Shown here: positions 1 through 39,275 of the stretch, one piece after another
Layout of the letters: every line of letters starts with the position of its first letter
Numbering within the stretch: the first letter of the stretch is position 1
DNA from: a virus
Length of the DNA: 39,275 nt
Reading direction: 5' to 3' (one strand)
Virus record (IMG/VR): IMGVR_UViG_3300025010_000136
Coordinates: 1 to 39,275 of that record
Translations under genes and position numbers: made by a program
Notes under the pieces: model-generated
Databases searched by the model: none
What the model was told of the DNA's origin: nothing
Seen by the model: the letters and a program-made list of their open reading frames with translations, nothing else

Positions 1-3000
1 TTAAAGCAAATGGGTAAAGAAATAATAGAAATTGATACAAAATTAACCGAATTAAGTAAAGTATTAGATAATAGTACTGATTGGCCTAAATTGATGCGTG
101 ATACTGCTGAAAGTGCTAACAAAATGGCAAGATCACTTACTGAAGCGTTGGATGCTGAGATCGAATTCGGTAAACAAGGTTTTGAAGCAACTCAAGCAGT
201 AGAATTAGCAAGAACAGCAATGTTAGGAGCCAACGTAACTGGCTTGAAAACAGGTGAGATGGCTAACTATCTTACTGGAGCATTAGCACAATTTAATATT
301 GAAGCAGAAAAAAGTTCGACAATAATCGACAAAATAAATGAAGTAGACAATAATTTTGCGGTGACAAGTATCGGATTAGCACAAGCGATAAATAAGTCTG
401 GCGAAGCAGCACAACAATTTGGTTTAACACTTGATGAATTAATTGGTTATGTGACAGCCGTACAAACTTCCACTAGGGAATCAGGTTCTCAAATCGGGAA
501 TATGATGAAATTTTCGTTCGCTAGAGTAAATATGGATAAAACACAAGAAGCACTTGCATCTATGGGTATTGCAGTAAAAGATGTTACTGGTGAGTTATTA
601 CCACTAGGAAATATTTACAGTTCCGTTGCCAGTAAATGGGAGTCGATGACTCGTGCAGAAAAAACATATATTTCGGAAAGTCTGGCGGGCAAGCATCATA
701 TTACAAGAATGATGGCATTATTTGACAACTGGGAAATATCTTTAAACGCAACTGCTACAGCACAAACATCTTTAGGTTCAGCAATTGAAGAAAACTACAA
801 ACATTTAAACTCCTTGGAAAGTAAAATAAATCTTAATAAAGCAGCATTTCAGGAATTTTCTTATGCTTTAGGTGAATCAGGTGTAAAAGGTGCTATGATT
901 GTTGTATTAGGTGTTATTGCTCAATATATAAATGGTTTTACAGAACTTACACAAAATTATAATGGACTAACTTCGGCAACTTCTATTTTAGGAGTAGCAT
1001 TAATTCTTTTAATTCCTAAAATAAAATTAGAATATACTAATTGGATTTTAAGGAATAATCTTGTAGCTACAGCTATTCCATTAAATCATAGACTAGCAAT
1101 ATCTTACACTATGCTTGGTAATATGATTAAAGGGGCAACTGTAAGTTTAATTGCTTTTTCTAAAGCAATGTTAAAAAATCCTTTAACATGGATAATTGTT
1201 GCAATTACTGCTATTCCTATGTTCTTGGGACATTTAAAACAAGTTAGAGAAGAACAAGAGCAGTTAAATAGAACATATGAAGAAACTAAGCAAAAATTAG
1301 ATGAAATTCTTGAAAGAACAAATAAAATTGGTCAAACATCATTACAAGATATTAATGATATTGATGCGATTGTTAAAAAATTAGATGAATTAAAAAATAA
1401 ACTTCAAGAAATAAATCAAGAACATAGGTCTAGTGCTTTTGGGTTTCAATCAGCATCAGTAAAAGGTTTGTCAAAAGAATTAAAAGATTTGGCAGCACAA
1501 ATGGGAATAAATATTACACAATACCATACAGTAGATGAAGTTTTAGAAGCAATAAAAATAAAGCAGGATGAATTATCAGGAAGTATAGGCAATGCAAAAG
1601 ATAATTCAACAGAATATCAAAAAACATTAATAGATCAAGCTAGTAACCAAACAAAAGTTGCCGATAATAATGTTAAATTAATTGATACATATCAAGAATT
1701 GAGTAATAAAAGTAATTTAACAGCAGAAGAGCAAAAGAAATTAAATGATATAACTGCAATATTAACTCAAAGTTATCCACATTTAATAGATGCTAAAGGC
1801 GATACTATAACCATATCTAATAAAGTTATTGAAGCAATAAGAAAAGAAGCACAGCAACAAAAGAAAACAGCAGATGAGAATGAAAAAGCAACAAAAAGAC
1901 AAATTATAAGCAATAGAGGAAAACTTCAAGATCAAATTAAGACAAGTTTAGGTATAATAAAATCCCTTAGTGGGGAGATAGCAGCATTACAAGCATTAAA
2001 TAATGCTAAAATTGACACAGATTATTTATCTAAAGCACAAGTACAAAATACTTTAGATAGAATGCAAGGGAAAAATACACCATATTCTAGTGGTGTTGAT
2101 ATATTATTAGGGGAAATAAAAAGTCCTAATTCTACTAAATTAAATGCATTGCGTAACAAATATAAAGAAGAAAAAAATATATTAAAAGAAGCATATGATA
2201 GTATAGCGAGTATCGATGATGCTTTAAGTAGTTCAATATCAGATTTAACTCAATCAACTAAAGATAGTGCAGATTCATCAAACTCCACATCAGATGCAAA
2301 ATCAGCAGAATCCTTAGCATGGGAAATAGTAACAAATAATATCAAGTCATATGACAATGCTCTTAAATCACTAGAAGACACCACTTCTAATATGATTAAA
2401 GGTTCAAAGGCACGTAGAGATTCCCTACATGCTGAAAACTTAAAAATAAAAGAACAAATTGAATATTTAAAGCAACAAAGAAGTGGATTAAATAGTACAT
2501 CTGTTTCTTCTAATTCCAATATATATACTCCAACATCTACAGGTAAGGCAAAAGGTATATTAGATATAGCATTAGATTCATTAGGTACTCCTTATAAATG
2601 GGGAGGCAATGATCTTAAAATTGGTGTGGATTGTTCAGGTTTAGTACAACAAGCATATAAAGAAGAAGGAGTAAGTGTTCCTAGAGTCACATACGATCAA
2701 TATAAACAAGCACCAATTAAAGGATTAAAACAAAATGAGTTACAACCTGGAGATTTAGTATTCTTCAATAATTTAGCACATGTTGGAATATATATGGGTA
2801 ATGATAAATTTATTGAAGCACCTCGTACTGGTTTAAATGTAAGAACATCAACATTATCTTCAAGAAGTGATTATTATGCTGGAGCAAGATATTTATCTGG
2901 TGAAGGTACATCATCTGTAACTTCTTCTTCCTCTAATTCAAATCTAACATACGAAAAATTAGCAGAAGATCGTATTAAACATCAAGAAGAAATAAACTCT

Positions 3001-5019
3001 AAGATATTAGAATTAGAAAAGAAATTTGCTGAAAACTCTAAAGAATGGTACACAGATTTATGGTCAGAGTCGGATAACATCATTAATGAATTTGAGCAGA
3101 AAAGTAATTTCTCTAAAATGTTTTCTGAGAGTATGTTTAAGTCATCACCTGAATATAGAGAACAATTAGACATACAAAAAAATAGCACAATAGGTATCCA
3201 GAAACAATTAGCAGAACAAGCTAAACAAATGGATCAAGCTATTGAAAATATGAAAAAAGGTATTGTTGAAGGTACTTTTAAGGATGAGCAATTTTTAAAT
3301 GAAACAATAGAAAAAAGGAAAGCATTATCTGCTGAATGGTGGAATAAACAAAAAGAAATAGTTGATAAACAAGCAGAAATAACATCCAGCGAAGTTGAAG
3401 AAGTAACAAATAAGATAGATAAATATAATAATATAATTGCTATTTCTCAATCACAACAGGAAATGAATGAAAAAGGGTCTATAGAATATAATAATGCTTT
3501 AAAAGATGAAGTTATTCAATATTCTAATATAGCATCTGCTCTTAAAGCAAAACAAGCAATATATCAGAAAGAATTAGCTGATACTCTTGTTGGGACTTTA
3601 AGATATGAGGAATTACAAAGAGCAATTTCAGATACTACTAAAGAAATAATAGATAATGAAAAAGCACTATATGATAAGAAAAAACAAATTATAGACGATA
3701 CTATATCTATAATCAAAACTGCTTATGAAAAAGAAAAAGATATAGCATTAGATGCAATTGATGAACAAATGAAAGCAGAAGATAAAAGACATGATCAGGT
3801 AAAAGAAAATTTAGATGATGAATTAGATCAATATAAAGATTCTATTAATCAAAAAATAAAATTACTAGATGAATTATCTGATACCGAAGATTATGAAGAT
3901 AATATTAAAAAACTAAATGAAGAAAAACTAGATATTCAAAAACAAATTGAATCTTATGCAAATGATGATTCTTATGAAGCAAATCTAAGAAAAGAAGAAT
4001 TATTAAAAGAATTATCAGATAAAGAATTAGAGATTCAAAAAACACAAAAAAGTAGAGAAAAAGAATTAAGAAAAAAATCTTTAAATGACCAATTAGATGC
4101 CTATGAAAAAGATGTTAAAGAAAAGCAAGATGCAGAAGATGATAAATATGATGCTGAGAAAGAAAAATTAGAAAAAATTAAGAATGTAAAAGAAAAATAT
4201 TATCAAGATATGATTGATAACGAACTTAATTTTTCTAATATAAGTAAAGAGTTAATGAAGGGGAATGTTGATAATACTATATCAGAATTACAAAGATTAT
4301 TAACATTTGTAAAAAACAATATTAGTAATTTAGGTTCAGGTGTAGGAAATACTTTAACTAGTGAAATAAGTAATAGTATTGGGCAGTTAACTGGTAAATT
4401 AGGTAGTAATAACGGTAGTAATTCTAATAGTAATAATAATTCTAGTAACAGTAGCAATGGAACTCAACATAGTCAATATTATCCTTATAGAACACAAATA
4501 AATAATATTATTTATGATAAAAAAATGTGGAAGCAAGGGTATGAGACTGGCAATCAGCAAATGATGACTGATGCTGAAAATGAAGCGAAAATATATTATG
4601 AACAAATCCCTAATGATGTTAGAAGTCTATTAAAAAGTATGGATTATATTTCTGCCAAAAGTTGGTTTGATAATAATATTTATCATGATGGAGGTGTAGT
4701 TGGTGGAAGTGAAAAAGGATCAAGAATAGCAAATATTATAGATAAATTATTTAATAAAGGTCAGAATGAACAAATATCTAAATTACTTAATGATGAAGTA
4801 GTATTAAGTAAAAAAGGAATTAATAATTTTGTTCCAATGTTACAAAATATGATGTCTGGTTTTACTTTACCTTCTTTTAATCTTAAATCACAAGTTTCAG
4901 GTGCAGGTAATGTGAATTATAATTTAACATTAAATATAGATAATTTAAATGGAACAAAGAAAGATGCTAATGTGGTATTTACCGAAATAGTAAGTGGGTT
5001 AAAAAAATTAGGTAAATAA
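1..5019 (+). CDS. Phage tail tape measure protein with internal NlpC/P60 peptidase (5' partial)
   Basis: Sets tail length in siphovirus particles and travels in the tail lumen. The frame is open from base 1, so the real start probably lies outside; the first Met (base 10) falls inside a TP901-type tape-measure core (GANVTGLKTGEMANYLTGAL onward), which normally has more N-terminal sequence. Hydrophobic segments lie near residues 290-330 and 390-405. An NlpC/P60 cysteine peptidase domain covers roughly residues 845-955, with the DCSG motif at Cys875 and HVGIY at His924 (numbering from base 10). Residues about 1200-1420 are rich in K/E/D and predicted coiled coil, followed by an N/S-rich linker. 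The peptidase probably opens peptidoglycan during DNA entry. It starts the AT-rich tail operon and is followed by a terminator and Dit. Family assignment is secure; the exact start is unknown. Confidence 0.92.
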   Translation, partial: LKQMGKEIIEIDTKLTELSKVLDNSTDWPKLMRDTAESANKMARSLTEALDAEIEFGKQGFEATQAVELARTAMLGANVTGLKTGEMANYLTGALAQFNIEAEKSSTIIDKINEVDNNFAVTSIGLAQAINKSGEAAQQFGLTLDELIGYVTAVQTSTRESGSQIGNMMKFSFARVNMDKTQEALASMGIAVKDVTGELLPLGNIYSSVASKWESMTRAEKTYISESLAGKHHITRMMALFDNWEISLNATATAQTSLGSAIEENYKHLNSLESKINLNKAAFQEFSYALGESGVKGAMIVVLGVIAQYINGFTELTQNYNGLTSATSILGVALILLIPKIKLEYTNWILRNNLVATAIPLNHRLAISYTMLGNMIKGATVSLIAFSKAMLKNPLTWIIVAITAIPMFLGHLKQVREEQEQLNRTYEETKQKLDEILERTNKIGQTSLQDINDIDAIVKKLDELKNKLQEINQEHRSSAFGFQSASVKGLSKELKDLAAQMGINITQYHTVDEVLEAIKIKQDELSGSIGNAKDNSTEYQKTLIDQASNQTKVADNNVKLIDTYQELSNKSNLTAEEQKKLNDITAILTQSYPHLIDAKGDTITISNKVIEAIRKEAQQQKKTADENEKATKRQIISNRGKLQDQIKTSLGIIKSLSGEIAALQALNNAKIDTDYLSKAQVQNTLDRMQGKNTPYSSGVDILLGEIKSPNSTKLNALRNKYKEEKNILKEAYDSIASIDDALSSSISDLTQSTKDSADSSNSTSDAKSAESLAWEIVTNNIKSYDNALKSLEDTTSNMIKGSKARRDSLHAENLKIKEQIEYLKQQRSGLNSTSVSSNSNIYTPTSTGKAKGILDIALDSLGTPYKWGGNDLKIGVDCSGLVQQAYKEEGVSVPRVTYDQYKQAPIKGLKQNELQPGDLVFFNNLAHVGIYMGNDKFIEAPRTGLNVRTSTLSSRSDYYAGARYLSGEGTSSVTSSSSNSNLTYEKLAEDRIKHQEEINSKILELEKKFAENSKEWYTDLWSESDNIINEFEQKSNFSKMFSESMFKSSPEYREQLDIQKNSTIGIQKQLAEQAKQMDQAIENMKKGIVEGTFKDEQFLNETIEKRKALSAEWWNKQKEIVDKQAEITSSEVEEVTNKIDKYNNIIAISQSQQEMNEKGSIEYNNALKDEVIQYSNIASALKAKQAIYQKELADTLVGTLRYEELQRAISDTTKEIIDNEKALYDKKKQIIDDTISIIKTAYEKEKDIALDAIDEQMKAEDKRHDQVKENLDDELDQYKDSINQKIKLLDELSDTEDYEDNIKKLNEEKLDIQKQIESYANDDSYEANLRKEELLKELSDKELEIQKTQKSREKELRKKSLNDQLDAYEKDVKEKQDAEDDKYDAEKEKLEKIKNVKEKYYQDMIDNELNFSNISKELMKGNVDNTISELQRLLTFVKNNISNLGSGVGNTLTSEISNSIGQLTGKLGSNNGSNSNSNNNSSNSSNGTQHSQYYPYRTQINNIIYDKKMWKQGYETGNQQMMTDAENEAKIYYEQIPNDVRSLLKSMDYISAKSWFDNNIYHDGGVVGGSEKGSRIANIIDKLFNKGQNEQISKLLNDEVVLSKKGINNFVPMLQNMMSGFTLPSFNLKSQVSGAGNVNYNLTLNIDNLNGTKKDANVVFTEIVSGLKKLGK

Positions 5020-5023
5020 ATTT

Positions 5024-5060
5024 AAGAGTAGTTAATTTAATAACTACTCTTTTAATTTTA
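5024..5060 (+). terminator. Rho-independent terminator after tape measure gene
   Basis: AAGAGTAGTTA (5024-5034) pairs perfectly with TAACTACTCTT (5041-5051) around a 6-base loop, followed by a T-rich tract. It lies between the tape measure gene and Dit, so it may attenuate rather than end late transcription. Confidence 0.7.
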
Positions 5061-5081
5061 AAACAAAGAAGGTGAAATCAT

Positions 5082-5855
5082 ATGACAATTCGTGCTTCAG
5101 AATATTTTATATTTAATAATGAATATTCAACTAATTATGGAATAAAAAATTGTAATATACAATCTGGAATGCAAGAAGAAACATTTATACATTCAAGAGA
5201 AATTTTATCTATACAAATTAAAGGAAAAGAATCACCATATTTGCAATATATTAAACCATCTCCTTTAAAACTAAGTGTTACGTTAATGTTTGAAGATGGT
5301 TTTAATTTTGATAAATTAAATAATCTTGCATATTTATTAAATCAACCATATTATGTTCCAATGATATTCTCTGAAGATTTACATAAAATATATTATGTAT
5401 TATTATCAGACGATAGTAATTTAAATCATAATTGTTTAAATCAGGGATATGTTACACTTACATTTATAACTAATTCTCCATATAGTTTTTCTTCAATTTA
5501 TGAAAGTCCTTTGTATGATTTAACAATTAACCCAACATACACAGATATTGAATTTATTAATTCTGGATTTGTAAATTGTACGCCAGAATTATATTTAAAA
5601 AAAATAGGAAATGGTAATTTTTCATTAGTTAATTTATCAGATAGCGGTAAAGAATTTAAATTTACTAATTTAGTTGATGGAGAAGAAATAAGTATTAATA
5701 ACGAATTGAAGATTATTATAACTTCATTATTAGCAACAAATCGCTATGATAATTTTAATTTTAATTTTCTTAGTATAAATCGTGGCAAAAATATATTAAG
5801 AGTTACAGGAACAGCAATATTTAAATTTAGATATCAATTTAAATTTTTATCTTAA
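5082..5855 (+). CDS. Distal tail protein (Dit), siphovirus tail component family
   Basis: 257 aa. Dit forms the hexameric ring joining the tail tube to the tip or baseplate. Length, position directly after the tape measure gene, and the N-terminal pattern (short beta strands, then an IQIKGKESPYLQ segment and LKLSVTLMFEDGFN) match the Sipho_tail/Dit family. Start ATG follows the ribosome-binding site GAAGGTG. It is followed at once by an AAAGGAG motif that now faces a transposable element. AT-rich codon use matches its neighbours. Function by family and position. Confidence 0.75.
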   Translation: MTIRASEYFIFNNEYSTNYGIKNCNIQSGMQEETFIHSREILSIQIKGKESPYLQYIKPSPLKLSVTLMFEDGFNFDKLNNLAYLLNQPYYVPMIFSEDLHKIYYVLLSDDSNLNHNCLNQGYVTLTFITNSPYSFSSIYESPLYDLTINPTYTDIEFINSGFVNCTPELYLKKIGNGNFSLVNLSDSGKEFKFTNLVDGEEISINNELKIIITSLLATNRYDNFNFNFLSINRGKNILRVTGTAIFKFRYQFKFLS

Positions 5856-5862
5856 AGTTATA

Positions 5863-5870
5863 AAAGGAGA
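5863..5870 (+). promoter_or_regulatory. Orphaned Shine-Dalgarno motif separated from its gene
   Basis: AAAGGAGA stands 8 bases after the Dit stop with no start codon at the right distance. The next structural gene (ATG at 7293) has no recognisable ribosome-binding site. The TnpB element between them appears to have landed between this motif and that ATG. Confidence 0.5.
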
Positions 5871-5905
5871 AACCACACAATTCCCAAAAAACATAGACAA
5901 ATGTG

Positions 5906-5931
5906 TTTAAGTATATACAAATATACTTAAA
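5906..5931 (+). repeat. Left-end hairpin of the TnpB element
   Basis: TTTAAGTATAT and ATATACTTAAA form a perfect 11-bp stem with a 4-base loop. Such imperfect or perfect hairpins at IS200/IS605 ends are bound by TnpA. In RNA it would sit just upstream of the tnpB ribosome-binding site and could also dampen translation. Confidence 0.6.
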
Positions 5932-5946
5932 AAATTTATAGAAAGG

Positions 5947-7127
5947 ATGATATTTTTATATAAAAGCATATAAAACTGAAATAAATCCATCTTCCGAACA
6001 AATTGTTAAAATACATAAAACTCTTGGTACTTGTAGATTTATTTATAATTTTTATATATCGCATAATAAAGAAATATATGAAAAAGAAAAGAGATTTGTT
6101 TCAGGGATGGAATTTTCTAAATGGTTGAATAATGAATTTATACCAAGTAATTTAGAATATAAATGGATTAAAGAAGTATCAAGCAAAGCAATAAAAAAGG
6201 CAATTATGAATGCTGAAATTGCATTTAAAAGATTTTTTAATGGTAAATCTAAGTTTCCTAGATTTAAAAAGAAAAAGGATCAGAATGTAAAAGCATATTT
6301 TCCAAAAAATAATAAAACAGATTGGACCGTTGAAAGACATAGGGTTAAAATACCAACATTTGGTTTTATTAGATTAAAAGAAAAAGGTTATATTCCTGTT
6401 AATACTAAAGTGACAAGTGGCAAGTGGCACTATCTCTTATAAAGCAGGAAGATATTATGTTTCCGTATTAGTTGATGAAAATAAACAAATTAATAATTAT
6501 CAATCTTGTAATGAAGGAATAGGAATAGACCTTGGGTTAAAAGAGTTTGCAATAGTAAGTAATAGTATTGTTAAACAGAATATTAATAAAACAATAAAAG
6601 TTAAAAAACTAGAAAAAAAACTTAAACGTGAGCAGAGACGTTTATCAAAAAAGTATGAGAATAAAAAGAAAAGAGGTGGAAAATCTGTCGCTAATTCTGC
6701 AAATATAGATAAACAAATATTAAAAATCCAGAAAATTTTTCAAAGGCTTAATAATATTCGGACTGACTATGTAAATCAAATAGTTAGTGAATTGGTGAAA
6801 CCCAAACCAGAATTCATTACTATTGAAGATTTGAATATTAAAGGCATGATAAAGAATAAGCATTTATCAAAAGCAATTGCACAACAAAATTTCTATACAT
6901 TTAGAACGAAACTTCAAAGTAAATGTAAATTATATAATATTGAATTAAGAATTGTTGATAGATTTTATCCTTCAAGTAAATTATGTTCAGCATGTGGTGG
7001 AATTAAGAATGATTTAAAATTATCAGATAGAGTTTATATTTGTAGTGAATGTGGATTAGAAATTGATAGAGATTTGAATGCTGCAATTAATTTAAAAAAT
7101 GCTAAAGAATATACAATTGCTTGTTAA
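5947..7127 (+). pseudogene. tnpB: TnpB (IS605 OrfB) RNA-guided nuclease, broken by two frameshifts
   Basis: TnpB proteins are omega-RNA-guided RuvC-like DNA nucleases that favour retention of their transposon. An N-terminal part (to about 6420) and a C-terminal part (to 7127) lie in different frames. First lesion: ATG 5947 after GAAAGGA leads out of frame; removing one T from the T5 run at 5953-5957 would give MIFYIKAYKTEINPSSEQ, a normal TnpB N-terminus. Second lesion: CAAGTGG is tandemly duplicated at 6414-6427 (7 bp); removing one copy joins KVTSG to TISYKAGRYYVSV. The C-terminal part keeps the RuvC motifs GIGIDLGLKEF, TIEDLNIKGM and DRDLNAAINL and a CxxC...CxxC zinc ribbon. Without repair it should be inactive. 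Confidence 0.9.
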
Positions 7128-7285
7128 AATTGCATTGTACATATGTACCGATGGTCAGTTGGGAATTTACGATTGTGGAGTGTTACATCAAACTGTAGTA
7201 GGATTCGTTCAAGGCAGGACACGATGAACCAATAATTTTCTGGAATATAGATTATGAGTACATTTGTCTATATTTTTAGTGGCAA
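7128..7285 (+). ncRNA. Candidate omega RNA (reRNA) / right end of the TnpB element
   Basis: The segment after the tnpB stop carries the palindrome GTACATATGTAC (7137-7148) and words such as GTGGAGTGTTACATC and GGACACGATGAACCAA that I recall from right ends of TnpB elements, where the guide RNA scaffold is encoded. In known systems the scaffold overlaps the 3' end of tnpB and the guide is the flanking DNA, here the region around 7286-7310 leading into the next tail gene. Assignment by position and remembered motifs, not by alignment. Confidence 0.5.
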
Positions 7286-7292
7286 AAATTAA

Positions 7293-8363
7293 ATGCAATA
7301 TACTGACAATATAAATCTTAAAAAACCAGATGGGATAGACCCAGCTTCAATAACAGATATTAATAACAATAGCGATATAATAGATCAAATAATAAATAGT
7401 ATTACTACTGTACTTAATGGAGACTATCTTGTTACCCCATATACTATTTCAGGTGAAACAATAAAAATATTTAAAATTCAATCAAAAACAAGTAATGAAT
7501 ATACTATTGCAGAAATAAGAGCACCAGAAACTAATTCAAAAGAAGCTACTTTAGCTTTAATGCTACCACAAGGCGATATTAATGGTAATTCTTATTTTGT
7601 TGATTTTTCTATGCTCACATATGAGGATATACCTAGAGCTACTATTGTATTACAAACAAGAGGTGGCATACTATATCCTTTACATATTACTACAAGTGAT
7701 GGAGATCAAATCAAAAATCTAGTATCATTTAACCCAGATGGGACATTTGAATTAAAAAAAGATTTGTCTACTGATAATAGGAAAATTAAACTTGGCGGTT
7801 ATGGGGTTATTCAAGATAGACTTCATTGGAATAATGAAGAATATGCTGGGTATCGTAGAACATGTATAATGTTTAATTGCTATTATTCAACCCAACATGA
7901 AGATGAATACACACGTATAAGTAATTGGGTAGATTGTTACAAAATGGAATTTGATGGTACTGATAGTACAGGAGGTATAACTTTTTATCGAATACCTGCT
8001 GGTGAAGGAGTGTTTTATGGAGCAGATTGGGTACAAATTGGCAAAATAGATGCCACTGGAATATATGAAGGTCAAAATACATTAGAGTCAAAATACTATC
8101 AAAATAATAATATAATAGATGCGTCAATCACTTACGATCCTCCATCTTTAACAACTACTACATCAATTACAACAACATTAGACGTTATGGGAGTTAATAT
8201 TGGTGATTTTGTAATAGCTAGTTTTAGCAATGTACTTCAAGGTATTAATTTATTTGCAGAAGTTACTGCACAAGATATAGTAACTGTAACATTTTCTAAT
8301 CAAACAGGAAATACAATAGATTTAAATTCTGGCATATTGAGAGTTAAGGTGTTTAAAGCATAA
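7293..8363 (+). CDS. Putative phage tail/baseplate or fibre protein
   Basis: 356 aa, inside the tail operon between Dit and Tal. The N-terminus (MQYTDNINLKKPDGIDPASI, then DINNNSDIIDQII) is the type seen at the start of many Gram-positive phage tail and fibre proteins. The rest is beta-rich with an aromatic middle part and a Thr-rich segment near residues 285-300. There is no good ribosome-binding site: the bases before the ATG are the right flank of the TnpB element, and a suitable AAAGGAGA lies at 5863, left of the insertion. Translation is therefore probably reduced. Exact role unknown; receptor binding or baseplate decoration is an inference. Confidence 0.6.
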   Translation: MQYTDNINLKKPDGIDPASITDINNNSDIIDQIINSITTVLNGDYLVTPYTISGETIKIFKIQSKTSNEYTIAEIRAPETNSKEATLALMLPQGDINGNSYFVDFSMLTYEDIPRATIVLQTRGGILYPLHITTSDGDQIKNLVSFNPDGTFELKKDLSTDNRKIKLGGYGVIQDRLHWNNEEYAGYRRTCIMFNCYYSTQHEDEYTRISNWVDCYKMEFDGTDSTGGITFYRIPAGEGVFYGADWVQIGKIDATGIYEGQNTLESKYYQNNNIIDASITYDPPSLTTTTSITTTLDVMGVNIGDFVIASFSNVLQGINLFAEVTAQDIVTVTFSNQTGNTIDLNSGILRVKVFKA

Positions 8364-8389
8364 TACTATATAATAAGGAGCAGTGAAAT

Positions 8390-11300
8390 ATGAATACTTG
8401 GAATTATATAGATGATTATAAATGGAATGATTTAGATAATACTGTTTGGAGTAGTATTGCACAAAATCAAACAAGTGATAAACCATTTGAAATAGATTTG
8501 TCAAAAATTAATGAACAACCACAATTATATGTATGTAAACCAGATAATAATTTTACAACCGTTGGTATATTAAATGATGCATTTAATATAAAATTAAATT
8601 TAAAATTATCGCAAATAAATGAGTTAAATTTTTCAATATTTACAGATATTGAAATTAATCATAAGTTAGTAAGAAATCCTAATTATGATTTATTAAAATT
8701 TAGATATTTAATAAGGTTTGAATATGGTACATATAAAGAATATTTTATAATTAATGTTCCAGAAGATGTATCAGATGAATCTGGCTATATAAAAAATATA
8801 ACTTGTTATTCCTTGGCGTATTCATTAAATAATGAAATAATAAATGGGTATAAATCAAATAGTTCAATAAATGCAACGCAAGTATTAAATGATATATTAA
8901 TAAATACTGCATGGAGTATAGGAGATATAGATGTAAGTTTTGATATTATGTACAGACAATTTGATATATCAGGAAAATCTGCACTAGATGCTATTTATGA
9001 TATTGCTAATACATTTTCTGCTGTAGTTGTATTTGATAGTATGAATTATAAAATACATTTACGTAAAATAGAAGATGGATTAGATAGGGGACTTGTTTTT
9101 GATTACGGCAAATATATTGAAAATATTTCTAACAAGATAAATCCTGATAATTTTGCCACAGAATTATATATTTATGGCAAGGATAATTTAACTATTAGTA
9201 CTGCCAATGTTAATGGAGGCCCATATCTACAAAACTTTATGTTTTATATATATCCTTTTGAAAGAGATGAAAATAGAAACGTATTAAAACAATCTGATTA
9301 TATGAGTGATAATTTATGTCATGCTATATTAGATTACAATATATTGTTAGAAAGTAAAGATGGAGAATATAATGTTTTATATAATAATAAAATAACTTAT
9401 CAAGATAGTATTAATACTAAAACAACTGAATTAATAGATTTAAGAACTGAAATGTTTATTATACTTGACTCTCTTGACTTAGCACAAGCAAATAATTTAC
9501 CAATTTCTGAGTTGATTTTACAAAGAAATAATAAACAAATAGAAATTGATAATAAATTAAAAGAAATTAATTCTATATTATTTGATATAAATATTACTAA
9601 TGGATGTATTGCTGATGGTAGTATTAATATAACTATTGATGATAAGATTATAGATATTCCATTAACATTAGGCGATACAATAAATAATGTTGCTACAAAA
9701 ATAATTAATTATATTAATAATAAATATTATAATTATAATAATAAATTCCCTTTAATTCCTACACTGAAATGTAGTGTTATTGATAATGTTATTAGTATAA
9801 TTTATTTTACAACGAAAGATAAAATAGATTTCAATGTTACATTTGCTGATACAGATAGTACAGGTGTTATTTGTTCCATTGGGAATAGAACAAATAATGG
9901 TTTAGAAAATCATATTAGTGATATAAATAATCAAATAACTACATTAGTTAATTTATTGTCTATGGAAAGTAATTTTAGTTCAGATGAAATTCTAGAATTA
10001 AAAAGATCGTTTATTATTAAAAAAGAAATAAGAAATGAATACATTTCAGATGCTAAAGAATTGCTTATATGGGGTAAGAAGGAATTTGAGAAATATTATT
10101 ATCCTCCAACAGTTATTGAAATAGGGATTGTAGATTTATTTAGTTGTATTGATATTGGATGTCAATATGATCGAGATAAATTACAATTAGCAGAAACAGT
10201 TAGAGTAAAGTATGATAAATTCAATTTAGATATTAAAGCAAAAATAATAGAAATTACATATGATTTTGAGAATAACAATATAGATTTAGTTATTAGCAAT
10301 ATTAAAGAAATAAGCAAAGATAAAGATAAGTTTGTAAAAATGTTGAATCAGAGTATAAATAGCGGAATGATTGTTGAAGCAAATAAAGATAGTTGGAATG
10401 ATATATCTACCACAAACAACCAATTAGCAAATGTAATAGATAAATTAAGTGGAAATATAAAAAATGAATTATTATTAAACGTTAATGAAAATGTTGAAAT
10501 ATCTAAAAGAGGTATTTATATAACTTCTCCTGATAATCCATTAAATGTATTAATAATTCAAAATGGTGTTTTAGCTATTAGTAATGATGGAGGTAATACT
10601 TGGGGACATTGTATCTCGACATCGGGAATTTTGGGACAAAAAATTATAGGAAAACTACTTTGCGGTCTAAATTTAGAAATTGATGCATCTGATGCAGAAG
10701 GTAATAAAACATTTATTGTTAATCAAAATGGTGTGCAGATTTTTAATATGATAATGTCATTAATACGTTCAGATAAGAAAACACAAATTTTACTCGATCC
10801 AACTTCTGGTTTTAAGATCCAAAAAAATACCGGAACAGTAGATATTCCAGTATGGACAGATATATTCTATATAAATAACGATGGTGATTTAATATCTACA
10901 GGAAATATACAAATAGGAACTGGTAATTCTATTTTCAAAGCAGACGATCAAGGTATTTATCTAGGAAATAATGAGTTTAATTCAGCACCATTCCGTGTTG
11001 ATCTTTCAGGAAACGCATACATGTCAAAATTAACAGCAGAAAATGCAGATATTAAAGGGAATATTGACTGTGATTCATTAAAAATAAGTGGTACTAATAT
11101 TCTTGATGAATTAAATCAAAAAATTAATGGTACTTATTTGGCAGATAGTAGTGTTGGTGCATCAAAAATAAAAACCAACGAATTGATCGTTGGAACAAAT
11201 ATTACTATGGGAGCGAATGCAACTATAACTTGGGGGCAAGTAACAAGTCAACCGTTTATACCTTCGTCTGCAAGTGACGTTGGAGCATTATCTACAACAT

Positions 11301-11650
11301 GGGCTAATGGACTTAGTTCTTTGCCTACATTTATTACTTCAACAAAAATAACTCAAACAACAATTGAAAGTCCTAATATTATAGGTGGTACAATTACAAG
11401 TAATACAACTATTGATGTTGGAACAGATGCAAAAATAGGACGCAATTTAATTCTAACAGCAGAAGAATTTAGTACAATATTATGGAAAGATTCTCTAAAT
11501 GTAGTATATGGAAAAATAGAAATGGATTCACCTGCAAAGAGTTTATCAATATATGGCACTAATTCAACTCAAATTGGCACAACAGGGAAAAATACATATA
11601 TAGATGGCAATGTTATATTTGAAAATCCTGTAGTTGCAGTATTAGGCTAA
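8390..11650 (+). CDS. Phage tail-tip / minor structural protein (Tal-like, prophage endopeptidase tail family)
   Basis: 1086 aa. The N-terminal half (about residues 40-390) matches the phage minor structural/Tal region that caps the tail below Dit, with segments such as DAFNIKLNLKLSQINELNF and ITCYSLAYSLNNEII. A charged middle part (about 330-560) precedes a C-terminal part rich in beta-helix-like repeats (about 690-1080; for example GKLLCGLNLEIDASDAEGN and SSVGASKIKTNELIVG), typical of fibre or host-recognition modules. ATG 8390 follows AAGGAG. It ends 4 bases before a convergent gene. The family is well supported; no peptidase active site was identified. Confidence 0.8.
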   Translation: MNTWNYIDDYKWNDLDNTVWSSIAQNQTSDKPFEIDLSKINEQPQLYVCKPDNNFTTVGILNDAFNIKLNLKLSQINELNFSIFTDIEINHKLVRNPNYDLLKFRYLIRFEYGTYKEYFIINVPEDVSDESGYIKNITCYSLAYSLNNEIINGYKSNSSINATQVLNDILINTAWSIGDIDVSFDIMYRQFDISGKSALDAIYDIANTFSAVVVFDSMNYKIHLRKIEDGLDRGLVFDYGKYIENISNKINPDNFATELYIYGKDNLTISTANVNGGPYLQNFMFYIYPFERDENRNVLKQSDYMSDNLCHAILDYNILLESKDGEYNVLYNNKITYQDSINTKTTELIDLRTEMFIILDSLDLAQANNLPISELILQRNNKQIEIDNKLKEINSILFDINITNGCIADGSINITIDDKIIDIPLTLGDTINNVATKIINYINNKYYNYNNKFPLIPTLKCSVIDNVISIIYFTTKDKIDFNVTFADTDSTGVICSIGNRTNNGLENHISDINNQITTLVNLLSMESNFSSDEILELKRSFIIKKEIRNEYISDAKELLIWGKKEFEKYYYPPTVIEIGIVDLFSCIDIGCQYDRDKLQLAETVRVKYDKFNLDIKAKIIEITYDFENNNIDLVISNIKEISKDKDKFVKMLNQSINSGMIVEANKDSWNDISTTNNQLANVIDKLSGNIKNELLLNVNENVEISKRGIYITSPDNPLNVLIIQNGVLAISNDGGNTWGHCISTSGILGQKIIGKLLCGLNLEIDASDAEGNKTFIVNQNGVQIFNMIMSLIRSDKKTQILLDPTSGFKIQKNTGTVDIPVWTDIFYINNDGDLISTGNIQIGTGNSIFKADDQGIYLGNNEFNSAPFRVDLSGNAYMSKLTAENADIKGNIDCDSLKISGTNILDELNQKINGTYLADSSVGASKIKTNELIVGTNITMGANATITWGQVTSQPFIPSSASDVGALSTTWANGLSSLPTFITSTKITQTTIESPNIIGGTITSNTTIDVGTDAKIGRNLILTAEEFSTILWKDSLNVVYGKIEMDSPAKSLSIYGTNSTQIGTTGKNTYIDGNVIFENPVVAVLG

Positions 11651-11654
11651 TAGT

Positions 11655-12197
11655 TTATTTCTTTAAAATAACATTTAAAAAATAATCATATTTTACATAT
11701 GTCCTATCTTTATGAGCAATATAATTAATATTGTCTATTTTCATACCTGTGCCATTAAATATACCTGGATATTTATTATTTAAATTACTACAATTAGCAA
11801 ATATAATATTATTTACTTCAATAAATTTTACATTGTCTTTAATATAAGTTTGTGTTACATTATCAACATTTACAATAGGTTCTTCAGGTAAAGTAGGATT
11901 AACAATCGGTGTGGTAGCAGGAGGTGTAATTACACCACTTCCACTTCCATCACTATCACCAAAAATAAAATTTCCTGTCTCGCTATCCCATTGAAAAATT
12001 AATCCAGATTGTGTAACAAATTTTGCATTAATATATAGTTGACCATTTTGGAATTCAGGATTGGTTTTTAGTTGATCAAACATTAATTGTAATTTATCTA
12101 TTGATGGTAGATTTGTATTTGCAAAAGCGAATGAAGCGTTGAATAAAATTGTTGCTGGAACGACAGTAAGCATAATTAATTTTTTTAGTTTTTTCAT
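11655..12197 (-). CDS. Small secreted protein of unknown function (prophage accessory gene)
   Basis: 180 aa. A clear Sec signal peptide (MKKLKKLIMLTVVP, hydrophobic core, predicted cut after AFA near residue 26) is followed by a small globular part, a G/S/P/T-rich linker near residues 85-115 and a C-terminal domain with IYIAHKDRTYVKYDYF-like beta strands (precisely NYIAHKDRTYVKYDYF). No family recognised. It is transcribed against the tail operon from its own consensus promoter (12235-12263), as expected of a gene expressed in the lysogen. Ribosome-binding site AAGGAG. A surface or superinfection-related role is possible but unproven. Confidence 0.7.
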   Translation of the reverse strand: MKKLKKLIMLTVVPATILFNASFAFANTNLPSIDKLQLMFDQLKTNPEFQNGQLYINAKFVTQSGLIFQWDSETGNFIFGDSDGSGSGVITPPATTPIVNPTLPEEPIVNVDNVTQTYIKDNVKFIEVNNIIFANCSNLNNKYPGIFNGTGMKIDNINYIAHKDRTYVKYDYFLNVILKK

Positions 12198-12234
12198 AGA
12201 TATTCAACTCCTTTTTGTTTTTAGTTTTAGGTGC

Positions 12235-12263
12235 ATTATACCATAGTTTATATGAAGATGCAA
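12235..12263 (-). promoter_or_regulatory. Sigma-A promoter for the secreted protein
   Basis: On the minus strand TTGCAT (12258-12263) and TATAAT (12235-12240) are 17 bases apart, about 40 bases upstream of the start codon at 12197. It is divergent from the promoter at 12348. Confidence 0.8.
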
Positions 12264-12347
12264 GCATTGGCATTATAACTATTAAATTATTAAAATAATT
12301 TTTTATTTAATATTAATTTCAATTAATAAAATAATAAAATAAATATA

Positions 12348-12376
12348 TTGACATCTATTTTCCTTTATAGTATTAT
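12348..12376 (+). promoter_or_regulatory. Sigma-A promoter for the zincin gene
   Basis: TTGACA (12348-12353) and TATTAT (12371-12376) with a 17-base spacer; start of transcription expected near 12383, about 30 bases before the ATG. Confidence 0.85.
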
Positions 12377-12401
12377 ATCATTAATAAAAAACTATAAAGG
12401 A
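12361..12401 (+). repeat. Inverted repeat linking the promoter -10 region to the Shine-Dalgarno site
   Basis: TCCTTTATAGT (12361-12371) is the exact reverse complement of ACTATAAAGGA (12391-12401), which contains the ribosome-binding site of the gene at 12412. The left arm overlaps the promoter spacer and -10 box, so only RNA started further upstream would contain both arms. It may be a DNA operator, a translation-masking hairpin in read-through RNA, or both. Confidence 0.75.
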
Positions 12402-12411
12402 GAATACAAAT

Positions 12412-12930
12412 ATGTTATATTTAAATCAAGTTGAATTAAGTGATAGTATTTTAAATGATATTAATAATTTTTTAAATTGTTTTAAATTAAATGATATTAA
12501 TATTATTATTGCAAATGTTAATGAAAAAGAATCTTATTGGACACAAGATAATTATTTTAAATCTATACCATTTCCTGGTAATAATGTCTTTCGAGCATGG
12601 AGCAAACCAACAGAAAATAAAATTATTATTTTTCAAGATCAAGCAGAAACAGAATTAAGTATTTTTTGGTTAATTATTCATGAAATAACACATATAAAAT
12701 TAAGGACTGAATGGTTTTTACTTTATAATACTATAAAAATTGAAACTGAATCTTTAAGGAAAAGATTAAATATTTCAGAAGAAGATTGTTTAATAAAAGA
12801 AATATATGATAATGATTTTAGAAATAATGATCCAGAAGAAGTTTTATGTGATAGAGTGGCAAATGCAATTATCGGTGAAGTGTTAGATCGTAATTGGTGG
12901 AAAAATAGAATAGATAATATTGATAATTAA
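12412..12930 (+). CDS. ImmA/IrrE-like zinc metallopeptidase (HEXXH zincin)
   Basis: 172 aa. The zincin motif HEITH is at residues 90-94 in the context WLIIHEITHIKL, and a downstream acidic segment DPEEVLCDRVANAI (Glu142/143) is placed where ImmA/IrrE-type peptidases carry the third ligand. In known prophages and ICEs such peptidases cleave a repressor to trigger induction. No XRE repressor is fused or adjacent; the next gene encodes an RHH protein, so the substrate is unclear. It has its own promoter and an inverted repeat covering its ribosome-binding site. The zincin call is strong; the ImmA role is inferred. Confidence 0.7.
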   Translation: MLYLNQVELSDSILNDINNFLNCFKLNDINIIIANVNEKESYWTQDNYFKSIPFPGNNVFRAWSKPTENKIIIFQDQAETELSIFWLIIHEITHIKLRTEWFLLYNTIKIETESLRKRLNISEEDCLIKEIYDNDFRNNDPEEVLCDRVANAIIGEVLDRNWWKNRIDNIDN

Positions 12931-12938
12931 ATTTTATA

Positions 12939-12979
12939 AAGTATTAATATAAATATACTGTTTATATTAATACTTTTCT
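12939..12979. terminator. Strong hairpin terminator after the zincin gene
   Basis: AAGTATTAATATAAA (12939-12953) pairs perfectly with TTTATATTAATACTT (12961-12975) over 15 bp around a 7-base loop, followed by TTCT. The T-poor tail suggests moderate efficiency in the plus direction. Confidence 0.7.
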
Positions 12980-13027
12980 CCCACTTTTAAAAAATACATA
13001 AATGATATACAATAATAAGATGGGAGA
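12977..13027 (+). promoter_or_regulatory. Extended -10 promoter and Shine-Dalgarno-masking repeat for the RHH gene
   Basis: TGATATACA (13003-13011) resembles an extended -10 element without a good -35. TCTCCCA (12977-12983) is complementary to TGGGAGA (13021-13027), which holds the ribosome-binding site. It is the weaker of three such arrangements in this block. Confidence 0.4.
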
Positions 13028-13036
13028 GTGATTTTT

Positions 13037-13390
13037 ATGGATGAAAATAATGTACATGGATACTTATTATCTAATAAAACTTCATCAACTAAAAACAAAA
13101 CAAAGAATAAGGATGATAAGATAGTTGTTAGAATAGGTGCAGAATTAAAAGAACAATTTACTAAGTATGTTGAAAACAAAGGGGCTACTGTTTCAGATTA
13201 TATTAGGCAAATGATTGTACAAGAGATGCATGAAAATCTAACTCAAGAGAATGTAGGTTCTGTAAAAGAATTTTTGTCAGAATATTATAATCCAGAAGCA
13301 AATATTTCTAAAGACATTCAAACTCTTAAAGAAAAAATGATTTTGTTAGAATATAGATTAAATGAAAGGTTAAATGAAAATAAAGAGTAA
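13037..13390 (+). CDS. Ribbon-helix-helix (Arc/CopG-like) DNA-binding protein
   Basis: 117 aa from ATG 13037, chosen because GGGAG at 13022-13026 is 10 bases upstream; a GTG at 13028 is too close. After a basic, disordered N-terminus (K/T/N-rich, about residues 15-27) comes an RHH-type segment KIVVRIGAELKEQFTKYVEN, then a second helix with the SDYIRQMIVQEM signature (residues about 28-64). The C-terminal part is predicted helical and charged. Likely a local repressor or partition-type DNA binder of the accessory block; the inverted repeats upstream of this and neighbouring genes are candidate targets. Cognate site unknown. Confidence 0.7.
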   Translation: MDENNVHGYLLSNKTSSTKNKTKNKDDKIVVRIGAELKEQFTKYVENKGATVSDYIRQMIVQEMHENLTQENVGSVKEFLSEYYNPEANISKDIQTLKEKMILLEYRLNERLNENKE

Positions 13391-13467
13391 TTCTATGCAA
13401 ATAAGTGTTATTTTAAGATAGTAGTAAATAAATCCATTATATGCTTTGTTATCACATTGGGTGAACG

Positions 13468-13496
13468 TTGTAATAACAAATTGAAACCTCTATAAT
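13468..13496 (+). promoter_or_regulatory. Sigma-A-like promoter for the zinc-ribbon gene
   Basis: TTGTAA (13468-13473) and TATAAT (13491-13496) with a 17-base spacer; transcription expected to begin near 13503. Confidence 0.7.
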
Positions 13497-13544
13497 ATGT
13501 TTATAGGGTTAATATTCATTATAAATATTAAATTATGGAGGTTT
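13484..13544 (+). repeat. Inverted repeat covering -10 box and Shine-Dalgarno site
   Basis: AAACCTCTATAAT (13484-13496) and ATTATGGAGGTTT (13532-13544) form a 13-bp stem with one G-U pair. The right arm holds the GGAGG ribosome-binding site; the left arm overlaps the -10 box and would be missing from RNA started at this promoter. Same layout as at 12361-12401. Confidence 0.75.
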
Positions 13545-13549
13545 TTATT

Positions 13550-14023
13550 ATGTTAAACTTTATTCAAAATCCTATTTCAAACCTTATTTCAAATCTCAGC
13601 CAATTCGTTAACCACAAAGTAGAAATCACCACCAGAGATTCAAGAATTACATTTATCTATCAAGATTTTAACTATGATATTTGTGATAATGATTTAGTTT
13701 TGATGGATGAAATAGAAACTGATTGTAGAGTATACATACCCTTGAATGAAATTACAGATGTTACTAACCTTACTAATGATTTATATTCTACAGTTGTGGA
13801 TGTTAAGCATGGAGATGAATTAGAAAATAAGATGATTTCTATTTGTTGTGCGGAGCATAAACCCATTCCAGTTACATGTAGTAAATGTGGATATGTATTT
13901 GGAATTGAGGAGCAAGTATGGAGAATTGAACAGCAGGGACAATATGGAAGTGCGTATGATGGTGATTGGATATGTAAAAAATTGTGTGACAAATGCGTTA
14001 GTACATTAATAGAAAGTGATTGA
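13550..14023 (+). CDS. Zinc-ribbon protein of unknown function
   Basis: 157 aa from ATG 13550, placed 8 bases after GGAGG; an upstream GTG-type start at 13535 would lie inside the ribosome-binding hairpin. The C-terminal half is cysteine-rich: SICCAEH, CSKCGYVFG, WICKKLCDKC, suggesting one or two metal sites (CxxC and CxxC). The N-terminal 90 residues are predicted beta-rich (KVEITTRDSRITFIYQDF). No family recognised. It stands alone between its own promoter and a terminator, an accessory (moron-like) unit. Confidence 0.6.
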   Translation: MLNFIQNPISNLISNLSQFVNHKVEITTRDSRITFIYQDFNYDICDNDLVLMDEIETDCRVYIPLNEITDVTNLTNDLYSTVVDVKHGDELENKMISICCAEHKPIPVTCSKCGYVFGIEEQVWRIEQQGQYGSAYDGDWICKKLCDKCVSTLIESD

Positions 14024-14060
14024 AAATATAGGGTGTGAAATATCACCCTATATTTTAGTA
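14023..14060 (+). terminator. Hairpin terminator after the zinc-ribbon gene
   Basis: AAAATATAGGGTG (14023-14035) pairs with CACCCTATATTTT (14044-14056), 13 bp with an 8-base loop. It begins at the last base of the stop codon. Confidence 0.7.
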
Positions 14061-14132
14061 TTAATTTTTGTTCAATAATAACAGGTGAGTAAGATGATTA
14101 ATTTAGCAGGAATAAAGTAAGGGGAATTTTAA

Positions 14133-14366
14133 TTGTATAAATTAAATATAGATATGATTGATGAAATGAATTATGAGATACATATTGATAATGATAATAT
14201 TGCTATTAATAATATTGAAAATTATATTTATGGGTATATTAAGGAATATGGTTATGAACCAGAATTTATAGAATTATATGAAGTTATTAATCAATATATT
14301 GATGATTTAGATTTTTTCAATCTATATAGATTAAAACGGATTACAACAAATTTATATGATATTTAA
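14133..14366 (+). CDS. Small acidic protein, function unknown
   Basis: 77 aa, TTG start 11 bases after AAGGGG. Strongly acidic and tyrosine-rich (for example NYIYGYIKEYGYEPEF and YDLD-type segments), probably helical. No family recognised. Very AT-rich like its neighbours. Its stop is directly followed by AAGGAG for the broken nuclease gene, so the two were probably co-translated. Confidence 0.5.
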   Translation: MYKLNIDMIDEMNYEIHIDNDNIAINNIENYIYGYIKEYGYEPEFIELYEVINQYIDDLDFFNLYRLKRITTNLYDI

Positions 14367-14380
14367 GGAGATGATAATTA

Positions 14381-14739
14381 TTGGTCATATATTGATTATT
14401 TATTAGCATTAATTAATGAACGGAGAGAAAATATTTTTACTGTTGAAAGTATATTAAATGGGTATATTGTTAGTAATTTTAAGTTAATTTTTCCAAAATA
14501 TATTTTTATTGAAAAAGAATTTAAAATAGATAAATATAGAATAGATATATTGGCTAAAGAAATAGAATTAAATAGAGATGTAATAATTGAATTAAAAAAA
14601 AGACAATAAAAATACAACAAGTCAATTATTACAATATAGTAAGTATTTTTCTAATCCTGTATTAATTTCGGTAAATAATGGTAAGATTAAAAATAAAAGT
14701 AAAGATATTATATATTACGGAATTATTTTAAATAAATAA
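14381..14739 (+). pseudogene. PD-(D/E)XK nuclease-like gene, frameshifted
   Basis: The frame YWSYIDYLLALINERREN leads to KYRIDILAKEIELNRDVIIELKK, which holds the Asp...Glu-x-Lys pattern (RIDILA and IIELK) of NucS/DUF91-type PD-(D/E)XK endonucleases, then stops. Removing one A from the A8 run at 14594-14601 continues it as DNKNTTSQLLQYSKYFSNPV and on to a stop at 14737, the usual QLLQY segment after this motif. The start is also out of frame: AAGGAG at 14365-14370 points to TTG 14381, which needs one base removed to enter the frame. Probably decayed, unless both are sequencing errors. A role in defence or DNA repair is only inferred. Confidence 0.7.
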
Positions 14740-14777
14740 CACTTGTAATAATTCAATTGAGAATGTTAATTAATTAA

Positions 14778-14806
14778 TTGAAAGAGGTCTTTATTATTTG
14801 TATTAT
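14778..14806 (+). promoter_or_regulatory. Sigma-A-like promoter upstream of the coiled-coil gene
   Basis: TTGAAA (14778-14783) and TATTAT (14801-14806) with a 17-base spacer, about 45 bases before the ATG at 14855. Confidence 0.6.
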
Positions 14807-14854
14807 TAAAGAAATTCAAAATAACAATTAAAATAATGAGGAGGTAATTTATTT

Positions 14855-15136
14855 ATGAGTATCAATAATGAATTAATTTGTGGTGCTTTATCAAATAGAC
14901 CTGCACCAAAAAGAAATGTAATAGACAATGTAGAATTAATTAATAATAATGGTGCATTTGTAATAAAAAAAACAAAAATTGTTGAATTAGAAGAAACAGT
15001 AGATATCAATAAAATAAATAATATTATAAATGAAATAGAAAATAAAAAGCAATTATTATTATTAGAAATAGAAAACTTAAATAATGAAAAATTAAAATAT
15101 GAAGATTATTTATTACAAATTAAAAAAGATAAGTAA
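14855..15136 (+). CDS. Small coiled-coil phage protein, function unknown
   Basis: 93 aa, ATG preceded by GAGGAGG. The N-terminus SINNELICGALSNRPAPKRN is uncharged to basic; residues about 50-90 are a clear coiled coil (IENKKQLLLLEIENLNNEKL). Short coiled-coil proteins at this position often chaperone or anchor tail fibres, but no family was recognised. It opens the second stretch of tail genes and lies 31 bases before the protease gene. Confidence 0.55.
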   Translation: MSINNELICGALSNRPAPKRNVIDNVELINNNGAFVIKKTKIVELEETVDINKINNIINEIENKKQLLLLEIENLNNEKLKYEDYLLQIKKDK

Positions 15137-15167
15137 TTAAAATAATAAGGAAGGGAGGTGATAAATT

Positions 15168-16742
15168 ATGTCATATTATCCAACTTATTATCCAATGGTT
15201 ACTTGTCAGTATAAAGATTCGACAACAGAAATACCAAGTTGTTTAGCAAATGCACTCGCCACAATGTTAGAAATATTTACTTATAGAGAACATGGTTCAA
15301 CAGCGGTATATAAATATTATGAAAACTGGTATACGCAAGGTACATTCTCATATAAATGGATTTATGGAAACAGAATATTAAATACAGATACAAATGAAGG
15401 AATGTATATAAGTCAAACATTACCAGATTTAGTAAATGATGGTGCTCCTGTTTATATACATTTAAAAGGTATTGATACTTATCCTAATTGTGATATTGCA
15501 GTTAGTGCAGTATATAGTAGTTTAATAGATGAAGCAAGGAATTATAAAATATCTAGTTATTTTCAAACATTTGATACTACTGAAGTTAAAACTGCCATAC
15601 AAAATAATGGTGGAGTTCTTATTGAAATGCATAACGGCGATCACTTATGGAATGTTTCTAATGATGGCATGATAGCACCTGTTAATAATGTTGATGAAAA
15701 TTATACACACGTTATGGTTGTGATTGGATGGACAACTATAAACAATGTAGAACATTGGATAATACACAATAACTGGGGTGATTGGTGGGGAGACAGTGGT
15801 TTATTATATTGTCCTACAAATCATTCTCAAATACTAGAATATTGGGTACTAACAGATGATGTGTCTAATTATATAACATATACATTATTCCCATCTGATG
15901 AACCAAAAGTTATTAGTAGAAATGATAAAGGTTTCACAGTAGATTGGTCAAGTATCCCTAATAAAGATAAATATGGTGGAGAACTTGTATATCGCTTATA
16001 TTATATAGAAACAAATCGTGTACTTAGTTTAGATACACAATATACATTTGATAATTTATCTTATGGGACACAATATAATTTACATATTGAAGCAATAGAT
16101 ATTTATAATAATGATGAAGTCAGAGATATATCATATACACAAATAGCAACAGTAAATCCTTGTCCACCAACATTATCATTAATAAGTAAGACAGATAATT
16201 CAATTAGTGTTAAAGTTGATTATATGTCAGGATTGGCAGAAGGTGATATTGTATATATTTCTCCTTCTGGAACACAATCTTCAATAGAAACATATCCTGG
16301 GCAAGAAGTTACTTTTACTGGTTTAACACAAGGAATTGAATATGAATTACATGCAGTATCATGGGTAACTGGTGGAGATAGTTCAAGACTATACAGTCTT
16401 ACTAATGGTGCATCAATATATATAACTCCTACTAGTAGACCAAGTAATTTTAGTTGGACAACACCAAAAATTTCAGGAGATCCTGCAACAAATTTAACTG
16501 CTACAGAATGGAATGGATTATGTACAAGAATTAATGAGTTTAGGCAATATAAAGGTTTGTCTGCTAGTACCTTTACTACAGCAAGTAGTGGGGGTATTTT
16601 TTATGCAAGTATGTTTAATCAAGCAAGGAATTCAATATATGATATGAATTCTACGGGGTTGCCAAGTGTAAAAAGTTCTGGAGATTATTTATTTGCTAGT
16701 GATTTGAATTCTTTGGTTAGTTGTTTAAATGCAATAGTATAG
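15168..16742 (+). CDS. Papain-like (C1A) cysteine protease with fibronectin-like region, tail-associated
   Basis: 524 aa. The catalytic set of peptidase family C1A is visible: Cys25 in IPSCLANALATMLEIF, His181 in YTHVMVVIGW, and Asn201 in IHNNWGDWWGDSG, the equivalent of the papain NSWG motif. There is no signal peptide or propeptide, so it is probably delivered as part of the tail. Residues about 245-425 look like two fibronectin type III repeats (KGFTVDWSSIPN, SISVKVDY). The C-terminal 90 residues (ATEWNGLCTRINEFRQYKG onward) resemble C-terminal modules of clostridial phage tail proteins. Strong ribosome-binding site GGGAGGTG. Substrate unknown: host surface protein or tail maturation are both possible. 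Confidence 0.75.
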   Translation: MSYYPTYYPMVTCQYKDSTTEIPSCLANALATMLEIFTYREHGSTAVYKYYENWYTQGTFSYKWIYGNRILNTDTNEGMYISQTLPDLVNDGAPVYIHLKGIDTYPNCDIAVSAVYSSLIDEARNYKISSYFQTFDTTEVKTAIQNNGGVLIEMHNGDHLWNVSNDGMIAPVNNVDENYTHVMVVIGWTTINNVEHWIIHNNWGDWWGDSGLLYCPTNHSQILEYWVLTDDVSNYITYTLFPSDEPKVISRNDKGFTVDWSSIPNKDKYGGELVYRLYYIETNRVLSLDTQYTFDNLSYGTQYNLHIEAIDIYNNDEVRDISYTQIATVNPCPPTLSLISKTDNSISVKVDYMSGLAEGDIVYISPSGTQSSIETYPGQEVTFTGLTQGIEYELHAVSWVTGGDSSRLYSLTNGASIYITPTSRPSNFSWTTPKISGDPATNLTATEWNGLCTRINEFRQYKGLSASTFTTASSGGIFYASMFNQARNSIYDMNSTGLPSVKSSGDYLFASDLNSLVSCLNAIV

Positions 16743-16835
16743 ATGAACAGTAGTAAAATAATTATTTAAAATCTAAAAATATAAAATAAAAATAAAACAA
16801 TAATAATATTAATTAATAAAAAGGAGGTATAAAAT

Positions 16836-17012
16836 ATGTTATATGAAATTAGTGACCAAGTTAAGAATAATATATTAGTATTTTTAGATAGAGTAAGTTA
16901 TGTTGGATTTAGGGAAATTACTGTGGTGAATGAAGTATTAAATGTGTTAAACAATCCAATTAAAGAATCAATGCTCAAAGAGAAAGGAGTAGATGATAAA
17001 AAGAAAATATAA
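16836..17012 (+). CDS. Small phage protein (58 aa)
   Basis: Starts at ATG 16836 after AAGGAGGT and reads MLYEISDQVKNNILVFLDRV, then YVGFREITVVNEVLNVLNNP, ending KDDKKKI-like (VDDKKKI). Predicted two helices. The good ribosome-binding site and tail-operon position support a real gene. Similar short proteins occur among late genes of Gram-positive phages; no function known. Confidence 0.7.
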   Translation: MLYEISDQVKNNILVFLDRVSYVGFREITVVNEVLNVLNNPIKESMLKEKGVDDKKKI

Positions 17013-17071
17013 TAATTATATAAAATATTAATCATATAATATAAAAATTATAAATAAAGGAGGTAGATTAA

Positions 17072-17713
17072 TTGTCAATATTTTCTCCATACAACGAATT
17101 TTTTCAAATACTCTGGTTCACTGATGATAATGGAAATAAAATATCAGTTCAAAGATTAAATGAACAACATAAAATCGTAAATAATAGAATTATATTAAAA
17201 AATGTTCCAGATTCTTTTTATAAAGTATCAATAACATCTAAATATGAGATAGATATAAATCAAGCAATAACTGGAACATCATACTATAAAGTTGACTATG
17301 AAACAGGATATGTTTTTTTTGATTCTTCGCTTGAAGGTCAAACAATAACAGTAGCACAATATTTCGGTCGTGGGATCGTTTATATAATGGCAAAACGCAC
17401 ACAATTACAAAACGTAAATAATTTGTATACTTCCGATAATGTTGAAGATTTTGCCAATGAAATAACACAAAGAGTAGATAATTTAGTTTTAAATTCTGGT
17501 TCTGGTGATGCAGAAATTATTGATAGTAGAACTTCTACTCCAACAGGTATTACATATTCAACTTTAAAAAATAGATTAGATTTAGAATATGATGATTTTG
17601 TTAATAAACAAGGTGATAATAATATAACTGGTTCATTAAGTTTTAATAATAGATTTAAATTTGTATATAATTCAACAACTGATTCTCTAGATATAGAAAT
17701 AATACCAAATTAA
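17072..17713 (+). CDS. Phage baseplate/tail fibre protein
   Basis: 213 aa, TTG start after AAGGAGGT. The N-terminal 110 residues are beta-rich (FFQILWFTDDNGNKISVQRL, YYKVDYETGYVFFD). Near residues 148-168 it has AEIIDSRTSTPTGITYSTL, a motif common in baseplate upper proteins and fibres of Gram-positive siphoviruses just before a coiled coil or receptor domain. Short C-terminal beta module. Part of the same operon as the papain-like protein. Role by motif and position. Confidence 0.65.
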   Translation: MSIFSPYNEFFQILWFTDDNGNKISVQRLNEQHKIVNNRIILKNVPDSFYKVSITSKYEIDINQAITGTSYYKVDYETGYVFFDSSLEGQTITVAQYFGRGIVYIMAKRTQLQNVNNLYTSDNVEDFANEITQRVDNLVLNSGSGDAEIIDSRTSTPTGITYSTLKNRLDLEYDDFVNKQGDNNITGSLSFNNRFKFVYNSTTDSLDIEIIPN

Positions 17714-17734
17714 AAAGTAGGTGATAATGATAAT

Positions 17735-18067
17735 ATGACAGTTATTGCACGTTTATTTAGAAATGGAAATCTACATATTGCAGGAAATTTATATACAACA
17801 GAACCTACATTTGATGATACAGAATTAATTGATGATACTACTTTATTAGATGATGCATATGTTTTTGATACTGCAAATGAATTTGATACATTTTTTAGTT
17901 ATTTATTTAGTTTAACAATCTCTCAATTAAATGTAGATACTTTTAGAATTGATTCACATGGCAATTTAATAACTCCACAATTAAATCAATCTGCAAGTAA
18001 TATTAATATAAATAATAATAAACATTTATCAATTACTGGTGTCTTAACTGAGAACACCAGTTTTTAA
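17735..18067 (+). CDS. Small tail-associated protein, function unknown
   Basis: 110 aa, ATG after GTAGGTGATAAT. Acidic, beta-rich N-terminus (RLFRNGNLHIAGNLYTTEPT) followed by Asp/Thr-rich repeats TEPTFDDTELIDDTTLLDDA. Seen at the end of an operon of fibre proteins; possibly a fibre or adaptor subunit. Its last codons form the left and right arms of a terminator. Confidence 0.55.
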   Translation: MTVIARLFRNGNLHIAGNLYTTEPTFDDTELIDDTTLLDDAYVFDTANEFDTFFSYLFSLTISQLNVDTFRIDSHGNLITPQLNQSASNININNNKHLSITGVLTENTSF

Positions 18068-18072
18068 TTTTT
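18035..18072 (+). terminator. Rho-independent terminator overlapping the gene end
   Basis: ACTGGTGT (18035-18042) and ACACCAGT (18054-18061) form an 8-bp stem followed by TTTTTAATTTTT. The stop codon of the gene before it lies in the T tract. It marks the end of the strongly AT-rich block. Confidence 0.75.
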
Positions 18073-18097
18073 ATAATAAATTAAGGAGAGTGAGAGT

Positions 18098-18949
18098 ATG
18101 GCACAAAATCCTTTAAGTGATTTTTTAACTACGTTTAAAAATGGCACATCAAAAGCATTGCGAGTTGTTTCTGAAAATTTTGTTACAGGTGGATATTCCC
18201 CTGCTAATTTAACAATGCAAAATGCTGTAACAGCAGATGGCAATGGAACAAATTTAGATGTAAATGATTATGCAACTGCTATACTAGAAGTTAGAGGTAC
18301 TTTTTCTGCAACAATTAATTTTGAAGGTTCAATTGATGATACAAATTGGTATCCTATAGTAGCAACGAAAAATGATAGTACACAAAGTAGTACGACTACT
18401 ACGGTAGGGTTATATGAAATAAAAGTTGCTACTATAAAATCTGTACGTGCAAGAGTTAGTGGTTACGCTAGTGGTAGTATTACTGTAATTGGTAAGGTTA
18501 GTCCGTTGGTTAATTCTGAGAAGAGTATCCAACTAACTGGTAGTAAAGTTGCAGAAGGAATAGCAGATTTTGTACTAAATGCAGAAGGTACGTTGTTAGC
18601 AAGTGCTACAAGAACTAGCACTACAACCAGCCCAAATATGACGAATAAAAATGCAAAAGGGATTTTAGTATCACTAAACGTAACTGTTGCATCTGGCACA
18701 GGTGGTTTGCAAGTTGTTATAAGAGGACATGACCCTGTTACTGGAACAGTTTATTGGCTAAACGCACTCCCTGTTGCTGTTGTTGCCACTGGAATAAATG
18801 TCTATGAAGTTTGTCCTGCTGTTAACACAGCAGCATCAGGGGTAAAACAAAGAACATCGGGGGAGCTACCTAGAACGTGGTCTGTTTCCGTCATTCATGG
18901 TGATTCGAGCAGCTACACTTACAGTGTTGGCTATTCGTTGGGGGTGTAA
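18098..18949 (+). CDS. Phage tail/fibre protein, compositionally mosaic
   Basis: 283 aa, ATG after AAGGAGAG. Beta-sandwich-like: residues 60-125 contain ATINFEGSIDDTNWYPIVAT, a pattern common in phage tail and virion decoration proteins; the C-terminal 130 residues are a second beta-rich domain (GLQVVIRGHDPVTGTVYWLN). Base composition changes inside the gene: 60-base lines near 18121 and 18301 are about 27-28% GC, near 18421 and 18661 about 37-38%, and near 18721 about 47%. This suggests recombination within the gene. Likely an adhesion or decoration protein. Confidence 0.6.
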   Translation: MAQNPLSDFLTTFKNGTSKALRVVSENFVTGGYSPANLTMQNAVTADGNGTNLDVNDYATAILEVRGTFSATINFEGSIDDTNWYPIVATKNDSTQSSTTTTVGLYEIKVATIKSVRARVSGYASGSITVIGKVSPLVNSEKSIQLTGSKVAEGIADFVLNAEGTLLASATRTSTTTSPNMTNKNAKGILVSLNVTVASGTGGLQVVIRGHDPVTGTVYWLNALPVAVVATGINVYEVCPAVNTAASGVKQRTSGELPRTWSVSVIHGDSSSYTYSVGYSLGV

Positions 18950-18952
18950 AAT

Positions 18953-19144
18953 ATGGGTTTAGTAACTACAGCAGCTGAAACAACAACTGAATACATTTTA
19001 AACGTAACAGATGAAACAAATGGGAATAGGTATGTATACAAGTTTGGTAAAGACCAAGACATACAAATAAGTAAGCGAGAAGCGGAATTGCTCGCACAAT
19101 TTGAAATTGACAAAAAGCAACCGCCACAAGAAATACTCTTATAA
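18953..19144 (+). CDS. Small phage tail-operon protein (63 aa)
   Basis: Starts 3 bases after the previous stop, so it is probably translationally coupled. MGLVTTAAETTTEYILNVTD, then YVYKFGKDQDIQISKREAEL, a short beta hairpin and helix. No family recognised. Last gene before the RHH/recombinase module. Confidence 0.55.
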   Translation: MGLVTTAAETTTEYILNVTDETNGNRYVYKFGKDQDIQISKREAELLAQFEIDKKQPPQEILL

Positions 19145-19169
19145 CTAACCAACGAAAAGCGTTAGTTAG

Positions 19170-19196
19170 ATAACTCATATAACTAATATAACTTAA
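19170..19196. repeat. Three tandem 9-base repeats with ATAACT half-sites
   Basis: ATAACTCAT, ATAACTAAT and ATAACTTAA follow one another without gaps. The same ATAACT word makes up the palindromes around the RHH/recombinase promoters at 19410-19421 and 19456-19476. Candidate RHH repressor sites beyond the end of its own gene, or arm-type sites for the recombinase. Confidence 0.6.
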
Positions 19197-19208
19197 AAAC
19201 AGACAAAA

Positions 19209-19240
19209 GAGAAGACCTCTTATTTTTTAGAGGTCTTCTC
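19209..19240 (-). terminator. Terminator of the minus-strand RHH gene
   Basis: GAGAAGACCTCT (19209-19220) and AGAGGTCTTCTC (19229-19240) form a perfect 12-bp stem overlapping the last codons of the RHH gene; on the minus strand it is followed by TTTTGTCTGTTTTT. Confidence 0.75.
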
Positions 19241-19381
19241 TAGCGCGATACTAATTAGTTGTCTTATGGCTTCGTTCCTGTTTTTAAGCTTATTATCATG
19301 CCAGTATTTTTCTATTTTTGCAAGCATATCGTTTGGGAATGTAGCCAGGACCTGTGTATTTTTATCCTTGTCAACAGCCAT
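19220..19381 (-). CDS. RHH (Arc/CopG-type) repressor next to the recombinase
   Basis: 53 aa reading MAVDKDKNTQVLATFPNDML, then AKIEKYWHDNKLKNRNEAIR and QLISIALEKTSKK. The pattern of a beta strand (QVLATFPNDML), a first helix (AKIEKYW) and RNEAIRQLISIALEK is a classic short RHH protein that binds DNA as a dimer of dimers. GGAGG precedes the ATG. It is divergent from the tyrosine recombinase, and its promoter spacer holds the palindrome AGTTATATAACT. Likely autorepressor and regulator of the recombinase. Too short for many ORF callers. Confidence 0.85.
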   Translation of the reverse strand: MAVDKDKNTQVLATFPNDMLAKIEKYWHDNKLKNRNEAIRQLISIALEKTSKK

Positions 19382-19403
19382 GCCTTAGCACCTCCATTAA
19401 AAT

Positions 19404-19432
19404 ATTATAAGTTATATAACTCATATTGACAA
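19404..19432 (-). promoter_or_regulatory. Promoter of the RHH gene
   Basis: Minus-strand TTGTCA (complement of 19427-19432) and TATAAT (complement of 19404-19409) with a 17-base spacer. The spacer contains the palindrome AGTTATATAACT (19410-19421), so binding there should block it. The -35 overlaps that of the divergent recombinase promoter. Confidence 0.8.
19410..19421. promoter_or_regulatory. Operator palindrome O1 (AGTTATATAACT)
   Basis: Perfect 12-bp palindrome made of two inverted ATAACT half-sites, inside the RHH promoter spacer and 4 bases upstream of the recombinase -35. Confidence 0.7.
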
Positions 19433-19454
19433 GCCCTCTATGCAGCATTATAAT
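19426..19454 (+). promoter_or_regulatory. Consensus sigma-A promoter of the tyrosine recombinase
   Basis: TTGACA (19426-19431), 17-base spacer, TATAAT (19449-19454): a perfect consensus. Such a strong promoter is normally kept silent by a repressor, which fits the flanking operators. Confidence 0.9.
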
Positions 19455-19455
19455 T

Positions 19456-19476
19456 AGTTATATAGGTTATATAACT
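19456..19476. promoter_or_regulatory. Operator cluster O2 downstream of the -10 box
   Basis: AGTTAT (19456-19461) and ATAACT (19471-19476) in inverted orientation, with an inner perfect palindrome GTTATATAAC (19466-19475). It covers the expected transcription start of the recombinase. Confidence 0.65.
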
Positions 19477-19496
19477 TAATGGTGAGGTGTTGATTA

Positions 19497-20339
19497 ATGT
19501 TGCTTAGTGAGGCTTGGAAATTATATGAGGGCGATAAGCGGTTGTTGGGATACTCTCCCCACACGCTTAATGCATACCAAATACAGTCGAACTTATTAAT
19601 TAGACACATAGGAGACATTGAAATTGAAGATGTTACCCATCTTTCTCTTAAAGAGTATTTAATCAAGCAAGATCATCTTAAGCCTGCTAGTATCGGGCAT
19701 AGAATAAAGTTTATACGCGCCTTCTTTAGATACCTGCATGAAGAAGGTTTTATTGAACGAAATGTTTCCTCGAAACTAAAGGAACCAAAGCAGGGCGCCA
19801 GGATCCCAAAGGCGCTGAATACTGAAGAAGTGGAATTGTTACGGGATGCCTGTAGTAGTTCGCTTGAAAAGGCACTTATGGAGTTTTTCTACGCCTCAGG
19901 TTGCCGGATAGGCGAGGTGCATGGACTAAACATAAAGGATGTTAATTGGCAGACGAGGTCAGCGACGGTCATCGGCAAGGGCAATAAACAGCGCGAGGTG
20001 TATTTTACTGAGAGGTGCAGGATTTGGCTTCAGAGATATCTGCAGTCCCGCAAAGATGAACACGAAGCACTATTTGTCACCGTCCGGAACCCTATCAGGC
20101 GCATGTCGATAGCCAGGATAAGGGAGATAGTGAAAGATATTGCCAAACACTCAGAGGTCGAAGTAAACGTCTATCCGCATAGATGGCGACATACGACAGC
20201 CACCACGATGTTGGAGAATGGGGCACCATTACATGTTATTATGTCCAGTATGGGCCACGCTAGGCCCAGTACGACGTTAATTTACGCGCAGCTCAGCGGG
20301 GAGCGTCGCCGCCAGGAGTATAATAAATATTTTAGGTAG
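19497..20339 (+). CDS. Tyrosine recombinase/integrase (XerC/D-like)
   Basis: 280 aa. N-terminal SAM-like DNA-binding domain (about 1-95) and C-terminal catalytic domain with the full set: Arg137 in ASGCRIGEVHGL, Lys in GKGNKQREVYF, His228/Arg231 in PHRWRHTTATTM, His254 in MGHARPSTTLIY and nucleophile Tyr263. ATG 19497 follows GTGAGGTG. It is driven by a consensus promoter under apparent RHH control and ends in a terminator just before the second tail cassette. It could integrate the whole element or exchange tail cassettes; no att site was identified. GC is intermediate between regions A and B. Confidence 0.9.
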   Translation: MLLSEAWKLYEGDKRLLGYSPHTLNAYQIQSNLLIRHIGDIEIEDVTHLSLKEYLIKQDHLKPASIGHRIKFIRAFFRYLHEEGFIERNVSSKLKEPKQGARIPKALNTEEVELLRDACSSSLEKALMEFFYASGCRIGEVHGLNIKDVNWQTRSATVIGKGNKQREVYFTERCRIWLQRYLQSRKDEHEALFVTVRNPIRRMSIARIREIVKDIAKHSEVEVNVYPHRWRHTTATTMLENGAPLHVIMSSMGHARPSTTLIYAQLSGERRRQEYNKYFR

Positions 20340-20363
20340 ACCGTCCTTTTAGGGCGGTTTTCT
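20340..20363 (+). terminator. Rho-independent terminator after the recombinase
   Basis: ACCGTCC (20340-20346) and GGGCGGT (20352-20358), 7 bp with one G-U pair and a TTTTA loop, then TTTTCTT. It stands between the recombinase and the tail terminator gene, with no promoter seen between them. Confidence 0.75.
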
Positions 20364-20378
20364 TATGGAGGAATGGTA

Positions 20379-20753
20379 TTGCTCTTAGAAGATATTGGAG
20401 GATATTTGCAAGCGCAGGGGATAGGTACAGTTGGCGCTGATATTTTTTTAGGTTTTCTGCCGGAAGCCCCAGATAGCTGTGTTGCCCTGTTCGAGTACGC
20501 CGGTAGCCCTCCCGATTTGCACTGGGATGGTGAATACCCAGGACTGCAAGTGCGAGTAAGGAACAAAAGTTACGCTACTGGACGAGCAAAGATTGAACAG
20601 GCAAAAAATGCTCTGCATGGCTTGACTGAACAGACACTGGGCGTAACCCGCTATCTGTTGGTTAAGGCAAAGCAATCGCCTGAGAGTATGGGCCGAGATG
20701 CAAACGGTAGAAATGAGTGGGTTATTAATTTCACTATAATTAAGGAGGTATAA
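20379..20753 (+). CDS. Phage minor capsid / tail terminator-like protein
   Basis: 124 aa from TTG 20379. That start is preferred because GGAGG (20367-20371) is 7 bases upstream; the ATG at 20373 is only 1 base from it. The sequence LEDIGGYLQAQGIGTVGADI, then PDSCVALFEYAGSPPDLHWD and YPGLQVRVRNKSYATGRAKI, matches the Minor_capsid_3 group that acts as head-tail completion or tail terminator protein, usually just upstream of the tail tube gene, as here. First gene of region B. The head genes that normally precede it are absent. Confidence 0.75.
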   Translation: MLLEDIGGYLQAQGIGTVGADIFLGFLPEAPDSCVALFEYAGSPPDLHWDGEYPGLQVRVRNKSYATGRAKIEQAKNALHGLTEQTLGVTRYLLVKAKQSPESMGRDANGRNEWVINFTIIKEV

Positions 20754-20757
20754 ACAA

Positions 20758-21153
20758 ATGGCAGTAGCAGGTAAAAGTGGTGGGTTTTATATTGGCGTAA
20801 ACAAAGTGGCGGAGATTAAAAATTGGTCCTTGGATGTGGGTGCCGATATGATGGACAGCACCAACTTTGACTCTAACGGTTGGAAAGAATTTATTGCTGG
20901 CTTAAAAGAATGGAGCGCATCAGCGGAAGGAAACTATAAAATCAATGCCGATGCAAATGGACAAAAGGCTATTCAGGATGCTTGGCTTGCCGGTACCCCC
21001 CTATCCATTGAATTGCGTGTTGGCGCTACTTTCCCGAAGTACACTGGATCGGCTCTGGTATCATCCATGCCCATCGAGGTAGCAGTAGATGGTATTGTTG
21101 GTTTTTCCGTGGAGCTCCAAGGCACAGGTGCATTAACTTATGCTGCAGCCTAA
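20758..21153 (+). CDS. Major tail tube protein (siphovirus MTP, paralogue 1)
   Basis: 131 aa, ATG after AAGGAGGT. Forms the hexameric rings of the tail tube. MAVAGKSGGFYIGVNKVAEI, then TNFDSNGWKEFIAGLKEW and VELQGTGALTY match TP901-type tail tube proteins. The next two genes share the same core pattern (W.....D.T.F.S.GW+E ... SA ... EG.A ... ET+.F.G.G), so it is the first of three tandem paralogues. No N-terminal extension. Confidence 0.8.
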   Translation: MAVAGKSGGFYIGVNKVAEIKNWSLDVGADMMDSTNFDSNGWKEFIAGLKEWSASAEGNYKINADANGQKAIQDAWLAGTPLSIELRVGATFPKYTGSALVSSMPIEVAVDGIVGFSVELQGTGALTYAAA

Positions 21154-21178
21154 TCAATAGAATGCAGGAGATGATAAT

Positions 21179-21770
21179 ATGACATTAGCGGGAAAATTAG
21201 GTGCGGTGTATGTGCAAACAGATGTCGCACCTGTTGCATTTACAAATGAGGCAACTACCGCAAACGCAACCCGGACACGGTATACCATCACGGATGTGAC
21301 AAAACGGTATTGGGATAAGAATACTGCCGTAGTCGTAAAGGTGGGTGGTAACACGGTCACAAATGGCTACACACTTGAACACGCAGGCGGGGTAGTGGTA
21401 TTTGATGTAGCCCAGGCAGTTGGCGCAGTTGTAACCGTCAGTGGCAGAGGCGGGTGGTTTTTTCAATTGGAGCATTGATCCTACGCTGGACATGCAGGAT
21501 AAAACCACGTTTCAGAGTAATGGTTGGAAAGAATTTGAGTCTACATTAAATGGATTTACTGGCAGTGCCGAAGCATATTGGGGTGACGAGCAGTTTTTCG
21601 AGGCCTTGGGTTCTGAGGTTATCGTTGTGCTGCATGTTAACGAATCAACAGGCATACGTTACGAGGGTTACGCGATTATCTCTGCTGACGGCATTAAGTT
21701 GGCGGTTGACGAGTTAATACAAGAAACAGTGGAATTTCAGGGTGATGGCTCGTTTCACTACCGGGAGTGA
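21179..21770 (+). CDS. Tail tube paralogue 2, interrupted by a frameshift at a T6 run
   Basis: An N-terminal domain (21179-21478, 99 aa; TRTRYTITDVTKRYWDKN, GYTLEHAGGVVVFD) and a tail-tube core (to 21770; FFNWSIDPTLDMQDKTTFQ, NGWKEFESTLNG) lie in adjacent frames. The neighbouring paralogue has both in one frame. A +1 shift at TTT TTT C (T6 run 21458-21463) gives a continuous protein of about 196 aa through GGWFFNWSIDP. Possible causes are a one-base insertion, a sequencing error, or a programmed +1 shift of tRNA-Phe from UUU to UUC. Product and role as for the tail tube genes around it. Confidence 0.7.
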
Positions 21771-21776
21771 TGATGT

Positions 21777-22427
21777 ATGGCTATTCGCGGTAGTATAGGC
21801 GGTATATTTACACCGACACCGGACCAGGCATTTGCCTGCGACCTGGTAGGCTACGACCCAGCGGCAAACGGTATTTATGACTTTACAGATGCTCCTACCG
21901 TGGCCGATATTACCGGCACCAGGTTTACTATTGATGATCCAGGCATGAGGTACTGGTCTAAGAACCACGATGTAACCGTAAAGGTTGACGGGGCTGTTGT
22001 TTCATCCGGCTACACAGTAGAGCACGCTGGCGGTGTAGTAGTATTCAGCGACACCCAGGGCGGGGCCGTAACTGTCAGCGGCAAGTATCTGCAGATGCAC
22101 CAGGTTGGTGGTTGTTTTAATTGGGCATTGGAGCAATTATCCGACACCAGGGAAGCTACGAAGTTCACATCTGGTGGCTGGCGGGAGAAAAAGCAGTCGA
22201 TGAACTCCTTTGTGGCCACAGCCAAAGCGTACTGGGTAGACGGCGACTGGCTCCGGGACCTGGGGCAGGAAATTATCTTGGTGCTCTATACCGACACTGG
22301 CAATGATGTTCGGTATGAAGGGTTTGCAATTGTAAATGAGGATAGTATTGAAAAATCTGTTGAAAAAATTATTGAGGAAACAATCGGCTTCTATGGACAG
22401 GGGCCGATTTATTTTAGGGAGGAATAG
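21777..22427 (+). CDS. Tail tube paralogue 3 with N-terminal extension
   Basis: 216 aa. Residues about 50-100 (GTRFTIDDPGMRYWSKNHDV, YTVEHAGGVVVFSD, TVSG) repeat the extension domain of paralogue 2; residues about 113-216 (GGCFNWALEQLSDTREATKF, GWREKKQSMN, RYEGFAIVNED, EETIGFYGQGPIYFREE) are the tail-tube core. It may form a second ring type or decorate the tube. Three tube-like genes in a row are unusual for a siphovirus cassette. Confidence 0.65.
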   Translation: MAIRGSIGGIFTPTPDQAFACDLVGYDPAANGIYDFTDAPTVADITGTRFTIDDPGMRYWSKNHDVTVKVDGAVVSSGYTVEHAGGVVVFSDTQGGAVTVSGKYLQMHQVGGCFNWALEQLSDTREATKFTSGGWREKKQSMNSFVATAKAYWVDGDWLRDLGQEIILVLYTDTGNDVRYEGFAIVNEDSIEKSVEKIIEETIGFYGQGPIYFREE

Positions 22428-22430
22428 TAA

Positions 22431-22772
22431 ATGCCAAGAACTAAAGAAGTTGAAATAGCAGGCAAGAAGATTACAGTCACTGAGCGCAAAATCAAGGAAC
22501 TGGAAGCCCTGGCCGTTAGTCTGAGCGGCAGTCTGGATGTCATTTTCAAGGCAGAATCTTCTCGGGATGCCCTGGAAGCGGTTACCGGCATTCTTTACAA
22601 GCACGTCCCGGAGATATTCCCAGGGATCACGAAAGAAGATATTCAGGAGGCTTATTTGAGTGAGGTCGAAGAATTGGCAGGTGCTTTTATCGACCTCCAT
22701 TTTTTAGCCCTGAAACGCCTGCTGTCGGGCCTAGTGGCACTGGTGCAGGCGGGCACGAAGGGCAAGATGTAG
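22431..22772 (+). CDS. Tail assembly chaperone, short form (gpG-like)
   Basis: 113 aa, ATG after AGGGAGGAA, 3 bases after the tube paralogue. Acidic to neutral helical protein (KITVTERKIKELEALAVSLS, AYLSEVEELAGAFIDLHFLA). Position between the tail tube and tape measure genes and the overlapping second frame identify it as the short chaperone of the gpG/gpGT pair. These coat the tape measure protein before tube assembly and are not in the final particle. Confidence 0.75.
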   Translation: MPRTKEVEIAGKKITVTERKIKELEALAVSLSGSLDVIFKAESSRDALEAVTGILYKHVPEIFPGITKEDIQEAYLSEVEELAGAFIDLHFLALKRLLSGLVALVQAGTKGKM

Positions 22773-23119
22773 GCTGGATAACAGTCGAAGTATTGGCGCT
22801 GCTCGGTCGGGAGTGCGGTTGGAAACGTGCTGATCTGGCCGAGTTTACACCGATGCAGCTGCACGACATAGCCAAGGAAACGCTTCACCAAAAGCAACAA
22901 GATTGGTGGGAAGATTCCTACCCGGTCGCGCAGCTTTCGGCGCTGACTGCCAACCTGCATCGAAAAAAAGGCAGTAAGGCGTTTAAAATTGAGCAGTTTA
23001 TCGGGAAGCGGCCAAAGAGACGTGAAAAAAAGGAAGTAAAGAATGATGATCTGGCTTCTTTGGTGCAGGCGGCAAAGGCGAAGGGACTTAAGGTACCGGG
23101 TAAGCTAAAGCACCTTTAA
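22431..23119 (+). CDS. Tail assembly chaperone, -1 frameshift fusion (gpGT-like)
   Basis: The -1 frame is open from 22664 to 23119. Shifting at 22700-22706 joins 92 residues of the short form to about 137 more: SPETPAVGPSGTGAGG linker, then VGWITVEVLALLGRECGW and FTPMQLHDIAKETLHQKQQD, with a basic tail (KRPKRREKK). Expected size about 229 aa. The T domain in known phages contacts the tail tube protein. An independent TTG start at 22793 has no ribosome-binding site, which favours the fusion. Confidence 0.75.
22700..22706 (+). other. Programmed -1 frameshift slippery site T TTT TTA
   Basis: In the zero frame the codons are CAT TTT TTA GCC, so T TTT TTA fits X XXY YYZ exactly. A CGCCTG/CAGGCG stem (22716-22721 with 22746-22751) begins 9 bases downstream, the usual distance of a stimulatory structure. 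Confidence 0.75.
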
Positions 23120-23127
23120 CTGATTAA

Positions 23128-23613
23128 TTACTTAAAACTACCATCAACCTTATATTTTATTGAACCAGTGGGCCACGTCTTTAACCATAAAATGGCGTAT
23201 GTTTGCCTGGCTGGTTCTAAGTCTTTTGGGTAAACAACATCCCAGCCCAATTGGGAGCCGTCAGTGTCTAACGATCTTACTTCCACGGAGCCAGAAAATA
23301 TTTTGTCACTGTTGTTTTTGACATACACAACTACTTTTTGTTGACCCTTAGAGTTAATCATGTCTTGAGCTTCGGTTTTGACTTCGATTTGTTGCTGCTG
23401 AGCTTCAATGCGCTGTTGTTCTGCCCGTTGTTGTTCCATTGCTTCTTGAGGATCAGGTGCAGTTATCCCTGCAGTAATAATTAAGATAATTCCAGATATT
23501 GCAAGTAATGCTGGGATTTTGCGTCCAGCAGTTTTTGGCAATTTACCAAAAATAAGCCCGATTACACCTAATAGCAGTAATAGAACTCCAAGCGCAAAAT
23601 AAATTCCATCCAT
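23128..23613 (-). CDS. Small membrane protein (accessory gene in the tail cassette)
   Basis: 161 aa. Two transmembrane helices (FALGVLLLLLGVIGLIFG and IPALLAISGIILIITAGI), a Gln/Glu-rich coiled coil (about residues 58-85) and a C-terminal beta domain (QQKVVVYVKNNSDKIFSGSV) of the FxLYD/extracellular beta-sandwich kind. Transcribed against the tail genes, between the chaperones and tape measure, so it is a lysogen-expressed accessory gene rather than a virion gene. GGGGGTGA precedes its start. Cell-envelope protection or superinfection exclusion is speculation. Confidence 0.65.
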   Translation of the reverse strand: MDGIYFALGVLLLLLGVIGLIFGKLPKTAGRKIPALLAISGIILIITAGITAPDPQEAMEQQRAEQQRIEAQQQQIEVKTEAQDMINSKGQQKVVVYVKNNSDKIFSGSVEVRSLDTDGSQLGWDVVYPKDLEPARQTYAILWLKTWPTGSIKYKVDGSFK

Positions 23614-23682
23614 AAATTATCACCCCCTTAGGTTATTATATAATACCAATATTTATTTAGAAAGGGGGATTGGTGAGCAATA

Positions 23683-26600
23683 ATGAACGTCGGTGAATTA
23701 TTAGTCCGACTTGGTTTGGATATGGCGGACTTTAGACGGGGAATGAATCATGTTCGCGATGAAGTTTCAGTAACAAATAAAGCACTTAATGGGTTAAAAA
23801 CAGTCATTGCCGGCGTTGTTGCCGGGGTCGGTATAGCTAGTGGATGGAAATGGCTAGTTTCTGGAAATGCCCAAATGGAGCAGTACAGGCAAACGCTCAA
23901 TATTGTTATGAAAGACACTCAGAAAGCTGGAGAATTGCTTGAATGGGCCACCAAATTTGCTGCCAAAACACCTTTTGAAATACCTGAGATCATCGAATCT
24001 ACAGTAAGACTTCAGGCATATGGTATCGAAGCCAGAAATGTATTAGGTGATTTGGGAGATATGGCGGCCGCGATGGGCAAGCCCCTGACCCAGGCCATGG
24101 AAGCAGTTGCCGACGCTCAAACTGGTGAATTGGAGCGTCTTAAGGAATTTGGAATTACAAAAGATATGCTTGCCTCAAAAGCACAGGAAATGTATAACCA
24201 GGAAATAGTAAACTCAAAAGGGCAAATAACAAACATGCAAATGATGAACAATGCCCTTACTGCTATTATTCGTGACCGCTATCACGGAGCGATGGAGGCC
24301 CAAAGCACAACTCTTAATGGCATGATATCAAACCTAAAAGACTGGCTTGGTACTGCTGGTAGAATACTTGGCCAAAACATATTTGAAAAAACTAAGGCAC
24401 AACTCAAAGAATTATTAACTACATTTAATAATCTTTCCGACTCTGGGCAACTTGAAGTATGGGGCAAAAGATTGGGTGATGTTTTTGGCAGTGCAATTGA
24501 CATCACAAGTAAATTATTTAATTTCATAAACGACCATAGTACGGCAATAAAAGCTGCTATCTTAGGAGTCGCCTCATCGTTTATTATTTTAAAATTTGCC
24601 ATGATAACCACAGCCATAGTAGAGGGACTAACCTTTGCTTTTGTTGCTGCGCGGGAAGCCCTGGTTATGTATCGGGCAGGTATTAGCTTAGCTACAATTG
24701 CCCAATGGGCTTTTAATAGTGCGTTGTTAGCTAATCCAATGTACTGGGTAGTAATTGCTATCGGTGCACTTGTGGCCGCTGCATACGCCTTATACAAGGC
24801 CTGGGTCAATAACTGGGGCGGTATTCAGGATAAAACCAAGGCCGTGGCCAGCGTAATAGTATCATTTTTCAACCGCATGATAATATCCATAGCTACAGGC
24901 TTTAACCAGCTTAAGCGCAAAGTATTTTCACTACTAAGCGGAATAATGAGTGCAGTTGCTCCGGTCGTTGGTTTAATCGGAAAGATTGCCCCCGGCTTTG
25001 AGGCAGGCTTTGATAAGGCTCAGTCAGCGGTAAATTCAAAGATAGACGATATTGACCTCAAATTACAGGAACTTGGCGTGTCAGCCCAGGTAGCAGGAGA
25101 AAAATTATCTAACGCAATGTCTAGTGTCAAAACTTCATTCATGCCGAAAGCGGCAGAGGCCAGCACAGCGAAGCCTCCGGATGTAGATACGGGAGATTTG
25201 CCTAAGTTGGAAGCAGAGGCTAACGCTGCTGCTGAAGCAGTTTCAGGACTAGGTAATTCGATGGACGGGCTAGGCGGATCTGCTGGTAGCGCAGGCGGAA
25301 AAGCTTCCAAAGCCGCAGAGGATACCCGCGCAGCATGGGAAAAGACAGCCGATAAGCTAGGCGTTGGCCTGCAGATACTGCAAGCGGAGTATGATATTGC
25401 TGCCGCAAAAATGGGCGAAAATGCAACCGAGACAGACAAGCTATCCTTAAAAAGTGCGCACCTAAGCAAGCAGTTAGAGTTGCAAAAGCAAATAGTTGCT
25501 TCGGTCGCTCAGGGCTACGATGAGGCCAAAGCCTCTAAGGAAGCCACTGCCGAGGAAACTCAAAAGCTTGAATTGCGGTTGACACAAGAAAGGAAGTCAC
25601 AGGCCGAGCTTGAAAAGGAGATTCGGTCTACTAATTCGGCACTAGATGAACAGGGCAAGAAAATGAAGGATCTGACCAAAAATGTCCAGGAAACTGCCGG
25701 TAAGTACCGTCAAGATCTGACTAAGGCACTGGAAGATTATCAGAAGAAAGTTGAAGATGTAAACAAGAAGTTAATCGAAGATGAGCAGAAAGCAACCCAA
25801 GAGTATCAGAAGGCAGTGGATAGTAGGGCCAAGAGCCTTATGGACTGGGTGGGACTTTTTGATTCCATTCCGGAGCCCAAGGAAGTATCCGGGCTGGATT
25901 TGCTGGGCAATCTTGATGATCAGGTCAGCGCTTTCCGTGATTGGCAAGCAAACCTTCAGACCCTAGCGGCCCGAGGCATTGATCAGGGTCTTATTTCTGA
26001 GCTTGAACAGATGGGGCCAAAGGCCAGTAGTGAGATTGCGGCACTTAATAGTTTGACTGACGATGAATTGCAGCAGTATGTGTTGCTCTGGCAGGAAAAA
26101 TCATCTTTAGCTACACAGCAGGCCACCAGCGAGCTTACCGGGCTTAAAAATGAAACCGAGTCTAAAATATCCGAGCTCCGCAGCAATGCGGCTGCCCAAC
26201 TGACAGAGTACGCTAATGATTGGGAAAATAAGAACCGAGAAATTAGAGAAAATACCGTCAAAGAACTCGAAAAGCTGGTAGAAGAAGCTCAGAAGCTTGG
26301 CGCTGCCTTTGCCGCGGCACTTACCGGGGCTATTTCGACGGCACTGCCCGACTTGTCTGGTACGCTTAATATTTCCGATACTGACCAAGTGGGTGAGGCT
26401 GCAGACCAGCGCCAGGTTGTTATTAATGAGGCCAAGGCCCAGGCATCCCAGCATGTAGCTATCGTACAAAGCGAAGTTTCAAGCCTGTTGCAATCCTGGA
26501 GTGATGCGGGGAATCAATTATCATCCAAGCAAAATGAGATCAAGGCGCAGAGTATTGCTACTTGGCAGGAGGTTCAGCAGAGACTTAGCGCATTATGGCA

Positions 26601-27549
26601 GAAAACCAATGCTGATTTAGTTAAGGGTTGGACTGACAACCGTAACTTTATTTACGACATCTTGGGTCAGGTTGATACGCGGTTCCAGGTTACGGTAAAT
26701 TATGCTACAAACTGGGGTAGTAATCTAATCGGTAACCTTATTAGTGGTATCGCATCCAGGCGCACTGACCTGACAAATACGTTAGAATCAGTTGCCCAGG
26801 AGATCAGCAACTACCTTGGCTTTAGCTCACCGACCAAAAAAGGGCCAGGAAGTAACGCTGACCAATGGATGCCTAATTTAGTGGGCATGATGACCGGAGA
26901 TTTACAAGGCGGTGTCCCATTAATACGCGGGGCAGTTAGCCAATTAGCTGCACAGATGGCAAAACTATCCGGTATTGAGTCGGTGGTAACGTCACGAATA
27001 GAAGATCTAAAAACACCGGAACTACCAAAGCTACCGGATGCGCCACCGGCAGAGTATCAGGCAAAGGCTAACGTGGAGCGCACGGACAGCGTAACGCAAG
27101 AGGTAGAAACCAATACAGCGGCTATTGAGGCAACAACGCCTACTATTGATGTACCAACCATTATGCCTGACGTTGAGCTGCAAACAGCAGAGGTGGAAGT
27201 ATTAACAGGTAGCCTACAAGAAGATATTGCCACAATATTTAAGTCAGTGGCAGCGCTGTTTACTAGGGCTGTGAAAGATATCAGCTTTAGCTCAAATAAT
27301 AGTGGAGGACAGGCTTCTGGGCTAACTAAGCTGAAAGAGGATATTGAGTATCAAGCTTCTCGGTTTTCGGCGACTCCTAATGAACTGCTTGCAAAACTAA
27401 GGGCACCTGCAGTTAATGTAGATGCACCGGTTGCTGCATTGACAGGTAGTGCCGGTAATGTTTTCAATATCGATATCACCGGTAGTAATGCTGAGGAGAT
27501 TTGGGAGCAGTTGGAGCGAGAGCTACAACGCCATGGCGTGAGGTGGTAA
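23683..27549 (+). CDS. Phage tail tape measure protein (second, region B)
   Basis: 1288 aa. Begins with the typical tape-measure N-terminus (MNVGELLVRLGLDMADFRRG, then a TKFAAKTPFEIPEI segment), has three hydrophobic segments near residues 290-370 (AAILGVASSFIILKFAM; MYWVVIAIGALVAAAYALY), long coiled coils (about 520-1000) and a C-terminal small domain (NVFNIDITGSNAEEIWEQLE). No peptidase domain, unlike the tape measure protein at 1-5019, and no close similarity seen between the two. Gene length predicts a tail somewhat shorter than that of region A. Confidence 0.9.
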   Translation: MNVGELLVRLGLDMADFRRGMNHVRDEVSVTNKALNGLKTVIAGVVAGVGIASGWKWLVSGNAQMEQYRQTLNIVMKDTQKAGELLEWATKFAAKTPFEIPEIIESTVRLQAYGIEARNVLGDLGDMAAAMGKPLTQAMEAVADAQTGELERLKEFGITKDMLASKAQEMYNQEIVNSKGQITNMQMMNNALTAIIRDRYHGAMEAQSTTLNGMISNLKDWLGTAGRILGQNIFEKTKAQLKELLTTFNNLSDSGQLEVWGKRLGDVFGSAIDITSKLFNFINDHSTAIKAAILGVASSFIILKFAMITTAIVEGLTFAFVAAREALVMYRAGISLATIAQWAFNSALLANPMYWVVIAIGALVAAAYALYKAWVNNWGGIQDKTKAVASVIVSFFNRMIISIATGFNQLKRKVFSLLSGIMSAVAPVVGLIGKIAPGFEAGFDKAQSAVNSKIDDIDLKLQELGVSAQVAGEKLSNAMSSVKTSFMPKAAEASTAKPPDVDTGDLPKLEAEANAAAEAVSGLGNSMDGLGGSAGSAGGKASKAAEDTRAAWEKTADKLGVGLQILQAEYDIAAAKMGENATETDKLSLKSAHLSKQLELQKQIVASVAQGYDEAKASKEATAEETQKLELRLTQERKSQAELEKEIRSTNSALDEQGKKMKDLTKNVQETAGKYRQDLTKALEDYQKKVEDVNKKLIEDEQKATQEYQKAVDSRAKSLMDWVGLFDSIPEPKEVSGLDLLGNLDDQVSAFRDWQANLQTLAARGIDQGLISELEQMGPKASSEIAALNSLTDDELQQYVLLWQEKSSLATQQATSELTGLKNETESKISELRSNAAAQLTEYANDWENKNREIRENTVKELEKLVEEAQKLGAAFAAALTGAISTALPDLSGTLNISDTDQVGEAADQRQVVINEAKAQASQHVAIVQSEVSSLLQSWSDAGNQLSSKQNEIKAQSIATWQEVQQRLSALWQKTNADLVKGWTDNRNFIYDILGQVDTRFQVTVNYATNWGSNLIGNLISGIASRRTDLTNTLESVAQEISNYLGFSSPTKKGPGSNADQWMPNLVGMMTGDLQGGVPLIRGAVSQLAAQMAKLSGIESVVTSRIEDLKTPELPKLPDAPPAEYQAKANVERTDSVTQEVETNTAAIEATTPTIDVPTIMPDVELQTAEVEVLTGSLQEDIATIFKSVAALFTRAVKDISFSSNNSGGQASGLTKLKEDIEYQASRFSATPNELLAKLRAPAVNVDAPVAALTGSAGNVFNIDITGSNAEEIWEQLERELQRHGVRW

Positions 27550-27550
27550 C

Positions 27551-28963
27551 ATGCAAATTACAATAGCCGGTGTTGCCCGCACTGCCGATGTAAGGCTTGA
27601 CGGTTTCAGTATAGAGCAGGCACTTGGCAACGAGCAGGACACCTGTTCTTTCACACTAAAAAGCGGGGATAAGCCGGTTGAAGGGCAAGAAATAATAATC
27701 GAGGATAATGGAGTCAGATTGTTTGGCGGCATCATTACTAATCCAAAAGAGGATGAGAAAACACCTACAAAAGTTTTTTATCCTTGCGAATCGGTCGATT
27801 ATGGTTATCAGCTTGACCGGCGACTGGTAGTAGAGGTCTATGAAAATATGTCTGCAAGTGACATAGTGATCGACATATTAAATAAGTATTGCCCAGGCTT
27901 TATCGGGAACGGCATAGTCTCAGGTGCTCCGGTGGTGGAGTATATTAAATTCGACTACTTACGGCCAAGTGAATGCTTTAAGCAGCTTACTGGGTACGTA
28001 GGCTGGCAATGGAAACTTGACTATTTTAAAGATGTTAAATTTTTTGAGCAGTATAATGCATTCGCACCAGTGGAAATAACTCACAACAGCGCAATCAGGA
28101 AACTAAAACACGAACCGGATATACAGGGATTGAGAAATAAGGTCTATGTCCTGGGTGGTAAAATGCTTTCCGATGAACAGGACTTTGCCTATGTTGCAGA
28201 CGGTCAGCAGCGTCTTTGGGTGCTGGGGCATGAGCCACATAGCCCTTGGGTCTACATTGGGGACATAAATAATCCACCCATAAAGCCGGGCCTTGAGTAC
28301 GTGGATGATGAAGCAAGCTATTCCTGGATGTATAACCAGGGTGAAAAATATATTCGTTGCAGCGCACAAACAGCTACTCCGCCCAACGGTACGACCGTAA
28401 TTTTTAGATACAAGGTGCCAATGGACGTCATTACTATGGTTGAGGACCTAGCTAGCCAACAAGCCGTTGCCTTAATTCAAGACGGAGACGGAATATATGA
28501 ACATAAAATTGTTGATGATTCTTTAATTACCATTCAAGCGGCTGAAGCGACAGGACAGGCTGATCTGGCTCAACATGCTAACCCGACGATAAAGGGCAGC
28601 TTTGAAACTGAGGTAAATGGCTGGGTGCCTGGGCAACTTCTCACAATCAATCTACCAGGCCGTGGTATACAGGGTCAATATCTCATCCAAAAAGTAAACA
28701 TTACAGCGTTGAGCAGTAATAAACTCACCTATAAGGTTTCTTATGGTGGGAGGTTGAAAGGTATCCCGGATTTACTTCAAGCGCTGGTTAGTGGGCAACA
28801 AAACAAGAAAATAGTTGATGTGAATTATCAGAGTAAGTTTGTCACGGGAGAACTACCGGTTGGCATTAAGATCGAATTTGTAGTTACTTTAAGAACCGAT
28901 CCTTGGTACTGCGGTGATGCGGACGCTATTTGTGGAGAGATTGTATGCTTGGGGGTGGCTTAG
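27551..28963 (+). CDS. Tail hub / tail-tip protein
   Basis: 470 aa, starting 1 base after the tape measure stop. N-terminal part MQITIAGVARTADVRLDGFS with CSFTLKSGDKPVEGQEIIIE and VRLFGGII resembles hub proteins of the gp27/late control D/Tal superfamily, which form the ring under the tail tube. The middle (YLRPSECFKQLTGYVGWQWK) is the usual hub region with a Trp-rich core; the C-terminus is beta-rich. No Dit gene separates it from the tape measure gene, so this may combine both functions. Confidence 0.7.
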   Translation: MQITIAGVARTADVRLDGFSIEQALGNEQDTCSFTLKSGDKPVEGQEIIIEDNGVRLFGGIITNPKEDEKTPTKVFYPCESVDYGYQLDRRLVVEVYENMSASDIVIDILNKYCPGFIGNGIVSGAPVVEYIKFDYLRPSECFKQLTGYVGWQWKLDYFKDVKFFEQYNAFAPVEITHNSAIRKLKHEPDIQGLRNKVYVLGGKMLSDEQDFAYVADGQQRLWVLGHEPHSPWVYIGDINNPPIKPGLEYVDDEASYSWMYNQGEKYIRCSAQTATPPNGTTVIFRYKVPMDVITMVEDLASQQAVALIQDGDGIYEHKIVDDSLITIQAAEATGQADLAQHANPTIKGSFETEVNGWVPGQLLTINLPGRGIQGQYLIQKVNITALSSNKLTYKVSYGGRLKGIPDLLQALVSGQQNKKIVDVNYQSKFVTGELPVGIKIEFVVTLRTDPWYCGDADAICGEIVCLGVA

Positions 28964-29290
28964 GTGGCAATAACGACCGAGGGGCTTGAAAAAATCGCAG
29001 AGCTAATTGCTGAGTTTAATGCTCCGTTTATTGTTATCGGAAACGCAGGCGGCGAAGCATTCAGGAAACAGGTTGGTGCCGTCATTCCATCCGGCAGCGT
29101 TGTTAGGTTTAGGTCTACACTATCCCTTTCGGAGGGCAATGGGGATCATACTTACCTGGCTTTGTTTAGTGACGCCACTGCGGGAGCTGGAAGTGGAGTT
29201 TTAATTGGCAGCGTCGAGCAGTTGTTTAGTAAGGGACAAACCCAGGTCTTAAATATAGAATGTAAAATAACCGTACAGCAGGGGGTGTAG
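28964..29290 (+). CDS. Small tail-tip/structural protein
   Basis: 108 aa, GTG start directly abutting the previous stop (TAGGTGGCAATAAC). MAITTEGLEKIAELIAEFNA then a beta-rich part (FRSTLSLSEGNGDHTYLALF). Common companion of hub genes in Clostridia prophages by position; no known function. It ends at a TAG that lies in the same frame as the next gene. Confidence 0.6.
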   Translation: MAITTEGLEKIAELIAEFNAPFIVIGNAGGEAFRKQVGAVIPSGSVVRFRSTLSLSEGNGDHTYLALFSDATAGAGSGVLIGSVEQLFSKGQTQVLNIECKITVQQGV

Positions 29291-29293
29291 GCA

Positions 29294-30022
29294 ATAACTT
29301 TAAATGCTTTTAAGAATGGTGTAAGCCCTATTAATCAGTCAACTATGAACCCTTTGTTAAGCTTGCAACCTTTCACGATCATATACGAGGGAACACAAAG
29401 GGACGCTAAAACGGGGGCAGGAGTGTTGGAAAACCCCTTGGCCGACTATAATTATTGCTGTCGCTTTATTATAGCTGGAACAACTGAAATAGGTAGGGTT
29501 GAGCTACACATAGACAAAGACGGGGCGGGGGCAGATGTAATTCTACAAATTAGGGACAATACATTCAGCCCCAGTGGCGTAGAGGGTGATATTTTAAGGG
29601 AGGTTCTTATTCCTGCCGAATTCATACCTCTTACAGCTAATTATATTTCAATACCGATAAATATGTCCGATTTAACTGCCGGGTATTATTGGCTAGTTGT
29701 CAAAAAAGCCGGAGATGCTACAAACAAAAACGATCTAATAAGTGAAACCTCACAAGATCCCGACTATCCTTGCTTTCGTCGGACTGGTGATAGCGGAGCA
29801 TGGACAGCGATAAACGCTTTGCACTTCTACGTTTACAGCGGCGCGGTGGGGCTACCGGTACACGTCATCGAGGGCGTAAATGCGCTCACAACGATAGAGT
29901 ACAGCGCAGGCTTGCCGTCAAAAATTAGTCAGTATATCCCACCTTCTGACGGTCCTGCAGGTGGAATTCGTGACATACTGACGTTAACTTACAGTAGCGG
30001 GTTGCCTGTGGGAGGGGTTTAG
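29294..30022 (+). CDS. Putative tail fibre/baseplate protein with unclear start
   Basis: About 243 aa if started at ATA 29294 (ITLNAFKNGVSPINQSTMNP), with GCAGGGGG 9 bases upstream; the first ATG is at 29345 but has no ribosome-binding site and would cut into the conserved-looking N-terminus. It is in the same frame as the previous gene, separated by one TAG. Residues after about 35 are beta-rich (LQPFTIIYEGTQRDAKTGAG, CRFIIAGTTEIGRVELHIDK), like carbohydrate-binding or fibre domains. Options: ATA start, a lost GTG (compare the gene before it, GTGGCAATAAC), or read-through. Confidence 0.6.
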   Translation: MTLNAFKNGVSPINQSTMNPLLSLQPFTIIYEGTQRDAKTGAGVLENPLADYNYCCRFIIAGTTEIGRVELHIDKDGAGADVILQIRDNTFSPSGVEGDILREVLIPAEFIPLTANYISIPINMSDLTAGYYWLVVKKAGDATNKNDLISETSQDPDYPCFRRTGDSGAWTAINALHFYVYSGAVGLPVHVIEGVNALTTIEYSAGLPSKISQYIPPSDGPAGGIRDILTLTYSSGLPVGGV

Positions 30023-30023
30023 G

Positions 30024-30455
30024 ATGGCTGGTTTAGGTGGAATTATTGGGACTATTATGGGCTGGTTAGGTTATCAGGTCGGTCTTCGTACGGATGCTGC
30101 AGACGGATCGGGTAGTGTCCATGCAAAAATCGTGGATCTAAAAAATAAGATCGGGACTTCTGCCGATACAAGAGCTAGTAACACTGTGATGGGTGCATTG
30201 AGTACAGGGATAAAATCGTGGCAAAATGTAGTTTTTTCACCCAGTAGCACTTCTGGTAATATTGCAATTGCGAATGTAAATCCTGCTAAATGTATAGTGC
30301 TTTTTCAAGGTGGAGGAAGTCGATGTATAGAAGGAATCAATTATGCGTACGCCATAATGCCGTGGCTGACCGGGTTAACTGCAACAAATGTTAGTTTTGG
30401 GATGCCTAATGGACAATATGGATATCATTCTGTAACCGTAATTGAATTTTATTAG
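30024..30455 (+). CDS. Tail fibre-like protein
   Basis: 143 aa. MAGLGGIIGTIMGWLGYQVG and LRTDAADGSGSVHAKIVDLK then ASNTVMGALSTGIKSWQNV, a motif set common in short fibre or tail proteins of Bacillota prophages; the C-terminal half is a small beta domain (CIVLFQGGGSRCIEGINYAY). Starts 1 base after the previous stop. Probably a virion surface protein. Confidence 0.6.
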   Translation: MAGLGGIIGTIMGWLGYQVGLRTDAADGSGSVHAKIVDLKNKIGTSADTRASNTVMGALSTGIKSWQNVVFSPSSTSGNIAIANVNPAKCIVLFQGGGSRCIEGINYAYAIMPWLTGLTATNVSFGMPNGQYGYHSVTVIEFY

Positions 30456-30469
30456 GAGGTGTATTTAAA

Positions 30470-30655
30470 TTGCTTATTATTGTAGATGGCGATGGTAAAA
30501 TACAACAAATAAATGACATGAAAGGCGATTTAGATATCGAACAATTTAAGCAACGTATACAACAAGAAGGGCTTTATGTGGTTGATGTAGATATTGTACC
30601 GGATATGAGTTATATTTATAATTTTGAAACAGAGATTTTTGAGCCTGGCAATTAG
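30470..30655 (+). CDS. Small phage protein (61 aa)
   Basis: TTG start 5-8 bases after AGGAGGTG. MLIIVDGDGKIQQINDMKGD then a helix (EQFKQRIQQEGLYVVDVDIV) and an acidic end. Sits between fibre and holin genes where small XkdX-like or fibre-accessory proteins are usual; no clear family. Confidence 0.55.
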   Translation: MLIIVDGDGKIQQINDMKGDLDIEQFKQRIQQEGLYVVDVDIVPDMSYIYNFETEIFEPGN

Positions 30656-30732
30656 GTATATAAAAAGTATACATGTATACCTAAGTATACCTCGCTAAAA
30701 TCAAGAGTCGAAAGTATACCTCCGTTTGGAGG
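30652..30732. repeat. Cluster of TATACCT repeats and a CCTCC/GGAGG hairpin
   Basis: TTAGGTATA (30652-30660) is inverted against TATACCTAA (30676-30684); GTATACATGTATAC (30667-30680) is a perfect 14-bp palindrome; AAGTATACCTC occurs twice (30683-30693, 30712-30722). CCTCC and GGAGG (30719-30732) close a small hairpin. It occupies the whole gap between the tail and lysis genes, so it is a candidate operator for lysis control or a recombination site. Confidence 0.6.
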
Positions 30733-30764
30733 TTATTTTATTTGGGTTACCGGAGGTGGGAGGG

Positions 30765-30971
30765 GTGGAAGCTGAAGTTTTAAAGATGGCAGCAAGTCAG
30801 GGTTTTTTTGCAGTACTATTCGTAGTGCTGCTTTTTTATGTGCTTCGGGAAAATGCCAAGAGAGAGGAAAAATACCAGAGCACAATTAACATCTTAGCTG
30901 AAAAATTTGATGTAGTGGATGACATCAGAAAAGATGTGGTCGAAATCAAAGAAAATATTAAAAGTAAATAG
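30765..30971 (+). CDS. BhlA/UviB-type holin-like protein
   Basis: About 68 aa from GTG 30765, chosen because GGAGG at 30752-30756 is 8 bases upstream; an earlier TTG lies in the hairpin stem. One transmembrane helix (SQGFFAVLFVVLLFYVLREN) then a basic/acidic helix (YQSTINILAEKFDVVDDIRK), exactly the layout of BhlA/UviB holin-like proteins. First gene of the lysis cassette, followed by amidase and a second holin. Confidence 0.8.
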   Translation: MEAEVLKMAASQGFFAVLFVVLLFYVLRENAKREEKYQSTINILAEKFDVVDDIRKDVVEIKENIKSK

Positions 30972-30982
30972 GAGGTAGGCCT

Positions 30983-31642
30983 ATGCAAATCAAACAATCA
31001 CCAAGCCCAAACTTTAGTAGTAGAAATGGCAGAAAACCGATAGCAATTGTCAATCACATTACTGCCGGAAAATTTCCCGGCTGCCGTGACTGGCTATGTA
31101 ATCCGACAGCTAAGGCAAGCGCGCATTACATCGTTACCCGTGCCGGAGAAATCATTCAGTTAGTTGTCGATGAAAATGCAGCTTGGCATGCCGGGGCAGT
31201 AAACAAGCCTAGCTGGACCCTCTACGATGGAGTTAACCCCAACCGTTACACTATCGGCATAGAACACGAAGGTTATACCGGGGCCGGTGGGGATGGGGAT
31301 TTAACCGAAGCGCAGTACCAGGCAACGCTTTGGCTACATCGTCAACTGATAGCCAAGCACGATATACCGGTAGACAGGGATCATATTATCGGACATTATA
31401 GGATTGATTCAGTTAACCGTCCGAACTGCCCGGGGCCGAAGTTTCCATGGGAACGGTTGTTTAAGGATTTAGCCGGGGGAGGTGAGAAAGAATTGGAAAA
31501 AATCAAGGTTATCGTTGAGGGTAAGGAAATCGAAGGCGTCATAATCAATGATCGAGCATATGCACCTGTCAAGGATGTTGTTGATGCCATGAATGATACT
31601 GTTAAATGGGATGATGCAACCAGAACTGTAACGGTGAGCTAG
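30983..31642 (+). CDS. Endolysin: N-acetylmuramoyl-L-alanine amidase with C-terminal Cu-amine-oxidase-like domain
   Basis: 219 aa, ATG after AGGAGG. Amidase_2 (PGRP-like) domain over residues 1-160 with likely zinc ligands His25 (VNHITAGKFPG), His in IIGHYRID and the Cys/Pro region RPNCPGPKFPW. It cuts the MurNAc-L-Ala bond in peptidoglycan to lyse the host. Residues about 170-219 (IKVIVEGKEIEGVIINDRAY, APVKDVV, VKWDDATRTVTV) are a Cu_amine_oxidN1-type domain, frequent in cell-wall proteins of Desulfotomaculum/Sporomusa-type hosts. Confidence 0.9.
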   Translation: MQIKQSPSPNFSSRNGRKPIAIVNHITAGKFPGCRDWLCNPTAKASAHYIVTRAGEIIQLVVDENAAWHAGAVNKPSWTLYDGVNPNRYTIGIEHEGYTGAGGDGDLTEAQYQATLWLHRQLIAKHDIPVDRDHIIGHYRIDSVNRPNCPGPKFPWERLFKDLAGGGEKELEKIKVIVEGKEIEGVIINDRAYAPVKDVVDAMNDTVKWDDATRTVTVS

Positions 31643-31669
31643 ATAAATAATTTAAGGAGGTACAAAACC

Positions 31670-32107
31670 ATGCAAGAAATCTTATCTCAATCATTTAGCC
31701 AGCTAATATCAATGATCATATATTTAGCTGCACTCACGTTATTTTCTTACGTTGGCATGATGATTAAAAAGTTTCAGCCGGTAGTTGCTGCATGGCTGGA
31801 TGCAAACACAACAGCAGCACAAAAGAAAGTTATTAAGGAACTTGGCAGCGAAGCATTTACTTATGCTGAAACGGTTTTCCGTGAAAAGAACGGCGCCGAT
31901 AAGCTGCATGAGGCACTTTCGTATTTCAATAAGAACATGGACAAATACAACCTGCCTGGCATGACCTATGAAAATATACGGAATGCGGTTGAACAGGCAT
32001 GGCTGCAAGACAAGAGTATGAGGTCCTTTGATGTGCAGGTGGATGCCGGGGAATTGAAGTCGGAGGAAGTTGCACCGGCTGTAGAAGCAGAAGGTCAAAC
32101 ATCATAA
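31670..32107 (+). CDS. Phage holin, LLH family
   Basis: 145 aa, ATG after AAGGAGGT. One N-terminal transmembrane helix (QLISMIIYLAALTLFSYVGM) and a cytoplasmic helical part with GSEAFTYAETVFREKNGADK and YENIRNAVEQAWLQ typical of LLH holins. Together with the BhlA-like protein it probably controls the timing of amidase release. Last gene of the region B late cassette, before a terminator. Confidence 0.85.
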   Translation: MQEILSQSFSQLISMIIYLAALTLFSYVGMMIKKFQPVVAAWLDANTTAAQKKVIKELGSEAFTYAETVFREKNGADKLHEALSYFNKNMDKYNLPGMTYENIRNAVEQAWLQDKSMRSFDVQVDAGELKSEEVAPAVEAEGQTS

Positions 32108-32135
32108 ATTTGCCCCTGCTGGACAAAATAGAATA

Positions 32136-32204
32136 CCGCGTATTTCTTTCTTGGCCCTGCCTTTGTGGTGGGGCTTTTTATTTTGCCTTGAAAGCCGCGT
32201 ATTT
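32136..32204. repeat. Direct repeat CCGCGTATTT flanking a terminator
   Basis: CCGCGTATTT at 32136-32145 and 32195-32204, 59 bases apart, on both sides of the late-operon terminator. May be chance or a duplication scar at the edge of the lysis cassette. Confidence 0.45.
32153..32184 (+). terminator. Terminator of the region B late operon
   Basis: GGCCC...GGGGC-type stem (GCCCTGCC with GGTGGGGC) followed by TTTTTATTTT. It closes the tail-lysis transcription unit. Confidence 0.65.
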
Positions 32205-32241
32205 GCTGGAAAAAGTTTTTTAATTATTTATCAAAATAATG

Positions 32242-32290
32242 TTTACATCCCGAATAAGGGATGATATAATAAGTTATACCCGAAAACGGG
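32242..32290 (+). promoter_or_regulatory. Promoter with two CCCG-type operators
   Basis: TTTACA (32242-32247) and TATAAT (32265-32270) with a 17-base spacer. ATCCCGAATAAGGGAT (32247-32262) lies in the spacer and CCCGAAAACGGG (32279-32290) covers the start of transcription. Both look like sites for an XRE-type repressor, such as the one at 36249. The gene served starts at 32321. Confidence 0.75.
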
Positions 32291-32320
32291 ACGGAAAAAA
32301 TAAGCCGGGAGGGCGAAACA

Positions 32321-32737
32321 ATGAAAAACATCAACAGAAGCCAAGTGATGAAAAGAGCGCACGAAATAGCAAAAACTTTAGTTGGCGACTGGTACGCAAG
32401 ATTAGCTTTAGCCCTCCGCCAGGCTTGGAGGGAGGCGAAGAATATCGTGACTAAGGTAATCGAAACAATCACTGATGCCGAGAATTTCTTAAACAAACTT
32501 AGCGAGTTGCAAATCGAAGACTTTAGGTTTTTAAACGAAACAGGTTTTACAACAGAATACTACACCAGAAGCGATAAGCCAGGAGTTTTCAAAAAGAAGA
32601 ACTGGGGCGCGGGTGATGATGACTGGAAAACATTTAAAAATGTAACCGCTGACATGATACTAGAAGACAAAGAATTAATAAACAAAGAACTCGAAGAAGG
32701 TAAAAGATACTGGACTAACAGGGGTATTCTGACATAA
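32321..32737 (+). CDS. Conserved phage/plasmid protein of unknown function
   Basis: 138 aa, ATG after GGGAGGG. N-terminal RSQVMKRAHEIAKTLVGDWY then ARLALALRQAWREAK is a motif seen at the start of many small phage and plasmid proteins linked to DNA metabolism; residues 55-138 are charged and contain DFRFLNETGFTTEYYTR. It has its own repressed promoter. Often part of early or transfer regions of Bacillota elements. Function unknown. Confidence 0.55.
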   Translation: MKNINRSQVMKRAHEIAKTLVGDWYARLALALRQAWREAKNIVTKVIETITDAENFLNKLSELQIEDFRFLNETGFTTEYYTRSDKPGVFKKKNWGAGDDDWKTFKNVTADMILEDKELINKELEEGKRYWTNRGILT

Positions 32738-32797
32738 ATATAAATCGGTTTGGGGTTATCCGTAAAAACCCCAGTAAAAAAATGAGGTGATATTAAA

Positions 32798-33085
32798 ATG
32801 TTAAAATTCAAAAACATCAACTCCGGCCTAATCTTAACCGAGAAAGAATACAACGAAATGTTGCAACGAGAAGCAGAAAATGCTTGGAATGAAAAATCAG
32901 ACTGGGACGGAAATGAATATATCCCAACTGGTACAGTCTATGAGGCGAAGGAAGAGTTCATAAAGTGGCACACAGAAGGCCCTGACCATGATTTTGTTGT
33001 ACTAGAGGAATGCCAAACTTGCGGTGAATTTATCCCTGTAGGTAAAGATTGCAATTGCTACGGAGACGATTCCCTGGGAAAGTAG
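32798..33085 (+). CDS. Small protein with C-terminal zinc-binding Cys cluster
   Basis: 95 aa, ATG after GAGGTG. Acidic and helical, with CQTCGEFIPVGKDCNCYGDD at the C-terminus (four to five Cys, likely a zinc knuckle). Its end overlaps the following HTH gene. Function unknown; early-gene type. Confidence 0.55.
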   Translation: MLKFKNINSGLILTEKEYNEMLQREAENAWNEKSDWDGNEYIPTGTVYEAKEEFIKWHTEGPDHDFVVLEECQTCGEFIPVGKDCNCYGDDSLGK

Positions 33086-33255
33086 TTACCGCCTCGGAGG
33101 CTTGCGGCCTCTGGGGGTTGGATGTAAGTACAGTCAAAAGGGCCTGCCAGCAAGGAGGTAGATTTTTGCCGCACGAAGCCAGGAAATCAGGTGGCACTTG
33201 GTTAGTGACACTGGCCGGGATGCGGCGGGTGTATGGTTCGAGGGCTGAGAAATGA
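33049..33255 (+). CDS. Helix-turn-helix DNA-binding protein (excisionase/MerR-like)
   Basis: At most 68 aa; TTG at 33049 or 33055 are possible starts, neither with a good ribosome-binding site, so it may be coupled to the overlapping gene. VTASEACGLWGLDVSTVKRA is a helix-turn-helix, followed by EARKSGGTWLVTLAGMRRVY. This is the layout of small HTH_17-type/excisionase proteins. It overlaps the next gene by ATGA. Could direct excision or regulate nearby genes. Confidence 0.6.
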   Translation: MQLLRRRFPGKVVTASEACGLWGLDVSTVKRACQQGGRFLPHEARKSGGTWLVTLAGMRRVYGSRAEK

Positions 33256-34049
33256 AATCAGTAGCATCTACAGAACAGGCCATGCTTAACTACGCCAAAG
33301 AGTTGGGCTACTGGCCTTCCCGGAGTCAGTGGGACAAGTACGCCAGGGAAAACGGCCATATGTCTTTTGTGGGTGTATACTATCATACCCGCAAGGGCTG
33401 GGAAGCCTACAGAGAGCAGTTCGGTTTTCCTCCCCGCGAAAAAGTATTCACAAAGGATGATTGTATTTCAGCACTCCATCAAGCAGCGCAGGAGTTAGGC
33501 CAGTTTTTCACCAGAAGAGAATATGACGAATGGCAAAAAAAGAGACCGGATCTGCCTTCCATTGGGCAATTTGCTGGTCGTTGCGGAACCTGGAACAAGG
33601 CAAAGGAGGAAGCTGAACTCTTCACAAATGCTGCGTGGGGAAAGGAATTCGATGACAATGAAATCATCCAAGCACTGAAAGATTGTTCTGCTGCACTGGG
33701 GCCGCTTTTCAGCGAAGCGGAATACATGGCTTGGAACGATGGAACCAGGCCGCACATAGAAACTATCAGGAAGCGTATGGGGAGTCTTCCGGAAGCCAAG
33801 AAGGCAATGGAGTTGGAAACATACCATCAAGGCAAACAGACAAAGTATACCGATGGGCGCTGGCAGGAACCTTTTCTACACTTCATATCCGATTCACTGA
33901 AGTCTGATAGGTATTTTGAATGGGCTAAAGAGAATGGAGGTCCTTCAAATAAAGCTTTGTTTGACAATGCCGGAGGCTATGAAAAGGCTTTGCTTGAGAT
34001 ACTGCCGTTGTACATAGAAAAGGTGACGGCGGGGAGGAAAAAACGCTGA
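33252..34049 (+). CDS. HNH_repeat (homing-endonuclease-associated repeat) protein without nuclease domain
   Basis: 265 aa. Three or four repeats of about 50-60 residues with the pattern (A/L)..AA.ELG......EYDEW.......P....I..R.GTWN.AK, for example REYDEWQKKRPDLPSIGQFA then GRCGTWNKAKEEA, and SEAEYMAWNDGTRPHIETI then KRMGSLPEAKKA. Such repeats bind DNA next to HNH homing nucleases, but no HNH motif is seen here. ATG overlaps the previous stop (ATGA), so the two are coupled. It lies immediately upstream of the structured RNA. A DNA- or RNA-binding role is inferred. Confidence 0.7.
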   Translation: MKSVASTEQAMLNYAKELGYWPSRSQWDKYARENGHMSFVGVYYHTRKGWEAYREQFGFPPREKVFTKDDCISALHQAAQELGQFFTRREYDEWQKKRPDLPSIGQFAGRCGTWNKAKEEAELFTNAAWGKEFDDNEIIQALKDCSAALGPLFSEAEYMAWNDGTRPHIETIRKRMGSLPEAKKAMELETYHQGKQTKYTDGRWQEPFLHFISDSLKSDRYFEWAKENGGPSNKALFDNAGGYEKALLEILPLYIEKVTAGRKKR

Positions 34050-34142
34050 CCGGGATGCATAATCTTGCTTTATTTGGGTAAACTTTCGAGCAAGCTCACC
34101 TTAAACTCCTCGTCTCCTCCTGCGCCCACCAGGGCGTTATTT

Positions 34143-34160
34143 TTATTCCACGTGGAATAA
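34143..34160. promoter_or_regulatory. Perfect 18-bp palindrome around CACGTG (parS-like)
   Basis: TTATTCCACGTGGAATAA is fully self-complementary. The core TTCCACGTGGAA resembles the ParB site parS (TGTTTCACGTGAAACA) and the Noc site, differing in the arms. It lies about 30 bases upstream of the -35 box of the noncoding RNA promoter. Candidate centromere-like or operator site. Confidence 0.55.
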
Positions 34161-34187
34161 TCCTGGCCGAATTAAATATGATTTAAG

Positions 34188-34216
34188 TTGAAATCTAAAC
34201 AGGGCTGTGCTATAAT
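34188..34216 (+). promoter_or_regulatory. Sigma-A promoter of the structured noncoding RNA
   Basis: TTGAAA (34188-34193), 17-base spacer, TATAAT (34211-34216). Expected start near 34223. No ORF of useful size follows for 700 bases on this strand. Confidence 0.85.
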
Positions 34217-34222
34217 TGGTAA

Positions 34223-34613
34223 TTATTAATCTAGGTGGAAAATCCCCCGGGAAACCGATGCAGGGCATATCCAGAGGGAGATTTATTTTCAGGCGGGAAA
34301 CTCCCGGCTTTAAAAGCCGAGCAGAGTATGCCCGAAGTGAGCGGTGAATAACCGCAATTTTAACCTCCGTTAATTCGGAGAATTTTAGTAGAACATTTAA
34401 AATTTTTAGGGCAATTATGTCCAATTAAATTTAAGTTTTTATAAGGAATAGGATATCGGAAAGCCCTTTGAGGGGATAGCCGACTAAAGATTTTATGTGT
34501 AGCGGAAAGCTCTTTGAGGAGATAGCCGCTTATTGAAGGGACTTATGTCCAATTTAAAGAAGAGTCTTGTATAAGACTTATTAAAAAATCAAAGGATAAC
34601 TCTGTCCTTTTTT
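34223..34613 (+). ncRNA. Large structured noncoding RNA (about 390 nt), family not recognised
   Basis: Bounded by a near-consensus promoter and a terminator (AAAGGA 34591-34596 with TCCTTT 34605-34610, then T tract). Many stems are visible: GGGCATA (34263-34269) with TATGCCC (34327-34333) enclosing CGGGA/TCCCG (34294-34306) and GCTT/AAGC; GCGGT/ACCGC (34341-34355); CTCCG/CGGAG (34365-34380); two related hairpins (34456-34483, 34501-34530) with a shared internal loop and compensatory base changes; GGAC/GTCC (34539-34550); AGTCTT/AAGACT (34563-34578). TTATGTCCAATT occurs twice (34415, 34543). No coding frame. It resembles the ornate large RNAs of phages and elements (such as GOLLD or ROOL) in style, but I cannot match it to one. 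Confidence 0.75.
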
Positions 34614-34647
34614 CAAAACGATAGCGCCGCCAGGCGCATTTAAAGAC

Positions 34648-34675
34648 AACCAGCAAACCTACTGCTGGTTTTTGT
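34648..34675 (+). terminator. Second terminator downstream of the noncoding RNA
   Basis: AACCAGCA (34648-34655) and TGCTGGTT (34663-34670), 8-bp perfect stem with a 7-base loop, then TTTG. Preceded by a further small hairpin GCGCC/GGCGC (34624-34637). Confidence 0.75.
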
Positions 34676-34680
34676 GCTTT

Positions 34681-34863
34681 CTACAATCCACACTTATTTT
34701 TCCCACAAAAAACTAGATGAAGTTTTAGCCGGGTTGATCTGCCGGCGAGTCAAAGAAATTGGATCATTGCGCTCTATTAATTTTTGTTGGCCGGGCACTG
34801 GCTTAAGTGTCACCGGGGAACCGCTGACCCGTTAATTCAGCTTTATATATATGTTCTAAATTA
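34681..34863. other. Intergenic stretch without recognised gene
   Basis: No ORF or clear RNA signal was seen between the second terminator and the palindromes upstream of the recombinase. It may belong to an attachment-site region. Confidence 0.4.
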
Positions 34864-34927
34864 AAGTGCGACAAATTGTCGTACTTAACGTAACGACTTT
34901 TATAGTCGTATCTGTTTAAACACAGAT
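34864..34927. repeat. Three successive palindromes upstream of the second recombinase
   Basis: AAGTGCGACAA/TTGTCGTACTT (34864-34886, one G-T), ACGACT/AGTCGT (34893-34909) and ATCTGT/ACAGAT (34910-34927). The first two share CGAC arms. The third contains TGTTTAAACA, which recurs in an 18-bp palindrome at 36493-36510. Candidate recombinase core/att sites or operators. Confidence 0.6.
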
Positions 34928-34992
34928 CTTTGACAGCAAAAAATTAGTGAGGTAAACGCAAGAGATATTTTTTACCGTCTCTTTGTTTCACT

Positions 34993-35919
34993 TTGCTCAT
35001 TTTGGGAGGTGTTAGTCTGTCTCATACGTCATTACGAAGTCAGATCCGGCAATCACTCCGCAACTTACTCAAACTCAATGAAAAGAGATTTGATTATAAA
35101 AAATCCGGCCAGGCACAGTATTGGATTTTTTACTATCAGACCTTTGAGAAATACAGCCGGGATTGCTGGTCAGTCATAAGACAGATCCGCGACCGGCACG
35201 GCATTAATATGCTAATAAAAATAAAACCGCATATGGTCAGGAAGGAATTTGAGCGACGGATTGCTGCTGGTCAATCGGCTTGGACACTTAAGGCCTACAG
35301 AGCTGCATTAATTAAATTGCAGTACGGTATAAATCACAGGTATGGCTACAACGTCAAACTGGTGCCCAAGGATATGATGTTACCTGCTAGGCGGGTGAAA
35401 CTTCGCCACGATAGGTTTGCCTACACGCCGGAGCAGACGCAGACGATTATTGCAAATAGCTATACATTAAAATTGCCAGCTGCCGCTGTGCTTGATCTGA
35501 TTGCTTGCACCGGCTTGCGATTACATGAAGCGTTGAAGCTCAGAGCTCTTGACATTCAAAGTGATATTTTGGTCGTGCATAAGGGCAAGGGCGGGAAACG
35601 CAGGGAAATAGCTATGACAAATGAAGCAAAGTCTCTGGCAGATAAACTATTGACCAGTAAGGCAGATATGGACTTAATTTTCCCTGGCCTCAGTGAAAGC
35701 CAGGTCCGGCAATGCCTGCAAAGAGCTTGTAGACAAGCTGGGATCTCAGTACACAAAGTCCACAATTTGCGCCATCAATATGCCGTCCGACAATACGGGT
35801 TGAAGCGCGATGCGGGAGTTACTGCCCGTTTTGAAGTGTCTCAGGACTTGGGCCACAACCGGCGATCGGTCACTTATGCCTATATTCCACCGCGCATCCG
35901 CCCGGGGTGGCGTGATTAA
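34993..35919 (+). CDS. Tyrosine recombinase/integrase (second)
   Basis: Up to 308 aa from TTG 34993. GGGAGG at 35004-35009 instead points to CTG 35017 (7-base spacing), so the start is uncertain. N-terminal SAM-like domain (about 40-140) and catalytic domain with Arg176 (CTGLRLHEALKL), Lys in GKGGKRREIAM, His257/Arg260 (HNLRHQYAV), His288 (LGHNRRSVTYAY) and Tyr297 nine residues later. Its catalytic motifs differ from those of the 19497 recombinase, so they are not recent duplicates. Integrase or resolvase of the region C element; palindromes upstream are possible substrates. Confidence 0.88.
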   Translation: MLILGGVSLSHTSLRSQIRQSLRNLLKLNEKRFDYKKSGQAQYWIFYYQTFEKYSRDCWSVIRQIRDRHGINMLIKIKPHMVRKEFERRIAAGQSAWTLKAYRAALIKLQYGINHRYGYNVKLVPKDMMLPARRVKLRHDRFAYTPEQTQTIIANSYTLKLPAAAVLDLIACTGLRLHEALKLRALDIQSDILVVHKGKGGKRREIAMTNEAKSLADKLLTSKADMDLIFPGLSESQVRQCLQRACRQAGISVHKVHNLRHQYAVRQYGLKRDAGVTARFEVSQDLGHNRRSVTYAYIPPRIRPGWRD

Positions 35920-35946
35920 TATAATAAATTTGGGGAGGTACATCTT

Positions 35947-36195
35947 ATGGATAAAACCATATTGGCAATAAATACAGCCAGGAACGATGGTATAGAGGTA
36001 TATATACATTGCTTTCAGGGTGCTTTTACAGCTATGTATTTGCTTGTTAACGAACAACCATGTATTATGCTCAAGCGACATCCAGGTAGTTATCAAGAAG
36101 TAGTTCAAGCTATTTCGCATTTCCTTAAAATACACTGGGAAATGATTGTTGTTGATCCCATTATTATTAAAGGTATTCCTGTATGGCTTTACTAA
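35947..36195 (+). CDS. Small protein of unknown function (82 aa)
   Basis: ATG 6 bases after GGGGAGGT, 28 bases downstream of the recombinase. MDKTILAINTARNDGIEVYI, YLLVNEQPCIMLKRHPGSY and QAISHFLKIHWEMIVVDPII suggest an alpha/beta fold. No family recognised. Confidence 0.5.
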   Translation: MDKTILAINTARNDGIEVYIHCFQGAFTAMYLLVNEQPCIMLKRHPGSYQEVVQAISHFLKIHWEMIVVDPIIIKGIPVWLY

Positions 36196-36248
36196 GCAAA
36201 TTAGGAGGAATATATTAACAAATGTCGAAGTGTTAAACGGGTGATGCT

Positions 36249-36464
36249 ATGGGAATAGAAAACAAACTCAAAGAAATCAGGGAAGAACTTCGACTCTCTC
36301 AGGAAGAAGTGGCAAGAATATTTAGAGAGAAGTATTGCCAAACAAAAGTTACACGGCAACTGGTTAGCACCTGGGAGCGTGGGGCAGCTCCAAAATTAGA
36401 ATATGCCCTAATTTTATCCGACCTGTACAACAAAACAGTGAATGAACTTTTTAGACTGGTATAA
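36249..36464 (+). CDS. XRE-family helix-turn-helix regulator
   Basis: 71 aa. NKLKEIREELRLSQEEVARI then VTRQLVSTWERGAAPKLEYA is a standard HTH_3 domain; nothing else is present. Candidate repressor of this element: the CCCG-type operators at 32247-32290 and the TGTTTAAACA palindromes at 34910 and 36493 are potential sites, but which it binds cannot be told from sequence. Confidence 0.8.
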   Translation: MGIENKLKEIREELRLSQEEVARIFREKYCQTKVTRQLVSTWERGAAPKLEYALILSDLYNKTVNELFRLV

Positions 36465-36482
36465 ATAGCCAGTCTTTTTTTG
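36453..36482 (+). terminator. Terminator of the XRE gene
   Basis: AGACTGG (36453-36459) and CCAGTCT (36469-36475) with a 9-base loop holding the stop codon, followed by a run of seven T. Confidence 0.85.
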
Positions 36483-36492
36483 TGTGCTTTTA

Positions 36493-36510
36493 CGAATGTT
36501 TAAACATTCG
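36493..36510. promoter_or_regulatory. Perfect 18-bp palindrome with TGTTTAAACA core
   Basis: CGAATGTTTAAACATTCG is fully self-complementary and lies between the XRE gene and the RHH-like gene. It shares TGTTTAAACA with the palindrome upstream of the second recombinase (34910-34927), suggesting one regulator for both. Confidence 0.65.
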
Positions 36511-36554
36511 CATGAATAAACATGATTTAACAAAGTTGAACAGGAGGTTAAACA

Positions 36555-36851
36555 ATGAAAAAGCCGCCATTTGTAGCTGCCAGGCTACGTCAACGCAGGG
36601 ATGCCGACATCATTGAGGCTTTGGAGGGAATAGAACCGGGTGACGTTTCCTGCTTGGTTAGAGAAGGTCTTCGGAGAGTGTTAAACATTGATAAACAGCC
36701 AGAACCAAAGCTACAGCATGAGGTTTTGAGTGTTAAGCGACAGGATTCAGTGCCTATGCCGGAAACAGATCAACCTCAAAAAATTGTTAAACAGTCGGTG
36801 GAAAATAAAAAACCGCCGCAAAAGCCGGCGGTCTGGAACTTTCCTAAGTAG
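36555..36851 (+). CDS. Small DNA-binding protein, probable RHH (plasmid/ICE-type)
   Basis: 98 aa, ATG after AGGAGGT. KPPFVAARLRQRRDADIIEA then GIEPGDVSCLVREGLRRVLN matches the RHH-like N-terminal segment of small proteins from conjugative or plasmid elements; the C-terminal 45 residues are basic, Pro-rich and disordered. Likely accessory to partition or transfer. A CCGCCG/CGGCGG stem near its end may be an attenuator. Confidence 0.6.
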   Translation: MKKPPFVAARLRQRRDADIIEALEGIEPGDVSCLVREGLRRVLNIDKQPEPKLQHEVLSVKRQDSVPMPETDQPQKIVKQSVENKKPPQKPAVWNFPK

Positions 36852-36920
36852 GCAATAGCTTTCCCAAATGCTATCGCCTTCACGATTAGCATATGCTGGC
36901 GGACGGTAGTTTATGCCTGT
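36852..36920. other. Short intergenic region with a stem-loop
   Basis: GGCAATAGC and GCTATCGCC form an imperfect stem just after the RHH-like gene, a possible terminator. Nothing else seen. Confidence 0.45.
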
Positions 36921-37004
36921 CTAGCGGGTACCTAAATAAAAAAGTGCTTTGCCAATTTGAACCAGTGTAGTTCCGATAACTGCCTGCCACATAAATAAAG
37001 GCAT
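36921..37004 (-). CDS. Putative 27-residue hydrophobic peptide
   Basis: Minus-strand ORF reading MPLFMWQAVIGTTLVQIGKA then LFYLGTR, with GGAGGTG 8 bases before the ATG. The strong ribosome-binding site is unlikely for a random ORF. It has a single hydrophobic helix with basic end, like small membrane peptides or type I toxins. It lies opposite to the membrane-protein genes that follow. No promoter was identified. Confidence 0.4.
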   Translation of the reverse strand: MPLFMWQAVIGTTLVQIGKALFYLGTR

Positions 37005-37072
37005 TAGTAACACCTCCGACAGTATCGTTAACAAATAACACGCATTTTATACACATAAGAAGGTGGTTTTGT

Positions 37073-37183
37073 ATGAAATTTTTATCTGCCATAGGATTGC
37101 TGTTCGTTGCTATTGGTATTTATGTTTTATTTCTAGCAGCAAAAGGAGCATGGGAAAACATTAACAGGGAGGGGAAAGAGTGA
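37073..37183 (+). CDS. Small membrane protein (36 aa)
   Basis: MKFLSAIGLLFVAIGIYVLF then LAAKGAWENINREGKE: one transmembrane helix and a charged tail. Start after AGAAGGTGG. It overlaps the next gene by GTGA, so it is probably the first gene of the membrane-protein/ATPase operon. Confidence 0.65.
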   Translation: MKFLSAIGLLFVAIGIYVLFLAAKGAWENINREGKE

Positions 37184-37494
37184 AGGTTATAATGCTGTAT
37201 GTTGGGAATAAAAAAGAACTGGTTATTAAGACAGCCCAAAAAGGACATAAATATTTAGCCACTGGCAAGGTACTGGCGGTAACACCAGCAGCCAATGACG
37301 CTGGTTTTATAAAAGTTATGAGTGCTATCCTTGGTTTGGCAGATTATCTTTGCTGGGGAGTTATAGTATTCGCCGGTGCATCCTGGATGTTGGGCAACCG
37401 CACTAAAGCAATTGAACACATTATTGGCGGTAGCAGCGGATATCTCATAATTCGCCATGCTAAAGACATTAGAGATTTTTTAAAGGAGTTATAG
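37180..37494 (+). CDS. Small membrane protein, transfer-region type
   Basis: 104 aa, GTG start overlapping the previous stop. N-terminal soluble part (KVIMLYVGNKKELVIKTAQK) and hydrophobic segments near residues 48-70 (SAILGLADYLCWGVIVFAGA) and 80-90. Unknown family. Its operon includes a VirD4/TraG-like ATPase, so it is a candidate channel or coupling component. Confidence 0.6.
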   Translation: MKVIMLYVGNKKELVIKTAQKGHKYLATGKVLAVTPAANDAGFIKVMSAILGLADYLCWGVIVFAGASWMLGNRTKAIEHIIGGSSGYLIIRHAKDIRDFLKEL

Positions 37495-37497
37495 GCT

Positions 37498-37725
37498 ATG
37501 GATTACACAAACCCAATTAGTGAATGGGTGGCCGGCAAGATGGGGGAATGGGTAGCAGCAAAAGTAGATGCTACTTTATATGCATTAAATAATGGGGCTC
37601 CGGATGTAATAACTTATGGAGTTGTGTTTTGTGCCCTGGCCATGATGGTTACTGGGAGCCCTTATAAATGGTTTGGCCGGTCAATGATGCTTCTATGGGT
37701 TGGCATCGTTTGGATAGTTTTATAG
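37498..37725 (+). CDS. Small membrane protein (75 aa)
   Basis: ATG after AAAGGAG, 3 bases after the previous stop. N-terminal amphipathic part (ISEWVAGKMGEWVAAKVDAT) and two transmembrane helices (VITYGVVFCALAMMVTGS; SMMLLWVGIVWIVL). Probable partner of the ATPase gene that follows. No family named. Confidence 0.6.
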   Translation: MDYTNPISEWVAGKMGEWVAAKVDATLYALNNGAPDVITYGVVFCALAMMVTGSPYKWFGRSMMLLWVGIVWIVL

Positions 37726-37740
37726 GCGGCGGGTGACGTT

Positions 37741-39275
37741 ATGAAGTATTTTAAAAGGGTAGAAAATAAATACCGGGTATTTAAAATAACTCCACATCAT
37801 TCAGTATTGAACCAAACTAACCGTAAATTCCTGGCTACTTTACACAATGTTTTTAATATGTATAATTCGCCATGGTCCAGGTTATGGCGGGAAGGCAAAA
37901 CAATATACTACCGGAATAAGGATATCTTTTGGTGGTTAGTAACAATCCGGGGAGGCAGCCAAGAGGAATCCGCACAGGTCGAGTTCTATGTCGGGATTAC
38001 CGAGACCTATGCCGATGTATTCTTAGTTAAATTCAATAACCATGAGCAGTGGAAGAAATGCACCATTGAAGAGGCGGAAGTCCCCGAACTGCCAAATGGT
38101 GATATATACCGGCTTAAATATGCCCGGGCAGATATGTTTTCTCTTAATTATGATTACTCGCGTCAAACAGTACCAATTCGAGAGCTGGTTAATATATCAC
38201 AGGAAGTTGGTCCAGGAGACTTTGCCGGGCTGTTGGTTGGAGCAGAGACAGTTAATCGTAAAAGGTGGAGGGCTTTATCAGATTATGCCTGGGGTGTATG
38301 GGAAAAGGGTGGTGTACCGCAGCGAAACAATATTGACTTATTGAGAACCTGGCGGCACTCATGGAGATGCTTGAGCCGTATATTAGGCGAGGTTAAAAGC
38401 ATTGTTGATGATGTTATGGTCGGTATTGAAAAGTCCTTTTTTAATGGAAAGGATCAATTAACTGTAAAAAAAGAATTAGAGTTGCCGGATCCGGAGAGGC
38501 AGGAACTATTGGTTAACGGGGACTTATCGTCCTACACCAAGAAAAAAAGAAATCTACCTGTATTTCGTGCTGACATGTTTATCCTAGTTAATTCCGATAC
38601 AGCAGAAAAGCGGGGGATGCTTGTCAGGTCAGTGGCATCGGCATTTAATGAGCTTAGTGGAGACAACAGCCTGCATCCGGTGAAGGTTAATATAAAGTAT
38701 AGAAACTGGTTAGATCTCCCTAGGGATCGGGACGCTTGCTTAATGTCAACCGAAGAATTAGGGAAAGTTATGCAGCTGCCAACAGGACAGGTACAGGATG
38801 AATACGCGGAGGCATTAACAGTTAACAGGCGGGTTGAGATTGAAGTGCCGGCCGCTTTCAGAGATGAAAACGGTATTTATGTAGGCACCACCACTAATAA
38901 AGGACAGAGTTATCCTGTACACCTGCCAGTTAAAGACATAGATATTCTTATGACTGCCCGGGCATTCATCGGATCCCCACGGGTAGGCAAAGACCAGGCC
39001 GCCATTAATTTGGTGGTGGAGGCAAAGCGTAAACACGGTATTGGAGCCGTTATTCCGGATGTTATAGATGAAAGGAACGGTCACCGGGGAATGGCTGATG
39101 CTATCCGGGATCACTTGGATCCTGATGATGTTATTGATTTGAACCTGGGAGACTACGATTGGCCGGTTTATATTGGCCTTGAGGGGATAACGAAAGGCAT
39201 TAAAAATGAACGAGTGGCGGCAAACAGGATTGCACAGGAGTTAACTAACTTCCTTATGGGTGATGACATCGAAAA
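37741..39275 (+). CDS. VirD4/TraG-like (HerA/FtsK-type) ATPase, 3' end outside the window
   Basis: At least 511 aa in one open frame to the right edge; ATG 37741. The first 390 residues are soluble and unfamiliar (LATLHNVFNMYNSPWSRLWR, FYVGITETYADVFLVKF). A Walker A motif GSPRVGKD lies at residues 411-418 (Lys417) in LMTARAFIGSPRVGKDQAAI, followed by EAKRKHGIGAVIPDVIDERN and DLNLGDYDWPVYIGLEG, as in coupling ATPases of conjugative elements. Asp in place of the usual Ser/Thr after the Lys is notable. Membrane anchoring is absent from the protein itself and may be supplied by the small membrane proteins encoded upstream. Likely pumps DNA or protein through an element-encoded channel. Confidence 0.75.
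   Translation, partial: MKYFKRVENKYRVFKITPHHSVLNQTNRKFLATLHNVFNMYNSPWSRLWREGKTIYYRNKDIFWWLVTIRGGSQEESAQVEFYVGITETYADVFLVKFNNHEQWKKCTIEEAEVPELPNGDIYRLKYARADMFSLNYDYSRQTVPIRELVNISQEVGPGDFAGLLVGAETVNRKRWRALSDYAWGVWEKGGVPQRNNIDLLRTWRHSWRCLSRILGEVKSIVDDVMVGIEKSFFNGKDQLTVKKELELPDPERQELLVNGDLSSYTKKKRNLPVFRADMFILVNSDTAEKRGMLVRSVASAFNELSGDNSLHPVKVNIKYRNWLDLPRDRDACLMSTEELGKVMQLPTGQVQDEYAEALTVNRRVEIEVPAAFRDENGIYVGTTTNKGQSYPVHLPVKDIDILMTARAFIGSPRVGKDQAAINLVVEAKRKHGIGAVIPDVIDERNGHRGMADAIRDHLDPDDVIDLNLGDYDWPVYIGLEGITKGIKNERVAANRIAQELTNFLMGDDIE

What the first reader, a model, noticed from the sequence alone, without database searches (positions are those of the whole stretch)
12361..13544. Accessory genes whose Shine-Dalgarno sites are complementary to their own promoter region
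For the genes at 12412 and 13550 (11- and 13-bp arms), and more weakly 13037 (7 bp), the ribosome-binding site pairs with a segment overlapping the -10/spacer. Read-through RNA from the tail operon would fold and hide the site, while RNA from the local promoter lacks the left arm. This is the logic known from the T4 lysozyme gene e. It would keep lysogen-type genes silent in late infection. Alternatively they are protein operators.
Basis: partly seen in the sequence, partly recalled or inferred. Interest (0 to 1): 0.7.

Follow-up and report, generated by a model that had tools for sequence, protein, structure and literature searches.

The report
Promoters that hide downstream ribosome sites
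Small regulator and cargo genes of a low-GC phage family carry, inside or beside their own promoters, a short sequence that can pair with the ribosome-binding site, so that by design only messages started at the local promoter should be translated; this logic is known from phage T4 and the Bacillus sigG gene but is used here as a repeated, co-varying module.

Summary
In the window, 12356-12371 pairs with 12391-12406 (16 bp, one G-U), 13483-13496 with 13532-13545 (14 bp, one G-U), and, weakly, 12976-12983 with 13021-13028 (8 bp). Each right arm covers the Shine-Dalgarno (SD) site. Each left arm lies in the promoter region, upstream of the predicted start of the local RNA. The first two are far beyond chance; the third is only p about 0.02 alone. 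Related phage contigs carry the same regulator-cargo module eight times. Pairing is kept while sequence and spacing change, and homologous leaders pair better with their own arm than with a relative's. Modelled opening of the SD costs 7-16 kcal/mol in long RNA for nine of twelve modelled genes, and 0-3.5 in local RNA. This favours an RNA hairpin over a protein operator; an operator-like palindrome lies elsewhere (13445-13480). However, the tail operon is not the general source of long RNA: seven of eight modules have no terminator between regulator and cargo, so regulator mRNA itself should run into the cargo with its SD hidden. Bacillus subtilis sigG is a Firmicute precedent. Verdict: new variant of a known mechanism; nothing tested at the bench.

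The parts
12348..12376 (+). promoter of gene 12412: TTGACA, 17 bp, TATTAT
   Evidence: 11 of 12 consensus positions
12356..12371 (+). left (anti-SD) arm TATTTTCCTTTATAGT inside the promoter spacer
   Evidence: 0 of 3000 shuffles
12391..12406 (+). right arm ACTATAAAGGAGAATA holding the SD AAAGGAG (12396-12402)
12412..12930 (+). 172-aa protein with HEITH motif, possibly an ImmA/IrrE-like metallopeptidase; no family match
   Evidence: family guess from the motif only
12938..12976 (+). AT-rich hairpin plus T-run, probable terminator after gene 12412
   Evidence: 16-bp perfect stem
12976..12983 (+). left (anti-SD) arm TTCTCCCA, just 5' of the -35 region of the RHH gene
   Evidence: weak alone (59 of 3000)
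12986..13013 (+). probable promoter of the RHH gene: TTTAAA, 16 bp, TACAAT
   Evidence: 9 of 12 positions
13021..13028 (+). right arm TGGGAGAG, the SD of the RHH gene
13037..13390 (+). 117-aa ribbon-helix-helix regulator
   Evidence: PHROG 876 E 9e-6, Arc-like PHROG 582 E 5e-4; weak Pfam matches
13445..13480 (.). operator-like palindrome TTTGTTATCACA/TGTAATAACAAA over the -35 of 13550; kept in G008 with a central inversion
13468..13496 (+). promoter of gene 13550: TTGTAA, 17 bp, TATAAT
   Evidence: 10 of 12 positions
13483..13496 (+). left (anti-SD) arm GAAACCTCTATAAT, overlapping the -10
   Evidence: 1 of 3000 shuffles
13532..13545 (+). right arm ATTATGGAGGTTTT holding the SD
13550..14023 (+). 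157-aa cargo protein with two CxxC motifs, function unknown
   Evidence: model pLDDT 65, no significant fold match
14023..14056 (+). intrinsic terminator after the cargo gene

Best explanation
Each accessory gene has its own promoter, and that promoter carries an anti-SD sequence in its spacer/-10 (cargo genes and 12412) or just 5' of the -35 (regulator genes). RNA that starts further upstream contains the anti-SD and folds into a hairpin over the SD, so the gene is not translated. RNA that starts at the local promoter begins downstream of the anti-SD and is translated. For the cargo the likeliest long RNA is the mRNA of the regulator gene directly upstream, with read-through from other operons second. 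The hairpin would therefore keep the cargo off whenever the regulator is made, and leave its expression to its own promoter, which the regulator probably represses. Shown by sequence: arms, position, conservation, covariation, lack of terminators. Inferred: start sites, hairpin formation in the cell, translational effect, repression by the regulator.
For: Own-versus-swapped test over 17 leaders: mean stem score 20.8 against 14.8 +/- 1.1, no permutation of 20,000 as high; within homologous cargo leaders p=0.021, within regulator leaders p=0.005. Covariation over 8 cargo leaders: 6 of 14 pairs changed on both sides, score 0.304 against 0.156 shuffled, 0 of 500 as high, best at zero slide. SD opening cost is 7.0-15.6 kcal/mol in long RNA for nine of twelve modelled module genes and 0.1-3.5 in local RNA; the six highest costs among 83 genes of the three contigs are all module genes. 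Excess complementarity only for genes with an upstream gap of 95 nt or more (13.7 against 11.9 +/- 0.4, above all 5000 permutations), none for operonic genes. No terminator between regulator and cargo in 7 of 8 modules. Precedents with the same geometry: T4 e, soc, 49, I-TevI (PMC3014915), I-TevII/III, segB, mobE (PMC2988022); spoIIG-sigG read-through (PMC5942855).
Against: No RNA or protein data; start sites are predicted from consensus. The RHH gene stem is weak by itself. G003 12784, 33341 and 34027 are weak, G001 8631 and G007 3642 do not pair well with their own SD, and the antirepressor genes G002 20487 and 29159 lack the arm. All relatives come from a handful of metagenome contigs. The window's 13550 local RNA itself is partly folded (SD 21% open). 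One cargo row was placed in register by hand, and the leaders were chosen after seeing the pattern.
Confidence: 0.74

Rival explanations
1. The arms are a DNA operator: a protein, such as the module's own RHH or HTH regulator, binds the inverted repeat and blocks the promoter.
For: Inverted repeats in promoters next to a regulator gene are typical operators; the arms overlap the -10 or spacer.
Against: Near-identical arms occur with unrelated regulators (RHH in W and G008, HTH in G002 29915 and G007). The -10 to SD distance varies from 43 to 60 nt in cargo leaders. Arms differ between leaders but stay complementary to the local SD. A separate palindrome (13445-13480) shared by W and G008 fits an operator better.
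Confidence: 0.1
2. The RNA hairpin works as described, but insulation is mainly against read-through from the phage late (tail) operon, so that these genes stay silent in lytic growth.
For: Several modules lie between tail genes; no + strand terminator found between the tail gene end 11650 and 12345; plausible for gene 12412, which has no regulator upstream.
Against: The G003 12467/12784 module lies outside the tail genes; an opposite-strand gene lies between tail genes and module in the window; the constant neighbour of the cargo is the regulator.
Confidence: 0.3
3. The hairpins act as transcription terminators or attenuators rather than on translation.
For: Stable stems in intergenic regions.
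Against: No T-run follows; the SD and start codon do. No match in Rfam at these places, nor in the terminator scan.
Confidence: 0.05
4. Chance: AT-rich promoters and SD sites are both low-complexity, so pairing is accidental.
For: The RHH stem alone is p about 0.02; other AT-rich inverted repeats abound here.
Against: Shuffles, swaps and covariation.
Confidence: 0.05

Closest known systems
Phage T4 gene e (also soc, 49, I-TevI) read-through hairpins
   Same: Long RNA hides the SD; the local late promoter sits in or next to the left arm, so local RNA is translated (PMC3014915; about 100-fold effect for e).
   Different: Here sigma-70-type promoters in a low-GC phage; several unrelated genes per phage; regulator-cargo pairs; likely long RNA is the neighbouring regulator mRNA rather than an early operon.
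T4-type homing endonuclease genes I-TevI/II/III, segB, Aeh1 mobE
   Same: Inserted accessory genes shielded from host-operon transcripts by the same hairpin logic (PMC2988022).
   Different: No endonuclease here; cargo proteins of unknown function with a dedicated HTH/RHH gene.
Bacillus subtilis sigG (spoIIG read-through hairpin)
   Same: Firmicute gene whose read-through RNA is proposed to be blocked by a 20+ bp hairpin that cannot form in RNA from its own promoter (PMC5942855).
   Different: Single chromosomal sporulation gene, not a repeated mobile module.
IS10/IS50 protection from external transcription (own knowledge, not read here)
   Same: Mobile gene shielded from impinging transcripts by SD-hiding structure.
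   Different: No transposase here. DDE transposases of Carboxydocella and relatives found do show the same anti-SD -10 layout.

Membership tests
T4 gene e-type read-through hairpin | left arm complementary to the SD | tested here: met
   strong for 12412 and 13550, weak for 13037
T4 gene e-type read-through hairpin | local promoter placed so that its RNA lacks the left arm | tested here: met
   predicted -10 and start positions; starts not mapped
T4 gene e-type read-through hairpin | pairing conserved by compensating change | tested here: met
T4 gene e-type read-through hairpin | longer transcripts really cross the gene | tested here: inconclusive
   no terminator before the cargo in 7 of 8 modules; no RNA data
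T4 gene e-type read-through hairpin | translation of long RNA is reduced | not testable with these tools
   needs reporter assays
protein operator | conserved sequence and fixed spacing tied to the cognate regulator | tested here: not met
   arms vary with the SD and are shared across unrelated regulators; spacing varies
intrinsic terminator | stem followed by a T-run | tested here: not met
known RNA element (Rfam 15) | match above gathering score | tested here: not met
   only RAGATH-18 at 7172-7235 in the window

The most novel reading that the evidence does not exclude
A two-isoform switch: a conserved upstream promoter-like site (TTGAC[AT], 17 bp, TAWNAT) found before the regulator in most modules makes a long RNA in which regulator and cargo SD sites are both hidden, so firing it lowers regulator synthesis, a bacterial counterpart of long undecoded transcript isoforms in yeast.
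Probability: 0.12. Interest if true: 0.75.

Novelty: new variant of a known kind. Interest (0 to 1): 0.55.

Why it matters
It shows how a phage can carry insertable regulator-cargo modules with no terminator between them and still keep expression of each gene tied to its own promoter. The rule (anti-SD in the spacer or next to the -35) is simple, recognisable in sequence and may help to find transcript-insulated genes; similar layouts turned up before transposase genes and in a second leader family of Lachnospiraceae.

Tried and rejected
Genome-contig search for cargo relatives: none. Phage collection, DNA and protein: none. A general feature of clostridial genomes: rejected; in 391 genomes of one class the relaxed pattern had 3 hits (one in the seed genome) against 1 for the backward control. 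Divergent short ORFs using the left arm as SD on the minus strand: looked at by eye, spurious. Structure models of the 157-aa and 172-aa proteins were of low confidence and gave no significant fold match. The permuted-arm control pattern gave 0 hits against 10 (7 distinct) for the complementary one in viral contigs, but some of those 10 are coding or terminator hits, so this is only supportive.

Full report
Setting. The window is a 39,275-base virus record. Bases 1 to about 18.9 kb are AT-rich (about 25% GC) and carry tail genes; the rest is about 46% GC. An overlapping record (G001) is identical over the stretches compared, window 7412-18735.

Observation. The pairings exist and are somewhat longer than stated: 16 bp at 12412, 14 bp at 13550, 8 bp at 13037, each with one G-U pair. 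Against dinucleotide shuffles, stems as good that cover the SD core occur in 0, 1 and 59 of 3000 (12412, 13550, 13037). The long RNAs of 12412 and 13550 fold with z-scores of -4.4 and -4.0; that of 13037 is ordinary at -0.9. The promoters are good matches for 12412 and 13550, although promoter-like sites as a whole are no more common here than in shuffles, so start sites remain predictions.

Relatives. Only a few contigs share the 157-aa cargo. Across W/G001, G002, G003, G007 and G008 there are eight regulator-cargo modules. Regulators are RHH or HTH proteins; cargoes are mostly one family, including short, distant members in G001 and G002. In cargo leaders the left arm ends between -1 and +6 relative to the first base of the -10; in six of eight regulator leaders it ends 22-29 bases before the -10, next to the -35. 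In the regulators the -10 starts only 11-17 nt before the SD core, so the local RNA starts almost at the SD.

Covariation. SD sites differ between leaders (ATGGAGGTTT, AAAGGAGAG, GGGAGAG, TAGGAGTG and others), and left arms differ with them: AAACCTC before ATGGAGGTTT, CTCTCCTT before AAAGGAGAG, TTCTCCCA before TGGGAGAG, CATTCCTAT before ATAGGAGTG. Swapping arms among leaders lowers complementarity (20.8 to 14.8, sd 1.1), and does so even within homologous groups (p=0.021 cargo, p=0.005 regulators). On the eight cargo leaders 83% of cells pair, 6 of 14 pairs show a change on both sides, the covariation score (0.304) exceeds all 500 shuffles, and every slid register scores lower (0.046 to 0.170). 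Caveat: one row was set in register by hand and the sequences are related.

Specificity. Among 85 genes with an SD in W (1-19.4 kb), G002 and G003, those with an upstream gap of 95 nt or more pair better with their own upstream DNA than permuted (13.7 against 11.9, sd 0.4); operonic genes do not (8.3 against 8.8). Modelled SD opening in long RNA costs 15.6, 11.0 and 12.3 kcal/mol for 12412, 13037 and 13550, and 0.2, 1.6 and 3.4 in local RNA; the six highest of 83 genes are all module genes. Exceptions: G003 12784, 33341 and 34027 weak, G001 8631 and G007 3642 not well paired, antirepressor genes without the arm.

Source of long RNA. Seven of eight modules have no intrinsic terminator in the 35-100 nt from regulator stop to cargo -10. 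The regulator mRNA should therefore include the cargo gene with its SD hidden. This explains the arm at every cargo promoter, including the module outside the tail genes, better than tail-operon read-through, which remains possible for 12412. Most regulators also have a second, upstream promoter-like site, P1 (seen by eye), whose RNA would carry the regulator's left arm.

Operator or RNA. An imperfect palindrome, TTTGTTATCACA/TGTAATAACAAA, covers the -35 of 13550 and recurs in G008, which has a related RHH protein, with its nine-base centre inverted. That is the better operator candidate. The SD arms are shared by modules with unrelated regulators and have variable spacing, as expected for an RNA hairpin.

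Beyond this family. A scan for TCTCCTTTATAAT N25-55 AAAGGAGA found DDE transposases in Carboxydocella and relatives and a second leader family in Lachnospiraceae with the same layout. In 391 genomes of one class the relaxed pattern is near background, so the design is tied to particular mobile elements.

Known cases. T4 e, soc, 49 and I-TevI (PMC3014915), I-TevII/III, segB and mobE (PMC2988022), and the spoIIG-sigG read-through hairpin (PMC5942855) use the same logic. The principle is therefore known; the repeated module, its place in sigma-70-type promoters of paired regulator and cargo genes, and the likely use against the regulator's own mRNA are the new elements. My literature searches cover open-access text only.

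Noticed in passing
window 18700-19500: Abrupt change from about 25-36% to 46% GC; the identical record G001 ends at window 18735. May be two joined phages, neighbouring prophages or a misassembly.
   Followed up: partly
window 6107-7235: TnpB-like gene split into two overlapping frames, followed by a RAGATH-18 RNA at 7172-7235.
   Followed up: no
window 13445-13480; G008 (L101) cognate region: Operator-like palindrome whose nine-base centre (GTTCACCCA) is inverted between the two phages while the arms are kept.
   Followed up: partly
L028, L035, L037, L047, L050, L052, L057, L061: Leader family in Lachnospiraceae genomes and phage contigs: anti-SD beside TATAAT, then ACAGG-hairpin-CCGAGTA, then AAAGGAGA, before varied small ORFs; no Rfam match at the leader in the three loci scanned.
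   Followed up: partly
L040, L043, L048, L054, L071: DDE transposase genes (confirmed by Pfam in L040 and L054) with the same anti-SD -10 layout, a probable guard against external transcription.
   Followed up: partly
window 12340-12376; upstream of regulators in G002, G003, G007, G008: Conserved AT-rich stretch followed by TTGAC[AT], 17 bp, TAWNAT at the start of modules; possible second promoter or recombination boundary.
   Followed up: no

Follow-up and report, generated by a model that had tools for sequence, protein, structure and literature searches.

Antisense RNAs that regulate phage genes, such as lambda OOP acting on cII, are an established kind of phage regulator (PMC12197685). The locus evaluated here occupies positions 34223-34613 of a 39,275-base virus record in IMG/VR, which was analysed over its whole length and is referred to as the window. 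The locus resembles the OOP unit in its small stand-alone phage transcript signals (promoter and terminator) and, like OOP, is complementary to a phage gene. Whereas OOP is encoded opposite the gene on which it acts, the complement of the present RNA is 4.3 kb away, covers 18 nt only and lies within a terminator hairpin. Moreover, the present RNA would be much longer and more folded than OOP. CsrB is about 370 nt in length, and the locus is similar to CsrB and RsmY in size, in its repeated hairpins and in its excess of GGA motifs; it differs from them in that GGA is found mostly in stems and that only two repeated hairpins are present. In the HK022 put antitermination RNA, hairpins are located upstream of terminators in a phage transcript, which is also the case here, but the present RNA is much longer and the terminators follow it immediately. 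The promoter, tandem hairpin repeats and terminator are likewise found in the toxI RNA of type III toxin-antitoxin systems, from which the present RNA differs in its repeat period of 46 nt and its two copies. A type III antitoxin RNA was rejected because no ToxN-type toxin gene was found downstream, where a tyrosine integrase comes next.

The original prediction described the locus as being in the style of GOLLD and ROOL, with which it shares being phage-encoded, noncoding, folded and of uncertain function. Many GOLLD RNAs are longer than 800 nt (PMC12286853), whereas the present RNA measures 391 nt to the first terminator and ~450 nt to the second, which is about half or less. GOLLD is often near tRNA islands, whereas no tRNA was found in the window. 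ROOL has a highly complex fold with multiple pseudoknots and forms a homo-octamer; the predicted secondary structure of the present RNA consists mainly of local hairpins. The GOLLD and ROOL covariance models gave no match to the RNA, either at the gathering threshold or at E-values up to 10. With this short length, no tRNA nearby, no homologues and a fold of mostly local hairpins in place of an elaborate multi-junction one, the likeness to GOLLD and ROOL is not supported. Other known classes were also dropped, namely a group I/II intron (no Rfam match), a TnpB guide RNA (a TnpB-like frame is present only at 6-7 kb) and tmRNA or tRNA.

Transcription signals and predicted fold

The stretch 34223-34613 is likely an independently transcribed non-coding RNA. 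Its predicted length is about 390 nt, or up to about 450 nt if transcription reaches the second terminator. The elements of the unit and its possible target are given below.

34122-34137, + strand: terminator of the upstream HNH-repeat gene, 6-bp stem with 5 G-C pairs, then TATTTTTATT; isolates the RNA unit
34143-34160, no strand assigned: perfect 18-bp palindrome TTATTCCACGTGGAATAA, operator-like, between the upstream terminator and the promoter
34188-34216, + strand: promoter TTGAAA-17-TATAAT
34223-34613, + strand: proposed non-coding RNA, fold z -3.62, no coding frame
34591-34613, + strand: first terminator, hairpin AAAGGA-TAACTCTG-TCCTTT with an 8-nt loop, then a T-run; contains 18 nt complementary to 38899-38916
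34648-34676, + strand: second, stronger terminator AACCAGC...GCTGGTTTTTG, 8-bp stem (hairpin 34648-34670), then a T-run
38899-38916, + strand: possible target in the ATPase-like frame, codons KGQSYP, upstream of the Walker-A-like GSPRVGKD

The promoter agreed with the consensus at 11 of the 12 positions and had an extended -10 element (TGC before the -10). Seven sites with at least 11/12 positions were found on both strands of the 39 kb, this promoter among them, and an extended -10 was present in two. The gene preceding the unit encodes an HNH-repeat protein (PF18780). Three perfect 18-bp palindromes were found in the 39 kb. One of them is the palindrome at 34143-34160, whose core TTCCACGTGGAA we take to resemble parS-type sites; a second, CGAATGTTTAAACATTCG at 36493-36510, likewise sits in a control region. 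The upstream terminator, the palindrome, the promoter and the two terminator hairpins behind the RNA have the arrangement of a separate transcription unit. The original prediction of a structured RNA with its own near-consensus promoter and a terminator at 34591-34613 was confirmed as far as these signals are concerned, which does not extend to transcription itself.

The minimum free energy of the 391-nt stretch was -112.1 kcal/mol, compared with -93.05 kcal/mol (sd 5.26) for dinucleotide shuffles, which corresponded to z = -3.62; none of 100 shuffles was as good. A contig-wide fold scan was carried out with 200-nt windows and a step of 100 nt, in which 34501-34700 ranked 4th and 34301-34500 ranked 6th of 391 windows. 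The second-best fold z of the scan (-4.4) was found for 34801-35000. Values of -4 to -5 were also obtained at 19101-19300, an ordinary repressor/operator-like region, where the score came from an ordinary terminator, operator palindromes of the TATATAAC type and a small minus-strand ORF. Hence, the folding energy is supportive but is alone no proof of a functional RNA, given that an ordinary control region reached a comparable or higher z.

The predicted absence of a coding frame was borne out. The longest + strand ORF in 34223-34613 had 38 codons and a GTG start without a Shine-Dalgarno sequence, no reading frame in the stretch was convincing, and a protein gene at this place was dropped for want of a plausible start or frame. 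By contrast, the segment had been called GC-rich, which was incorrect: 61 C and 89 G of 391 nt amount to 38%, whereas the surrounding kilobases have 40-49% GC. From the earlier observation as a whole, the promoter, terminator, fold, stems and lack of a frame were retained and the GC-richness was discarded. The hairpins of the predicted fold are as follows.

34263-34333, + strand: domain A, 8-bp stem 34263-34270/34326-34333, pair probability 0.67-0.91
34276-34305, + strand: domain A inner hairpin GGGAG/CUCCC, pair probability about 0.55
34306-34318, + strand: domain A inner hairpin GGCUU/AAGCC, pair probability 0.57-0.84
34341-34355, + strand: hairpin GCGGU-GAAUA-ACCGC, pair probability 0.99-1.0
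34365-34380, + strand: hairpin CUCCG-UUAAUU-CGGAG, pair probability 0.98-1.0
34409-34422, + strand: hairpin X1, GGGC-AAUUAU-GUCC, first copy of the 25-nt repeat D2, pair probability 0.55-0.62
34456-34483, + strand: hairpin Y1 (29-nt repeat D1, copy 1 at 34454-34482), 4-bp stem, AAAG/AUAG internal loop and CCCU/GGGG stem
34501-34530, + strand: hairpin Y2 (29-nt repeat D1, copy 2 at 34500-34528), 90% identity to Y1, pair probability 0.8-1.0
34539-34550, + strand: hairpin X2, GGAC-UUAU-GUCC, second copy of D2, probability 0.99
34563-34578, + strand: hairpin AGTCTTGTATAAGACT, seven pairs predicted when 34560-34680 is folded

The enclosing pairing of domain A, which had been given as 7 bp, was recovered in a slightly longer form, and at least six local stems were predicted beyond it, several with a probability near 1, in line with the number stated earlier. 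The pair probabilities were mostly 0.8-1 for the 34263-34333 stem, the GCGGU and CUCCG hairpins, Y2 and X2. They were near 0.5 for Y1, X1 and a long A-U stem, for which alternative pairings exist. Overall, simple local hairpins make up most of the predicted secondary structure.

Twin hairpins and the search for relatives

The 29-nt hairpin is present in two copies, Y1 and Y2, which are 46 nt apart and 90% identical. In the fold, each copy has two stems separated by the AAAG/AUAG internal loop, which is the same in both. All four differences within the folded hairpin form two compensatory pair changes from Y1 to Y2, with T-A replaced by G-C in the outer stem and C-G replaced by T-A in the inner stem. 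When quadruple changes were simulated at random, two compensatory pairs arose in 2.6 of 10,000 trials (2.6e-4). X1 and X2 differ by a one-sided consistent change of G-U to A-U, which kept the pairing on the + strand only. The compensatory changes between Y1 and Y2 are the strongest evidence for a selected structure; this evidence is internal to the RNA, as the changes are seen between two internal hairpin copies only, with no homologue to compare. The doubled Y hairpin with its identical internal loop may most simply be read as a doubled protein-binding site.

Relatives of the RNA were searched for in several collections. Rfam scans covered the window, the RNA region and also the related prophage; RAGATH-18, elsewhere in the window, was the only match. 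For the RNA, nothing was found at the gathering threshold and nothing credible at E-values up to 10. According to blastn, chance-length matches only were present among INPHARED phages and PLSDB plasmids, and chance matches only among 113 genomes of the Desulfoscipio order; a 399-genome sample of the host-like phylum gave chance matches only by both blastn and pattern, with no positive control genome in its blastn. Phages, plasmids and host-like phylum genomes thus contained no homologue detectable by blastn. DNA patterns of the twin hairpin, the twin hairpin with X2, and the domain A hairpin were scanned in the 2.9 million contigs of IMG/VR and found nothing, or coding and chance matches. The twin-hairpin pattern in the GTDB contigs likewise gave nothing, or chance matches in coding sequence. 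The 399-genome blastn is weak by itself, and the whole-collection pattern scans count more. One pattern match was rejected as it lay inside a large-terminase-like gene, and two blastn matches that looked promising were rejected inside a heterodisulfide-reductase-like and a response-regulator gene, respectively. A single-sequence covariance model of domain A gave three weak matches in the 113 genomes (L055, L056 and L057); L055 and L056 had no related phage context, and L055 lay opposite a reading frame.

The RNA is therefore an orphan, with no relatives in the collections searched and hence no cross-species covariation. Phages of uncultured anaerobic Firmicutes have been poorly surveyed for RNA genes. 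If transcribed, the locus would be a new RNA gene beyond the reach of comparative pipelines, which need homologues and would miss it.

Complementarity to the ATPase-like gene and competing readings

The core of the hairpin of the first terminator, RNA positions 34593-34610, is the exact 18-nt complement of 38899-38916. The other 391-nt segments in the right half had longest antisense matches elsewhere in the contig of 11-15 nt. The target frame begins at 37741 and is cut off by the contig end. Its protein had no match to Pfam families, and the putative ATPase assignment is based on the Walker-A-like motif GSPRVGKD, read by eye. A homologue of the protein in a Desulfoscipio prophage (838 aa, 26% identity) differs at the KGQSYP motif. 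The same small hairpin is possible on both strands, and a loop-loop contact between UAACUCUG and CAGAGUUA is conceivable. In a general duplex-energy scan, the ATPase site was not among the best targets. The complementarity suggests either trans-antisense control or an inverted recombination site.

The best explanation of the locus as a whole, with a probability of roughly 40%, is a stand-alone phage-encoded regulatory RNA gene that is antisense to the ATPase mRNA. The strong promoter would start the transcript near 34223, and the end would be at 34613 or 34676. A DNA-binding protein could control the promoter via the adjacent 18-bp palindrome. The 5' part of the RNA would be a hairpin domain, and in its 3' domain the duplicated Y1/Y2 would form a doubled protein-binding site. 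The terminator hairpin would expose the loop UAACUCUG, and the loop and stem may pair over 18 nt with the mRNA for the ATPase that the phage itself encodes downstream. This pairing would lower ATPase production and keep the ATPase module quiet. The antisense mechanism, taken by itself, is tentative and somewhat doubtful. For pairing, the terminator stem would need to open, as it is itself the complementary stretch, and the target is deep within the coding region rather than at the start codon. Furthermore, the motif is not conserved in the 26% homologue, the duplex scan did not place the site among the best and the RNA has no homologue. The 18-nt complementarity nevertheless provides one specific, testable target. 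The candidate is well formed, comes from one contig and is not a demonstrated new class. It may be described as an orphan member of the broad kind of phage-encoded regulatory RNAs that would work most like the phage antisense RNAs and is homologous to none. It is improbable that the RNA is the first member of an undescribed phage regulatory RNA class, in which a doubled protein-binding hairpin is combined with terminator-hairpin silencing of a DNA-transfer or packaging-type ATPase.

The two terminator-like hairpins directly behind the RNA and ahead of the integrase could also point to an RNA that serves the integrase operon as a leader, attenuator or antiterminator. Its fold, much like HK022 put RNA or a riboswitch, would let the polymerase pass both terminators and switch on the integrase and regulator genes. 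The promoter at 34188 is the sole promoter-like site found on the + strand from 33000 to the integrase, and the Y1 loop region CCUUUGA, complementary over 7 nt (a length within chance) to UCAAAGG at the first terminator's base, could disrupt that terminator. However, the integrase frame begins 317 nt beyond the last terminator, with further palindromes in between, and no known antiterminator or riboswitch family was matched in Rfam, so that this reading is unlikely. The twin Y hairpins and the GGA motifs (13 compared with 6.4 expected, p about 0.004) might instead titrate an RNA-binding protein of the host or phage in the manner of CsrB and CsrA. The duplicated hairpins share an identical internal loop, and CsrA is encoded by a related host genome (PF02599, 86.6 bits). 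Such titration is distinctly unlikely, as most of the GGA motifs are buried in stems and are not in exposed hairpin loops, unlike those of CsrB, and the hairpin has two copies only and no homologue.

The locus might also act as DNA and provide the neighbouring tyrosine recombinase with recombination sites or operators; 34591-34610 and its inverted copy at 38897-38916 would then be core sites on either side of an invertible segment with the integrase. This 18-bp exact inverted pair encloses the integrase (34993-35919), the hairpin has 6-bp arms and an 8-bp spacer, and several further palindromes are located at 34869-34927. An arm-spacer-arm geometry of this type fits the cores of tyrosine recombinases. 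However, the arms are short, and the second site is within the ATPase frame, so that inversion would disrupt that gene. This reading also leaves the promoter, twin hairpins and G-U asymmetry unexplained, which makes a DNA element quite improbable. A large structural RNA in the manner of GOLLD and ROOL, possibly self-assembling, would be consistent with a phage-encoded, noncoding and extensively folded unit with its own promoter and terminator, but is very improbable for an RNA of 390 nt that has no relatives here, whereas GOLLD and ROOL occur in many phages. The status of an orphan in every collection searched, the related prophage without the RNA and the comparable z-scores of ordinary control regions would all be expected of decayed or chance sequence, i.e., an intergenic region with terminators and operators and no functional transcript. 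This reading is improbable in view of the twin hairpins with compensatory changes, the near-perfect promoter after a terminator and a fold that beat 100 of 100 shuffles.

Genomic context

In the proposed layout, lysis genes lie on one side of the RNA and integrase and regulator genes on the other, in a phage or prophage whose hosts would be Desulfotomaculum-type anaerobes. A prophage (L007) in a Desulfoscipio geothermicus MAG is clearly related to the right half of the window, with 79% identity for the tail protein and 70-76% identity at the DNA level across a large part of the tail genes. At the corresponding place, L007 had no match to the RNA and no integrase of the window's kind. No relatives of the integrase were found in IMG/VR, and two relatives in the sampled phylum reached 33-34% identity only, both without the RNA. 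The HNH-repeat flanking protein, used to find relatives, gave none. Relatives of the tail protein were found in four short viral contigs, which end before the RNA region, and in one genome, that of L007. The RNA may have entered together with the integrase.

The listed start of the integrase is TTG, but in 34993-35020 the best ribosome-binding site, GGGAGG, closely precedes an in-frame CTG, and translation probably starts later than listed. Upstream of the integrase, three inverted repeats, CGACAAATTGTCG, ACGACTTTTATAGTCGT and ATCTGTTTAAACACAGAT, at 34869-34927 could be attachment-site arms or operators. A control region at 19150-19500 contains a repressor-like minus-strand ORF of ~50-60 codons together with the terminator and operator palindromes mentioned above; it is divergent from an integrase at 19497-20339 and is conserved in L006. 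The contig is AT-rich in 1-20000 (20-38% GC) and has 40-50% GC in 20000-39275. A very long tape-measure-like gene (10-5019) is in the AT-rich part, whereas a second tape-measure and tail module is in the other, and the two-part contig may represent composite prophages or a chimeric assembly. A TnpB-like frame at 6107-7235 is split into two overlapping ORFs and is followed by the RAGATH-18 match (59.9 bits). A papain-type peptidase with a fibronectin III domain is encoded among phage genes at 15168-16742.
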